Positions 1-64,000 of a DNA stretch of 64,000 nucleotides are shown one piece after another; positions within the stretch are counted from its first letter, which is position 1, and each line of letters starts with the position of its first letter. The stretch comes from Isoetes taiwanensis (lineage: Eukaryota; Streptophyta; Lycopodiopsida; Isoetales; Isoetaceae): assembly GCA_021234155.1 (NCBI GenBank), contig JAJEKV010000017.1, positions 16,705,478 through 16,769,477 on the forward strand, written 5' to 3'. A program made the translations under genes and the position numbers. The notes under the pieces were generated by a model. That model was not told the DNA's origin. It saw only the letters and a program-made list of their open reading frames with translations, and ran no database searches.

Positions 1-409
1 TGATTTTCACTTCCAAAAAAATAACGCACACTTTTCAAAGACGAGGACAACATAAAAAAACTAATTTTGACTTCTTAGAACGCATCCAGTCTTGCAGCAG
101 TCCTTCATTTGAGAAGAAAACACAAATAAGATAGGATACTAACAGGAAATAAAATGAGTCATCATCAGAATAACAAAAACTTGATGTGGAAAAGAATTAA
201 ATCTGCAATTGATGGTAGAACTAAAAAGATCATAATTTTCGCATCCATGAAACAAATATCATTCGCTTGAATTTGGGATATTATCTCAACAAGGGAATAT
301 GAATCCGTCACAACAAGGTGATCACGAAAATTAGGGAAAACGTGAGTAGATCGCTCAAATGACAAAAAAAACCATGGAAAACAAAGGACAATACATCTAA
401 AAGACATAC

Positions 410-628
410 CCTGGCATTGATCTTGGGTAATGAGGCTCCTTCAGGCTGGCCTTCTGAGACAACATGGTACTTTGCTACGACCAACACATTCACCTGGATC
501 TCTTCAGAAACGCATTTTGTCCCACCAGACAGCTGAAACCGCACACCCTGGACTAAATAGCTGCAGCCCAGAAGAAGAAAAAGAAGGGAGGCCGGAAGTG
601 GAAGAGCAAGCGCTTGTTTCGTGGCCAT
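410..628 (-). CDS. p24/emp24 (TMED) cargo receptor, exon 1
   Basis: First coding exon of a p24-family (GOLD domain) membrane protein, which helps select cargo for COPI/COPII vesicles between ER and Golgi. The ATG at 628 opens 73 codons: a hydrophobic signal peptide (about residues 1-28, LLFLLLG core), then the start of the GOLD domain with VRFQLSGGTKCVSEEI, close to plant p24-delta proteins. The exon ends on AGG at 410 followed by a good donor (GTATGT from 409), phase 0. The remaining exons must lie left of the window, so 1-409 is intron. An upstream in-frame extension to 742 was not used because p24 proteins start at the signal peptide. A hAT-type insertion lies 120 bp upstream of the ATG. 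Confidence 0.85.
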
Positions 629-750
629 GTCCCAAAGCTTCTGACTATACCCAAACTTCTGCTTTTCTCTAAATTTTTTCTTCACTTTAATGTGGATGGA
701 ACCTTTTATGAAATGATGTCCAAAGTAGTAATTGGTCGGCACGTTCCATA

Positions 751-954
751 CAGGGTTCGAAATTAGAATTTGCCCAAACCATTCAAAATGCCTGCTTACA
801 TTTAGGGCTGCCGGAAATACATGAAATTACCGGAAATCCTTAGGAACTTCCCAAAAACTAGCCTGAAAAAACACCGGGAATATTTTTTGGCTATCGGAAA
901 TTTTTTGGAATGACCGGATTTTTAAGGGTCGAACCCCCCCAATTTCGAACCCTG
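751..954. mobile_element. Non-autonomous hAT-like element (MITE), 204 bp
   Basis: The two ends are perfect 14-bp terminal inverted repeats, CAGGGTTCGAAATT at 751-764 and its complement ending at 954. They are flanked by an exact 8-bp direct repeat GTTCCATA (743-750 and 955-962). A CAGGG terminus with an 8-bp target duplication is the hallmark of the hAT superfamily. It has no coding capacity. It lies in the promoter or 5' leader of the p24 gene. Confidence 0.85.
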
Positions 955-962
955 GTTCCATA

Positions 963-1333
963 TTGGCTCCAAACAAGGTTAGGGTTTATATATATATTTT
1001 TTAAGGGCAAATTTTGATGTGCCCTTACACGTGCTTGGCAAATTTTAGTATACCTTAAATGCACAATTTAAATTGCCCTTTCTTTTAACTAGGATCACAA
1101 AAAGCGCGACTTATTTTAAGCAAATTGTAAACAAACTGAGCTTCTTAGTACTTTACTAGTATTTGGTATCATATTTACAATATACTTAACCGAAGTATGA
1201 AGCCCCAAAAGTATCAAGCACACTACCAAAGTTCTTTAATCTGCCTATATTTGTCATTTTTCTATTCCTTGTATAAATGGATATCTAATCAGTGACATAA
1301 ACATCAACATGTTCAAACTCTTGAAGCTCAACC
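963..1333. other. Non-coding stretch, nothing recognised
   Basis: AT-rich sequence between the hAT element and a gag remnant. I see no ORF, RNA gene or repeat that I can name. Part of it may belong to the p24 promoter. Confidence 0.5.
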
Positions 1334-1860
1334 TCAGCTTCTATCCTCATCTTTGATTGTTTTATATTCTCTAGGAACATAGTGGCGTTTGAATGCTTTT
1401 GCAAATTTCTTAGATCTGCAGCTGTCCTTGCTTAATCCATGGGCTTTTGCATAGCCCTTCCACCAAATCCTGGCAGCTCCTTTCAAATTGGCCGTGGCAA
1501 CCTTGCCTCTGTCCTTATCCTTCATGTCATAAGCATTCTCATATTCCTTCATCTCATCTAGCCACACGTCTGCTTCAATCTTTGACCTATTCTCGCCCGA
1601 GAATTGCTCGAGTTTCCGTGACTTCTATATATTTCCGAGGGCGGAGCTAACTTTCTTTTGATAGTCCATGGCCCTATCGTTTCTGGTTCCTCTGATATTA
1701 GCGGCCCTTTCATTTGCTTCAGGCTCACTTCTGTCCTCTTTTTCGAACTCTGATTGTCTGAAGATGTCTCCGTGGAAGGGGATCTTCTTCTGGATCTCTT
1801 CTTTACCTTTTTCTTGGGATGCGATGGTGCTCGTGACATTTCGGCATTCTGGTCCCGAGG
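1334..1860 (-). pseudogene. Retroelement gag remnant
   Basis: Two minus-strand frames join here across a frameshift near 1560. The upstream part is a basic, Ser/Arg/Lys-rich N-terminus. The downstream part is a retrotransposon-Gag (capsid) motif: LDEMKEYENAYD, then AARIWWKGYAK and a HYVPREY end, matching the W...F...Y.P pattern of Ty3/gypsy and caulimovirid capsids. It is cut by a poly-T tract at 1861 and no protease or polymerase follows to the left. It has the same orientation as the H3-bearing element C and could be its downstream portion, but the LINE between them prevents proof. Confidence 0.6.
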
Positions 1861-1944
1861 TTTTTTTTTTTTTTTTTTTTTTTTTTTGAAGGTAAGAGTT
1901 GGTTTTATCATTAATTATGAAATCTCAGAGTACATAGCAAAAAT
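1861..1944 (-). mobile_element. 5'-truncated LINE 3' end with poly(A) tail
   Basis: A run of about 27 T (1861-1887) is followed by sequence which on the minus strand reads as a short LINE-like 3' end (TTAATGATAAAACC) directly before the poly(A). This fits a severely 5'-truncated retroposon of about 60 bp on the minus strand, abutting a second LINE on the plus strand. It is too short for family assignment. Confidence 0.45.
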
Positions 1945-4216
1945 ATGCTATGAGAATCAAAAGCTTCCTTCAGAGAAATATTAGCCAAAACCAATCAGCA
2001 TTCCTTCCAAATAGATATATCTTGGATAATTATGTGGCTGCTATGGAAGGTCTGCACTGGAACAGAATTTCGAACCAAAATTGTATTCTTCTCAAGCTGG
2101 ATTTTAAAAGAGCCTTTGACTCTGTGAGATGGGATTTTCTGGATTTTGCCATGTCTAAATTGGGCTTCCATCCTAAGCTCATGAATCTTATTCATGGTTT
2201 AAACTCTAGATCCAATTCTGCTTTGTCCTCATCAATGGTGTCCCCTCCGGCTTCTTTCCTCTCTCTTGTGGAGTTAGGCAAGGATGTCCTCTTGCTCCCT
2301 ATCTTTTCCTTGTGGGTCTCTTTGAACTCTTAACTAGGGTCACTCTTCATTATCGAATCTTGCCCGGTTGAAAGGTTTAAATCTCCCAAATTCGATGATA
2401 GTATTTCCATTCTACAATATCTTTGATGATACCTTTTCCTTCCTTGATCTTTGATCTCCAAAATATTAATCTTTTTCTTAAGATCTTAAGGCAATTCTCT
2501 GCTGCCTCACGGTATCCAATTGAATTTGTGTAAAAGTATGATCATTGGTGACCTCAATATTCCGGTTCTTCTTGGCATTAATGTCCTTCCTTCTAATCAG
2601 GGCAACCAAATTCTTGGGGTTGCCTATAGCTTTGAATCATAGCATCAAAGGCCTGCGGGATCCTATTATTTCGAGAATCAAAAAGAAGCCCGAACAATTA
2701 TGGGAATTATCTCTCTCTCTTGCGGGTAGATCTATCATTGCAAATCTTTGTTCTTGCAGTTCTCATGTTTACTTTTCCACACTCTAGTTGCTCCTAAATA
2801 TGTCTACACGGAGCTTGAAAAGGTAATCAGAAATTTCATTTGGAAGGGAAGTCATTTGGTTAATTGGAATTCCATATGTAAGCCTAAAGTCTCTCGGAGG
2901 TTTAGGTTGCAAGAACCTTTTATTCAAGCTCAATCTCTTGGGTAAACTCATTTGGAAAGCTATTCATGGGAATCAATCTCACGCTTATATCTTTATCGGT
3001 ATTGGATATCTTTAAGTCACCCTTGTGGTCATCCCTCTATTCATCATCTGCTCCCTCATTCGCTTTCAATCAATCAAGCCGGGGTTCCAACATCTCCCCT
3101 CTTATGCACAATCTCATCAAGGCACGGAATCTTTGTCTCTCCTAATTTTCATTTCATTAAAAAGAGGAGCTTCACTCGATGTTCCAATCTTTGGAATCCC
3201 ATCATGGTCGAAGCGAGAACTCTCCATTCTTGCTATCAAGCATCCGTAATTTATAAGAAATGGAATGAAGTTGGTTTAGTCTATATCGAGAGACATGTTT
3301 ATATGTGGTAGAGTCATTTCTTGGACTAGATTGAAGGGTATTATCGAGGCACCTCTTCTCGATAAGAAAATTTATTTTTCATCAAACCCTTCCTCTCAAA
3401 TTTAATTTGTCAATTCTGGAAAGAGTATTTGGAGAATAAATGACAAAGGGGATTACAAAGTCAAAAATGTTTACAATGCAATGACTTCCAACAATGAGGG
3501 ATGTAAAGCTATCTTTGAAATGGTCCATTACTTATGATCAGCTCAAAAGTTTATTTCATAATGTTTGGCATTCTTATTGCCCTCCTAAGGTCTCATATTT
3601 CATTTGGCTTATTGCTAATGGCAGTCTAAACAATCTGGTCTCTATGTCCAGGAGATACCCTAATATTTCTGCTATGTGCCCTTTAGCTTGTAACAGGCCT
3701 GAGGATATGTCCCATATTTTCTTCTGTAGCTCCCTAAATGGTTTCTGGTCTTGGTTCTCTGATAAATTTATGATTGAAATCAATGAGGATCTTATGTCCC
3801 TTATGAATCAGGATAATAAATTTGATAATACAGTCATTAAAATTGCTCTATGGAACATTTGGAAAGCAAGGAATAGGGTGTTATATGGTAAAAAAAGTGT
3901 GTCCATCTTCTGGTTAAAAATGCACTTTCAGTTTGATTTTGAGACTATTGCTACAGCACATAAAAAGAAATTTGGAGCTAATTTTGACAGGAAATGGGAA
4001 GAATATGGTTTGTAATTGTTTGTGCTAGTAGTGCTTTTATCTCTTGAATGTCTGATCTCATCTACGACATCTCATGTTCGGGTGTTTGCCGTGCTACATC
4101 CTCGAACAAATTCCTTGGTTGGAAGTTTCTTGCCGGGGTTTGTTGATCAATGGGCTCCATGTTTAATTCAAAAATCCTTGGAACTCTTGCTGCACACATT
4201 ACATTATACACTTATA
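1945..4216 (+). pseudogene. LINE (L1-like non-LTR) reverse transcriptase remnant
   Basis: Decayed plant LINE ORF2 with no 5' endonuclease region. From 1950 it shows SQNQSAFLPNRYILDN, then LDFKRAFDSVRWDFL (RT domain), then in another frame the GVRQGCPLAPYLF block near 2270. Near 2420 there is a frameshifted Y-x-DD catalytic motif. The C-terminal part (3494-4015) is a continuous frame with the zf-RVT region: WHSYCPPKVSYFIWL, CPLACNRPEDMSHIFF, ALWNIWKARNRVLY. At least three frameshifts make it dead. No clean poly(A) tail or target duplication was found, so the 3' limit is approximate. Confidence 0.85.
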
Positions 4217-4346
4217 ATGAGTTAATTGTTACGCTTGTAATTGAAATTGTGGTTATTTCCTAGAGGTTTCAATAACACTTAGAAACACAAATTTTTATAT
4301 ATTCATATATGTTGAAGTACAGAATACAATAGATGTGTAATATCTA

Positions 4347-5050
4347 CTAGCTTCTATATGCTGGATTTTGTTCTAAGAACTTTTTTGCTTGAGCCGTATC
4401 AACTATGTGACCCAAGTTTCTCAGGACATAGCGGGATGACCCTCCACGAATGGCTAATACCATCTCCTCCACTTTCTTATCGATGGTGAGGGTTGTGGTG
4501 ACAGCAAGCCTTCCTTGACGGAAGTGGGGAACTGCGAAATCATAAACGCTCAAGGCTATGGAGCACTTGGCTAGAATGATGTGGTCGGTGTGGTCATATA
4601 ACCTCACGTGTCTCCCAAATCCTGTGAGGCTAACCAATAAACAGATAGCCTCCTCGGCTTGAGGGCTGAATTCCTTGTCTATCACTATAACCCTGCCATC
4701 GATCAGGCGAGGCAAATAATACCTAAGTGCAGATGCCCTTTGCCGACTATCTGTTCGTGGACCTGTTGTCTCCCTGTGCCTGGATGCGTATTCGTCCACC
4801 AGTATGGTCATCATGTGCTCATAGTCAACCTTGAGTGATCGGTTGCTACTCAAGCTGACTGATCATCCCACATATCTAGTCGCTGCTGCGGCCGACGAAG
4901 AGCTTGGCATTAAGACACTTGTGGTCTTGCCCTTGATTCCCATTCGTTCTTGAAGATCTACGAACTTCTCATCTGTCATTGGATCATTCCCATTCGTTCA
5001 TGAAGAGCTACGAACTTCTCATCTGTCATTGGATCTTCGGCTGGAGCCAT
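4347..5050 (-). pseudogene. Element C ORF3, unknown protein
   Basis: Unknown protein of about 217 codons, starting at the ATG at 5050 (MAPAEDPMTDEKF) and ending AKKFLEQNPAYRS at 4347. The long open part (from 4853) looks like a folded, mixed alpha/beta protein without repeats or membrane segments; I do not recognise it. An exact-boundary 50-bp tandem duplication (4936-4985 and 4986-5035) breaks the frame near the N-terminus. Without it the length would be a multiple of three. One in-frame TGA remains just upstream of 4853. It lies downstream of ORF2 and the H3-like gene on the same strand. Confidence 0.55.
4936..5035. repeat. 50-bp tandem duplication in ORF3
   Basis: Two adjacent 50-bp copies differing at two positions. 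The duplication length is not a multiple of three and so disrupts ORF3. It looks like a replication slip in a gene no longer under selection. Confidence 0.85.
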
Positions 5051-5059
5051 ACTTCTAAT

Positions 5060-5688
5060 GCCCTATAGGCTTCTATGTCTGTTACTGTTCTGCATGTATC
5101 GTCTCTGCTTCATGAATATGGACAGGGAATTCTTGGGTTTCCCGGTCGATGAAGCTATCAAGGTCTTCTTGCTGTTGAAGCAATTGTGGGAGTTCATCTG
5201 TACGGTATTCCCTGTCCCGATACTCTAGTAAATTCTTGATATCATTCAGGAGAAGATACCCCTGTCCTTCCACCATTATTGGGTCAAGCTAGTAATTCTA
5301 GGGTCCAAAGGTGGTGCTACTCTCTATGTTTGAAGATTCTAGTCGAAGGAAGGGGCGAACTCTTTGGCCTCTAACCTGTCCTCCTCTAGGTCCTCCTGTA
5401 TTAGATCTTCGACATCCTCTTCATCATCTTGTTCTTCCTCCTCTTCGTTCGACTGCTGAGGTTGGCCATACTGTAAGTAAGAGAAGGCGCTCTTCTGTGG
5501 TAGAGTCGAGAGGCTCTACGCTCATGGGATGAATTGAGGGTTTCCCCAACACTGTTTCGGCCTTATAATGAAGGTATAATGCAAGGCTTGCATTATAAAA
5601 GAAGTATCTTCTCCTCTTATAGGTTATGGTCATGTAATCTAAAAAGCGTTTAGCTTTATTGTTCAGCTTGAGCTTGATGCTAGGTACA
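5060..5688 (-). pseudogene. Element C ORF2, 3' half (split by gypsy A)
   Basis: The continuation of ORF2, whose 5' half lies at 31758-32050. Removing element A and one copy of its 5-bp target duplication joins the two halves in one frame through VPSIKLKLNN. The half then reads FLDYMTITYKRRRYFFYN and ALYLHYKAETVLG, followed after a frameshift near 5450 by a very acidic Glu/Asp-rich stretch (5330-5450), and then NDIKNLLEYRDREYR to 5082. I recognise no family. Stops at about 5430 and 5340 show decay. Confidence 0.5.
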
Positions 5689-7581
5689 TGTTGACCCTCA
5701 ACCTGGCTAGAGAGTCAAACACAAGAAGCCAACTTGAGTTTATGCTCAAGTTGGAGTTAGAACCTCCAGATCACTTAAGGTGATCAGTCTACACAAGAAT
5801 TTCTCAAGAAAAAAGTTCAAATATCAAGCATTCATACCTTTCCCAATTCAAGAATATGGATCCCTTACTCAAATTGATGTAGCTCTTATAGGTGGATTGA
5901 TTTCCAAGGTCAAATCGTTGTGACTTGTACAGAAAAGTTATAGGCAAACAAGGGAGAAGATCTTGACCAAGTCTGAGTTCTAGTCTGCAAGATATTCGAT
6001 CTCAAAGTTGGGTCAATTTTTGGTCAATATCAAGTCAAAACTACAGGCAGATCTCATAATTTTGTAACTTGAGTTGCAGATGGAATTCTGAATAGATTCC
6101 AAAGCAGAGATGAAGTATAGGTCCCAAAGGTGAGGGGCATGCAATCAAATCATAATTTGGATCATGAAAACTATTTTTTTGGCACTATTTTGTGAATAAC
6201 AGTCTAAAATTGTGTCAGACAGAATGCAAAAAATGATAACTCGAGTTTAAAATGGTTTTTTTTCAAACTTTTTGTGCACACAGGTGCAAATGTGATAGGA
6301 AAAGAAGGGCAGGTGGTCATATGCAAGAAAAAATGATGGAATTTCTTACTGTAAAAATGTTTGTGAGGCAAAAATACTAGAAGATCATGACAGTCAACTT
6401 TTTAGACACTTGGCAGGCAATTTTCATTGATATGAAGGTAGTACAAGATGAATAAAGGTCTTAGGATCATAAATCAATCATCAAAATATCTCAGGAGGTC
6501 ATAAAGTAATTTCATAACAGGAATATCAGTCCAATTTTCTCAAATCGAACTGTGGAACACTCAGATACTTCATAAACATCTTCAGATCATGCTCAGCGTG
6601 TAGCAATGTTGAGGTTTGATGCGTCTGGGCCTTCAAAAATCTCCTATCATTGTTTTCCCAGTATATATGTTTAGGTTTAACGGTTCCGGCATCTTAGAGC
6701 TTAAGTTTAGGCTTGATAGGATGCTTAAGGGCGGGAATACAGAAATAGATAGTTTTCAGAGCCTAATGATTCCATTCTGGCGTGATTCGAGCAGGTTTCC
6801 AGACTTAGGGTTCTTCGAGGGTATTTTTCCAAAAATTTCGCGATACGGTGGCCGTATTTTTTTGGGGTATAAACTGAGAATATGCTGTATTTAGCAATTT
6901 TGAGAAGCTAGGCCATGGTTCCAAAGGTACCCAAAAATAATTATGAAGCTTTTAATCATTTGGGCCTATGGTAACCCTAATCTTTTGGGAATATTCCAGG
7001 TAGATACCATAACTGGAATATTCCATGGGGGGTATTTGGGTGGCATGGGTACTTAGGGCACAATGGTAAATGAAGCAAGGAGGTATAAGGGATTGCAAAT
7101 AAGAGTTAGGCGAAGGGCATTTGCAAAGGTGTGATATGGGGAATGAAAATAAAGCAAAGAGATATGAAATAGGTAGGACATCCCATGGGGAAAATAAAAT
7201 GTATTAAGAAAGGACTTAGGCAAAGCAAAATATGACTTGCAGTATGAGTATAAGGGAAAATGACTAGGGAAAATTCAAAAAGGAAGGTGAGAATATGGTA
7301 TGGGAGTAGGTAAAAAATGGCTAAGGGATGGAACCAAATACCATGGGATCTTCCAAACTCTAACTTCCAATCTTCAAAAAGCATCTTCCAATCTTCTTTA
7401 ACCCAACATCTTTTTGACTAGCTTTGACCTCAAATGAAGTATTCCTTATGGGAGTTGACCTTGAAGATAAATATCCTTTGACCTTCATACCAATGTTGAC
7501 TACCAAGTCCTCCTTTGACTTAGCCTTCCTAACTTTAACAAATGAACCAATCAATTAGTATGTTGCCCTTTGGGGGCAACA
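5689..7581 (-). repeat. 3' LTR of gypsy A (1893 bp)
   Basis: Starts TGTTGACCCTCAACC and ends GGGGGCAACA on the plus strand. It is a direct repeat of 22968-24265 plus 31218-31752. The copies differ by scattered substitutions, a 77-bp segment (6368-6444) absent from the other copy, and a short indel near 7241. The outer 21 nt (7561-7581) form a perfect hairpin, TGTTGCCC...GGGCAACA. Because the element reads leftwards, U3 with the promoter is at the right side of this repeat. Confidence 0.93.
7414..7519 (-). promoter_or_regulatory. W-box (TTGAC) cluster in LTR U3
   Basis: Six TTGAC cores in 106 bp, all in one orientation: 7414, 7424, 7455, 7478, 7496 and 7515. TTGAC(C/T) is the core bound by plant WRKY transcription factors, which act in defence and stress. 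The cluster sits in the U3 part of the LTR, where enhancers are expected. Five of the six cores persist in the other LTR copy (about 31590-31690). Confidence 0.6.
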
Positions 7582-8458
7582 TCTCGCCAAAACAAGAAAA
7601 TGGCTGGTCCCCTCAACCATAAGGGGTCTTCAACTTTGTACCAAAGTGTCTAGGTGAGAATTTTGGTGGAAAGAGGGTGTGAAGTGCAAGTGTTGATGGA
7701 ATAGAGGTGATTATGGTGGTGTGAGGATGTGAGTGGGTGAAGAAAGGTGAGAATGAGTGTGAATGTGATAGGGTGGTGATGGAAATGGAGTGTATGAGAT
7801 GAGATGAGTGTGTAAATGTTGGAATCTCGCCAAAACAAGAAAATGTGTAAGAAAAGGGTAAGAATGAGTGTGAATATGGTGAGGTGGTGATGGAAATGGG
7901 GTGTATGAGGGTGAAGTGAATGTGCAAAAGCTGAGATCTCGCCAAAACAAGAAAATGTATGCCTTCCTGATCCTTTAAGATGCAACTCTGCTATGATGGT
8001 GAAGCTGAATTGCAGAGTGCTTTCTTTTGGGAATGAAAACAAGAATAAGGAGTTTAAATGGATAACAGGACTACTTATGACAGATGAATAAAGATGGAGA
8101 AAGGATGCACCTGTCATGGAAACATACAAACAAGTTAATCTTAACCTTTGCAACTCTGCTATGATGGAGAAGCTGAATTTGCAGAGTGCACACTCAGGGA
8201 AATAAAATGAAGAATATATGGCTAAGTGGAGGGTAGGACCACAATAAGACAGATGAATGTGGATGGAAAAAGGGTGCTCCTGCAAATGACACTTGGCAAT
8301 TTATTAGTGGAATTCCTTGTCTTGAAGTTGTTTGATAGTTCATCCCTCATTCTAGCTCTCTGCAAACATGAACTCAATAAAAACATTAATTCTAAGAATC
8401 AAGACAAAGTGAAATCTGACCTATCTAATCTTAACCTCAACTCTAACTTATCTAAGTT
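7582..8458 (-). repeat. 3' non-coding region of A with tandem repeats
   Basis: Two repeat families lie between the pol stop and the 3' LTR. The motif ATCTCGCCAAAACAAGAAAA occurs at about 7581, 7826 and 7937, with a G/T-rich unit of about 110 bp between the last two. A longer unit of about 168 bp with GCAACTCTGCTATGATGG starts at about 7983 and 8151. Tandem repeats just before the 3' LTR are a known habit of Tat/Ogre-type gypsy elements. No purine-rich tract is obvious directly beside the LTR. Confidence 0.7.
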
Positions 8459-9775
8459 CTAGAGCATAAAGAGGGACAAGCATATGTGCTGATCCCAATA
8501 CCTTTTCAGATGGATAGTGTTGATGGGATTTGGAAGTGGCACCCCTGAAGTTAATTCCTTTAGCCAATAAGAGTTGGTGCCTGCAGGCTCCAATACTTCA
8601 TAGGGACCTTCCCAAAGATTTTCAAACTTACTTGCTGAGTCTTTCCTTGATTTATTCCATTTAAGAACTAGCTCTCCTGTTTTGAAGGTTCCTTGTATTT
8701 TATGAGCGAGTGTACAGTCTTTCCTGTAAGGCATATTTAAAAGGTAAACAGAGTTTGTGAGCTAACCTTAGAGATGGGAGCTCAAGCTCTACTGGAAGCA
8801 CAGCTTCAATGCCATAAACTAGGTTAAAGGGTGTATGAGTGGTTGCTGCTTTAATAGTGACTCTATAAGCCCAAAGAGCATCCACAAATTTGACATGCCA
8901 ATCCTTTTGATTATCATCCACTGTTTTCTACAAAATGCTTTTCAAAACCTTATTAGTAGCTTCTGCTTGATCATTACCTTGAGGATAGTAGGAGGAGCTC
9001 TTAGTATGTTTGACCTTAAGAATAGTCAACAGATTAGCAATAACTTCATTCACAAATGGAGTACCCAGGGGGATACCAAACCGTGCACAAATATATTCAT
9101 GTAGAAACTTTGCTGTTGTAATAGCATTGGCCTGTCTTAAAGGAATTGCTTCTGCCCACTTAGTAAAATAATCTGTGGCTACAATAATGTGCTGATGTTG
9201 TCCTGCAGAAGGGGGTTAACAGGGCCAATATAATCCAGCCCCCATATTTGGAAGGGCCCTGGAGAAATGATAGCTGGGAGGAGGATCCTTTTGCCAAATA
9301 TCTGACACTTATGGCAAGATTTTATAGCAGTATAACAATCTTTAAATATTGTAGGCCAATAATATCCTGACCTGAGAATTTTTTTGGCAGTGGTATCTCC
9401 AGCAAAATGGCCTCCACATACTCCTTCATGCATTTCTCTAATGATCAGAGCAGATTCTTCCTCATTGACACACCTCAGTAATAGTCCATCCCTGTTGACT
9501 TTACATAAAACATCATTAATCATTTTAAATTGCCTACATTTTTCTTTAAATCTCCTTTGCTGGCTCGAAGTCAGCCCTGAGGGCATTTCCTTGAATTGTA
9601 GAAAATTCTTTATAGGTAGCTGCCAATCCTGTTGGTTCTGCTCTTCATCCTCTGCCTGCAAATAAGCTAAGGCATCCACAAAGTCAACAACTTCTACTGC
9701 ATCCTCATGATCAAAGAAAATGTAAGGTAAATAAAGACTGGGACTTTTCACCTGATGTAACTCCTTGGCGACCAA
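8459..9775 (-). pseudogene. Integrase of gypsy A (partial)
   Basis: The surviving 3' part of A's pol. It holds the zinc-binding HHCC region (CVNEEESALIIREMHEGVCGGHF, KSCHKCQIFGK), the start of the DDE core (IWGLDYIGPV), and the C-terminal part ending in HLKRYWDQH, stop at 8459. Compared with B, the segment with the second catalytic Asp (VSDRG in B) is missing: FGIPL runs straight into GTPFVN near 9060. A stop also follows LKSIL. The homology to B ends abruptly at about 9775, so the N-terminal extension to 10036 is foreign sequence. Confidence 0.85.
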
Positions 9776-10319
9776 GGTATATAAGGAAAAGAAAATCCAT
9801 GATTTATAATTATTGCGTGCAATATCCACGTGGGATCCGGTACCTCCACCGCCCCACACGCTCGGATGTTCCACGCCAGAGCAGGGGAGATTACCGAAAA
9901 GAGATAGGCTGGGGGTAGATAGGAAAATTTTTGCACCCCCAAGCCCTATGGCACGATTCCCTAGGAAGCATCTATAATGTCCAAAATAGAGCCTTTTTTC
10001 AAATTTCTTTTTTCCTAAGGGAATCTTTTTTTGCACTCTATAAGATTCTGGAATCTCTTCTCATAATGGAGCTCTTTTGAATTTGGCAAAAATGGAGCTA
10101 AGGAGTGGATGATGTGGCATTTGGAAATGATGACAAGGTTAGGTGGGTATGATGTGGCCAATGGGAATGATGACGTGTTAGTCAACTTGAGTTTGAAAGT
10201 TCTCTCTAGTCAAAAATTTTGAATGATGTGGAGATGATGTGTATGACAAGTGTGGAGTGATGAGGTGTCAATGGTGATGTGGCAACAATGATGCTAGTTA
10301 GATGCTTTGATATGGATTT
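9776..10319. other. Unassigned insert between A integrase and B
   Basis: About 540 bp matching neither A nor B. The left part (9780-9990) has a segment rich in C and G with no coding signal. The right part has many GATGATG/TGATGTGG repeats of low complexity. It may be flank of the site where B inserted, or part of whatever replaced A's reverse transcriptase. Confidence 0.4.
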
Positions 10320-11008
10320 TGATTTGCATATGGGAGTTTGACATGAGATGGCTAGAGTGATGATGAGTATGATGACTTGGCATATGAGGTGAGGTGTAAA
10401 GTGACTTGGCCCATCAAGTGCTCATTTAGGAGACAATTTCTTTTTATGGAGCAATTTTTAAGCACCTCCTAGGGCACACTTGAATTTTGAGCACTTCCCT
10501 TAGGAATTTTGCAACTTTCTTTTAACTTTGGTCAAGTTGCATGGGATGTTGACCTCTGAGCAAAATTATGACCAAGTCAAGTCACTTTTGAACTAGTGGA
10601 TGATGGAGCAAGTGGGTGTTCCATGAAGGTGTGTTTTGACTAGAAAGAACTTTCAAGGTCAAGTTTGACCTTGGGAGGTATATGAGCAAGGAGTCAAAGT
10701 TCAATGGTATTTTAGGATGGTGGAGTGAATGGAGAAGGGAATCAAAATGCCAAAGATGCCAAGATCACAAATAGCTACATACCATGGAATATTCTTCAAG
10801 GGGTCTTCTTTCTCCTCCTTTCTTCATTTCCTTTGCTTGTTTGACCTTTTGTATCTCTTGAGTGACTTGAGTCAATTGTCCTTCCTTTGCTCTTCAAATT
10901 TTTGATGTATGCTAGTGAAGCATTTCCCTATTGTCTTGCAAACCAGATCAAGATGAGAGGATTAGTGCAAAGATGTGCTTAGCTCTTCCATGCTGCCATG
11001 GCATGGCA
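10320..11008 (-). repeat. Truncated 3' LTR of B (690-bp block shared with 17871-18552)
   Basis: Near-identical direct repeat of the distal part of the right LTR, from TGATTTGCATATGGG to CATGGCATGGCA. The proximal 0.8 kb found at 17048-17867 has no counterpart here. The block is rich in TTGAC/GTCAA motifs (10520-10900), like A's LTR. Confidence 0.75.
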
Positions 11009-11737
11009 GTATTATGCCAAACTAAAAGAGAACGCTGGTCTACCAGCCCCTTTGACTAGCAGTTTGTACTTCTTGACATAGCTCCAGCCAGTTGCCAATG
11101 TGAGAATATGGTTGGCAACTCAATGACCTGCATATGGATTTGAAAGTGACAGACTTGGCATTATGAATGTATATGTGAATGATGTTCCTTTCAGATGAAC
11201 CTGCATGGAAAATAAATCTCTTTAGTTATGAGAAGCTGCAGGATGGTGGTGTGACAGCAGCTTGGGAAATTTATGAAGATGTAGAGGGTTTTCAGATGTA
11301 ATAAGGTCAACTCTTGATCAGATGACAGATGGAGGCAGATATAAGGATGCACCTGCATGTGAAGATAAAGCTTGTTAGTTTGAATGTTTTGCTGGTGTGG
11401 AGGTGATGGCAGCAACTCCAGATGATGAAGTATAATGTAATGTAGTGAAAGAGATGTGTGAATGACATGTTCAGATGCACCTGCATGGAACTATGATCAG
11501 TATTAATTCACTCCCTCAGTTGATCACAATCTGCATAGCCCTTTTGTCCTTGCAACACTAGAGACTCATTAGTACACAAATAATAACTTCAAAGCAGAAC
11601 TTGACTTACTAAGATAGGCTTAATTAATTTTTTTGTTTTCATCCTACTGAGGCTTTTTTATATTTTGCTTTTTTCTGTTTTTTTATTTTTTAAGCAATGC
11701 ACTAACTAATCCTAACTACATCTTACCATAAAGATTT
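11009..11737 (-). other. 3' non-coding region of B
   Basis: Lies between the B pol stop (11738) and the LTR block. It contains degenerate repeats around TGCACCTGCATG (about 11195, 11345, 11480) resembling those in A's 3' region, which supports common descent. There is no open frame of note. Confidence 0.6.
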
Positions 11738-12697
11738 TAGTTGAATAAAGCAAGGGCAACATGTTGTTGCCAATACCTTTTTAGGTGCACAATGTTGATA
11801 GGGTTCATCAGTTCTCTGCCATCAGCAATATCTTTCAGATAATATGAATCTCTGCCAGCTGTCCCTATCACTTCAAATGGTCCCTCTCTCGAATTTGGAT
11901 GCTATATCTTCCCTTGCTTTGTTCCACTTCAACACTAACTCTCATGTTTTTAAGACTCCCTGCAATTTGTGTGCTGCTTTGAAAGCTGCAATATCTTTAG
12001 CCTTTTTCCTCATTACTGCATTCTCAGCCTCATATCTATGCTCCTCAAGCTGCATCAATCTCACAAATCTGTCTTTTAGAGCCTCATCCATTTCCAAATT
12101 AATCTGATAAGCCAGTCTGAGTGATGGAAGTTATAATTCTATAGGCAGTACTGACTCTATCCCATATACCAAACTGAAAGAAGTGTGTTTTGTAGCCACT
12201 TTGATGGTAGTTCTATATGCCCAAAGTGCATCATGGAGTTTTAGATGCCAATCCTTTTTTGAAACACTGATGGTCTTTTTGAGGATGGATTTGAGAGTCT
12301 TATTGGTTGATTCTGCCTGGCCATTTCCCTGAGGGTAATAAGACGAACTTTTGGTATGTTTGACTTTCAAGGTGGCTAGTAGTAATGCAATTGTATGGTT
12401 AATGAACTGGATGCCTCTATCAGAAACTATTTTGAAAGGAATGCCAAATCTGGCACAAATATTTTCATGCAGAAATCTTGCAGTGGCTTGAGCATTGGCT
12501 TCTCTCAAAGGAATTGCCTCTGCCCATTTGGTAAAGTAATCAGTGGCAACTAATATAAACTGGTGTTGAGCTGAAGAAGGTGGATCTATGGGGCCTATAA
12601 AATCCAGCCCCCACATTTGGAAAGGTCCAAGAGAAGTTATGGCAGTCAGGGCAGCTGGTTGCAGAATTTTTTTACCAAAGATCTGACATTTATGACA
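11738..12697 (-). pseudogene. Integrase of gypsy B
   Basis: DDE integrase core with all three acidic residues visible: ATDYFTKW (about 12540), VSDRGIQF (about 12430), NGQAESTNK (about 12320). It follows the HHCC zinc region and ends HLKRYWQQH at a TAA (11740-11738). A TGA after DCYETIK (12698) separates it from the RT frame, and a TAA follows SVLPIEL (12131); the frame otherwise continues. The C-terminal region (ELVLKWNKAR, SKFEREGPFEV) is the usual GPY/F-like tail. Confidence 0.9.
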
Positions 12698-14641
12698 TCA
12701 TTTTATAGTCTCATAACAATCCTTAAAAAGAGTGGGCCAAAAGTATCCTGACCTTAGAATCTTTTTTGCAGTTGTATCTGCTGCAAAGTGTCCTCCACAC
12801 ACTCCCTCATGACATGCTTCAATTATCATTCTGGCCTCTTCTTCATCCACACATCTCAACAAGACTCCTTCCTTGTCAACTTTGCATAGGATCCCTTCAA
12901 TTAGCCTGAACTTGCACTTGTCCTTGAATCTTCTCTCTTGACTGCTACTCAAATTCTTGGGCAACTCATTGCTCTCCAGATAGTTTCTGATGTCAAGTTG
13001 CCAGTCAATATTTTCTGCATCAAAAGAAATCAAGTTTGTTAGATTGCCATCACTACATAAACCATCTTGATCTTCATGCTCAAACAACACATGTGGAAGA
13101 TAAGAGCTGGGATTCTCGATCAATTTTACCACCTTTACAGTAATATCATAAGCTTGGACCTTACAAGCCCACCTGCACAATTTGGCCTTTGGTTGCCTTT
13201 TTGCAAAAAGGAGTGAGAAAGGATTTTGTCTCATGAATACTTGCACCTGATTGTTTTGAAGAAGATGTTCTTGTCTCTCTATCAAGAACATCAAGGCTGC
13301 TGCACTTTTCTCCAACCTAGGATACCATAATTCAGTATCAGACCACATCTTGCTTGCAAAAGCAATTACATGGTCTTCTTGCAGCAGTGCCAAACCAATT
13401 GCCTTTTTTGTTACACTGATATAAGCTTTGAAAGGTTTCTCTAGATCAGGAGGTTTAAGTAGGATAGATTTACAAATGGCATCAATGATCTTGTCAAAAG
13501 AATCTTGGCATTGCTCATCCCAATCTATTAGGATATGTTTGCTTTCACTTTTGGAGAACTTTCCAACCTTTGTGAGGTTAGAAATTGGGCTCATAGTGTG
13601 GGAAAAATGAGGGACATACATTCTCAAAAAGCTGGTCATTCCCATGAAGCTTTTAACCCGCTTGAGGGTTTTTGGAGGTGTTAGTTTCCTCAAAGCTTCA
13701 ACCTTACTTTCAGATATTTGAATTCCTGCTGTAGACACTACATGCCCAAGCAACTCTCCCTTTGAGGATAAAAAAACACGTTTTTTGGGGTTCAAACTCA
13801 CTCCTCCTTTTCTACACAAATCAAACAGCATGGTTAGCATATCAAAATGTTTTTCCAAAGAAGTTCCCAAACAAAGGTCATCCAAAAATACACGAAAAAT
13901 ATTGGCAGGCATTTCTCTAAAAATTGTATCCATGGCTCTTTGGAATGTTGCAGATGCATTCATCAATCCAAATGGCATTCTTTTCATGGCAAATGTTCCC
14001 CAAGGCGTGATAAATGAAGTTTTTGGCTGATCACTTTCCTTGATGCTTATTTGATTAAACCCTGAAAAGCCATCTAAGAATGAGTAAATCTCCTTCCCTG
14101 CTACAGCATGCAGCACTTCTTCCAGAAATGGCAATGGATAGCAATCTTTGATAGTGGCTTTGTTTAGATCTCTATAATCTATGCAAATTCTAATAGTCTT
14201 GTTTTTCTTCTCAACAAGCCACTCAGGATTCATAATTTCTGCAATCACCCCTGCATCTTTCATTTTGTATAACTCTTCCTTGATTAAACCTAATAGAGAA
14301 GCATTAATCCTTCTTAGCTTTTGTATAACAGGTTTCATACCTTCCTTGATCTTGATTTCAAACTCACAAATGCTTTTGTCAACACCAACCAACTCATCAT
14401 AATCCCAAGCAAAGATATCCTTCCAATCATCAAAGAATTTAGTAACAAAAGCATTGTCCTCTTCTTTAAACAAATCACCAACATATAATACCCTATCTAG
14501 ACCCTTCTTGTTGACCTTGATTTCCTTTACCTGTTTGTCTTCACTTGCATTGATTACCAGGATGGGGTATAGTTGTTGCAGATCTTTCTTCTCAAGCTCA
14601 TCTTCTTGAATTGCTCCCTCAGCTAAGTGTTCCAGTAGCAC
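12698..14641 (-). pseudogene. Reverse transcriptase and degenerate RNase H of gypsy B
   Basis: A 647-codon frame. The RT shows IRICIDYRDLNKATIKD, FLDGFSGFNQI, MPFGLMNASATFQRAMD and the catalytic box FLDDL, where most gypsy RTs have YVDD. The following gypsy-type RNase H keeps the fold outline (ALLQEDHVIAFASK, YPRLEKSAAAL) but lacks the first catalytic Asp (YISVTKK where TDAS is usual) and the Asp of the TDH box (FMRQNPF). It is joined upstream in the same frame to the protease and extra RNase H region, separated only by a TGA near 14650. Confidence 0.92.
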
Positions 14642-14647
14642 ACTTCT

Positions 14648-15262
14648 TCATAACGAGTCTGCTTCACAATTTTGCTCCCTTGGCACATGGCAAAGTTCCC
14701 AGGTTTCAAAATTCTTCAGTTCCAGCATAGCTTGATCTCTGAGCTGCATCATGTCTTCACTCTTAGTCTGATATTCTCCTGATATTTGCCTGCAGACAAG
14801 CTGAGAGTCTCCAAAGATGATTACATTACTGATGTTTAGATTTCTTGCTTCTTGAAGACCTGCAATCAATGCCTTGTATTCTGCCATATTAGAAGTGACA
14901 TTTGGATAAATTCTTCCTACTTTAGCCAGCAACCTATTGGAAGCATCCTTGAGAATAGCAGCAGAAGATGCCACATTAAGCCTTTTGGAAACACCACCAT
15001 CAAACCATAAATAAGCAAAATTACCTGATTTAGCTGAAGCCAATTCTTTTGGAATTTTTATGCTAGACTCCAACTCTACTGCATTCAGCTCAAATTCTCC
15101 ACATGGATTTGATAACAGCATTTCTTCTTCAATGAAATTCATGCTTTCAAATTCTCCTAACTTATTGTACAATGTTACCTTTTTTTTGCCATTTGAAATA
15201 GTGCATTCTCCTTTTGACCACACAGGCCTAGCATCAACTGTAGAAAGCCACTTTCTGCCCAA
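14648..15262 (-). pseudogene. Additional RNase H between protease and RT (gypsy B)
   Basis: A second RNase H, of the RVT_3 (plant/archaeal) type, lies between protease and RT. All four acidic positions are present: FDGG (first Asp), MAEYKAL (Glu), GDSQL (Asp), NCEADS (last Asp). The same domain occurs in A. The protease C-terminus leads into it (TVDARPVWSKGEC). A frameshift in a TATATA run near 15270 and a TGA just after EADSL interrupt it in B. Dual RNase H is known in Tat-type gypsy elements, but there the second copy usually follows the RT. Confidence 0.88.
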
Positions 15263-15873
15263 AAGTAAGTCATATATATATCTGATTTATCTTCTATTCC
15301 TTCAAAAGCAACCACAACAAAGTTAGCTGCAACCATTATTCCTTCAACAGCAATAGGCACGTTGCTAACTATTCCAACTGGATTGATTTTTGTGTTAGAG
15401 AAAGATTTCAAGATCATTGGAGTCTTCTTGTCTATTTCTAGACCACATAGCCTCATAACATGGTATGGCATTACATTCAGGGGTGATCCTCCATCCAGCA
15501 GAACCTTGGTTAAGACTTTTTTTTCCATTTTGGCAACACAAGTGAAAGCTCCAGGATCATAATCATCCTGGGTGAGCATATGCTCCTCAATGTGGTTTGT
15601 TAGGGCAAACTCATCTTCCTTAGTCAGATTGAGAACCTTTTTTCTGTAAGAAGGGGCTATCTTGAGCAAGGTCAGCAAATCTACACAGATTTTTGAATTC
15701 TTTAGCAAATATTCAAAGTCCTCACACTCTTTTTCTTTCTTGACAAATTTCTGAGCAGGAGGAGGAGGCACAGTCACTGCTTGCTCAGCATCCCTATGTT
15801 TCAAGATGTCAGCGTCCTCATGTGTTGATTCTCTTTCTTTGGCATTATTCATTCTTCTGGTGTGGACAGCCAT
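15175..15873 (-). pseudogene. Protease region of gypsy B pol
   Basis: Starts MAVHTRRMNNAKERE, four bases after the gag stop and in the same frame as gag. A retroviral-type aspartic protease has its active-site loop LLDGGSPLNVMP (DGG where DTG/DSG is usual) near 15490. The upstream part is a linker rich in Pro and charged residues. In A the equivalent region is fused to gag without a stop, so B's TAG is either a mutation or a read-through stop. Confidence 0.85.
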
Positions 15874-15876
15874 TAT

Positions 15877-17004
15877 CTATTCTTGTTCCTCAATTTCCTG
15901 CACAAACCTTATAGATGCATTTGGCTCATTAATTTTAGACTTTTCTTGCCTGGCAAAATACTCTTTAACACTGCATCTATCCTCATAATGTCCCACAGCC
16001 TTACAAAATGCACACACAGGGCATTCTTTACCAAAATGTCCTCTCTTTCCACACTTTGTGCATGGCCTATACCAGCAGTAGTCAGAAGAATGAGTGTCTC
16101 TAAAGCAATGCACACATGGAGGGTAAGTTTTCTTTTCAAATTTTGAGCTTTTCAGCTCTTGAAGTTGTTTGGTTACCTCAACCAGTGCCTCAGACACCTT
16201 GGTAATCTCTGCTCTTACATCTGCTGCAGGAGCCTCATCATCTTCCATTTTTACTTTCTTCTTTTCCTTTTGGACAGCATAAACAGGTACAGGTGTTGCT
16301 CCCATATACTCTTGCTCATAATTTGGAAAAAAAGGATCACTTGGTGAGTGCACATCATCTGGTAAGTAAGATATCATATCTGCAATTTTAGTGGCCTTGG
16401 TGAAAGCCTTGTGTATTGTGTCAAATCCCTCTTGTTTTTGGATCTTCAATAGCTTTCTGTGTATCCTCTGTCTGCTGCTTAATCCCCTGATGAAAGAAGC
16501 CACTAGATGCAAGGTATGGTTAGGAACATGATTGACTTGGCATTTGACAAGATAGAGGTTGAATCTTTCAACATATTGGTGCACACTTTCACCATGCTTA
16601 ATGCGAAAAGTTTGCAACTCAAAAATTAGATCTTGGGGGTCCAAGAGTCTTCCAAAACGTGCCAAAAACTTTTTAACCAGTTCTTCCCAAGAATTGGTGC
16701 CTAAACTTATAACATACTCTAACCAAGCCCTGACTTCATCATTCTTGAAACATTTTTTAAACTCAGAGAACTTACAGCCCTTTTTGTAACCATATTCTTG
16801 GTAGTACTCTTCAAAAGTCTTGAGGAAATTGTTGGCATTCATGTTCGGATCAAAAGTAGGGACTGGAATAGGCACGTTTAGCTCAAAGTATTGACAAGGC
16901 ATACCTGCATTTGCTTGTATAGTGACAGTAGGTCCTGCAGCAGCTTCATGGTTATCTTGTGCTTCAGTAGGCTCAGCTGCCTCATTAGTTCTTCTGGGTG
17001 CCAT
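15877..17004 (-). CDS. Gag of gypsy B
   Basis: A 375-residue Gag with an unbroken frame. The capsid part is about residues 35-180 (NNFLKTFEEYYQEYG, WLEYVISLGTNSWEELVKKF). Near residues 305-350 there are three consecutive CX2CX4HX4C zinc knuckles: CVHCFRDTHSSDYC, CTKCGKRGHFGKEC, CAFCKAVGHYEDRC. The ATG at 17004 (MAPRRTNEA) matches MAP at A's gag start and lies 23 bases after the PBS. It ends at a TAG followed in the same frame by pol. Confidence 0.93.
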   Translation of the reverse strand: MAPRRTNEAAEPTEAQDNHEAAAGPTVTIQANAGMPCQYFELNVPIPVPTFDPNMNANNFLKTFEEYYQEYGYKKGCKFSEFKKCFKNDEVRAWLEYVISLGTNSWEELVKKFLARFGRLLDPQDLIFELQTFRIKHGESVHQYVERFNLYLVKCQVNHVPNHTLHLVASFIRGLSSRQRIHRKLLKIQKQEGFDTIHKAFTKATKIADMISYLPDDVHSPSDPFFPNYEQEYMGATPVPVYAVQKEKKKVKMEDDEAPAADVRAEITKVSEALVEVTKQLQELKSSKFEKKTYPPCVHCFRDTHSSDYCWYRPCTKCGKRGHFGKECPVCAFCKAVGHYEDRCSVKEYFARQEKSKINEPNASIRFVQEIEEQE

Positions 17005-17026
17005 GAGTTCAGATTCCAGGAAAATG

Positions 17027-17044
17027 ATCTCGGTAGAACCTCCA
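17027..17044 (-). promoter_or_regulatory. Candidate primer-binding site of B
   Basis: TGGAGGTTCTACCGAGAT on the minus strand, three bases after the LTR end (17048). It is identical in sequence and spacing to the site in A. It begins TGG as expected for pairing with a tRNA CCA end. I could not name the tRNA. Confidence 0.65.
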
Positions 17045-17047
17045 AAA

Positions 17048-18552
17048 TGTTGAAGGTGTTCCTGGCAAAACCTTCAACCTCAGTGGTTTAGAACCTCCAG
17101 GTTGCTTGAGGCAACCACTCTGAGTGCAAAGATTCCAGAAATAGTGCACGAAAATTCACTAGGAGTGTGCTTACCTGAAGGCAAAAAAGTCTGCTCCACA
17201 AAATAACTTGCAGAATATGATCTATGAAGCCATGGGTATGGATGTCTCTCCTCAAGATGCTCAATACTTGGTACTAACAGACTGCAAAAATTCAGAGAAG
17301 TCTGATAAGGCTAGATAGGCCAAAATTTGATCACTGACCCAGTCAATTTTTGATCAATATCCCTGGCAGAGAGCTAAAATTTGCAACTCGGTATGGACAA
17401 GGAATTTTCTGGACCTATCAATTCTATTCTGCTTAGGTTTATCTGCACAATAAGGGCCAAATCTTCCTTTTGCCAAAAGGGAACCTAATTTTTTCTTTTG
17501 ATGATTTTTTGTCTAGAACTGTAAGGAATGAACAATACTGATAGGAGATGCTTTCCAGTGAAGGGTTGCACGCGTGTCTAGCGTTGCCTTGGTCAACATA
17601 TCTAGCTTGGAAAGATTGATGCTCAAATAATTGCTCTTATAAGCTCAGTGCCTGTTGTACAACACAATTGGATCTAAAAAAGTCGACTCAAAATAGTATT
17701 GTAATTTTGCCTTGACAAGAATTTGGCTTTTGCGTTTTCCAAAGATATGCTAAACAGGCAGACTACTCATATCTGACGATCTGGACAAACACAAGATGCC
17801 TAGCCCCTGATAATTGTTTACTTTTGGGAATGAGTTTCAATGCAACACGAACAGATTACTACAACTTGATTTGCATATGGGAGCTTGACATGAGATGGCT
17901 AGAGTGATGATGAGTATGATGACTTGGCATATGAGGTGAGGTGTAAAGTGACTTGGCCCATCAAGTGCTCATTTAGGAGCCAATTTCTTTTTATGGAGCA
18001 ATTTTTAAGCACCTCCTAGGGCACACTTGAATTTTGAGCACTTCCCTTAGGAATTTTGCAACTTTCTTTTAACTTTGGTCAAGTTGCATGGGATGTTGAC
18101 CTCTGAGCAAAATTATGACCAAGTCAAGTCACTTTTGAACTAGTGGATGATGGAGCAAGTGGGTGTTCCATGAAGGTGTGTTGACTAGAAAGAACTTTCA
18201 AGGTCAAGTTTGACCTTGGGAGGTATATGAGCAAGGAGTCAAAGTTCAATGGTATTTTAGGATGGTGGAGTGAATGGAGAAGGGAATCAAAATGCCAAAG
18301 ATGCCAAGATCACAAATAGCTACATACCATGGAATATTCTTCAGGGGTCTTCTTTCTCCTCCTTTCTTCATTTCCTTTGCTTGTTTGACCTTTTGTATCT
18401 CTTGAGTGACTTGAGTCAATTGTCCTTCCTTTGCTCTTCAAATTTTTGATGTATGCTAGTGAAGCATTTCCCTATTGTCTTGCAAACCAGATCAAGATGA
18501 GAGGATTAGTGCAAAGATGTGCTTAGCTCTTCCATGCTGCCATGGCATGGCA
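17048..18552 (-). repeat. 5' LTR of gypsy B
   Basis: On the plus strand it starts TGTTGAAGG directly beside the PBS. The first 150 bp are diverged but alignable with A's LTR (TAGAACCTCCAG followed by a 7-bp-arm inverted repeat). The distal 690 bp (17871-18552) equal the block at 10320-11008. The right limit (CATGGCATGGCA) is where similarity to the left block stops and is therefore inferred. Confidence 0.65.
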
Positions 18553-20456
18553 GCATTATCTCTGCTTACTATCTCTGTTGCCTTCGCCTCAGAAGCTACC
18601 AGATTTTCCGATCAAATAACAAAAGGATGAAGTGGCCTCTGATTATTGCTGTCAAAGTCTGCAAGCGCCCAAGATTCTGCTACAGTTGGACTGCACAAGG
18701 CATCTCAGTGACAGGAAGAAGGATGCTGCTTATTATTATTTTGGGAGAGCCAGCAAGAAGCCAGCCCTCCACGAATTTCTCTGCCATAAAAATCAACTCT
18801 TTTATCTATTTCTTGCTTTTCTTGCTAGCTGCCAAGACCCAACTGTGACAAAAAGCCTGCATACAAAGCCTACATACAGAGTTTGCAGAGGAAAGAGAGC
18901 ATAAAGAAATGTGAATGCCAAGCCCGCTAGCTCTGTGTTTGCGCTGAACCTGCAAGAGAGCAAGAAAGCAAGGAAATGGGAAGGAGAATAGAAGCAAGAT
19001 GCCTGTTGCCGATCTACAGAAGATAGGAAATCAAGAATAAAAACCGTGTTGAAGAAGAGCCATCCGCCATAGCCGCTGTTCTCGTTGCCGCCCGCTTACA
19101 GAAAGAGAGAAAGAAAAATATTTTTTGCCCTTTCTTGAAAATTGCCACGTCCACCTTTTCCACCATAATTTCCCTTTTTCACTCACTCCTTTGCCCACGT
19201 TTAATTTTGCCTTGCTTTTCCCTTTTGCTTTTTGTTTTGCCACACTCCACTTTTTCCTCCACGGCCGAAATCGTTTCTTTAACCTTGTCCTTTTTTTACA
19301 ATTATCCTTTTGTTCTCGTCCTTATTTGCCCTTGTTTTTTATGCGTCCAGATTTACTTCTTGCCACTTTCATTTTCTTTTTCTCCCCACATCTTATCTTG
19401 CTATTTCATTTGCCTCATAAGTACTTACCTATTGTGAAAACATTCATCAATTTTGCCTTATTACACATCTTGTTGGACACTTTGGCTAGCAACTTGACAT
19501 CTTTTTGTTTGTGCGACTCTATCTTACCATCCCCAATATCTTGATGACATAGCCCATTTGCATTTTAAGCCCTACCCCAAGGCCAAATACTACCATCATT
19601 TTTCAAAATCTTTCCTGTGGCACAAAGGTGTTGGAGTTACACCTAAATCAAAACTCCGGTGCCTAGGAGGCACCTTAAAAACTCACATTGTGTTAGAATA
19701 CACGTTAAACCTTCTAGTGCCTTGGAGGCACTTTAAAAACTCACATTACTTTTTTCTTTGTGCCAGTATGAGGGCCGAGGGGACCGGCCACATCTTTTTG
19801 TTTGTGCGAGATGTTGACCCGCTTTTTGGCAAAATCGGGGTCAACATGGAAGAACACTATCAAGGTCTAAAGGGGGGAGGTGAAGATCAAGGGTCCAGAT
19901 TCATTTGTGCTTGTTGTTAGAATCCAAGGGCCCATATTAAGTTGTGTTAGTTGTTAAACAAAAAGACAAATTTGGTTATGGAGAAGAAGAAGACAAAAAA
20001 AAACAAAGGATTGATGAGGTGTAAAAAAGGAGTGCCAAGATGATGACACATGGATGGCCAGGATTTGTTCAAAAAATTATAAATATCTTGAGGGGACTTG
20101 TTCTCCTCCTCTTGGGCTCTAGAATCTCACATGGAGCAAGGGTAGTGGCAGCCTTGGGAAGATGGTGTCAGAGACCTCTTCCCCCATGCAAGATATCTTG
20201 AAGCATTGTTTTGTATTACCTTCTTGAATAAAGTGGTGCACCCTCTTTTTATCTTCCACATCTTTTCCATTTTTCCATATTTCTACATTTTCTTCCACAT
20301 TTCCTTTATCAAATTTTCATTACCAAATTTTCGTCCTTTTTTTCCTTCAAAATTTTTTTCTTGGGTTCTTGGTTCTTTTGACTTGCAGCAGCACTATTTG
20401 ATCCCATGTTTGCCTTTGAAGGTCGATGATGAGGATGTGGGGAAATCCGTCATCAA
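18553..20456 (+). mobile_element. Unassigned insert, possible plus-strand solo LTR
   Basis: No coding sequence. The right part has an LTR-like layout on the plus strand: TATAAATA at 20078-20085 and AATAAA at 20227-20232, about 150 bp apart. Two 57-bp-spaced copies of a unit with the palindromic GTGCCTAGGAGGCAC-type motif lie at about 19650 and 19710. It ends where A's extra RNase H frame stops (20457). No matching partner LTR or clear target duplication was found. Confidence 0.35.
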
Positions 20457-21555
20457 ATAGCTCCCTCAGTTAGATGTGACATGAGAGTCTCTCTGCATAG
20501 GGCATCAGCTTCCACATTTTTCTCTCTTGGTATGTGAGTAATCTCCCATGAAGCAAAACTCGAAAGTACTCCCATTACTTGATTTTTTAAGAGCTCCATA
20601 TCTGCATTTTTTGTTTGGTAGTTTCCTGAAACTTGTTTACAAATTAATTGTGAGTCACCATAAATGTGAATGTTGGCAATATCCATAGCTTTGGCTTCCT
20701 GAAGACCTGCAATCAAAGCCTTATATTCTGCTACATTAGATGTAATTTGGGGGAAGATTCTTCCTACTTTAGCTAAAAGTTTATGAGAGGAATCTTTCAG
20801 AATAGCAGCAGATGATGCAATATTTAGTTTTTTAGAAATACCTCCATCAAACCATAAGAATCCTGATGGCCCTTGTTTGCTGGGGAGTGCACATTCCATA
20901 ATGAGAGGAACCATTTCATATTTCCTTGGTCTTGTATTTTTTATTTTGTAAGATCCCAAAGGTTCTTCAATTAGCATTTCCTTAATAAAGTTTACCTCTT
21001 CATTGGAGCCATAGAAGCCATCTTGATTATAGATTGTAGCAGTTTGAGAACCATTGGAGATGGTACATCTCCCTTGAGACCAGACTGGTCTAGCATCCAC
21101 AGTGGCTAACCACCTTCTCCCTAAAAGTAAATCAAAGATATCAAACTCATCCCCTATGTCTTCAAAAGCTACTACAATAAAGTTAGCAGCTACAGTTATG
21201 CCCTCTGTATTAACAGGCACTTTAGTTACCACACCAATAGGGGTGATCTTAGCATTATAAAAAGATTCTTAATAGTATAGAAGCTTTCTTATCCACCTCG
21301 AAACCACATTTTTTCATAATGTGATATGGCATGATATTTAGGGAGGATCCCCCATCAAGTAACACATTTGAGAAGGTATAACCTCCTAAAGTAGCTGAAC
21401 ATGTGAATGCACCAGGGTCTTCTTCATTCTGTGCTAGATCAAGATTAGTGGCATCAGTAAATTCACACAAGCATTTAATATCTCACCACCAGTTTGCTGC
21501 AGTACTCTTTTTCTATAGCTAGGTGCAATATTTAGCAATGTGAAAAGATCCACAC
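20457..21555 (-). pseudogene. Protease and additional RNase H of gypsy A
   Basis: Protease loop LLDGGSSLNIMPYHIM near 21340, then TVDARPVWSQGRC, then the extra RNase H with FDGGISKK, NVAEYKAL, GDSQL and NVEADAL (about 20860-20490), all four acidic residues intact. The frame is broken twice (near 21540 and 21260). It stops after LTEGAI, exactly at the junction that leads into RT in B; A's RT does not follow. Confidence 0.88.
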
Positions 21556-22926
21556 TCACTTTGGAATTTTAAAAACCTCATCAAAGTCTTGATCTTTCTT
21601 ACCATATTTTTGCTGAGGGGGTGGAGCTATGATTTGAGCAGGTGCTTCCACTACAGGTGGTGAAGACCTGGAAGTAGAATGCCTACTTGGTTCAGCATGT
21701 ACATGAGCTTCATTCATGCTTCTAGTTTGCACCACCATAACTTCTTCAGATTTGGGAGCTTCTGTAGCTTGAATAAATCTTATAGAGGTGCTTGGTTCAG
21801 CAAATCTCACAGGAGGTTTAGGCTCTAGTCTCTTTTCTTTTTCCTGCTTAGCAAAATATTCCTTAACAGCACACCTAGCATCAGTATGGCCAACTTCTTT
21901 ACAAAAAGAACAAACAAGACATTCCTTTCTAAAGTGGCCTTTTCTATTGCATTTGGGACACACTTGCCAATAGCAAATTTCTGATGGATGGGAATTCCTA
22001 TTGCAATGAATACATTCAGGGTAAGTTTTACCTATTCTTGCAGCCTTGAGTTCAACCAATTGTTTGGTTATTTCTGCTAAAGCTTCAGTAACCTTAGATA
22101 GGTCTGACTTGACCTCTGCAACTTGAGAATTTGCTTCCTCCTCTTTAGATTTCTTTTTTTCTTTCTGTATGGCATAAACTGGAATAGAAGGGTGATGATC
22201 ATAATGTGCATCAGAAGCATCAGGGTAGAAAGGATCATGGCTATGGTGAGAAACATGATGCTTGTCAGGCAAAGTAGAGAGCATCTGAGTTAGGTCATTG
22301 GTTTTGACAAAAACTTTGTATATAGAATCAAATCCTTCAGCAGCTTGGATCTTGAGCAGCTTCCTTTGGATATCTGGTCTTCTTTCCAAACCATTGATGA
22401 AAGCAGTAACCAAAAAAAGGGTTGGGATTGTAACTTGTGCTCTTTGACACCTGCTCATAAATATGCTAAACCTTTCTTTGTACTGATTCACACTTTCTCC
22501 TGCATGTATAGAAAAACCTTGCAACTCATTAACCAAATCCTTTGGAGCATCTAATTTACCAAATCTATCCAGGAACTTCTTGACGAGTTCATCCCATGAA
22601 GTGGTACCCATTAACTTTTCATAAGTTAACCAAGCACCAGCTTCACTCTCTTCTTTGAAGCATTTTTCAAACTCTGAAAGCTTGCAGCCTTTCTTGAAAC
22701 CATAATCCCTGTAATAATCCTCAAATATTCTCAAAAAGTTGTTAGCACTCATACTAGAATCAAAAGTAGGCAAAGGAACAGGAACATTCAACTCGAATTG
22801 GTATGGCATGTTTTGAAGCAGGCTAGTTGAGAAACTTGAAGGCAATGGCCTTTCTCTGCAATGATCTGGTGCATCAATATCTTCTAATGGTTCTTGTTCT
22901 GCTGGAAATTTTTGTTTTGGAGCCAT
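21556..22926 (-). pseudogene. Gag (fused to protease linker) of gypsy A
   Basis: Starts MAPKQKF at 22926; the longer frame to 22965 runs into the PBS and was not used. Capsid region NNFLRIFEDYYRDYG and WLTYEKLMGTTSWDELVKKF; three CX2CX4HX4C knuckles (CIHCNRNSHPSEIC, CPKCNRKGHFRKEC, CSFCKEVGHTDARC). The frame continues without a stop through VVQTRSMNEA, the start of B's separate pol frame, so Gag and Pol were one ORF here. It then hits a frameshift near 21556. Confidence 0.9.
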
Positions 22927-22946
22927 GAGTTCTGAAATCCAGGAAG

Positions 22947-22964
22947 ATCTCGGTAGAACCTCCA
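22947..22964 (-). promoter_or_regulatory. Candidate primer-binding site of A
   Basis: TGGAGGTTCTACCGAGAT on the minus strand, three bases inside the 5' LTR boundary (22968), identical to B's site. Confidence 0.65.
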
Positions 22965-22967
22965 AGA

Positions 22968-24265
22968 TGTTGACCTCAACCTGGCTAGAGAGTCAAACAC
23001 AAGAAGCCAACTTGAGTTTATGCTCAAGTTGGGGTTAGAACCTCCAGATCACTTAAGGTGATCAGTCTACACAAGAATTTCTCAAGAAAAAAGTTCAAAT
23101 ATCAAGCATTCATACCTTTCCCAATTCAAGAATATGGATCCCTTACTCAAATTGATGTAGCTCTTATAGGTGGATTGATTTCCAAGGTTAAATCGTTGTG
23201 ACTTGTACAGAAAAGTTATAGGCAAACAAGGGAGAAGATCTTGACCAAGTCTGAGTTCTAGTTTGCAAGATATGTGATCTCAAAGTTGGGTCAATTTTTT
23301 GTCAATATCAGTCAAAACTACAGGCAGATCTCAGAATTTTGTAACTTGAGTTGCAGATGGAATTCTGAATAGATTCCAAAGCAGAGATGAAGTATAGGTC
23401 CCAAAGGTGAGGGGCATCCAATCAAATCATAATTTGGATCATGAAAACTATTTTTTTGGCACTATTTTGTGAATAACAATCTAAAATTGTGTCAGACAGA
23501 ATGCAAAAAATGATAACTCGAGTTTAAAATAGTTTTTTTTCAAACGTTTTGTGCACACAGGTGCAAATGTGATGGGAAAAGAAGGGCAGCTGGTCATATG
23601 CAAGAAAAAATGATGGAATTTCTTACTGTAAAAATGTTTATGAGAAGATGAATAAAGGTCTTAGGATCATAAATCAATCATCAAAATATCTCAGGAGGTC
23701 ATAAAGTAATTTCATAACAGGAATATCAGTCCAATTTGCTCAAATCGAACTGTGGAACACTCAGATACTTCATAAACGTCTTCAGATCATGCTCAGCATG
23801 TATCAATGTTGAGGTTTGATGCGTCTGGGCCTTCAAAAATCTTCTGTCATTGTTTTCCCAGTATATATGTTTAGGTTTAACGGTTCCGGCATCTTAGAGC
23901 TTAAGTTTAGGCTTGATAGGATGCTTAAGGGCGGGAATACAGAAATAGATAGTTTTCATAGCCTAATGATTCCATTCCGGCGTGATTCGAGCAGGTTTCC
24001 AGACTTAGGGTTCTTCGAGGGTATTTTTCCAGAAATTTCGCGATACGGTGGCCGTATTTTTTTGGGGTATAAACTGAGAATATGTTGTATTTAGCAATTT
24101 TGAGAAGCTAGGCCATGGTTCCAAAGGTACCCAAAAATAATTATGAAGCTTTTAATCATTTGGGTCTATGGTAACCCTAATCTTTTGGGGAATATTCCAG
24201 GTAGATACCATAACTGGAATATTCCATGGGGGATATTTGGGTGGCATGGGTACTGAGGGCACAAT
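22968..24265 (-). repeat. 5' LTR of gypsy A, proximal part
   Basis: Direct repeat of 5689-7065, begins TGTTGACCTCAACC. It is interrupted at CAAT (24262-24265) by DNA transposon T1 and resumes at 31218. It lacks the 77 bp present at 6368-6444 in the other LTR. Confidence 0.93.
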
Positions 24266-25210
24266 AATGCTTTTTTTTTTTGACCTACTCAAAAAATCAT
24301 GTCGCGACATTGGTGCTGGTAAGGTGCTGATACCCGTCATCAAATTTTTTCGACGGCCCTTCACGTTTCGTCAAGCACTTCACCCACCATAGCCAGCCTT
24401 GAGCGGGAGTCAAGATCCATCATTCCTGCTATTTTTGGCCAAGTCATCGATCCCGAAATTTTAGTTTGCAATCTCCAATTCGAATTGGAATTTTCCCGCC
24501 CAATTCAAATGCCGCGACCTTGAGAATTATCTTTGTTTGGCGTTTTCTAGAAGCACAGACTATGGTTCTTGAGTTAAGAGATGAATTCCTTACTACGTGT
24601 CCAAGCATTGCGCAATTTGATGCGGGGAATCTTTGGCGGGCATGCAAGAGTTCAACAATTCCAAGCGATTTACGAGTCTTTGTTCACAATTTGCAGAAAA
24701 TTACCTCGAAGAATCACCTACACAAATCAATTTGGTACTCACATTTCATCAAAAGCGATTGGATTTCACAAGGAATGAAGAAACTACATATGAAGTCGAA
24801 AATTCGGATCAAGAATTCCATCATGAAGATGAAAGACAAGGTAGTCCTTGTTAAATGCTTCTGTTATTAAATTGCTGAATTTTTTTGTTCTAAATTGCTG
24901 ACTGATGTAATGCACTGCTTTCAGTGGAACAGAATTCATTCAATGGTGCTGAATTTATGGACTTTGAACATGATTTCAACATGTCGAGTATGCAATTTAA
25001 ATTTGTTACTTGGTTTATAAAAACTAAACTGACATGCTAAAATTACAGGAGAATATGGTGGAATCTCATTTGAGGATCTTTGAAGTTATGGATGTTGGCA
25101 ATCTTTGTAGAGGTTGGATCGATTTGTCATAATCTGGTACTTGCTATAATAGAGGTATTTGCATTGATAAATTTCGTTCTGACTGTAGTTAGAATTGTTT
25201 CATCAATGTA

Positions 25211-28207
25211 GGTGCTATGAACCATGCAGTGCTTGTAAACCAAGAAAATTATGAAGCCGCTTTCAAAAAAAGACAGGCCGAAATAAGGAGGATTCAAAGA
25301 CAGAAAAAAAAGAGAAGTGGATGCTGCAACTGGCAACTTAGGTGCAGTTGCAAATGATGCTACTGTTGGTAAGAAAGGTTCATTCAGCAGTTGGAAGAAA
25401 AGAAAGTTGTCAAAAGAATTAGGCAAGCTTGTGAACGAATTGTGTGAGAATGCTACATCTGAAGAAAGAGTGGAGAGTCTAGGGAGTGCTAGAAAGTGGA
25501 TACCTGAACTAGATCTCTCACACAACAAAGAATTAAACACAATGAAAACAATCATTAACAATTTGAGGGAGTCTTTTGCAGCTCATAAGTATTCAAAAAA
25601 TACAAATGTGTGGAGAGCAAGAAGTGCTGCAATGACTTTTACAGTCAATGGTGAAACTAACAAGTCTGCTTTTGCCAAGCAAATGAATCTGAATAGGAAG
25701 ATTGTGTCAGTTGCAGTAAATAGAAGATTGGCTGCAGAGCATGGTAGTGGACCATGGTCCATGTTCAAGAAGAATACTAGATTTGACAGACTCTCTTATG
25801 ATGAGAGGAAACTAATAGTTGACTTTTGGAGAGATAACACACGAGTGTCTCCATGCAAGAAACATGTTATAAGGATTAGAGTGGCTAAAGGATTCAAGAT
25901 CATGCATCCATTACACTTCCTGGAGGATACTCAGGTTAGTTTGATTGCACATGCTGGATGTTGTTACAATTGCTGTAATTGCTGTAATTCTGCTGTAATT
26001 GCTGTAATTCTTGTGTCTGTTTTTGCGGGTTTCATTTTACCAGCGTTTCAGAAGGGAGTATCCTAAGTTTGAGGTTTCTTTCTCAGTTTTGCATGCCTTG
26101 AAATCCCTTTATGTCAGGAAAGCAAAGGACAGAGAGACATGCTGTTGTGTGTATCATATGAGAGCAGATTTTATTCGACTTGCAATGAACAAAGTAAGAC
26201 ATGATGAAAAAATTCATGGTTCAAATTGTAAATGCACGTGTGAAGTTTGTGGTCCTAGACCAACATGCATGGCAAGGAAGAGCACCTATGCTTCAACAAG
26301 TGAGCTTTGGAGGTCTCTTGTTTGTCCAAGAGATGAAAGTGAAGAATGGTATGCACATGACTGCCTAACTCTCAAGTGTAATAAGTGTGGACCTAGCAAG
26401 CTGCCAACATGTCCAAAAGAAGTGAATTTCAAAAATGGTGTGCAGGTGGAGTGGAAGACATATGACAAGGTACTAAGATTGTTGCTGTTTTTTATGCTTC
26501 ATTATGGTGTAGCTTTATTTTTTATTTCTGTATTTGTTGTAGATATATGAATCTGTAGAAGAACTTGATGGCAAAGGAGGTTATAAGCTGGGAAAAAAAC
26601 CAGTCACTAAATTGGTTTACAAGACCACAAGTGCTGCTGATATTTTCCAGAATGCCAGAACAGTGCTGAAAGAATTCATTCCACACAACTATGAGGCTAG
26701 ATGGCAGGCCAGGCAATTCAAGGAGTGTTTGGAAACATTTCCAAAGGATGCAATAGTTTTAGTGATTGATTTTGCTGAAAATTACAGCTTCAAGATTCAG
26801 CAAGAAATTCAAAGTCTGCATTGGAGGAATGATCGGTGCACAATTTTAGTGCATATATCATATAGACATGCCACCAAAAGTGATGACCCTAAATTGGATG
26901 AAGATGAGAGAAGAATCATCAAAGAAACTCACTTCTACATTTCAGATGACAGGGAACATGACACTTTGTTTATGCAACATTGTTTGAACAGTCATGCAGC
27001 ATTTTTGTCCAGCAAACAAATCAAGTATAGCAGACATATTGTTTGGTCTGATGGATGTTCTAGCCAGTGGAAAGGAAGTAGAACATTTTACTTTCTAGGA
27101 AGAAATTATCAAACTAGTGGCATCCCAATAACTTGGAATTATTTTGCTTCTTATCATGGGAAAGGTAACTTTCATTTTCAAGCACCTAGAGTTAATGTTC
27201 ATTTCAAAGACTAATTTGATAGAGAAACAATTGAACATGATGGTCTTTGGAGCTGTCATTAAGAGAGCCCTAACTCATGAGATGTTAAAACGAAATTGCA
27301 TTGCCACTTAGAAATGCACATGATGTAGTGGTTTTGCAAAAACATTTCGGTGACAACATGACAATGGAAGGCAAGGACAGATCTGGTGTCTTTGTTGAAT
27401 TTGGATTTTTATACATTCCAATTTCTTTGAGCTTGTGAATGCTTGTGTTTGAATGATTTTTTGGGAAGTTGGCATAGGAGATGTTGATAGAAGTGAAAGG
27501 TATGATTGTGCAACTCTATCGGCTCTAGCAAATTTCATTCCATCGAGGCCTACTCAAAGAACCGACCCGACTCAAGTGGCACATATGAACTTCACTTGTT
27601 TACTGTCATAGCTTCTTTGGTTAGGGAAATATGCAAAGTGTCCCTACATTGCTAGAATAGGCATGTGGTCATACTCTGAATTAAAACCTATGGGTCTTTG
27701 GGCTCGTTGAGGAAGTTGTTGAAGGCCCTGTTTTTGAAGGAGATCATGAGTGGAAATCAGATATCATTGTTGTTGGAGATAACTTTCTTTGTCAATCTTT
27801 GAGCCTAACAACAAAGAAAAAGTAGACTTTTATATTTTAAAATGCACTAGAACAAAGCATGTTATAGAGAAAGCATACAAGGATCCTTTGGGGCAAAAGT
27901 TTGGTAGGAATGAAGTAGTTGTTCTTGGAAAATATTACAAGTTAATTAATGGTAACTTGTATGAATTGCTAGAACATGAGCGAGTCAAGGTATATCTGAC
28001 CATTTGGTTTTGGCTGTTAATTTTGATATGACCAGATTGAGGAACAACCTGTTTCAGCTCCCTGACATTGTGGAAGATCAAATTATGGATAGCTTGCATC
28101 AAAGCACATCCATTTATGCTCAAGAAGTTTTAGAGTCTAAAGGAAATGAGCTGAAAGGAAAGAAGAAATCAAAAGCAAAAGCAGCAAAAGGCAAAGATGC
28201 TTTGTGA
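25211..28207 (+). pseudogene. T1 transposase (spliced, DFAEN/SDG type)
   Basis: Exons 25317-25934, about 26045-26468 and 26542-27163 are joined by GT-AG introns, with further decayed exons to 28207. Order: basic coiled start; a helix-turn-helix-like region (NKSAFAKQMNLNRKIVSVAV, LSYDERKLIVDFW); a Cys-rich segment (CKCTCEVCG, CNKCG); then the catalytic part with VLVIDFAENYSFKIQQEIQ, HIVWSDGCSSQWKG and NYFASYHGKG, then EHDG and KRALTHEMLKRN in the next exon. Asp of DFAEN, Asp of SDG and the EHDG acidic pair are the likely catalytic residues. The Lys-rich C-terminus resembles a nuclear signal. An A-run frameshift at about 25310 and breaks after 27200 suggest it is dead. Confidence 0.7.
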
Positions 28208-28209
28208 TT

Positions 28210-28800
28210 CAAACTGTAAACCCTAAACCAATTTGTAAATTGTGAACCATATTGTAAATTGTAAATCATATTGTAAATTTGTAGGATCATATTGAAGTTG
28301 TCATAATTCATATGTTGTCAAATTGGTTGTCATAATTCATATGTAATCAAATTGGTTGTCAATCATAAACAATCATAAACAAATATGTAACCATAAACAA
28401 TCATATTGCTATCATATATTGCTATCATATGTAAACAATCATATTGCTATCATATGTAAACATATTGCTATCAATCATAAACAATCATTACTTGGAATGT
28501 AAACCTTATATTCATACTTGGAATGTAAACCTTATATTCATATGTACAGCTTATATTCATATGTACACCTTATATTCATACTTGGAATGTAAACCTTATA
28601 TTCATATCTAACATTGATATCAATCATATACAATCATATTGCTATCAATATACAAACCTTATACAAACATTGCTATCAATCATATACAATCATATTGCTA
28701 TTCATATGTAAACCTTGCTATTATGTAATACATAAACCTTATACATAAACCTTTTACATAAACCTTATATTAATGTAAACCTTGCTATTACATAAATATA
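28210..28800. repeat. AT-rich degenerate tandem array in T1
   Basis: About 590 bp built from short units such as AATCATATTGCTATCATATG and TTGGAATGTAAACCTTATAT, irregularly repeated, between the two convergent T1 genes. No coding potential. T2 has no comparable array in the matching place, so the array probably expanded within T1. Confidence 0.75.
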
Positions 28801-29613
28801 CAAAAAACATGTCAACACTATGGAACAAAATTGTGTTGCATGTATAGAAGATCCTCATAATATTTTAAAAAGAAAACATCCTCATAATATCCTCACGGGT
28901 CATCTTTGATAAGATGCCGGTAGATCTTTGAAAAGATCAAGCTAAATTCGAGAAAGTCTTGCCTTTTTTAAAAGCAAGATAATTTTCCTCGAGTGTACCA
29001 CCTGGAAGGATTTCTTCTTCAGAGTCTGCTCCATTATCCTGTGATAAATCTGCTAGAACTTCACCAATTTGGCTTTTAGCCATTGTCTGTTCAGCAAGCT
29101 CCTCTTCAGCATCATTGTTTTTTACATCTCCAGCATCTTGATCTTCTATAATCTTCAGCAGAAGCTTTTACAGCAATGTTAGACACATTTCTTGCAACAA
29201 GAATTCAATATTAACTACAACTAAATTGAACGTGGACTACTATTCAAATTTTCGCTTAGACTTACCATTTTTTTTCACTGCTCCAGGCTTGTTTCTTGCA
29301 AGGGTCTTCTTGTCTGCAGGTTGTCCAGTCTTTGCTTTGGGGGTCTTCTTGTGCGCAAGATTAATTTAAAATTAATGTAACTTAAAGAGAAGTTATAATA
29401 CTAAAACTAAATGTGTACCTTTTATGGGAGATATGTGAGCAAATTTACAGGACTTCTTTGTCAATATCTATAAGCTGCTCAAATAGAATTGAAGTTAGCA
29501 CAAAACAAAAACATTACAAGATACATTTGACAAGAATACTTACTTGCAAATGGGTTTGAGTCTTTCTTTGTTTGGCCCTTGTCTTCCTTTTTCTTAATTT
29601 TTTGCGCAGTCCT

Positions 29614-30918
29614 TTACGCTTTAAAGTCAAGACTTGCGGCTTTATTGTACAAAGTGGTCTTTGCTATCAACTTCATCCTTACGCTTCTTATCTTCATCAC
29701 TTTGTTTGCATTTTCAGTTTCTTCTATATCTTCATAGTTAGAGGCCTCTTCAATCACAACACTGAATTCTTTGAATCCCAGTTCCTGCAAAATATTGCTT
29801 GGGACTTCCTCTCCACAACAGGGAACCACACAGTGCATAGTTTTCAGCACAGTTGAAAAGCAAAAGACATGGTATTTATGTCCACATTGGTTTATTTTAA
29901 CAAACAGGTCATATTCTTGAGGAAAACAAAGGCCACATGCCTGACATACATCACTAGTTAGCAAAGGCAAAGAATAGACACCCATACCCAACTCCATCCG
30001 AGTTTTGGTACTTTCACTATCTTGCTGCATGGCTGAAATATGCTTAGCCTTTGCATGCCACTTCGCCATTGATGCCTCATAGGATGTTATTTCATCCTTC
30101 AGCATAGAAATTTCTGCACGAATGTGTTCTTCCCCTTTAGAATCTATTTTCAGAAGTGCTGACTCCAAAAGCTCTCGCATAACTGCTTCTTCATTCTTTA
30201 GTTTTGCAATAGTATCAACTTCTTCTGGAAAATGTAGTTCAAGTTCTTCTCTGGACTTTTGCTTGGACTGTATATTTTCATATATAGCTTTGCAATATCT
30301 GCTCCAGCAACAGCACCTTCTTTCCTCAATAAAGACTCTTGTTTTGATAATAGCAACTCCTTTGCATCTCTTTTCATCTCAGCAACCTTACCCAAGTGAT
30401 CCAAAATAGCGTTGCTATTCAAACAGTAGCTGCTGGTCTCTCCCTTAGAAATCTGGCGCTTAGATATTCGATAAGCTTCTGCGGCAAAACTAGCCCAGTT
30501 CACTTTGAATTGCCCAGGGTTTGACAAAGCTCGTTGGGTATTACTCCAAGCAAAAGCTCGAGCAAAGGTTACCCTAACCTCATTGTTGGTAGGCTTGCTT
30601 TTCTGATAAATTCTTTCCAGCAGGTCATGCAGCACAGTGGCGAACCGGGGCCTAACAAATTTTAAATTTATCTTTCCTTTCCGAAGTGGGCACTGCCAGA
30701 CATCAAGAAAATCACGGTCGGAAACATCCTTGGCCTTCAAATCCTTTGGCTTCTTCCCTTCATTACACAAACCTCTGTTTATGTGAAATTCATACTCAGT
30801 TCTTGCGAAAAGCAGTTCCTGATAACATCAAACAGTGTTTTTTTAGTTCAATATCAGTAGATAAAGAAAAAGGCATGAGAAATAGAGGGATTTTTACCTC
30901 GCCAGACTTGAGCGCCAT
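29614..30918 (-). CDS. T1 accessory protein with RING-H2-like finger
   Basis: The second gene of the transposon. A mini first exon (MALKSGE, 30918-30898, donor GTAAAA) is followed by the main exons: ELLFARTEYEFHINRG, a helical middle part (LNSNAILDHLGKVAEMK; coiled coil around DSKGEEHIRAEISMLKDEI) and a Cys/His finger CQAC...CGHKYH..C...HCVVPC. The spacing C-x2-C-x16-C-x-H-x2-H-x2-C-x9-C-x3-C fits a RING-H2 fold, typical of E3 ubiquitin ligases. The frames around 30190 need an intron or a frameshift to join. A Lys-rich piece at 29270-29350 may be another exon. The homologue in T2 is 34367-35721. Confidence 0.65.
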
Positions 30919-31217
30919 AGCTAGATGCTGGAATTCCTAAGAGTAGCAGAATGAACCGAACTTCCCAACCCAATTACACTTTCAATCAAGCTTCAAAATG
31001 AAAATGATCACGATTCGAGAATCCCTAGCTGCACCTAATCAATTCTGCCTGCGAAAATGTTTCGCGCGCAGGCCTGCACACCCTGCAAAAATGATGAAGG
31101 GCGTCCTTCAAAAATGATGAAGGGCGTCCTTCACGTCACGAGAAAAAGCTGAAAATAGGTGCTGAGCCGGTGCTGGAGCGTCGCGAAATTGAGTAGGTAA
31201 AAAAAAAAGCACCCAAT

Positions 31218-31752
31218 GGTAAATGAAGCAAGGAGGTATAAGGGATTGCAAATAAGAGTTAGGCTAAGGGCATTTGCAAAGGTGTGATATGGGGAATGAA
31301 AATAAAGCAAAGAGATATGAAATAGATAGGACATCCCATGGGGAAAATAAAATGTATTAAGAAAGGACTTAGGCAAAGCAAAATATGACTTGCAAAAGGT
31401 GAGCAAGGAAGAGTATGAGTATAAGGGAAAATGACTAGGGAAAATTCAAAAAGGAAGGTGAGAATATGGTATGGGAGTAGGTAAAAAATGGCTAAGGGAT
31501 GGAACCAAATACCATGGGATCTTCCAAACTCTAACTTCCAATCTTCAAAAAGCATCTTCCAATCTTCTTTAACCCAACATCTTTTTGACTAGCTTTAACC
31601 TCAAATGAAGTATTCCTTATGGGAGTTGACCGTGAAGATAAATATCCTTTGACCTTCATACCAATGTTGACTACCAAGACCTCCTTTGACTTAGCCTTCC
31701 TAACTTTAACAAATGAACCAATCAATTAGTATGTTTCCCTTTGGGGGCAACA
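31218..31752 (-). repeat. 5' LTR of gypsy A, distal part
   Basis: Continuation of the LTR after T1, matching 7070-7581, with the W-box cluster (five TTGAC cores) and the terminal hairpin, one arm mutated (TGTTTCCC). It ends CAACA at 31752, followed by target duplication GTACA. In element orientation this is U3, so T1 sits between U3 and the rest of the 5' LTR. Confidence 0.93.
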
Positions 31753-31757
31753 GTACA

Positions 31758-32050
31758 TGACTCAGTGCTTCTTCGAGGGCAAGCTTAGGTACAAAGTATC
31801 CTATGTATGGAGGGACTTCTTGCAAGTGGAATCCTAATTTGGTCTGGAATTCTTGCAAGATTTGCTGATAGAAGGGGTTTGCTGCTAGAGTGGTCGCAAA
31901 ATCAAATTCTTTCTGGAATACATTGAAAACTAGGTTAACATCGGCAACATGAGCTGAGGCACTATACCAAGTGATGAAGGATTTAGTGGCCATGTTGGAG
32001 CTGAAGTTGAGGATTGGTCCATTTGGATTGTTGTTAGTTGTTTCTATGTC
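31758..32050 (-). pseudogene. Element C ORF2, 5' half
   Basis: Starts MATKSFITWYSASAHV at 31993, or earlier in frame at about 32050 (TTNNNPNGPILNF), with an acceptor-like CACACAG before it. It continues FDFATTLAANPFYQQILQEF and VPPYIGYFVPKLAL up to the gypsy A target site. The frame resumes at 5683 after A. I do not recognise the family. It lies about 570 bp downstream of the H3-like gene, separated by two hairpins. Confidence 0.55.
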
Positions 32051-32153
32051 TGTGTGATATTTTAATGTGTAGATGATTGTCTAAAGGTCCTAATGCAACA
32101 ATTTTCATGCGATTTGGGGCTGGTATGGTCAAGTTATTGGCCTTTGAAATTTG

Positions 32154-32224
32154 AGTAATCTGAGAATGCGCCAAGAGAGCATTTGGATCCTTGTAATGGT
32201 GCTCTCGCGCATTTTCAGATTAGT
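32154..32224. repeat. Hairpin HP3 (71-nt imperfect palindrome)
   Basis: Outer arms AGTAATCTGAGAATGCGC and GCGCATTTTCAGATTAGT pair almost fully; inner arms AGAGCA and TGCTCT pair again. It lies between the H3-like gene and ORF2. It is related to HP1 and HP2 with matching changes in both arms. Confidence 0.8.
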
Positions 32225-32355
32225 GGGCCTTGTTTTGGGTTCGATACTTCGACAAACCGGTGATATGATAACATAATTATGCTCTACTAGAGTAGTGGTG
32301 CTCAAATCTGGTCTTACTTTATGGTATAGGTACTAGAATTAGGAAACTATGGGCA

Positions 32356-32426
32356 AGTAGTCTGAGAATGTGCCATAGGGCAATTTGGACAGTCCAAATG
32401 TAGCTGTCGCGCATCCTCGGACTACT
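32356..32426. repeat. Hairpin HP2 (71-nt imperfect palindrome)
   Basis: Outer arms AGTAGTCTGAGAATGTGC and GCGCATCCTCGGACTACT; inner arms ATTTGGAC and GTCCAAAT. It lies about 140 bp beyond the H3-like gene's end on the minus strand. Confidence 0.8.
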
Positions 32427-32562
32427 GGGTATATTTTTGGTCTAAATTTATTTGTTGCATGAAACAAATTACACCTAGGTACAAACTAACAATTGTAGAG
32501 ACATTATCACATCATAACTTATATTTATCAAAAAGTTTTGCTTACATGAACTGTTATTTCTA

Positions 32563-33697
32563 TTATCTACTCGTTCTCTTGATGAACCTCTACAATGTTA
32601 AGTCTTTGTTCATTAGAGTCATCCTCTTTGCATGTAGAGCGCAGACCAAGGAGTCTTCGAAGTTCTGTACCAACTCCGTCTTTGTTGCTTCTTGGATTGC
32701 CAGCAGCATATTGTTGGTCACTCTGAATCCTGTGACGAACTCGTCCATTATCTCCTTAACAAGCCTCATGAATGGTGCTCGTGGTATTAGAAAGCTGTAG
32801 CTTTGCTGAAAATGCCAAATTTCTTTAGCAGCTCTTGAGAAGACCGAGTCTCTTCTCCGCTTCATCAGCTTCTTTGCTGGCTCAGGTAGAGTCTCTGGTG
32901 GAGGCTTCAAGGCGACCTGCTCTTTCGTGGGTTTGCCTCCCGTGATGTATTATATCCTATGAGCATCGTAGTACTTCTTATAGGCCTGGTACATCTTCAT
33001 GTAGGCCTGATAAGCAGCCAGCTCCTTCTTGTATTCCCTATCTTGGGACAGAACATAGGACTCCCGCACCGTTTCTAGCGGTTTCTTTTGTTTGTCGGGG
33101 ATGGGCTTCCACATGGGGAACGGTAGGACTGATGTCTCCTGTGCAGGTGCGTGTTCTTCCTCTAGTTTCTTGGGCTCTTCCTCCGACATGTCGGTTTCCT
33201 CACAAGATCCCTGGATGACTTGCCCGCTCCCGAATCCCTCTTCTCTATAATTCCGCTTGGATAGGCAACGAGCGATTTCCAACTCAGAATCTACGCCAGA
33301 CTCAGATTTTGGAGGGGTGGTTTCGTTGTCCGGTTCCCTCTGTGTGATAGTGATCCCCCCCATCTTCTATTTCTTCGGCGTAGTCTTGGTCTTTCTGCGC
33401 GGCTGGGCTTGTCCGTCCTATTCGTGCTCTTCTGTTTCCTTGCCTTTTCCTTTCATGTTCTCTCCCTTTTTCATAGTTTGCTCCGCATGCCTCTCTTCCT
33501 TCCTCTTCCTCTTTTCCTCGTTTGTTGCCTGCTTCTCTGCACGCTCTAGGTTTTAAACGTCTGGCCTTCTTATTCAGTTTGGTGGTGTCTTTGTCCTTGG
33601 TCTTAGAGTGCTCGAGCTTTTGCTGACAGGCGAGGACCTAGGCACTTGCGAATTCTAGAGGAGTCATCTTCCTTGCCGTCTGTTTGGTGCAGGCCAT
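32563..33697 (-). pseudogene. Histone H3-like gene with long tail insertion (decayed)
   Basis: The ATG at 33697 begins MACTKQTARKMT, nine of ten residues equal to the H3 tail MARTKQTARK. The R2-to-Cys change is one CpG transition; K4 and K9 are kept. About 230 residues of charged, low-complexity sequence follow (PKKLEEEHAP, YKKELAAYQAYMKMYQAY). Then comes a complete H3 fold at 32850-32590: KEIWHFQQSYSFLI, PFMRLVKEI, LLAIQEA, FEDSLVCALHAKRMTLMNKD. It aligns to canonical H3 without gaps and its reading ends at the H3 C-terminal position (stop at 32565). Decay: TAG at codon 20, a frameshift probably at the G7 run near 33358, TAA at about 32948, and TAG after KDLTL. Loop 1 has canonical H3 length, so it is not an obvious CENH3. 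No intron is seen. Confidence 0.85.
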
Positions 33698-33800
33698 GTG
33701 CAAAATCTTTCGAATCGGAGGTCGAACGCCTAAAAATCGCGTCAGGAGCGGAGAGCAAGAATCGAAGTTGAAACCCTAACTTATGATAGGTCGAGGTCCC

Positions 33801-33808
33801 TATTTATA
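33801..33808 (-). promoter_or_regulatory. TATA box of the H3-like gene
   Basis: TATAAATA on the minus strand, 104 bp upstream of the H3-like ATG. Telo-box-like AAACCCTAA (33771-33779) lies near the expected start of transcription, as in many plant genes. Hairpin HP1 is a further 110 bp upstream. Confidence 0.6.
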
Positions 33809-33920
33809 GAATTGGGCAATTTTTAGGGTTTGGCATGGGAAAATGGTATTACTTAATTTCTTAAATAATTAGTGTTTGGTAGCTTCAAATGCCTTAGTTC
33901 TTTAGGACATTTTGGGTTTG

Positions 33921-33988
33921 AGTACTCTGAAAATGTGCCAGAAGGTCATTAGGATAGTCCTAATGTCCTCGCACATTCTCAGATTACT
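33921..33988. repeat. Hairpin HP1 (68-nt imperfect palindrome)
   Basis: Outer arms AGTACTCTGAAAATGTGC and GCACATTCTCAGATTACT; inner arms CATTAGGA and TCCTAATG around TAG. Located upstream of the H3-like promoter. Confidence 0.8.
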
Positions 33989-34366
33989 AGATGGTTTGTT
34001 TAAGATATTTATTCATTGGTAATTCTACTGCGATATCCTAGCTTCAAATTTAATCATGGGTGCTTTTTTGCTTAACCTACCCAACTTTTTGAAGTTATAG
34101 CACCTTACCAGCACCTAAATTAACGAGCACAGACGGGCTCGGACGGGCTCATGATGGGCTCGTGACGTGTTTGAAGTGACGGACTGACGGGTTCTGACGG
34201 CTTCAATTCCGACGGTTATACTCTGACGGCCATCATCATAGAATTTTCGCGCGCAGCCACCTTACCTTGCATTCGAGCTCTTGAACAAACTTATCTCCCA
34301 AGCTTTGTGTATTTGTACTCTGTTTTTCTTCCTTTGCAATTCCGGCAGCTCTTTTGCAACTATACC

Positions 34367-35721
34367 ATGAGTTCTCCCCAGGCGCCAGAGGTATCGCATT
34401 TTTTGCTATCTTTTTTTAGAAAATGTTTGTGCTTCAAACAAATTTATAATAAAGTACTCAAATGTAAGTGGTTTTCTTGTTTTATTATATTTAATTTGAA
34501 GCCGGCAAGAACACGATATGAATTCTTTGAGTTTGGAAAGTGGAGTCGTCGGAAGAAAGCCAAGCCAAATCAAGGCAAAAGAAGTATCAAATGCTGAATT
34601 TTTATCGGTTTTTGAAGTTCCTTTGAGGTCGGGAAGATCAACATCAAGGAAATCAAGCAGCATTCGAAAGCGAAGTTCAATGAACTCCTTGAAAAAGTAT
34701 ACCAGAATGGCCCTACCAACAATGAAGTGAGGACTCGTTTTGCAAGAGTATTTGTATGGCGAGAACACCCCTAAGGCTTTTGGTGACCGAAAATTACAAG
34801 GTAAATTGGGCATCTTTAGCGCCAGACTCCCGCATTTTCGTAGTTCATAAGAGTAAAGATCATGAAGTAAATTGTTTTGAAGCTAACCTCAATGTGATTA
34901 TCAATCACATTAGAAGCTTGTCAGACATGAAATTAAAGGAAAAAAGGCAGCTTTGTTGAAGAAGGTAGGTGCAGTGCAATGTGCTGATGCTACTTGCACT
35001 TTATTGTAAGCAAATTTCAGAGAAGAGAGAATCTATCAAACTTTACAGTGCAGATTTGCCTAACAACCAAGCTTTGGTTGCATACTTGAAGAAAGAAGAA
35101 GCAAGTTTAATGGATTTACTTTCTGAAACTATTGGGAGTGCTAATGTTGCTGATGCAGAAAAGTTGAAGGAAGAAATCAAATCCTTGGAAGTGAATATTG
35201 AAGCATATGGCCATAGGATGGAGTTTTGGAATGCAAAGTCCAAACACATATCTACTATGCAGATTTTAGCCAAAGGTAAGAAGGAACTCAAAGTTCACAT
35301 GGGTGTTTATGATCTGCCTCGAGATCAATTTGCTGAAAGATACAGTTTTCTTACCAAGTTATCATGTGATCATAAATGCTTTGGTTCTGTCTTGGATACT
35401 ATGCATTGTACAGTGGCAGGTTGTGGGGTAGAAGTGCCTGACAAGCTTGAGCAAGAACTTGGTTACTTTAAAGCAGATGAAGATGAAGTAACCGAGGAGT
35501 ATGAAGAGTCTTCTGATGAAGATGTGAAGGTGACAAAGGTCACAAAGGTGAAAGGAAAAGGTAAAGACATGGGTGAGGATTCCAACTCTGTTACAACTGA
35601 GTATGACAAACCTATTTCCAAAGATTTTGTTGCTAAGAGGAAAGGCAAGAAGAAGATTCTTAGGAGCAGCAACAAGAAAGCAAGATCGGGAAGTCGGTCA
35701 AGTCCTAAGAGGCGTAACTAG
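34367..35721 (+). pseudogene. T2 accessory protein (degenerate RING region)
   Basis: Homologue of the T1 accessory gene with the same plan: mini exon (MSSPQAPE, 34367-34390, donor GTATCG), then ARTRYEF, a helical part (AEKLKEEIKSLEVNIEAYGHRMEFWNAK as coiled coil) and the finger region. The first C-x2-C pair of the RING-like finger is deleted; what remains is SCDHKC...MHCTVAGCG. The C-terminus is acidic then very basic (VAKRKGKKKILRSSNKKAR), ending RRN at 35721. Frame changes near 34740 and 34960 break it. Confidence 0.65.
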
Positions 35722-37099
35722 TCCCGAACATGAGATCCCAACAACTCTGTTACACCGGGTTCTCCACTTGCTTCTCCTGTTACACATGCTTCTCTGTTAC
35801 ACCTCGCTGCGATTCTGGCTCCAACACATGAAGAGCCTACTCCTTCAAAGTCACCATTCACAGATATCCAATCGATGAGGAAGACCTCACTCTTGCGAGA
35901 GAAGTTTATAAGGAATTTGGATAAGCGGTTGCTAGCTTTGCGGTGTTAAAGTTGAAGTTTGGTTTTGAAACAATCTTAAGTTTTCAATGTTAAGCTGCGC
36001 TCTGTCGGGTAAATTTTGAGTATGATCCGCAATTTTGTGAATATATGATGTGTCTCTAAGTTATTGAATATGTAAACTACATGTTGAATATGTGACAGTC
36101 CGCAATTTTTTGAATGTGACCATGTGCGTAACCACTTGAACATATGAACTTTGTGCTTCTTTAAAATTTTGTATATATTTTTTTCTTCATTGGTTCAGTT
36201 CTCTTGTTTATGCAAAGTGTTTTGTACACTGTAACCAATTCTTACAATTCAAAGCGATATTCTCGCAATACCACGGAAGAATTAAAACAATTCAAATGAT
36301 ATTCAAACAATTCAATTGATACGCAATACCACAGTATATTCGCAATACAATTCAAACATGCATACAGCTCAAATTCTATTTGCCCTTTCCCATGGTTTAT
36401 GGCTTGCACACAATCTTAAAGATCATCGAGAGACAATTCCAAGTGATTATACTACTAAAGAAACTTTGAACACTCTCATTTGCAAATCTTAGCTCATTGC
36501 CGTGTCATTGACCAATTTTTTACTGGTCAATGACGATCTTTTGAAATAGCTAAGTGCATCCGACTTGAGAGAAAGTTTTATATCTACTTAAGTACATCTC
36601 TCAAGCATATAAACCAATTTGGATTCAACACGAAATACATTAAGGCCTGCTAGCATTTGGCATTTGAAGTACAGTCTTTTTTCTCGAATTGGGAAATCGA
36701 TTGCAAACCGCGTGTAACAGAGCTTCATTCTTGCAAGATCAAGGTATAGATTGGTTGCCATGTGCAACCCTGGAGGTCCTGCACCAACTCAATTGAGGGA
36801 TTACCGGGATCGCAACCAAATCTTACATTTCAAAATAAAACGCAACTAGTTCTTACTATTCAAACTAGATTCTCGCAATAGCAAAAAAGAATGAAACTTT
36901 TCTTTATTACTTGAATATGAATGTTACAATTGAATACAATTTGGTTAGCACTAGCAATGCTTGTATGATAGTAAAGAATTCATTTGGTTCCATTTCTCAT
37001 TGAAGAACTTCGGTCTTGAGGCTGTGCTCATCCTCATCTACTAAGCTATCTGCATAAAGACTACTCTTGTGCTCCAAAACTTCGATCTAAAAGATGATC
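35722..37099. other. T2 interior between the convergent genes
   Basis: About 1.4 kb without an ORF of note. 36230-36360 and 36830-36900 share short phrases (TTCTCGCAATA, ATTCAAAC) that look like a weak internal repetition. No other function seen. Confidence 0.4.
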
Positions 37100-40000
37100 A
37101 TGAACATCCTTTGGAAGTTTGTATATGTTTTCACTTACGACCACCATATCAAAGCAACACGACATGACCAAGTGGTTGTATGCATTGCACTCGGTGCATC
37201 TTCAAGCAATTCAAATTCACTACCTCCTAAAAACTTATAATACTTACCCGAGAGGACCACTTCTCTTCTAGCAAATTTAGCACCCCATGCATCTTTAAAT
37301 GCCCTCTCTACAATGTGTTTAGGCTTAGTGCATTTGATGATGTAGAAGTCTACCTGTTCCTTGTTGTTGGCCTCGGATGGTGCTTTTGCAAAATTATCCC
37401 CAACATCAACTACATCAGAAACCCATTCATGATCCCCTTCATAGATAGGACCTGTAATGTTTCCATTTCGTCTTCAAGACTGGAATTAGTTGAGAATAAA
37501 CCCAAGATCCTATTACGCTTTTGTTTATGCACTTCCCAAACTTTCACCCGCCTTCCAAAAGAATAATGAAGCAACCTGAAATCCATATGAGCAACCCGAG
37601 TAGGGTCATTGGAATGCATGTGTCTGATACAATGCAACTTTTCGAAACTGTTAATGTCTTACAATCATGATCATCACTTCTATCAACCTCATTGATAGCT
37701 ATCTCCCAAAAAAATATCGCAAAAGGAATCATGTAAAATAACATGCAATGCAAACAACATGTAAAACCTGAACTACTGTGTACCTGCAAGGATGATCTCC
37801 TTCATTGTCACAATTTGACTTAAAATGTGCTCTGCAAAACACAACTGCATCATGTGCATTCCTTAGTGGTACTGAATTCCTCTTCAACATCTCATGTGTG
37901 AGGGCTCTTTTATTACAAAGACAAAGCACCATCATGCTCACCGCAAGGATTGATTCTGTAATTTTTAAAGAAATGCCAATTAAAAAAGAACCAATAGACT
38001 AAAATAAAAGTAATTACCTTTGCCATGATATGATGCAAAGAAATTCCAGTGTATTGGTTTTCCAGTGCTTTGAAAGAACCTGCCTAGGAAGTAGAACATC
38101 CTCCACATGACATGATTCTTGTAATGGACACCCTTGTCAGCAAGGAAAACTACATGTTTTTGCAAACAATGTTGAACGAAGAGTACATCATGTTCTCTAT
38201 CATCACTTATGTAAAAATGTGTTTCCTTAATGATCTTTCTATTCTGTTCTGTAGAAGGTGGAGCATGCCTATATATGATGTGCACCAAAATGGTGCATTG
38301 GTCATTCCTCCAATGCAAGCTTTGTATTTCTTGTTGGATTTTGAAGGTGTAGTTCTCTGCAAAGTCAATCACTGAAACTATAGTGTCCTTTGGAAAAGCT
38401 GCCAAACACTCCCTAAACTGTTTTGCTTGCCATCTGGCTTCATAATTATGAGGGATGAATGGAATGAGGAAGGTATCGACAAATTGGAACAACTCGCATC
38501 TTGGTGTCGCGTCTTGTAAACAAGCTTGTTGACGGGTTTGGGAGCTTCCTACAAAAGAAGCAAAAACATATATCGATTACCACCTTTTTTGGATTTAACA
38601 TTTCAAGTTACTTGTAATACCTTCTTCTTAGCCTTCCGGATCTTTTTTCGACTGAATTCTCATCAACAGTCTTACCAAAGCACCACCTTTCTTACGTCAC
38701 GAATTCGAATTCTCGGAGATCTTGCCAAAGCCACCACCTTTCTTTTCCGACCCGGCCTTTGTTCTTCCCTGCATTCTTCTCAGCAGCTCCTTTCTTCTTA
38801 ACAAGTTTTTCCTTCTCAGCAAATGTTACCTTGTCCTCCTCATAAACCTGTTATGTTCAAAAGAAGAGTTTGAGCTGAAAAGAATATCTCATTTAAGAAT
38901 AACAATTTGAATTACCTTATCAAATGTCTTCCAATCTACTTGATGGTTCAACTTGTAATCTCTTTCTTTTTTGGACAAGTTGGCACTTTGTTTTTTCCAC
39001 AAGCCTTGCATTTAAGCCAGACAATTATGTTGATGCCACTCTTACGATTCATCCTTAGGACATACCAAAGATCTCCAAAGCTCAGAGGTTGAAGCATATG
39101 TAGCTTTAGATGCATTGCAGGTTGGTCCTATACCACATACATCACAATTGCATGTGCAATTTGGACCATGGAGGTCCTGACATATGGAGGCTTTAGAGCA
39201 TGAAATGCTGTAAATGATATTTGAAAGTATGGATATTGCCTTTCAAATCGTTGGAAGAAAACTTCTTTGCGAAAGAACAACATATCAACAACCTTAAGTT
39301 GAAAATCTTAAACCTTAACAATTTGAAAACAAATTGCTTTAAAATTACCTGTGTCTCTTCAAGAAAGTGTAGTGCATGCAATATCTTCTTTCCAGAAGTT
39401 GCTTTTATCTTGATGACATGTTTCTTACATGGGGAAACTCTTGTATTGTGTCTCCAAAAATCCACCACTAGTTTTCTCTCGTCATAAGAGAGTTTGTCAC
39501 ATCTAATCTTATTTTTGAACATGGACCATGGACCCTCACCAAGTTCAGCATCTACTCTTCTTCTTACAGCAGTTGTGACAATCTTTCTGTTCAGGCATAG
39601 AGTTCTGGAGAAAGCTGATTTGTTAATATTGGTATTGACAAAGATAAACCATGTGACAATTCTTGCCCTCTTAATATCTGTTTTCTTCTCATTCTTATGA
39701 TCTGCAAAAGAGTTCTTTAAATTCTCCACAATTTTCTTCATTCTGATTCATCCTTGGAGTTAGGAACAACAAGTTCGGTAGCCACTTTGCGTGAGACTTA
39801 ATTATCTCTTTCCTATCCCTACAACTTGCATTAACAAGAACCTCTTTCACCTTCACTGCAACCTTTTTTGATAGCATTCTCTTCTTCCATGTGCTTAGAT
39901 CACCTTGGAGCAATGCTTCTTCATCTGCTGCAATTTCCCTTTCCCTCTTAAGCTCTCTCTCTTTTCTCCTTAACTCAGCTCTATACCTTCTAAAAGCATG

Positions 40001-40480
40001 ACAATCTGCTAGAAAAAAAGAATCTGAAGTGAAAAAAGTCAAAGAAACCTTTGTAGAGTTGTTAAATCATGCAAACCTTGCTTACCTTGAAAATGAGGTT
40101 GATCATGACATTGGGTTCCTTGTGTATTATCTTGATGACACCCTTCATAACAAGAAAGACAACAAAGATTAGCAAAAGAAAAGTTCAAAGTAAATTCAAG
40201 GAATCCAATTCCTTGAAATCGACTTAAAGAAGGTTGCACACCTTCTTCACTTTGGACATCTTGAGTTCCCTGTTGGCGCCACCCTTCAGACTCTTGGAAA
40301 TCACCTTCATGGTAAGAAGGTTGCAAATCTTCATGAAATGCAGACTCTTCATTGTCTCCATAAGGTTCGGGATTGTGACGGTAAACATTTTCTAGAATTA
40401 AAGCAAACATCAACAAATAAGGAAAGAAATCAACAACAAATATGTAAGTTCAAAATTACCTGAATCTATAGGAATTGATG
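37100..40480 (-). pseudogene. T2 transposase (inactivated)
   Basis: Homologue of the T1 transposase. Recognisable parts: the coiled N-terminus (RAELRRKERELKRER, 39960), the HTH-like region (NKSAFSRTLCLNRKIV, LSYDERKLVVDFW; 39450-39640), the Cys-rich segment (CTCNCDVCG, about 39140), VIDFAENYTFKIQQEIQ (38350), NFFASYHGKG (38030), KRALTHEMLKRN (37890), and a C-terminal part near 37320. Against T1, the block with the SDG Asp and QWKG is deleted (HVMW joins directly to MFYFLG), which removes a catalytic residue. Several stops and frameshifts lie between. Confidence 0.7.
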
Positions 40481-41189
40481 TAGCCATATGTAACTGATCA
40501 GTTCAAAGCAAACTCATAGATTAATATGCATTTCAGCATACATGAAAATGAAATGCATCATGATCCTCAATTACCATGGTAAATATCTAGCACAAATTCG
40601 CTTGCATTCGGCCCGAAACTTGTTGGCTCTGTTCTTGAATGCACTTGCGGATTGCGACAAATTGCATCGACAATTCGGGAACAACCGCCAAAAAAATTTT
40701 CACCGACTGAAAACTTGGAGGCTAGATAGCGGTTTTGCAACATCAAAATTAACTTGATTCTTGCACCACGGATGCATGCGAAAAGCTTCTCTCCATTCCG
40801 CCATAGATAGGCGTAATTGGAGAAATCTAGCAAAGAAAAGAAATTCATGGTATTTATACTCTGAAGAACTTCAAAACCGCCAAATTTACTTTCAAATTGC
40901 TTGCCGAACATGGCGTCATCACCTCGCATCAGCAGCACGGATCAACAACCCGCACGGATTGCTGAAGTGGCAATTTCCTGGGCTTCGGAAATTTGGCGCC
41001 CAGGAGGAAATGGCGGGTGAAGTGCTATGACGAGCGAAAAAAATTTCACTTGACGGGTCCAGCACCCGACCAGCACAAGCGTCGCCCACATAAAAAGTTG
41101 AGTACCTTAAAAAAAAACACACCCTCATAAGCTATAATTGATTCTTCTTTTTATCTTTGGACTTACGTTTTACTGCTGGAATAATTCTA

Positions 41190-41218
41190 ATGGTGCTCTA
41201 GCGCATTCTCAGACTACT
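41190..41218. repeat. Single arm of hairpin HP4
   Basis: TAATGGTGCTCTAGCGCATT continuing CTCAGACTACT, equivalent to the 3' arm of HP3/HP2. The partner arm is not present next to it. It places this stretch in the same element as 31.8-34.05 kb. Confidence 0.65.
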
Positions 41219-41400
41219 GGAAGTGGTTTCTAGGTGGCTTTTAATTATAACTAACTAGCTAATCCTCCTATTATGGGGGAAAAAAAATTTCTCCCCATTT
41301 TCGAAGTTCTTGCTTGGGTTGTTAACTCCAAGACTGAATTCTAGGATAGTTAGTGCTATTGGATGATGGCCAGTGCTCGATCTTGGTCAACCAAGGCCAT

Positions 41401-41700
41401 GGCTCTGATACCATTGTGACGTCCCCCGATCATATACGATGCTCCCATCGTACACAAACTGGAGATTCCCCCCCTTTGGCCATGCTACCATCGAGAGGCC
41501 ACCCATCTGACGTGGGATTCCCAATGGCGGGCAGGAATCCTACGTGGGAGGACTAAACGTGCTATTTACCCCGTCTCCCTCGGGACCCACCTAGCAATGC
41601 GGAAGCGTGTAACATAAGTACATAACAACAATAATACATATAACCACCTCGAAGGGTGAACATCACCATAACAACATAAGCTATTATCATAATAACATAT
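41401..41700 (-). mobile_element. LTR-retroelement 5' end: PBS and LTR remnant
   Basis: On the minus strand TGGTATCAGAGCC (41413-41401) is the classic primer-binding site for plant initiator-Met tRNA. One base away an LTR-like end starts TGTGACGTCC (41415 onward on the plus strand). The far end of the LTR is not defined. It is oriented so that the H3-like gene, ORF2 and ORF3 lie downstream of the PBS on the same strand. Confidence 0.6.
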
Positions 41701-42098
41701 ACAGTAATGGCACATCCTACCTAAGGCTCAGACTCAAGGTATGACTGATGGCTTGGGGTCTCCAGAAGTCAAGAAGACAAAATTCATGGCAAATGGATTT
41801 GGCTGGCATAGAACATGGTCGTTGGGTAAACCACTCCATCCGCCCCTCCTGTGTATACTTTGCAGATAGGCTAATGCGTCAAGAAGAGACTAGTATTTCT
41901 CATGCATTGCGTGCTGCCATTTGTGATGTCGTGATCCTTGAATACTTGATTTGCTTGAACACTTATAACACATGATAACCTCTAAGCAGTTTGTTTGTGG
42001 CGTGGCATTTTGGTAAATACCAAACACGCAGGGACAATATAGAAATTATTAAATCTTGTAAGGGCATTTTTGTAGCTTTCTTGTGTATTAAAAGAACC
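41701..42098. other. Intergenic, 3' flank of receptor kinase
   Basis: No ORF or repeat recognised. It probably holds the 3' untranslated region and terminator of the receptor kinase gene on the minus strand. Confidence 0.4.
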
Positions 42099-45082
42099 TC
42101 ACTTTACATGTGCACCATGGCTAATGCTAATGGAACCTTCATCGATATGAATCTCGAGTGCCCTAATCTTTTTCCAACTTGCGACCAGTTCATGTGGCAA
42201 TGATGGAATTGGGATGGAGCCATTGAGCATCATGTACACATCTTTCATCTTGGGTCTAAATAGGGGCGAGTCTTGAATACAGAGAATAGCAACTTTAGCC
42301 ATATCCGTGGCTTCCTTCTCGATGAATTGCTTTTGAAGACGTTCATCTACAAGTGCATGCACATTTGATGGATTGGCGTAAGCACTATCTCGAGCCCATA
42401 TAGTGAGGAATGCTTGCTCGGATGGGAGACGTGCATCCATGGGGCGACGTCCAGTTAAGAGTTCCAAAAGGACTACCCCAAAGCTATACACATCCACCTT
42501 GTCGGAGAGGTGAAGGTGCATTGCATACTCTGTGTATAAAGGATGCAAGAGGTTAGTAAAATTCTGCCAAGATAGATAGGTTGAAGGGGCATTGCATGCT
42601 CTATGTACAAAAGATAGAAGATGTAAGCAACTAGTAAAATTTTGCAGTCCCTCAAAATGTGGGATATGGGAAAAAAAAAATGTAGCTGGAAACCAATAGA
42701 ATCTGGTAAGAAAATATAAGTACCTGGAGAAAGGTAGCCAGCGGTGCCTCGAAGTCTGGTGACAGTAAGGTGGGAATTTTCATCCTGGAACAAGCTGGAG
42801 AGACCAAAATCACAGATACGAGGGTGAAAATCTGCATCCAGAAGGATGTTGCCAGGCTTTACATCACAGTGGATAACACGGACTTTGGATTCGTCATGAA
42901 GGTAAGCAAGCCCGCAAGCAGAACCGATGGCAATCTGGCGTCTCATTTCCCAGCTCAACACAGGCTGGTGTGCATTTTTGGGGAAGAGATGTTGGTCGAG
43001 GCTGCCGTTGGGGACGTAATCGCAGACGAGCAACTGGTGCTTGGAAGTGAGGCAATACCCACGAACGCCCACAAGGTTGCGGTGCTGAAGCATGCACAGG
43101 ATGCTGATTTCTCGTTTGAAGTCTGCTTCTGCGGTGCACGCCTTGTCGAACAGCCTCTTCACAGCCACCGTGCTTCCGTCCCTCAGAATCCCCTTGTATA
43201 CTCCTCCATACGCGCCCTCCCCGAGCTTCTGGCTTTTATCAAACCCGTTCGTGGCTTCATATAGCTCTTTGAATGTGTACACTGTAGGACCCCCCAGCTC
43301 CTCCGCCATCACGCAAACTGTTGGTGTTTTTTTCTCACCCTTAACTCTTCTGTATACCCATAACCCTGCTGCACATAACATCAGTCCTAGCCCCACTGTA
43401 ACCCCCACGCTGCTGCTCCATAATATCAATGCTTTTTTCCTTCTTTTCGCCCTTGTTGACATTTTTGACTTGACAGAAATTCCGAATAGAATCGGCCCTG
43501 ATACCTCCTTCCTATACGCCGCCTGCATGGCCGAACTTATCTTCTTATCCGTCGCATCCCCCCATAGCTCTACCGACAATGTTCCATTCTCCACTGTTGC
43601 ATTCACCGAAATCTCACACGGAATGTTTTTACCTCCTGCATAACTCACTATGTCAAAAAATTGCTCCTTCCTATCCCCTTGCACGTATATGTCGAACAAT
43701 CTCGCTCCCGCAGAAGAGAATATGGGCTCCATGAAATACAGAGTAATCATATAAGAACCTGGGATTAATTTGGTCACATGATATGCTATGTAATCCGACG
43801 ACCATCTGTAAGATTTATACAACTCTGATAACGTTGCAGGTGCTTCCTCTGGAGTCTGAACATCCCCTCTTCGCCCATCAAGTTCAAGGGCCCAGTTTTC
43901 CTTCATTTGAATACCTGTTGTGAAAGCAACGCTCAGATCTGCCTCAAATCTGGTGCTCTTATACTCTGTTGCTGCTTGACTGCCAACATTAATGGAAAAA
44001 CTTGTCTCAGATCCTGATACAGAGGGAAAGCATGGACCATTGGGCTGTGTGTTGCACAGGAGAGGTGATGAACCATTAATGTAGTTGAAAGCATAACTTA
44101 CTTGTACCCCGCTTGTATTTGGTAACATGTCTGTAGAACCAGTTAATTCATTATGCGAAATATCTAAGAATTCAATCTTAGACAGGTCGCCAAAGCTTTC
44201 TGGAATCGTGCCCTCCAGGCTATTATGGCCTAGAAATAAGTACTGCAGCGTCCCCCTGCCATAGCTCACCGGAATTGAACCAGAAAAGTTGTTGAATCCA
44301 AGATTGAGCTCCGCCAGTGATGGTAGAGTATCAAGTGGAAAAGATGGAAGATTTCCATTAAAACCATTCTTGTGGAGGTCAATAGATTGCAGAGATTTCG
44401 CATATTGCAAGAAGGAAATATCACCAGACAGATTGTTGCCTGCCACTCTCAAATCTGTGAGACTAGTCAGATTAGCAATTGAGCTTGGTAGGCTACCATT
44501 TAGCCTATTCGAATAAAGATAAAGAGTCATAATGTTTGATAAGCCTCCTATCTCATCCGGAATTGCTCCTGTTAGTAAATTAGTATGCAGATATAAAGTC
44601 GTCAGATTTTTTAGCTCCCCAATAGAGGCAGGAATTGTGCCACTTAGCCTATTGGAATCCAACTCCAAGACTGTTAAGTTTATCAAGCTAGACACTTTTG
44701 TAGGAATGGTTCCTTCTAGGTCGTTGGATCCAAGGTTCAAAGTGCTTAGAAAAGTTAGCGAAAAGAGAGACTGGGGTATGTGGCCTTGCAATGAGTTGAG
44801 CCCAAGATCTAAGGAGGTTAGGTAAGGCAAACCTGAAAACGAGAGGTTAGAGATATCTGCACTCAGATTTTGATCATTGAGGTTGAGTTCTATAACCTCG
44901 GTGTCGTCGGAATTGCATGTAACCCCTGTCCATTTGTCATTGCAAGGATCAGAGGAATTGCTCCATGAAGGGTCTTCAAAACCAAGTTGGCGTGCAATTC
45001 CAAGAAGAGAAACAGTATTATTATCACCATAAGTGTTCCACACGCATAGCATGAGGCATAACCAAGTGTAGAACAACTCCAT
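42099..45082 (-). CDS. LRR-malectin receptor-like kinase (two exons, intact)
   Basis: Plasma-membrane receptor kinase, 929 residues. Exon 1 is 45082-42724, exon 2 is 42529-42099; the intron 42723-42530 has GT-AG ends, and splicing restores SPEYAM in the kinase. Layout: signal peptide 1-19; LRR cap with DPCNDKWTGVTC; about ten leucine-rich repeats (85-330); malectin-like domain (362-515, SINVGSQAAT, YKSTRFEAD); transmembrane helix 551-575 after a basic stretch; kinase from about 618 with GEGAYGGVYKG, VAVK (Lys 642), HCDVKPGNILL, DFG. HCD in place of HRD makes it a non-RD kinase, a type common among innate-immunity receptors. The ligand is unknown. No damage seen. Confidence 0.92.
42507..42645. 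repeat. Duplicated splice-acceptor region in kinase intron
   Basis: About 70 bp spanning the 3' splice site and start of exon 2 (42507-42568) is present again, diverged, in the intron (42577-42645). The upstream copy still has an AG before GCATGCAATGC, a potential decoy acceptor. Confidence 0.65.
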
Positions 45083-46218
45083 AACACCTTATGGAAATTC
45101 ACAATGCAGAGAAGGTACAACACTCTCATAGATGTACACCTTCATCATACTAAAAAGAATGATGTCCATTACCAAGAGACTTCATCGTATTGAAAAGAAT
45201 GAAAACGTCCATTACCGTGTGGTCTACTTAAAAACATATGCGTTGTTTTTTATCACAATTGTCAAGGATAACAAGTCCAAGGCAATGTGTTGTTTTTTAT
45301 CACAATTGTCAAAGATAACAAGTCCAAGGCATTGAATGAACGGACCCAGAAAATGTCATTGTAGCCCACTTCAATCCATTGACACCAATCGGCAAACTGT
45401 AGAGTTGAGTTCAAAGTTTTCCAACTTTTCTTTGACTTAACTTTTTATAACTCCACTACTATGTATGAGCTTGTCACAAGGGTTTTAAAGCTTTTGTCAT
45501 GCCTCTTTAGGGACAGTCTACATGTTGCATCATACAATGCCCTATTTTTTCCTGTGCAAATGGACCACAGTATGTGATGGTCCTTGAAAAATGGCGAGCC
45601 AGATTTCATGACATCGTGAGGCATGACAAAGCATGTAAATTGCCCTATAGAATCATAGATTGTTACTCCTAAAGTTGCAATAAATAACATTGCCCAGTTT
45701 TGAAGGATAAAGGTGGGTGGCACTCTTTCTTTGCATTCTTTCTCTCTATTGTACTCATTTCAATTACCAGACTTGTAGAAGCCCAGTATTGTTATCTATT
45801 GTCACCATCTCCCTGTACCGGGATTGGGTAATTTGCGCACCTACTGCCTTCCTTGGATGTGGTAGCCATCTCTCAGGCTTTCTCTCCGGGATCGAACCAT
45901 ACGGAGACTTCTTGTGGTTGGGTGTAACCCTCCCCACTTCGATCCCCCCCCCCGGGGGCTTTCGTGCTTGGTTTGGGTGTGAGATGGGATGGGATGTGAT
46001 ATGAGTTGTGATGGATTGATAAGTCCGAGAGGAGTAGGGATATAATGAGCGGGGATGTTTCGTTGAGTGATGGGTGGTGTTGTCTGATGTTTGAGGTATA
46101 TGAGTTGGTCCTCCACTTGGGCCTAGTTGGAATCTTTGTGTCGCACTTCATGCCTTTGCTTTGTGGGTCCTTTCACGACTCTTGCTCCAATTCGAACACG
46201 TCTCATTAGCAAAATAAT
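45083..46218. other. Kinase upstream region with 47-bp tandem repeat
   Basis: Contains the promoter and 5' leader of the receptor kinase. At 45242-45335 a 47-bp unit (GTTGTTTTTTATCACAATTG...) occurs twice in tandem with two differences. I see no gene between 45.3 and 46.2 kb; 45900-45960 has a C/G run flanked by low-complexity GGGATG repeats. Confidence 0.55.
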
Positions 46219-46226
46219 ATAGTAAG

Positions 46227-46908
46227 CATACTTGGGATAGAACGGAACGTTTTTAGGAACGGTGACCTCGAAAGAACGGGTACGACCAAAACGGAACGGA
46301 ACTCAGTATCAGAATATGGCCTCCAAATACGATAATTCAACTGCATGTAACAAGAATGTACAAATTCAAAATAATCACACTAACCTCTGCAAGCATGGAA
46401 TTGAAGACCCTCTGTTGCTCCTGTAAGAATTAAAAGGCCATGTTCCTGTTAAGATCCAAGAAATCAACACATCTTCTCCATGATTTGGTGCTTTATGATC
46501 CGATTCCAATAACGGTGCTGATGAACGGTGCAATCCATAAAGAAAAAAACAAGAATTCAAGTTTCAAGATTTCGGCTGCTTTAGCTCATCCAAATCCATC
46601 AAGAAAATGCTGAAAAGCTCTATGCTGAGGTCTGCTGTGCTTTTGGGCTGCCGAAATTTTGATGGCCGAGGATTTCCCTCTCTTTTTTTTCATTCTGTTT
46701 CTGAATGTTTATGTATTTTGGTGGAGTTTGGCACAGAACACCGTTCTGAACGGCCAAATTGGGGCAGAACGCCATTCCAACGACCGTTCTTGCCAACATA
46801 GAGAAGTTTCTGATTTCGTGTATTCACTATACAAATTGAGAACGTTTGACAGTATAGAACACGTTCGTTCTATAATTTCGATAAAACGACCGTTCTATGC
46901 CAAGTATG
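46227..46908. mobile_element. Non-autonomous hAT-like element, 682 bp
   Basis: Inverted ends CATACTTGGGATAGAACGG and the complement of CATACTTGGCATAGAACGG, flanked by an exact 8-bp duplication ATAGTAAG (46219-46226 and 46909-46916). The CA start and 8-bp duplication fit hAT. GAACG/CGTTC motifs are scattered through both sub-terminal regions, as expected for transposase-binding sites. No coding capacity. Confidence 0.85.
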
Positions 46909-46916
46909 ATAGTAAG

Positions 46917-49900
46917 TATAGTTTAAGTTGCTCCCCCATTTATGTGTTCTAGAACTTGGGGATCACTTGGGGATTCTTTGGTTCGGGGCATGAGGGTGCT
47001 TCCTCGTCATTACTTTTGTGTAGGGATACCTGGTTGTTCTAGACTAACCACCATTTAATTAAATTGGGATTATGTCAACTCTAAAGTCACGCCAACCTGT
47101 GGTTGTTTTCTAAGGGTTTTTTGTTTTTTATTTTTATCTTTTCTTTGGACTTGATAAATAACATAAGATTGCAATGCAATTCCCATGTGTCGTTTTAGAT
47201 GTGAATTGAAATGTGCAAAACTGAAGGGCAAGTTGCTAAGATAGATGACATCAAAATTGAAGAGCATTGAGATGAAAATAATATGTTTAATAGATGATAA
47301 TAGATTGCATGTTTTTCGAGGCAATTAGAACCCCAATATTATGGAACATGACACGAATATCATAAAAAAACATCATATATTCCAATAAAACATTAAGGAA
47401 TCAATCCGTATTGTTTCACATATTTAACAAGGTGTGGTTCCATGTCAGCTGTTCTGTCTAGTTCTAGGTGTGAAACACTTCACGCACTGTCATCCCCATA
47501 GCCAGATTATTTATAATAGGCAAAAACTTGACCAGAAAATCATTTGTCGCAAAATGTTTTGGACCATAAGATGGTGGATTTAGGGCTTGCATTTGATTTA
47601 GAAGCATTTGAGAGCATCATCATCCACTATCACGCTAACACCAATTTATGGTCCACTGTTGAAATCATTAGTTTTTTTTTGGTCCACATGTACTTTATTC
47701 AAAGATCACAGAAAAACCTACATGTAGATCTGTGGAGGTGTGGTTTTACTAATTGATGGTGTTGTTTTTTAAGTGGATAAGGAACACACACGGTTATTTT
47801 TTTAAGGAGTTGTTGCTTTTTAAGGAGGTATGTTTTTTTGTTAAAGAAACTGTGGTTTTTGGGTGTTTTTAAGGAGGTGTATTTTTTGGACGTGTGATTT
47901 ATAAGTAAGTGTAGTTTTTAAGGAAGTTTCTCTAAAAGGATGTATGGTTTTCTAAAGGGGTATCTAAACATATATAAAGCAGTTCCCTTTTTTCCGTCCG
48001 CCTAAATTAAAATTTATATTTTCTCCCCGTCGTCAACCAAACGAATATGATATTTTGTTGAAGTCCGCTGCCATACCTTCTTCTGCTTCTGGTAAGAATG
48101 CTCAACGCGGAGTGTTCAGTCTAGCAATCGGCCATGGCATTCTTGGCTGTCAGAACTACTACTGGTCAGGTGAAAGTATTGCTTTTCTTTCAAGCAAAGT
48201 CTGCGGCTGAGAGCAGGAGAGCGGCTCACTGGTTCAAACCTTAGGCTACTCAGGTACATTCCTTTAATTTTTACTTTTGACACCATAGCCATGGTGACAC
48301 GCGAGGCTCTGCGACCATATCATTTTTGGAACAGGGGTTGTGAGCTCCAGTTATGGCAAGCGGCGCCTTGCCTGCTCATGTCGGCATGTTTTGAAGTTTT
48401 ACATGGCTATGTCCATGGCTACTGGCCTAAATCCGGCCTGCCCTAGATCAGAACTGTCTGTTTACTGATGGGATCCAGCTTCTATTGCTTGCGGTTCAAG
48501 GCAAGTTTTTATCCGGTGGATAGCTTTCGTGATGAACAGAGAGACATTTGGTTTCTGAGTTTTGGCCGGGCGTCATCCTAAAGCAGGGGTCATGGAATGA
48601 AGAAGAGTTTTGCAGAATGATGCTTTGCAGAATGCCGCCGGATTAACTTTGCAGAGTCTTCTGCAGGGTCGCTTGAAGAAGCCTGAAGCCCCAACCTTGC
48701 AGAATGCCGCTGGATTAATCTTATGGCCGGCAGAAGGGCCTGTGGCCGGAAGCAGGGGCTGTTTGCCGGAACTGTCATGGGCTATGGTTGGAAGCAGGGC
48801 ATCTGATCCTATCACCAGAATAAACGCAGTAACAAAAGTTGTGGAAACCGTTCTAGAGCATACAGCAAGCTTTAGGCCAAGCACAAATGCATTTACACTA
48901 AAGCGTTTTGGGCAAAGCCTCTATTTCCATGGTCTACCTATAAAGCAATCGGTTTCTTCCAAGCCCTTTGCTTGTCCAAGTGACAATTTCTAATGCCCCC
49001 AACAATTAATATGAAGACCCAACTTATACCTTTCCCAAGGCCATGGTAATAAATACCCACTATTAATTCCATATCTCACACCACAACCACAGTACCATAG
49101 GTTTTGGCCTTATCACCATAAATGCATTGGTTCATAATGGCAATATTACAAGTGTGTTATCACCATAAATGCATCGGTCCATTAATGGCAATATTACAAG
49201 TATACACACACGTATTCCAAAGTTTCTCAAAGGACAGTAGCAAACCATTAAATATTCAAATTAGGCTATGTACCTTAAAAACCTTAAAAAGATCAATCAT
49301 CATATTACCACCAATATAAGCTTCAAAATCCAAAATGCTTATCATTTAAATTTCATGAACCCCACTTAAAATAATCATTGGATTTGAAAATAACCCATAG
49401 AGACCTTGCTTTCTTCTTTATGCTCAAAGCCATATCTTGCTCAACCCAAATCAAAACATTATATTGCTCATTCTCAGTAGATGCAGCTCCGTTCAAGGTA
49501 AAGACGTGCCCCACATATCCACCCTGGATTTAACACAAGGGCTATCCATATTTAATTGTTCCATAGTTTTTTATTATTGAAATATTTTTGTTAGGGGATT
49601 TTGAAAGCCCTAAGAATGCTAGGCTAAATATGAACAATGGCACCATGGTAACCTACATACAAATATTCCTCAGTGTACCTTTGGTCGACTCCTGAATATA
49701 TGACTACCTTATGGGCCCAAAAACATGAGGTAGCAAGACATGTTCAAGTCCTGTACATTCTTAAATTCATATCCACACAATAGGACATGCATAAATGTTC
49801 TTTCTTATTTTTGGAGGGTCTTGGTATTTGTGCCAGGGAACGCCGCATGTAACGCCGCATCCAACTCCGGCATCCAACTCCCCCGCCAGTTGACGAAATT

Positions 49901-49980
49901 AAATCTTGGTTTTGAACAGCCCCGCCAGCATTCAATGACGAAATTTAGTGAAAGGGCATTTCGGTGGGTTAGGTTTTCTA
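46917..49980. other. Intergenic, no gene supported
   Basis: 47540-47960 is T/G-rich low-complexity sequence resembling 52760-53400. A short ATG exon-like piece at 48133-48168 (MAFLAVRTTTGQ before GTGAAAG) cannot be supported alone. TTGCAGAATGCCGC occurs twice at 48633 and 48695. A unit of about 49 bp (TTATCACCATAAATGCAT...) is tandemly duplicated at about 49110-49206. Nothing else recognised. Confidence 0.45.
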
Positions 49981-50007
49981 TGAAACTATGCTCACCTCAT
50001 TTTCGTT

Positions 50008-50370
50008 GCGTCTCAAGCAGATCTGTGACCGGCTGAAGAGCACACAAGCCAGACAATCGGATTTCTAAGGTGAGTGGAGCTGCAGGTGGATCGAATGTGC
50101 ATAAAAACTCAGTTCATGATCTTTTTTCTCAGGTTTCTCAGCCGGCTCAAGAGCACACAAGCCAGGACAATCGAATTTCTAAGGTGAGTGGAGCTGCAGG
50201 TGGATCGAAATGTGCATAAAAACTCAGTTCGTGATCTTTTTTTCAGGTTTCTCAACCGGCTCAAGAGCACACAAGCCAAGACAATCGGATTTCTAAGGTG
50301 AGTGGAGCTGCAGGTGGATCGGAATGTGCATAAGAACTCAGTTCATGATCATTTTTCTCAGGTTTCTCAG
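50008..50370 (+). repeat. Triplicated exon-like unit, 114-bp period
   Basis: Three tandem copies (anchors 50031, 50144, 50258) of a unit that contains a polypyrimidine/CAG acceptor (TTTTTTCTCAG), a short exon-like body (GGCTCAAGAGCACACAAGCC) and a strong donor (CTAAG before GTGAGTGG). A fourth acceptor follows at about 50350. This looks like a triplicated small exon, perhaps in a non-coding transcript or 5' leader; the frame is not conserved clearly enough to call protein. Confidence 0.6.
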
Positions 50371-51856
50371 CTGTATCTTACCTCTGTAGCCGAGGAAGGA
50401 GCTGGGCATTTGCTTGGAGGCTTGCTGCTTATCACGGGTGCTGCATTCTGACTGATCAATAGGTGTTCTTTTTTGTGTAATGCTAAGTGCTTGATCTTTG
50501 TAGACTGATTTTTTTCTCAGGTTTTACAGTTTAACTTGGAGATATATCTTAACTTGGGTGTCAGCTTCGGGGCTTGCTGCATTCTGAGTGATCAAGCAGG
50601 TGTTTTTTTTTTGTGTAATGTTAAGTACATAGAAGGTTTTCGTCTGATTTCTTCTTTATGCAGGACTGTGCATACAAGTTTTGAAGTACTGGTGGATCCA
50701 TTGCAACACCGCAACAGCGTGAGTTGATTCTTCTTTCTACTTGATGCTTTCTATTTGATGTTTTCTAGGGTGTGGTATGCTGCAGCTGAATAAGTTAGAT
50801 TGAAATTATTTAGTCTATTGCTTTGGGAATATGAATATTCAGAGTAAATGAGACTTTGTTTCATTGCCTTTTCATGGGTCCGTTAGGTTAATCCTGTTGC
50901 TTTGGAAATATGAATAATCAGAGAAAGTATAAGGTTTATTTGACTTCAGCCATTGATATTTTGAAAGACCTCTAATTTACACTAACTATAATTGAAGACT
51001 TGATGCAAATTTACACTAACTATAATTCTGGCTGCAAATCTATTTCCTTTCTGACCCCATGACTTAAGCTCAGATCCTAGATCACTGGTTAAGACGCCAA
51101 CCAGGATGAGATGGTCATTTACATTCTATGACACAGCTTTTTAAGAAGGCTTTTATAAAGCCCTCAGTTACCTAATGGAAAATTTAGCAACAGAATTTAC
51201 TATATAAGCTTATTTCAAAAAACCTACCTTCTGTATTGTATGAAAATTTCAGAATGAGGCTATATGCAATGGTGTGATATGAGTATTCCAGCCAAAAGTG
51301 TCATTAGCCTATTTTGACTCATGCCTATATTTGTTTGGATGGAAGACATTGAGATTGGTAGCTAAGCTATGATAGCTATTATGATGATGGAAAGTTTTAG
51401 AGATATTACGATGTTAGAGAGGAGTTTGGAAGTTTTAGCAGTATCTCTTATTTATGTTGCAATGAACATATCGAGCATATTTCCATGTTCCTTACGAAAA
51501 CCTAATTTCCAAGGTTAATTGGAGTTAGAAACTGGTGAGTTGGACTTAGAAAACTACCATTGTACATTAGTGCATATGGGCTCCCTGAGATGTTTACTTG
51601 GACAGAACTTAATTGTTTTTCTTCCTAAATTTTGGTTCATTAAGTGCAGTATAGCATTAATTTAATTGGCAAAGCATATGCACAATAATTAGCTCTTTCT
51701 ATCTTTAGTTAGAGGAAATGGAGTATTAGGGTTACGATTAGATAGTGTTCCCTTTTTTAGATTAAGATAAGGCTCATTTTATAAAGCAAATAAATTGGAT
51801 CTGTCTTGGATGCTTATTTATTCACATCTTAAATTATATATTGTGAATGCATGTAG

Positions 51857-52160
51857 AGGACAATGTGATGCACATTACTTTGCAAGAGTGTGCAAAAGGT
51901 CAACCTTGGAAATCAGTTTTTGTTGGTCATGGGGGGTTGGATCCTTACTCAGCAGATCAAGAGCAACATAGATTAATGCTTGAGCGCTTTCAAGAGGAGG
52001 TTCACAATTACCTGAACCTGAATATTGAATTTGATTTCTACGATTAAGTTTGCCTAAGTATATGTTTGTTTTGCGGCACCACGGGTTTGATTTTTCACAG
52101 GCTCAGTTCAGTGGTAGTTGTCCTAATCCAAGAACTTTTTTGGGAGGCATGCCACAGTGA
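51857..52160 (+). pseudogene. NudC domain-containing protein 2-like, 3' exons
   Basis: Two exon-like blocks of the CS/p23-fold NudC family (co-chaperone-like). The first, after acceptor TAG (51856), reads DNVMHITLQECAKGQPW and GLDPYSADQEQHRLMLERFQEE. The last, 52101-52160 after CAG, reads AQFSGSCPNPRTFLGGMPQ and stop, matching the conserved C-terminus. Between them seven extra residues precede the FDF motif, and no proper donor is seen (a TAA stands at the junction), so it is probably a fragment or pseudogene. Upstream exons for the CS domain were not found. Confidence 0.7.
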
Positions 52161-53985
52161 TGTGGTTGCTTACTGTAACAAGATAATGGAGGTGACAATT
52201 TGAGCAATTGTGAATTATGCTCATGTAATCTTTTTATTACTACAAGTTATTGAACTGGAAAAGACCTTCATTCCTTTTTGTGTTTTCTCTCCTCTTAGTG
52301 ATTGAAGGTACTGGAACACCTCATCGACACGACAAAAACTTAGTATCTTATAGTCAAAGGCTCAGCCACACATCAGAGAAAGTTGACATGCGTGTTAATC
52401 GACACTGAGTTAAAGTGCTCATGTGTTTAATTATTGAGCTATTTTTCTTTTATCTGCCTTATTTGACCCGAGTAACATGGCAACATTGGGCCAGGTTATA
52501 GTGAGTGCCATTAGCCATTCCTATTTCTATAATGGAAGGCTTTGAAAGACAAGCTATGTTTATCAAACAAACCAGAAATTTTATATGGAAGTTACAGCGT
52601 TGAAAGTAGCAAGCTTGCTAATCGAGCGTCCAACTTTTCTTAAATTCTAAGCTGTACATGGGATGATAATTCTTCTTCTCTGCTTTACATTTGATGTCAT
52701 ACCATCCACAATGGAGAAACAAAAATTAGAGGTGCCATGACTACTCTGTAATATACTCAAAACATGCACACTGACCCCAATTTTTGGTCCACAGTTGTTT
52801 TTTCCTTGTACGGAAGTGTTGTTTTATGCCAAAAACAACACCAAAATGGCCCCAAAAGTCCACGTGGCCCGTTTATCCGGATTTGCACAAAGAGACAGTG
52901 GTTTTTGGCAGAAATTTTCCACGGTGGTCTTTTGGCCATTTTTGTCAATGTGTCCTTTTTTTTCACTATTGTTTTTATCAGTTTTTTTCTACGTGTGGTT
53001 TTTTTGTCACTGTTGTTTTTGTAAGAAGTCATGCGTTGTTTTTTTGAAAAGTACACGCGTAGATTTACATATTACTACTAATGAAGAAGTAAAAAAAATA
53101 TATCTTTTTTTTTTTTTCTATCGTTTTGTTTTTTCCTCTACTTGTAGTTTTTAAAAGTTGACATTGTTTTCTTAGAGAAAGATGTGTAGTTTTTAAAGAA
53201 ATTCACATGTTGCATTTTAAAATAATTACTATTTTCAAATATTGTTTTCCTCAATATTATATGTAGCTATTAAAAAGAATCGACGTTATTTCTTAAATTG
53301 GTTGTTTACAAGTGTTGTTTTTGCAAGAAAATCAAAATAAAATATCCGTGGACTTTTTTTAACTTTACAAAAACCACACATTTGGTTTACACGTAGACAT
53401 GTTTTTAAGCAATCAAATCTTGACACGTGGCACTCATTCTTATATGTGGATATCTTTTTAACTAATCAAACCTTGACACGTGGCAACCACATTCTTTAAA
53501 AAAAAAAACTCCGCTTCTACTTTTTTTCTTTTTAGTGATAATTTCAATCTACAAAATATAGAGCACACAACATTTGAATGCAAACACAAGCAAAATGAAT
53601 AGAGTCTTTTAGGGAAGGCTTTAAGTATCAAACCCAAACATTAACACATATATTATGTATGATAATTATATTGCAATCTAAATTTTAGATTTACATTGAA
53701 ACATTCAATGGTAAAACTCATATCTGATTAATGGTTAAAGGTTCAGAACAATTAAATTAAAACATTGACTTATTATAATTTGAAAACATCAGAGTAGCGG
53801 GTATTGATTTCGATTCTTGTATACGGTTGCCCGTGCCAATGGGGTTACATCCGATCCGACCATCTTATATGTGGTATTCTCCCATGGAGTGGGACCTCCC
53901 AAAAGATGCCAAAGGCGTGATATATGGTCGCTTCCAATCTTATGAGCAACCAATCTTATGGTTGGTTCCAATCTTATGCCGAGAC
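52161..53985. other. Intergenic; T-rich element and repeated G-box
   Basis: 52760-53400 is a T/G-rich stretch with many GTTGTTTTT phrases; its start (CCAATTTTTGGTCCACAGTTG region) resembles 47642, suggesting a common repeat family. A 53-bp-spaced direct repeat follows, each copy with ACACGTGGC (53423-53431 and 53476-53484), an ABRE/G-box motif. No gene supported. Confidence 0.5.
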
Positions 53986-56639
53986 ACCGACCTTGAAGCT
54001 TCTACGAGAAAAATGTATCACGGGGAAAAGGCAAACCAGCATATCCTTCCTTGCAGACCATGAGTGAATTTATTACGTGATAAAAAGAGTTGTATTGATT
54101 CAATAATAATAGGCGATGCAAAACTAAAATAGACTAAAATATGCTTTTGCAAAAGCGAGAAAGGAAAGGAGCTAAGGAGGCCGAGATTTGCCTAAGACAA
54201 TGCTATGCTAAAACATAGCCCTTCCGAGAATAAATCAAAGTCCGATGAAAGCATATTACCTTAAATCTTGCTATGAGATGAACACGATTTGTGTAACACA
54301 GTATATCATATACGGAGAATCATTAGTTTTAAAAATACCAATGCCATTAAAAGGGCATATTGAAAGCATTGAAAATAGAGAAAACCTTCATTAAGGGATT
54401 TGCCATAGGGCCGAAATCACCCTTGTGCCAAGCTCCCTGTCATTCTTCATTCAGCTTCATGGTAGAGTAGCCCAATAGCAGAAGCACATAGCAGAAACAG
54501 ATTCGGCCAACATGGGAAGAGTAGCCCACAGTGAAGGCGGTCGGCCAAAGGAAAAGCAGAGGTGGATTGAGAAAGCGGACAAGAGAAAAACATGACTTTA
54601 TTCCTGACAGAATTTGCATCACCTATAGCATCACCTTTGTATAAGTGTCACCAATAATGTCATAATGTATATTTGCTAATATCGTGGTGACATTTTGCTG
54701 ACACTAATTAACCTCTTCTCTTGTAGTGCGCAGCAGATTTGGCCAAGAAACAAGAAGGATTCGGCCAAGAAGCGTAAGATTGGGCCAAGAAAGAAGCGGA
54801 ATGATTCGACCAACAACTAAAAAGCGATTCGCCAAGAAAACAAGCCTAGAACATGCCGCATGAAGCTCCTAGAACAGGGCATGAGCTCACCAACCCAAAG
54901 GATTTCTTGTTGAACTTTGCCATCGCCATAATTTGGAAGGAGCAGGAAATTGCCATAGTTTCGCAAAGACAAGAAAAGCGGAAAGAAGGGAAAGAAACAC
55001 AAAATGGCCCCAACCAATAGGATGATAACGACCTGGATCAAAATCCAGGCCGTTCATCTCGACCCATCTCGGCCGTTGAATTGTTTCACATTTTTTAATT
55101 CCCCTTAATTTGCATGGTTCCTAAATGTGGTAAACAATTTTGCATGGTTCCTAAATGTATATAATTTAGGAAAGCCATTGCGGGGGATAATCTTTGTTGC
55201 GGTGCTTTTCGAGGCGAGGGCCGTGAGCCCTACGTGGTGGCACCAGTAGAAGCATCTTGCCATGCAATGGCCCGAAGCAAACAAAAAAAGGGATAGGTGT
55301 AATAACTTCAGTTGAGCACTATGTTTTTGGCGGGAATCGCCTCCTCTGGAACATATGCTCCCATTTGGCTCACTATTATTCCACAAAAGTTGTAAATACT
55401 AGGCAAAATGATCTATGTAATCGCCAAGTTTCTAGCTTGATTTGTCGAAATTATTAGGATACATCACTCCACGGGGGGTTGACTATTTTATAGTCAAATA
55501 TGGGATCTTAGATAGTAAGTACCCCACAGTCTACAAAAGTTGGCATGGAATATGATGATGTGGCACTTCAAGCGGTGACATGCCATGCCAAGAGTAGGCA
55601 AGACCAACTTTGACTAGGCAAAAAATGAAGCGATGTACAACTTTTGCTTTCCATGGGTGATGGGCAATTTTTGGCTGACATGGCAAGATATGAGTGACAT
55701 GAACTTGATGACTAGGCATTCTTATAAGAAATATGATGACTTTTTAGGATGTTTGTATAGGAATTTGGCAAGGAATATGTTTCGAAAGAGTTAAAAATAA
55801 CTAGTAAAATTTTATTTTTGAAGTTGCCATGTCATTGCCACATCATTCCAGGACCAAACTTTCATTGCGCAATATAGCAAAACCAACTTTCATTTATTAA
55901 CAATTATCATGGCTCAACCTACACTACCATGTTTGCCCCTTTGAGCAACAAAATCTCATGAAGTTTGTTCAATCTCAGATGGCTTGAAGATATCATTAAG
56001 GCACATTGATCAACAAGCCATAATTAAAAATTGACGGTTTGAGCTAGAGAGTTGAATATATGAACAAAAGTTGGTTGAAAACCTAAGTACATTTGAAAAA
56101 AACTTGATTGAAGATTGAAAGACCATGCGCCCTTCTCCATGCAAAGTGGTGTCAATTTATAAAAAGCCCCACATGTCAACCACGGCCATGGTGGACATGG
56201 TCAGAACCTCCAATTCACTTAAGCTAATCACTCTTTTTTGAAAAACAAAAGCTGGAACCAAAAGGGTTTAATTTGTGATATTTACCATATGATTGGCATT
56301 ACAGATTGTTAAACAATACATTTGTTTGGCGATGGATGCACATTGAACAGTCTTTGTGAAGTGTTGTTTACTGAAATCTAGGTCTAGTGTGATCCTATAT
56401 TGTGCTACTTATGTGATAATATTGGAAAGATAGATTTGGTGACTTCGATTGGTCACAAATGGCTAACTGTAACCTGATACCAGTATTAATGCATGATAAG
56501 ATTTTAATGTCACATTGTGGGTTGTTGGAGCATAGTGTTATGCACATTAAGTTAATAAGTGATGTTACATTTTGTAAGCTAATAAAGATCAAGGGATATA
56601 TGTGGTACATCTACATTTGTCGACCATAAAACGCCGCGT

Positions 56640-57845
56640 TTTGATAAGTTCTCTGGACCGATCTTGGATTTTTTGAAACCTTTCGAAACAAGTTACTTGA
56701 ATGCGGATTCAACTGGCCGGATAGGGAAACCGAAGCTCAGGGAGGGAGGGGGACATTGGCATTTGCCCTACAATAACACGGCAAGGCCACGGGGTTTGCA
56801 TTTTGGAGGCCATACCCTAGCGGATTGGACCAGGATCTTGCATAATGTCATGAGGTAGTGGGAGGGCATTGACGCTAGAAGAGCGAGCCCTAAAACCTTC
56901 GGAAGAAGTTCGGTCCCAAAGATCCTCTGGAGGGTCCTTGGCCCGACGGGCAACTCTCCCACCCGGGCTGTGATCGACTCTTCCAAGCGGACTCGAAACA
57001 TCGACATTACCTTGGAGACCAAGTTTGGTGGGCGGAGAAGACCACCCCTGCTCGGAAGTGCCAAAGTAGCTCATGTCCAACACGTTAAGTAGTGAATTGG
57101 CCTTAGCGGAGGGTGCGGGAATCTTGCCATGTAGAGGGTTCGTGTTTCTTTTGCTGCAAAAGGGACCGTGTAACTTAGTCCCTAGGGTAATTGCGCTTAT
57201 TTCCGGATGACATGGTGAAGTCAAATCTCCATTAGGAGCCTTTGTACTTGCCCGACGACAAAACACTTGGATTTCTACGTCTCATTGCGGGACACTTTTG
57301 CGGAGGATATGTTCTCCGGGCGGATCTTGAATTTTCTTGAGCCTTTCGAAGCAAGTTACTTGAATGGAGAATTCAATGGTGGGATAGGGAAATAGAGTTA
57401 GGGAAGGGAGGCATTGGCATTTGCCCTCCGGAGGAGCACCGGTAGGAAAGCTTTGCCTCGGTAAATCCAAACCCCATTTCGCCGGGTTTCTATTGCTTCT
57501 TGTTTTCAAGCTGCGACTTCACCGACCATGTCTCAAGTGCAACGAATAAAACTCGACCTCCATAACGTAAACCCTACAATAACCTAGCAACGCACAAGGT
57601 TTACGTTTTTGGAGGCCATACCCCAGCCGATTGACCAGGATCTTGCACAATGTCATGAGGGTAGTGGGAGGGCGTTGGCCTTTTAAGAGGCGAGCCCTAA
57701 AACCTTCGAAGAAGTTCGTCCCAAAGATCCTCTCACGGAGGGTCCTTGGCCCGCGGACGAGCAACTCTCCCACCCCGGAACTGTGATCTGACTCTTCCAA
57801 CGGACTCGAAACATCGACATTACCCTGGAGACCAAGTTTTGTGAT
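56640..57845. repeat. Two diverged direct repeats (about 400-530 bp units)
   Basis: Unit 1 (about 56650-57045) and unit 2 (about 57317-57845) share in order: a GATCTTG/TTTCGAA start, AAGTTACTTGAATG, GGCATTTGCCCT, GGAGGCCATACCC, a CCTAAAACCTTCG block and GACTCGAAACATCGACATTA. Unit 2 has an extra 130 bp in the middle. Unknown repeat family; no ORF spans it. Confidence 0.75.
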
Positions 57846-57884
57846 GTCCGTCTCCTGGGGTCTGGCCACCTAGGCTATAACATG

Positions 57885-58140
57885 CCACGGGCCGCAACAT
57901 GCCCGCGTGAGCTCCAACATGCCAAGTTGGCTCCATCATGCCACCTAGGCTCAAGCATGCCAAGGTGGCTCAAATATGCCACCTAGGCTCCAACATGCCA
58001 CCGGGCTTCAACATGCCCACGAGGCTCCAACATGCCAACTAGGCTCCAACATGCCTCGTGAGCTCTATCATGCCACCTAGGCTCCAACATGCCACCTAGG
58101 CTCCAACATGCCACCTAGGCTCAAGCATGCCACCTAGGCA
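57885..58140. repeat. 19-bp minisatellite
   Basis: About a dozen tandem copies of a unit close to CTCCAACATGCCACCTAGG, with variants at the CACCTAGG end (CACGAGG, AACTAGG). Confidence 0.85.
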
Positions 58141-58329
58141 CTCCAAGTGGTGACATGGCATGTCAAGTAAGCAAGGCCAAGTTTTGACTAGGCCAAAATG
58201 AAAAGATGTCCATCTTTGGTCTTTTCATTGGGCGATGTTGGCAAATTTTGGGTGACATGGCTAGATGGTGGTGGCGTGACTAGGACTTTATGCAAGAAAT
58301 ATGATAACCTTTGAAATTTTTGTAGAGGA

Positions 58330-59335
58330 GTTTGGCAAGGGATAGAATAGAAGGATCTTGGAGAACTCACAAGCCCCTTTCGATTGAAGGGGAGTGCGGA
58401 TCAACATGTTGCGCAGGGGATTCGACCCCATCTCAGGGCATGGTCCCCGAGCATACGAGAGAACTCCATGCAAAGTTTAGGATGTGTGAGTCTCCGTCTT
58501 GGCCTTCGAGATGTAAACCCTAGCAAACCCTAGGATTTGATAGGGTTTACGTCTGAGATGCTCAATGACGGAGGGCCCGAGGATCTCGGCGTGGAATGCC
58601 GTCTTTGGATTACCCTCATGGCCTTTGGGAGGCGAGCCAAATTTCAGGGATAGGAACTCCCTTCACAAGCCCCCTTTCCGGTGAAGGAGTGCGGGGCTTT
58701 ATCTTCTTGTAGGGGATTCGACCCATCTCGGGCATGGTCCCCGAGGCATACCTGAGAACTCCATGCAAAGTTTGGATGTGTGAGTCTCCGTCTTGGCCTT
58801 TCGAGATGTAAACCCTAGCAAACCCTAGGGTTTGATAGGGTTTGATGCAGGGGATGCTCAGATGACCCGAGGGGCCTAGGATCGGCGTGGAATACCGTCT
58901 TTGGATTACCCTCACCTTTGGGAGGCGAGCCAAAGACATACCTTCGGAGACTCCTTCACAAGCCCCTTTCGGTGAAGGGGAAAAGCTTTTATCTTTGGGG
59001 GGATTGAAACCCCATCTCGGGGCATGGTCCCCAGGCATACCACGAACTCCATGCAAAGTTGGGATGTGTTAGTCTCATCTTGGCCTTCGAGATGTAAACC
59101 CTACCAAACCCTAGGGTTTGGTAGGATTGATAAGGGATGCTCCTCGATCAAGAGGGCGTGGAACTTGTCCCCTAGGGTATTCCGGCGTTCGGATGACGTG
59201 GAGGTGGGATAAAGCCCAGTCGAGGACTCCTCCATGCCTTTAAAGATCAAAGGCGTGGTCTGCATGCAATGCGGTGTGCATCCCAGTCAAAAGATGGGGT
59301 CTAGAAACAGATGCAGAGTTTTCATAAACAGGGGC
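58330..59335. repeat. Satellite of about 290 bp with telomere-like core
   Basis: Roughly three and a half tandem copies. Each carries CACAAGCCCCTTTC, CATCTCGGGCATGGTCCCC, GAACTCCATGCAAAGTTTGG and the palindromic core AAACCCTAGCAAACCCTAGG followed by GTTTGATAGGGTTT (about 58515, 58808, 59097). Copies continue, inverted, beyond the gap. The left contig ends inside the array. Confidence 0.8.
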
Positions 59336-59435
59336 NNNNNNNNNNNNNNNNNNNNNNNNNNNNNNNNNNNNNNNNNNNNNNNNNNNNNNNNNNNNNNNNN
59401 NNNNNNNNNNNNNNNNNNNNNNNNNNNNNNNNNNN
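59336..59435. other. Assembly gap (100 N)
   Basis: Exactly 100 N, the usual placeholder for a gap of unknown size. It sits at or close to the axis of the inverted repeat. Confidence 0.98.
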
Positions 59436-62400
59436 CGCGGCGGCGGTGAAGAGCCATGATTTTCCATTGTGCATTGTCGTAGTTTGGGATCATGAAGCAC
59501 AGAAAAGCGGATAAAATCTGGATGAAGGTGAAGTCTTGGGGATGTGCGGCATGAAGAAAATGCGGTAGAGCTGGCGTGAGGCGGGGCCGGTGCGTGCCGT
59601 GGCGTCATAGGTAATGCGTAGTATCATGGTTTCGACGGTGGCACTGGCATCATTATTCGAGGTGAGGAGCTTTCAGACCCACCGATTTTCGATTGGGGAT
59701 GGCTTGCGTTGGCCGGCAGTAGACCATTTTGTTACGGGGCATGGAGGAGGCCGGCGTCGTTCTCATTGTCATGCAGGCATTGATACCCACAGGGCGAAGT
59801 TCAGGCCCTCTTGACTCGAGAACATCCCGAAGGTAATCTGCAGAGCCCTGGGGACATGATGGGGTTACATCTCGATACGGCGAGACCTTTACATCGAAAA
59901 CTTGCGTGAGTCTACATTAACATCTTTCACAGGGACAATGCTGGGAGACTAGTCAAATCTACTGGCGACGTAACTTTCGGAACTCCTTCGGCGGGCTTGT
60001 GAAGTGCATCTTTGCCGAAGTGGCTCATCTCCCGATTGCCATGAGGTAATCGACATGACGTCGGTCTAGGCCCTACGAGTCATCAGTATCACGATGTAAA
60101 CCTATCAGGCCACAGGGTTTTGCTGGGGTTACATACCGACGTCGGAAGACTCACATCGGCTTTGCGTAAGGTTCTGTGCTGGGGACCAATAGATAGTCTG
60201 GCGGCGACATGCTCGGAACTTTCCTTCGAATGAGTCTCCGTGATGGCGCGAAATTTGACTCTGTCTCCGATTACCGTAATCGTGCGAACATTCAGATCTG
60301 AGCCCTACGAGCATCGAAGATAACCAAACCCTATCCAGATCACAGGGTTTGCTGGGTACATCTCGGCGTCGAACGGAACTCATCGAAACTTTGCGTAATT
60401 CTGATATCTTCTGGGGACCGGCTGCCGGAGATAGTCGATCCCCTGGCGCAACATCGATCATTTCCCCTTCAGCGGAAGAGGCTTGTGATTCTCAGATCGC
60501 TCACATTCTATCCTTGCTCCTCTACAAAATTTCAAAGATTATCATATTTCTTCGCCAAAGTCTGAATCGCGTCACCTAAATCTTCGTAATCTTAAAATTG
60601 CCAACGTAATGATGAAAGACCGAATGGACATCTTTATTTTGGCACAGTCAAACGACGCTGCTTATGACGTGCCGTAATGCTGGAAGTGCTGAGTAGGTGG
60701 CATCGACTGGAATAATGTTGGAGACACAGAGTGGCAAACTCGCGGTATCGGTGAACTGGTTAATGTTGAACCTAGATGGCATGTTAACCCGGTGTGTTGA
60801 ACTACAGGTGTTATTTGGCCGCGGCGTGCTGACACAGGTGACATGCCAACTGGCGTGATGGAACTCAGGCATGTTGCGACCCGATGACAACCTGGTGGCC
60901 GGACCCGGTGATCGCAAAACGATTATCGGTGATGTCGATGTTTGATAAAGTTGAATCGTTAGGGTGGAAGAGTTGCACGATAAAATTGACGAGACCCTCG
61001 ATAACTGGGACGAACTTCTTCGGGCTTTCGAAGATCTTCTGGCGTCTTCCACTCTGACATTGTTCCAATAAACAGGTAATGACCTCCGAAGCGTGGAAGC
61101 GCGATGGCGTTATGGAACCGACAACGGGGTTTCACGCCGGAGATGAAGTTTTAACCGGGTTACGCTTGGTGCAATGATCGGCTGGCGATTGAAACGGAAA
61201 CGTGGCTGAGGTTTTATTCAGAAGGCGACTTTCTACCGATTAATAAGGAGAACAGTAACGCCCTTCTGGGAACCGATATCGGGCCGTTATCCGTTGACTT
61301 CAGAAAAATTCGAAGATTGTCGGTATATCCTCATGAAATTCTTAGCGATCTGAAAATTCGAATAACAACCGTTCGGCGATACAAAACAGAATTTGACTTC
61401 ACCATGTCGTCGAAATAGCGATTACAGGGACTAAGTTACGTTCCTTTTCGCGACAGAACCTCTACGTAACGTTGATACGCCGCAAAAGCAGGCCAATTCT
61501 CACGGCATTGTTGAACATGACTATTTAACTAAAGTGATGTACCCGGTATCGAATGATAATGATGTTTGTCGTTGGAAATTCGGATCGATTAGGGTGAATT
61601 GCGAGATGGCGAAGGATAACTGGAGACGGTGCTACCGGAAGGTTTTGAACAAAGATATTTCGGCGTCGTATGCGGTCGATACGACTGGAACTAATGACGC
61701 AATCTGACCGATAACGCTGGAACGCCAACGGGGCAAAATAAATGTCCCCGCCATACGTTTCCCCTATCGACCCCGTGGGGATTCAAGTGAAATCGACTTC
61801 AGCGGCGGTTTGCCGACCGTAGATGTACCGCTATCCTTGATCTTCGATGGCACGAAAATAATGACATCGCGGTAACTTGTGTGCGTAACACTAACTCAAC
61901 GGCCACAATAACGACATTAGATCTTGTCATGCATTAACGGTATAAATTGCGATTAGCCATTTGTGAACTGTCGAGGGAATATATCTATCAACTTTCCAAT
62001 ATTATCACGCCAAGTAACAATGCTAGGTCACGCGGAACTGAATTGAAACAACAAAACGTTCAATGATAAATCCTTGTAGGCTAAATGTGATTGATTTACT
62101 GTCTATTAATGTAATCATGGTAAATATCACCAAAATTAAACGCTGATTCGACTTTTGTTTTCAAGGAGTGATTGGCACGAATGATTGGAGGTTATGCATG
62201 TCCGCAATGACGTCAGCGTGAAGCTTTATAAATTGATGCCACTTTGCGTGAATCTTTCAATCTTCAATCGAAGTTTTTCGATAACAGTTTTCGACCAGCT
62301 TTGTTAAACATATTCAACTCAGCTCAGCGAATCGATTTGGTATGGCTTCGTTGATCAATAGCGCTTAATGACCAGGCCATCGAATTGAACGAGCTTCGTA

Positions 62401-64000
62401 TTGACGCTCGAAGACGAAACGACGGTAATGAGTTGAGCCATGATATTGTTAATGAAGTTGATTTTGCTATGATAACGATGGTTTGATGTCTTGAATGATG
62501 TGTTGTGACGACTGAAATAATTTTACTGGTTATTTTAATATTTTAGAACATATTCGCGCGATTCTATACTAACGTCTAAAGTCGTCGTATTTCTTATGGA
62601 GTAACACCGGTCATCAATTCGCTATCGTAATAAACCAGGTATCACCGTGGAAAACGTACGTAAACTTTCGTTTTGCTGGTCAAGTGGTCTTGCCTATACT
62701 GATGTCGCGTCGTCATATTCATGCCGGCTTTTATTGAGCGTGGATACCTGTCTGGATCCCATGTTTGGCTATAAATCGGTCATTACTGATTAGATGATAA
62801 CTGTCTAACGGTGATCAGCTGGCTTTGGCGATTATGAATCATTTTGCCCTGGTATTGGCTTTTGATGAATAATGGTGGTGAAATGGTATATGTTCGGGCG
62901 TTCATATGGTCTTCAGGATGTTTTACCTATCACTGTTTGCTTCGGGCCATTGCGTAGCGAATGCCCGACGTGCTTACTACTGATCGCGACTTCGACTGGA
63001 AACGCGCTTAACGACGACCATCTACGCGATGACTTTCTACGTTTGGAACCGTAAAATTGACTGCCGTTGAGAACCGTACAGAATGATTAAAAGGTATTGA
63101 GCAATTCAGCGTGAATAATTAAACGGCACGGATTTTGATCGGTCGTATCATCCTGACGGTTGGGCCATTTGTGTTTCTTTCCTTCTTTCAAAACTTTCTT
63201 GTCGGCTGCGACGACTATGGCAATTTCTTGCTTCCTTCGACAATAATGTGAATGACGTAAATCGCTTTGGTTGACTTCCGTGACTTTATTACTGGCGACA
63301 TTCAGGCTTTGTTCTGTGCGTCGCAATCTGCGCCGTTTCTTCGGCCCGATGCGCTTGCATACGCTTCTTTAATCACTTCTTTGTTTCTTGGCAGTCTGGC
63401 TGGCACTCTGAAGAAGAGTTGTTAGTGTCGATGTCTGCGATATTAGTATACGGTATGACATTATTGGTGACGCTTATACTGGGTGATCTTTATAGATGAT
63501 GCTGAAGTACGATCAAAGTCATGTTTTTATAACTGTGCTTTCTCCAATCACCTGCTTTGGTCATTACTATTCTTCGTTGGCCGTCTGTTTACGCTATGTG
63601 CGCTATTGACTGCTACCGTATTTGAATGAAGATGACGGAGACTTTGACTTTAATTGCCGACCCCTCGCCAATGAAGGTTTTCTCTATTTTCGATAACTTT
63701 CAATAATAACGCTTATTCGGCGTTATTATTTTTAAGGCTAATCGTCTTCGTGTGATATGCGGTTACCGTCGTTCGCCCGGCAGGTTGGGTAATATGCTTT
63801 CGTCGGACTTTGATGACTATGTTTTAACGTAATGATATTGACGTCGACATCTTCCTTTCGCTGCGTTTTGCAAAAGCATATTTTTAGTCTGTACGATATT
63901 GATGAATCAATACAACTCTTTTTATCTTGAGGATAAAGTCGCTGTACGAAATTATTTGATCTGTTTTTACGGTAGAACCGATGATCCTGACGTAGATGAA
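59436..64000. other. Low-quality inverted copy of 54.0-59.3 kb (probable artefact)
   Basis: From about 59737 onward the sequence follows the reverse complement of the left arm to the window end, with dense substitutions and net loss of length: 54101-57209 (3.1 kb) corresponds to 61408-63904 (2.5 kb). The changes create many CpG steps, the opposite of natural decay in plant repeats. 59436-59700 has no clear partner. Frames here should not be annotated as genes. Confidence 0.88.

What the first reader, a model, noticed from the sequence alone, without database searches (positions are those of the whole stretch)
32563..33697. Histone H3-like gene with an H3 tail mimic inside a mobile-element remnant
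Seen: MACTKQTARK at the start, a charged insertion of about 230 residues, then a gap-free H3 fold that stops at the H3 C-terminus. Known: canonical H3 is about 135 residues with a short tail. Inference: a divergent H3 whose tail and fold were both kept, with a spacer three times longer than the rest of the tail. It has a TATA box and is followed by two more ORFs and hairpins on the same strand, downstream of an LTR primer-binding site. An element that supplies its own H3 could mark or evade chromatin silencing.
Basis: partly seen in the sequence, partly recalled or inferred. Interest (0 to 1): 0.93.

Follow-up and report, generated by a model that had tools for sequence, protein, structure and literature searches.

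The report
Retrotransposon family carrying histone H3
In a plant genome that looks like the quillwort Isoetes taiwanensis, a large family of retrotransposons carries a long gene that ends in a histone H3 fold and, in one subfamily, starts with a copy of the H3 tail tip; selection has kept the histone part, so these genomic parasites may build their own nucleosomes.

Summary
Tail (33697-33668) and fold (32832-32566, 39 of 89 residues identical to canonical H3, no gap) lie in two frames with premature stops: this copy is dead. It is the first ORF of an LTR retrotransposon: LTR, primer site, TATA box, H3 fusion, second ORF, gag; its pol and second LTR were not found.

Relatives are many in the window's own genome. 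Of 8705 histone candidates 150 were scored; all passed, 15 at host-H3 score. M-A-x-T-K-Q-T-A-R-K occurs 1097 times, host genes included (reversed control 0). One relative's tail-plus-spacer finds 147 places; 40 run full length without a stop, at least 30 with the fold directly downstream. One other locus read at length has gag, RT, RNase H and two LTRs. Within subfamilies median fold dN/dS is 0.01-0.05, other parts of the ORF 0.09-0.18; copies were mostly picked for open frames.

So the element supplies its own H3. Nucleosome entry is inferred; its benefit is untested. Closest case in print: a fungal hAT DNA transposon with an H3-like gene, 26 copies (PMC3538342). I found none in a retrotransposon, but several searches failed.

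The parts
41415..41630 (-). 5' LTR of the H3-carrying retroelement (right edge approximate; ends ...GACGTCACA next to the PBS)
   Evidence: window 41348-41851 matches L007 9399-9883 at 72.5%; right edge judged by eye from the sequence
41402..41413 (-). primer-binding site TGGTATCAGAGC (type recalled as initiator tRNA-Met)
   Evidence: exact match, one base from the LTR end; same place in L007
41190..41225 (-). one arm and centre of a leader inverted repeat, other arm not recognisable
33920..33990 (-). inverted repeat (hairpin) upstream of the ORF1 promoter
   Evidence: z -7.7
33800..33809 (-). TATA box CTATAAATAG, about 100 bases before the ORF1 start
   Evidence: TATA at the like place in L007, by eye
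32563..33697 (-). ORF1: H3-tail start + charged spacer + H3 fold, broken by stops and a frameshift
33668..33697 (-). H3 tail tip MACTKQTARK
   Evidence: 1097 genome matches to M-A-x-T-K-Q-T-A-R-K, host H3 genes included
32833..33667 (-). charged spacer between tail tip and fold, with a TGGK motif near 32940
   Evidence: 33366-32953 homologous to L054 (0 of 3000 shuffles as good) and to L007 (0 of 5000); 33637-33305 only weakly (11 of 3000)
32566..32832 (-). H3 fold, residues 47-135 of H3, gap-free, one TAG at 32592
32356..32427 (-). inverted repeat between ORF1 and ORF2
   Evidence: z -4.0
32158..32229 (-). inverted repeat between ORF1 and ORF2
   Evidence: z -6.1
31758..31993 (-). ORF2, first part (MATKSFITWYSASAH...), cut by a later LTR element
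   Evidence: reading continues at 5687, with a frame change, when the flanks of the 5-base duplication are joined
5427..5687 (-). ORF2, second part
   Evidence: 44% identical to L007 6646-7050
4350..4862 (-). further coding region after ORF2, no known domain
   Evidence: 36% over 86 aa to L007 5986-5732; no Pfam match over cut-off
1361..1630 (-). gag remnant of the same element
   Evidence: 60% identical over 90 aa to the L031 gag, itself PF03732 at 1e-10
5688..31752 (-). younger LTR retroelement inserted into ORF2 (itself a nest); not part of the H3 element
   Evidence: LTRs 5688-7581 and 22967-24265/31214-31752, 5-base duplication GTACA
34058..41124 (.). DNA transposon inserted between PBS and ORF1; not part of the H3 element
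   Evidence: terminal repeats and TCAT duplication read from the sequence; DNA likeness to the element at 24266-31213

Best explanation
The window holds a dead copy of ORF1 of a Ty3/gypsy-type LTR retrotransposon family that carries its own histone H3. ORF1 encodes a long N-terminal part joined to an H3 fold, with a TATA box in front of it in the window copy and L007; one subfamily keeps the H3 tail tip at the start of the protein (shown by sequence). Inferred next step: the protein pairs with host H4, uses host H3 chaperones and is built into nucleosomes, carrying its large N-terminal part outward in place of the normal tail with its K14-K36 marks. Inferred purpose: such nucleosomes on element DNA are poor substrates for H3K9/K27-based silencing, so the element stays expressible. 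Likelihoods: element-encoded H3 under selection 0.97; enters nucleosomes 0.6; anti-silencing as the main benefit 0.35.
For: Family: 150 of 150 scored candidates over the Pfam cut-off in the own genome, 15 at host-H3 score, many others in open frames of 300-494 aa; 150 of 150 scored with the window's fold. Element context: L031 has ORF1, ORF2, gag, RT, RNase H and an LTR pair 88% identical; the window has LTR, PBS, ORF1, ORF2, gag; L007 has the same order with RT and RNase H. Selection: median fold dN/dS 0.046, 0.014, 0.008 within three types and 0.050 between types where dS was finite (6 of 62 pairs); N-terminal domain 0.118, 0.127, 0.085 within types; tail-bearing subfamily L054-L055 fold dN 0.020, dS 0.934, rest 0.116 and 0.600. 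Fold identity to host H3 79-86 of 97 in 15 copies. Tail tip: 1097 matches, control 0; residue 2, left free in the pattern, is R in 95 of the 100 listed. H113, R116, T118 and D123 of H3 are unchanged in the window.
Against: No expression, protein or chromatin data. dN/dS rows were picked from high-scoring, mostly open frames; for the closest tail-bearing pair (L055-L057, dS 0.22 and 0.11) the rest of the ORF has dN/dS 0.43 on few changes, and the linker between types 0.36 (12 of 62 pairs finite), so constraint outside the fold is uneven. The tail-bearing subfamily has P for R63 and other changes near DNA, so ordinary nucleosome entry is less sure there. Three of the four N-terminal types in open copies lack the full tail tip, and so does L007. 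The window copy cannot act. Its pol and 3' LTR were not found in window 1-5687 or 9 kb to the left. Only three loci (window, L007, L031) were read with enough flank to see gag or pol; L031's gag-pol frames are split, so it was not shown to be intact.
Confidence: 0.5

Rival explanations
1. Targeting: the H3 fusion tethers the element's integration or particle machinery to nucleosomes, as chromodomains are thought to do in chromoviruses; the N-terminal part binds Gag or integrase.
For: ORF1 was present in all three loci read at length (window, L007, L031), and its N-terminal domain is itself under constraint (median dN/dS 0.085-0.127 within types); plant Ty3/gypsy elements carry chromatin-reading domains (passages of PMC3350952).
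Against: ORF1 lies upstream and apart from integrase; a fold kept at up to 86 of 97 residues suggests use inside a nucleosome rather than mere tethering.
Confidence: 0.22
2. Decoy: the H3 tail tip and fold soak up H3 writers, readers or chaperones, or lower host H3 supply, without stable nucleosome entry.
For: Tail tip M-A-R-T-K-Q-T-A-R-K kept in the subfamily, R at free residue 2 in 95 of 100 listed, some of them host genes.
Against: Three N-terminal types lack the full tail tip yet keep the fold.
Confidence: 0.15
3. Packaging: the H3 fusion coats or compacts the element's cDNA or RNA in the particle or nucleus.
For: Basic linkers and spacers; leader inverted repeats near ORF1 in several copies.
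Against: H3-specific residues recalled as needed for H4 and the H3-H3 contact are kept; a mere nucleic-acid coat would not need them.
Confidence: 0.08
4. Passive passenger: a captured histone fragment copied along without function.
For: Gene capture by mobile elements is well documented (PMC3538342 passages); many copies carry stops.
Against: Fold dN/dS 0.01-0.05 with near-saturated synonymous change between types, and 0.02 for L054-L055, though on copies chosen for open frames.
Confidence: 0.03

Closest known systems
H3L-carrying hAT DNA transposon of Pyrenophora tritici-repentis (PMC3538342; passages seen)
   Same: A mobile element that carries an H3-like ORF with insertions in the tail and a variable fold, multiplied in the genome; ESTs reported.
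   Different: DNA transposon with TIRs, 10 long and 16 short nearly identical copies; here an LTR retrotransposon, far more copies, a long N-terminal part fused to the fold, and diverged copies showing purifying selection.
Single viral H3 histones (xenomavirus, Dishui Lake phycodnavirus, others) and bracovirus H4 (PMC9145170; section on single H3 read; other passages)
   Same: Parasite-encoded single core histone close to the host's, some with an extended N-terminal tail, thought to join host nucleosomes.
   Different: The three extended viral H3 tails there are longer by 35, 53 and 68 residues; ORF1 here is about 240-325 residues longer than H3 (378 codons in the window, 400-459 aa in aligned copies). 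DNA viruses rather than a retrotransposon; six single viral H3s are listed there.
Plant Ty3/gypsy chromoviruses, Tcn1 and Galadriel clades (PMC3350952; passages seen)
   Same: Ty3/gypsy elements of lycophytes with a chromatin-related domain.
   Different: The chromodomain binds methylated H3 (its place at the integrase end is recalled); here the element supplies H3 itself as a separate upstream ORF.
Centromeric H3 (CENH3)
   Different: No longer loop 1; the best 60 solved-structure matches of the L054 fold are named H3, H3.1-H3.3 or H3.3C.

Membership tests
Histone H3 | H3-type histone fold over its full length | tested here: met
   PF00125 E 3e-21 window, 2.1e-40 L031, 4.4e-21 L054; PDB best hits H3
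Histone H3 | short tail A-R-T-K-Q-T-A-R-K-S-T-G-G-K... directly before the fold | tested here: not met
   tail tip kept only in one subfamily and parted from the fold by a long spacer; other types start MPRFK, MEEVK-like, MANTK
CENH3 | longer loop 1 than H3 (recalled) | tested here: not met
   window fold is gap-free against H3; L054 fold aligned to H3.3 without gaps
CENH3 | centromere location | not tested
   no chromatin data
Ty3/gypsy LTR retrotransposon | two LTRs | tested here: met
   L031/L053: 878 aligned bases, 88% identical, going on into L056 at 91%; outer ends and target duplication not seen. Window copy: only one LTR found
Ty3/gypsy LTR retrotransposon | primer-binding site after the 5' LTR | tested here: met
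   window exact; L007; degraded in L031 (by eye)
Ty3/gypsy LTR retrotransposon | gag, RT and RNase H of gypsy type | tested here: met
   L031 PF03732 1e-10, PF00078 4.2e-23, PF17917 1.2e-33; window gag only
Ty3/gypsy LTR retrotransposon | integrase after RNase H | tested here: inconclusive
   L031 9047-9301 no Pfam match; 9793-9999 PF24626 below cut-off; likeness of L031 9047-9301 to L007
Chromovirus | chromodomain at the integrase end | tested here: inconclusive
   not seen in L031 9793-9999, but the piece ends with the locus
hAT H3L element | TIRs and hAT transposase | tested here: not met
   L031 has LTRs and RT instead; no transposase family was searched for as such

The most novel reading that the evidence does not exclude
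A retrotransposon family that encodes its own nucleosome: a great many copies make an H3 fusion which, with host H4, marks element chromatin as a private state that the host's H3K9/K27 silencing cannot write on, kept under selection through deep subfamily splits while its outer part changes faster, as in an arms race over nucleosome make-up.
Probability: 0.3. Interest if true: 0.96.

Novelty: new variant of a known kind. Interest (0 to 1): 0.88.

Why it matters
Known retrotransposons read, target or resist host chromatin; this family appears to make a chromatin component. A core histone fold kept under strong selection inside a selfish element would be a natural test of which H3 residues and tail marks the host needs to silence transposons, and of how far an H3 tail can be replaced. 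It also warns that histone surveys of such genomes may count transposon genes as host histone variants.

Tried and rejected
Host H3 variant or simple retrocopy: rejected by copy number, shared spacer and element context. CENH3: disfavoured by loop length and best matches. H3 as cargo of the DNA transposon at 34058-41124, my first idea: rejected when its terminal repeat was found to lie outside the H3 gene. Endogenous virus for ORF2 and the 4350-4862 region: no support. Neutral decay as the whole source of the fold's divergence: unlikely, and the divergent relatives are conserved. Hairpins: of twelve tested as single-stranded DNA, four are within 2.4 sd of shuffles (L039, L033, two of three in L050), eight are at z -2.6 or below; their role is unknown. 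A tree of fold sequences put the window copy on a branch of 4.1 changes per site, so it says nothing on origin. L007's fold remnant is weak by itself (37 of 5000 shuffles as good; no BLASTP match). The window's 33637-33305 piece against L054 is weak (11 of 3000). Related loci in viral contigs: none. Distant protein search with the fold and with 4350-4862: none.

Full report
Check of the observation. On the minus strand the window reads MACTKQTARKMT from 33697 and, in the next frame, a spacer and an H3 fold that ends with a TAA at the H3 C-terminus. The fold ORF 32593-32949 matches Pfam Histone at 3e-21 and PDB H3 chains at best 4.3e-21. It is 39 of 89 identical to canonical H3 47-135 without a gap. 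The copy is broken: at least three premature stops and one frame change, by my reading of the stop list. A neutral simulation gave 3.8 stops on average; of 3000 further runs 286 had 1 or fewer stops, 45 a BLOSUM score as high and 122 as many positive pairs. So much of the divergence probably arose while the protein was still selected; the relatives below make this firm.

What surrounds it. The region is a nest. A younger LTR element (5688-31752, duplication GTACA) sits in ORF2; it holds another LTR element and, in its right LTR, a DNA transposon at 24266-31213. A second transposon of that family lies at 34058-41124 between the primer site and the H3 gene. Taking these away, the older element reads on the minus strand: LTR from 41415, primer site TGGTATCAGAGC at 41402-41413, inverted repeats, TATA at 33800-33809, H3 ORF, two inverted repeats, ORF2 (31993-31758 and 5687-5427), a coding region at 4862-4350, gag at 1630-1361. 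Neither pol nor a second LTR of this copy was found in window 1-5687 or in 9 kb to the left (L052).

Second element by sampling. Of 19 stretches of the own genome (182 kb), one, L007, gave matches to the spacer, ORF2, the 4350-4862 region and the LTR with primer site. L007 has LTR end, primer site, TATA boxes, an ORF1 whose spacer (0 of 5000 shuffles as good) and linker up to the H3 alpha-N region (0 of 5000) match the window, ORF2, RT and RNase H. Its fold proper is only a remnant (37 of 5000 shuffles), and its ORF1 starts MAKPNRSG, not with the tail tip.

The family. In the own genome (1,658,258,908 bases, 1110 contigs) the Pfam histone model gave 8705 first-look candidates; 150 were scored and all 150 passed the cut-off. 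The first look is loose, so 8705 is no copy number. Fifteen score 164-165 bits, and the eight of these that were fetched are ordinary H3. The other 135 score 144-155 bits, most starting at profile position 10-25, that is without the H3 tail directly in front, many in open frames of 300-494 aa. I fetched 21 of these, mostly chosen for long open frames (337-494 aa); 16 of the 21 are open from a recognised start to the H3 end. One of the 16, L040, has lost the stop after the fold and was left out of the alignment, which has 15 rows. Three N-terminal types appear: MPRFK-like, MEEVK-like and MANTK. L031 carries, after ORF1, an ORF2, gag (PF03732, 1e-10), RT (4.2e-23) and RNase H (1.2e-33) in several frames; its LTRs are 88% identical over 878 aligned bases.

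The tail-bearing subfamily. The window's fold finds 150 of 150 scored relatives (7916 in the first look) at 57-79% identity, self apart, many in long frames without stops. The pattern for M-A-x-T-K-Q-T-A-R-K has 1097 matches, reversed control 0; host H3 genes are among them, and I did not check how many of the rest are followed by a fold. Residue 2 was left free and is R in 95 of the 100 listed. I fetched five places for this subfamily: L054 and L055 are open over the whole fetched stretch, which ends before a stop codon; L057 has one stop; L058 has two frame changes and a stop; L059, the relative closest to the window by fold (79%), lacks the front part. L055 has R in place of T3, so even here the tip varies. 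The window belongs here: its fold is 74 of 118 identical to L054 and its 33366-32953 spacer matches L054 (0 of 3000 shuffles as good), while 33637-33305 is weak (11 of 3000). The 273-residue tail plus spacer of L054 finds 147 matches (141 of 21553 candidates scored). By my count of the printed rows 40, L054 itself among them, run from residue 1 to at least 267 without a stop; for 30 of these 40 a fold lies directly downstream (against 39 of its 150 rows). The other ten may lie beyond the rows scored or typed.

Selection. Among 15 open copies the fold has median dN/dS 0.046, 0.014 and 0.008 within the three types (36, 6 and 1 pairs; dS finite in 35, 6 and 1) and 0.050 between types, where only 6 of 62 pairs have finite dS. 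The N-terminal domain has 0.118, 0.127 and 0.085 within types (24, 6 and 1 finite; none of 62 between), the linker 0.175, 0.127 and 0.179 within and 0.363 between types (12 of 62 finite). L054 against L055: fold dN 0.020, dS 0.934; rest 0.116 and 0.600; L054 against L057 is alike (0.015, 0.678; 0.108, 0.596); L055 against L057, a close pair, has fold 0.010 and 0.221, rest 0.048 and 0.111, that is 0.43 for the rest on few changes. These copies were picked from high-scoring, mostly open loci, which biases dN down, for the fold most of all since the score was on the fold. Fold identity to host H3 is 79-86 of 97.

How it may work. Shown by sequence: an H3 fold fused to a long N-terminal part, encoded as the first ORF of an LTR element, with a TATA box in front in the window and L007, kept by selection in the copies compared. 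Inferred: pairing with H4 and nucleosome entry, from the kept H3 core. Inferred and untested: protection from silencing, because the normal tail with K14-K36 is replaced, and in the other types the K9 context too. Tethering of integration, decoy and packaging are the rivals.

Organism. Assembly size fits Isoetes taiwanensis: 1658.30 Mb in 204 scaffolds and 909 contigs (1113, against 1110 here); its paper reports Gypsy elements as 10.7% of the assembly, and the word histone does not occur in its main text (abstract and passages of PMC8566536). The naming is my inference.

Comparison with print. The nearest case found is the fungal hAT element with an H3-like gene (passages of PMC3538342), then single viral histones (PMC9145170). 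Searches in whose listings I saw no retrotransposon-borne histone: (listings were capped; held 18, 44 and 15 papers, of which 16, 8 and 10 were listed); five other searches failed. The library lacks most subscription papers, so absence from print is not shown.

Noticed in passing
window 24266-31213 and 34058-41124: Two diverged copies of a roughly 7 kb DNA transposon with T-rich terminal repeats, 3-4 base target duplications, a DDE-like protein (DFAENYSF...WSDGCSSQWKG; likeness recalled, no Pfam match) and a facing gene with a RING-like Cys/His cluster; the family was not identified.
   Followed up: partly
window 33920-33990, 32356-32427, 32158-32229; L007 9236-9325, 9056-9145, 7511-7600; L044 301-380; L050 176-365: Inverted repeats of about 70 bases stand in the leader and, in the window and L007, between ORF1 and ORF2; their sequence differs between the elements but repeats within one. 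Not all fold better than shuffles. They may be packaging or protein-binding sites.
   Followed up: partly
window 31993-31758 with 5687-5427; window 4862-4350; L031 2915-3706: ORF2 and the following coding region are shared by the window copy and L007 but match no family; L031 has an ORF at the same place whose kinship to ORF2 was not tested.
   Followed up: partly
window 5688-31752: Nest of LTR retroelements: outer LTRs 95.5-97.7% identical, inner pair 10319-11015 and 17866-18559 99.1% identical, so the H3 copy is older than both insertions.
   Followed up: yes
window 42102-45088, minus: Receptor-like kinase gene with leucine-rich repeats (by eye), just beyond the LTR of the H3 element.
   Followed up: no
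window 57865-58139 and 58415-59125: Tandem arrays with 19-base and about 295-base units.
   Followed up: no
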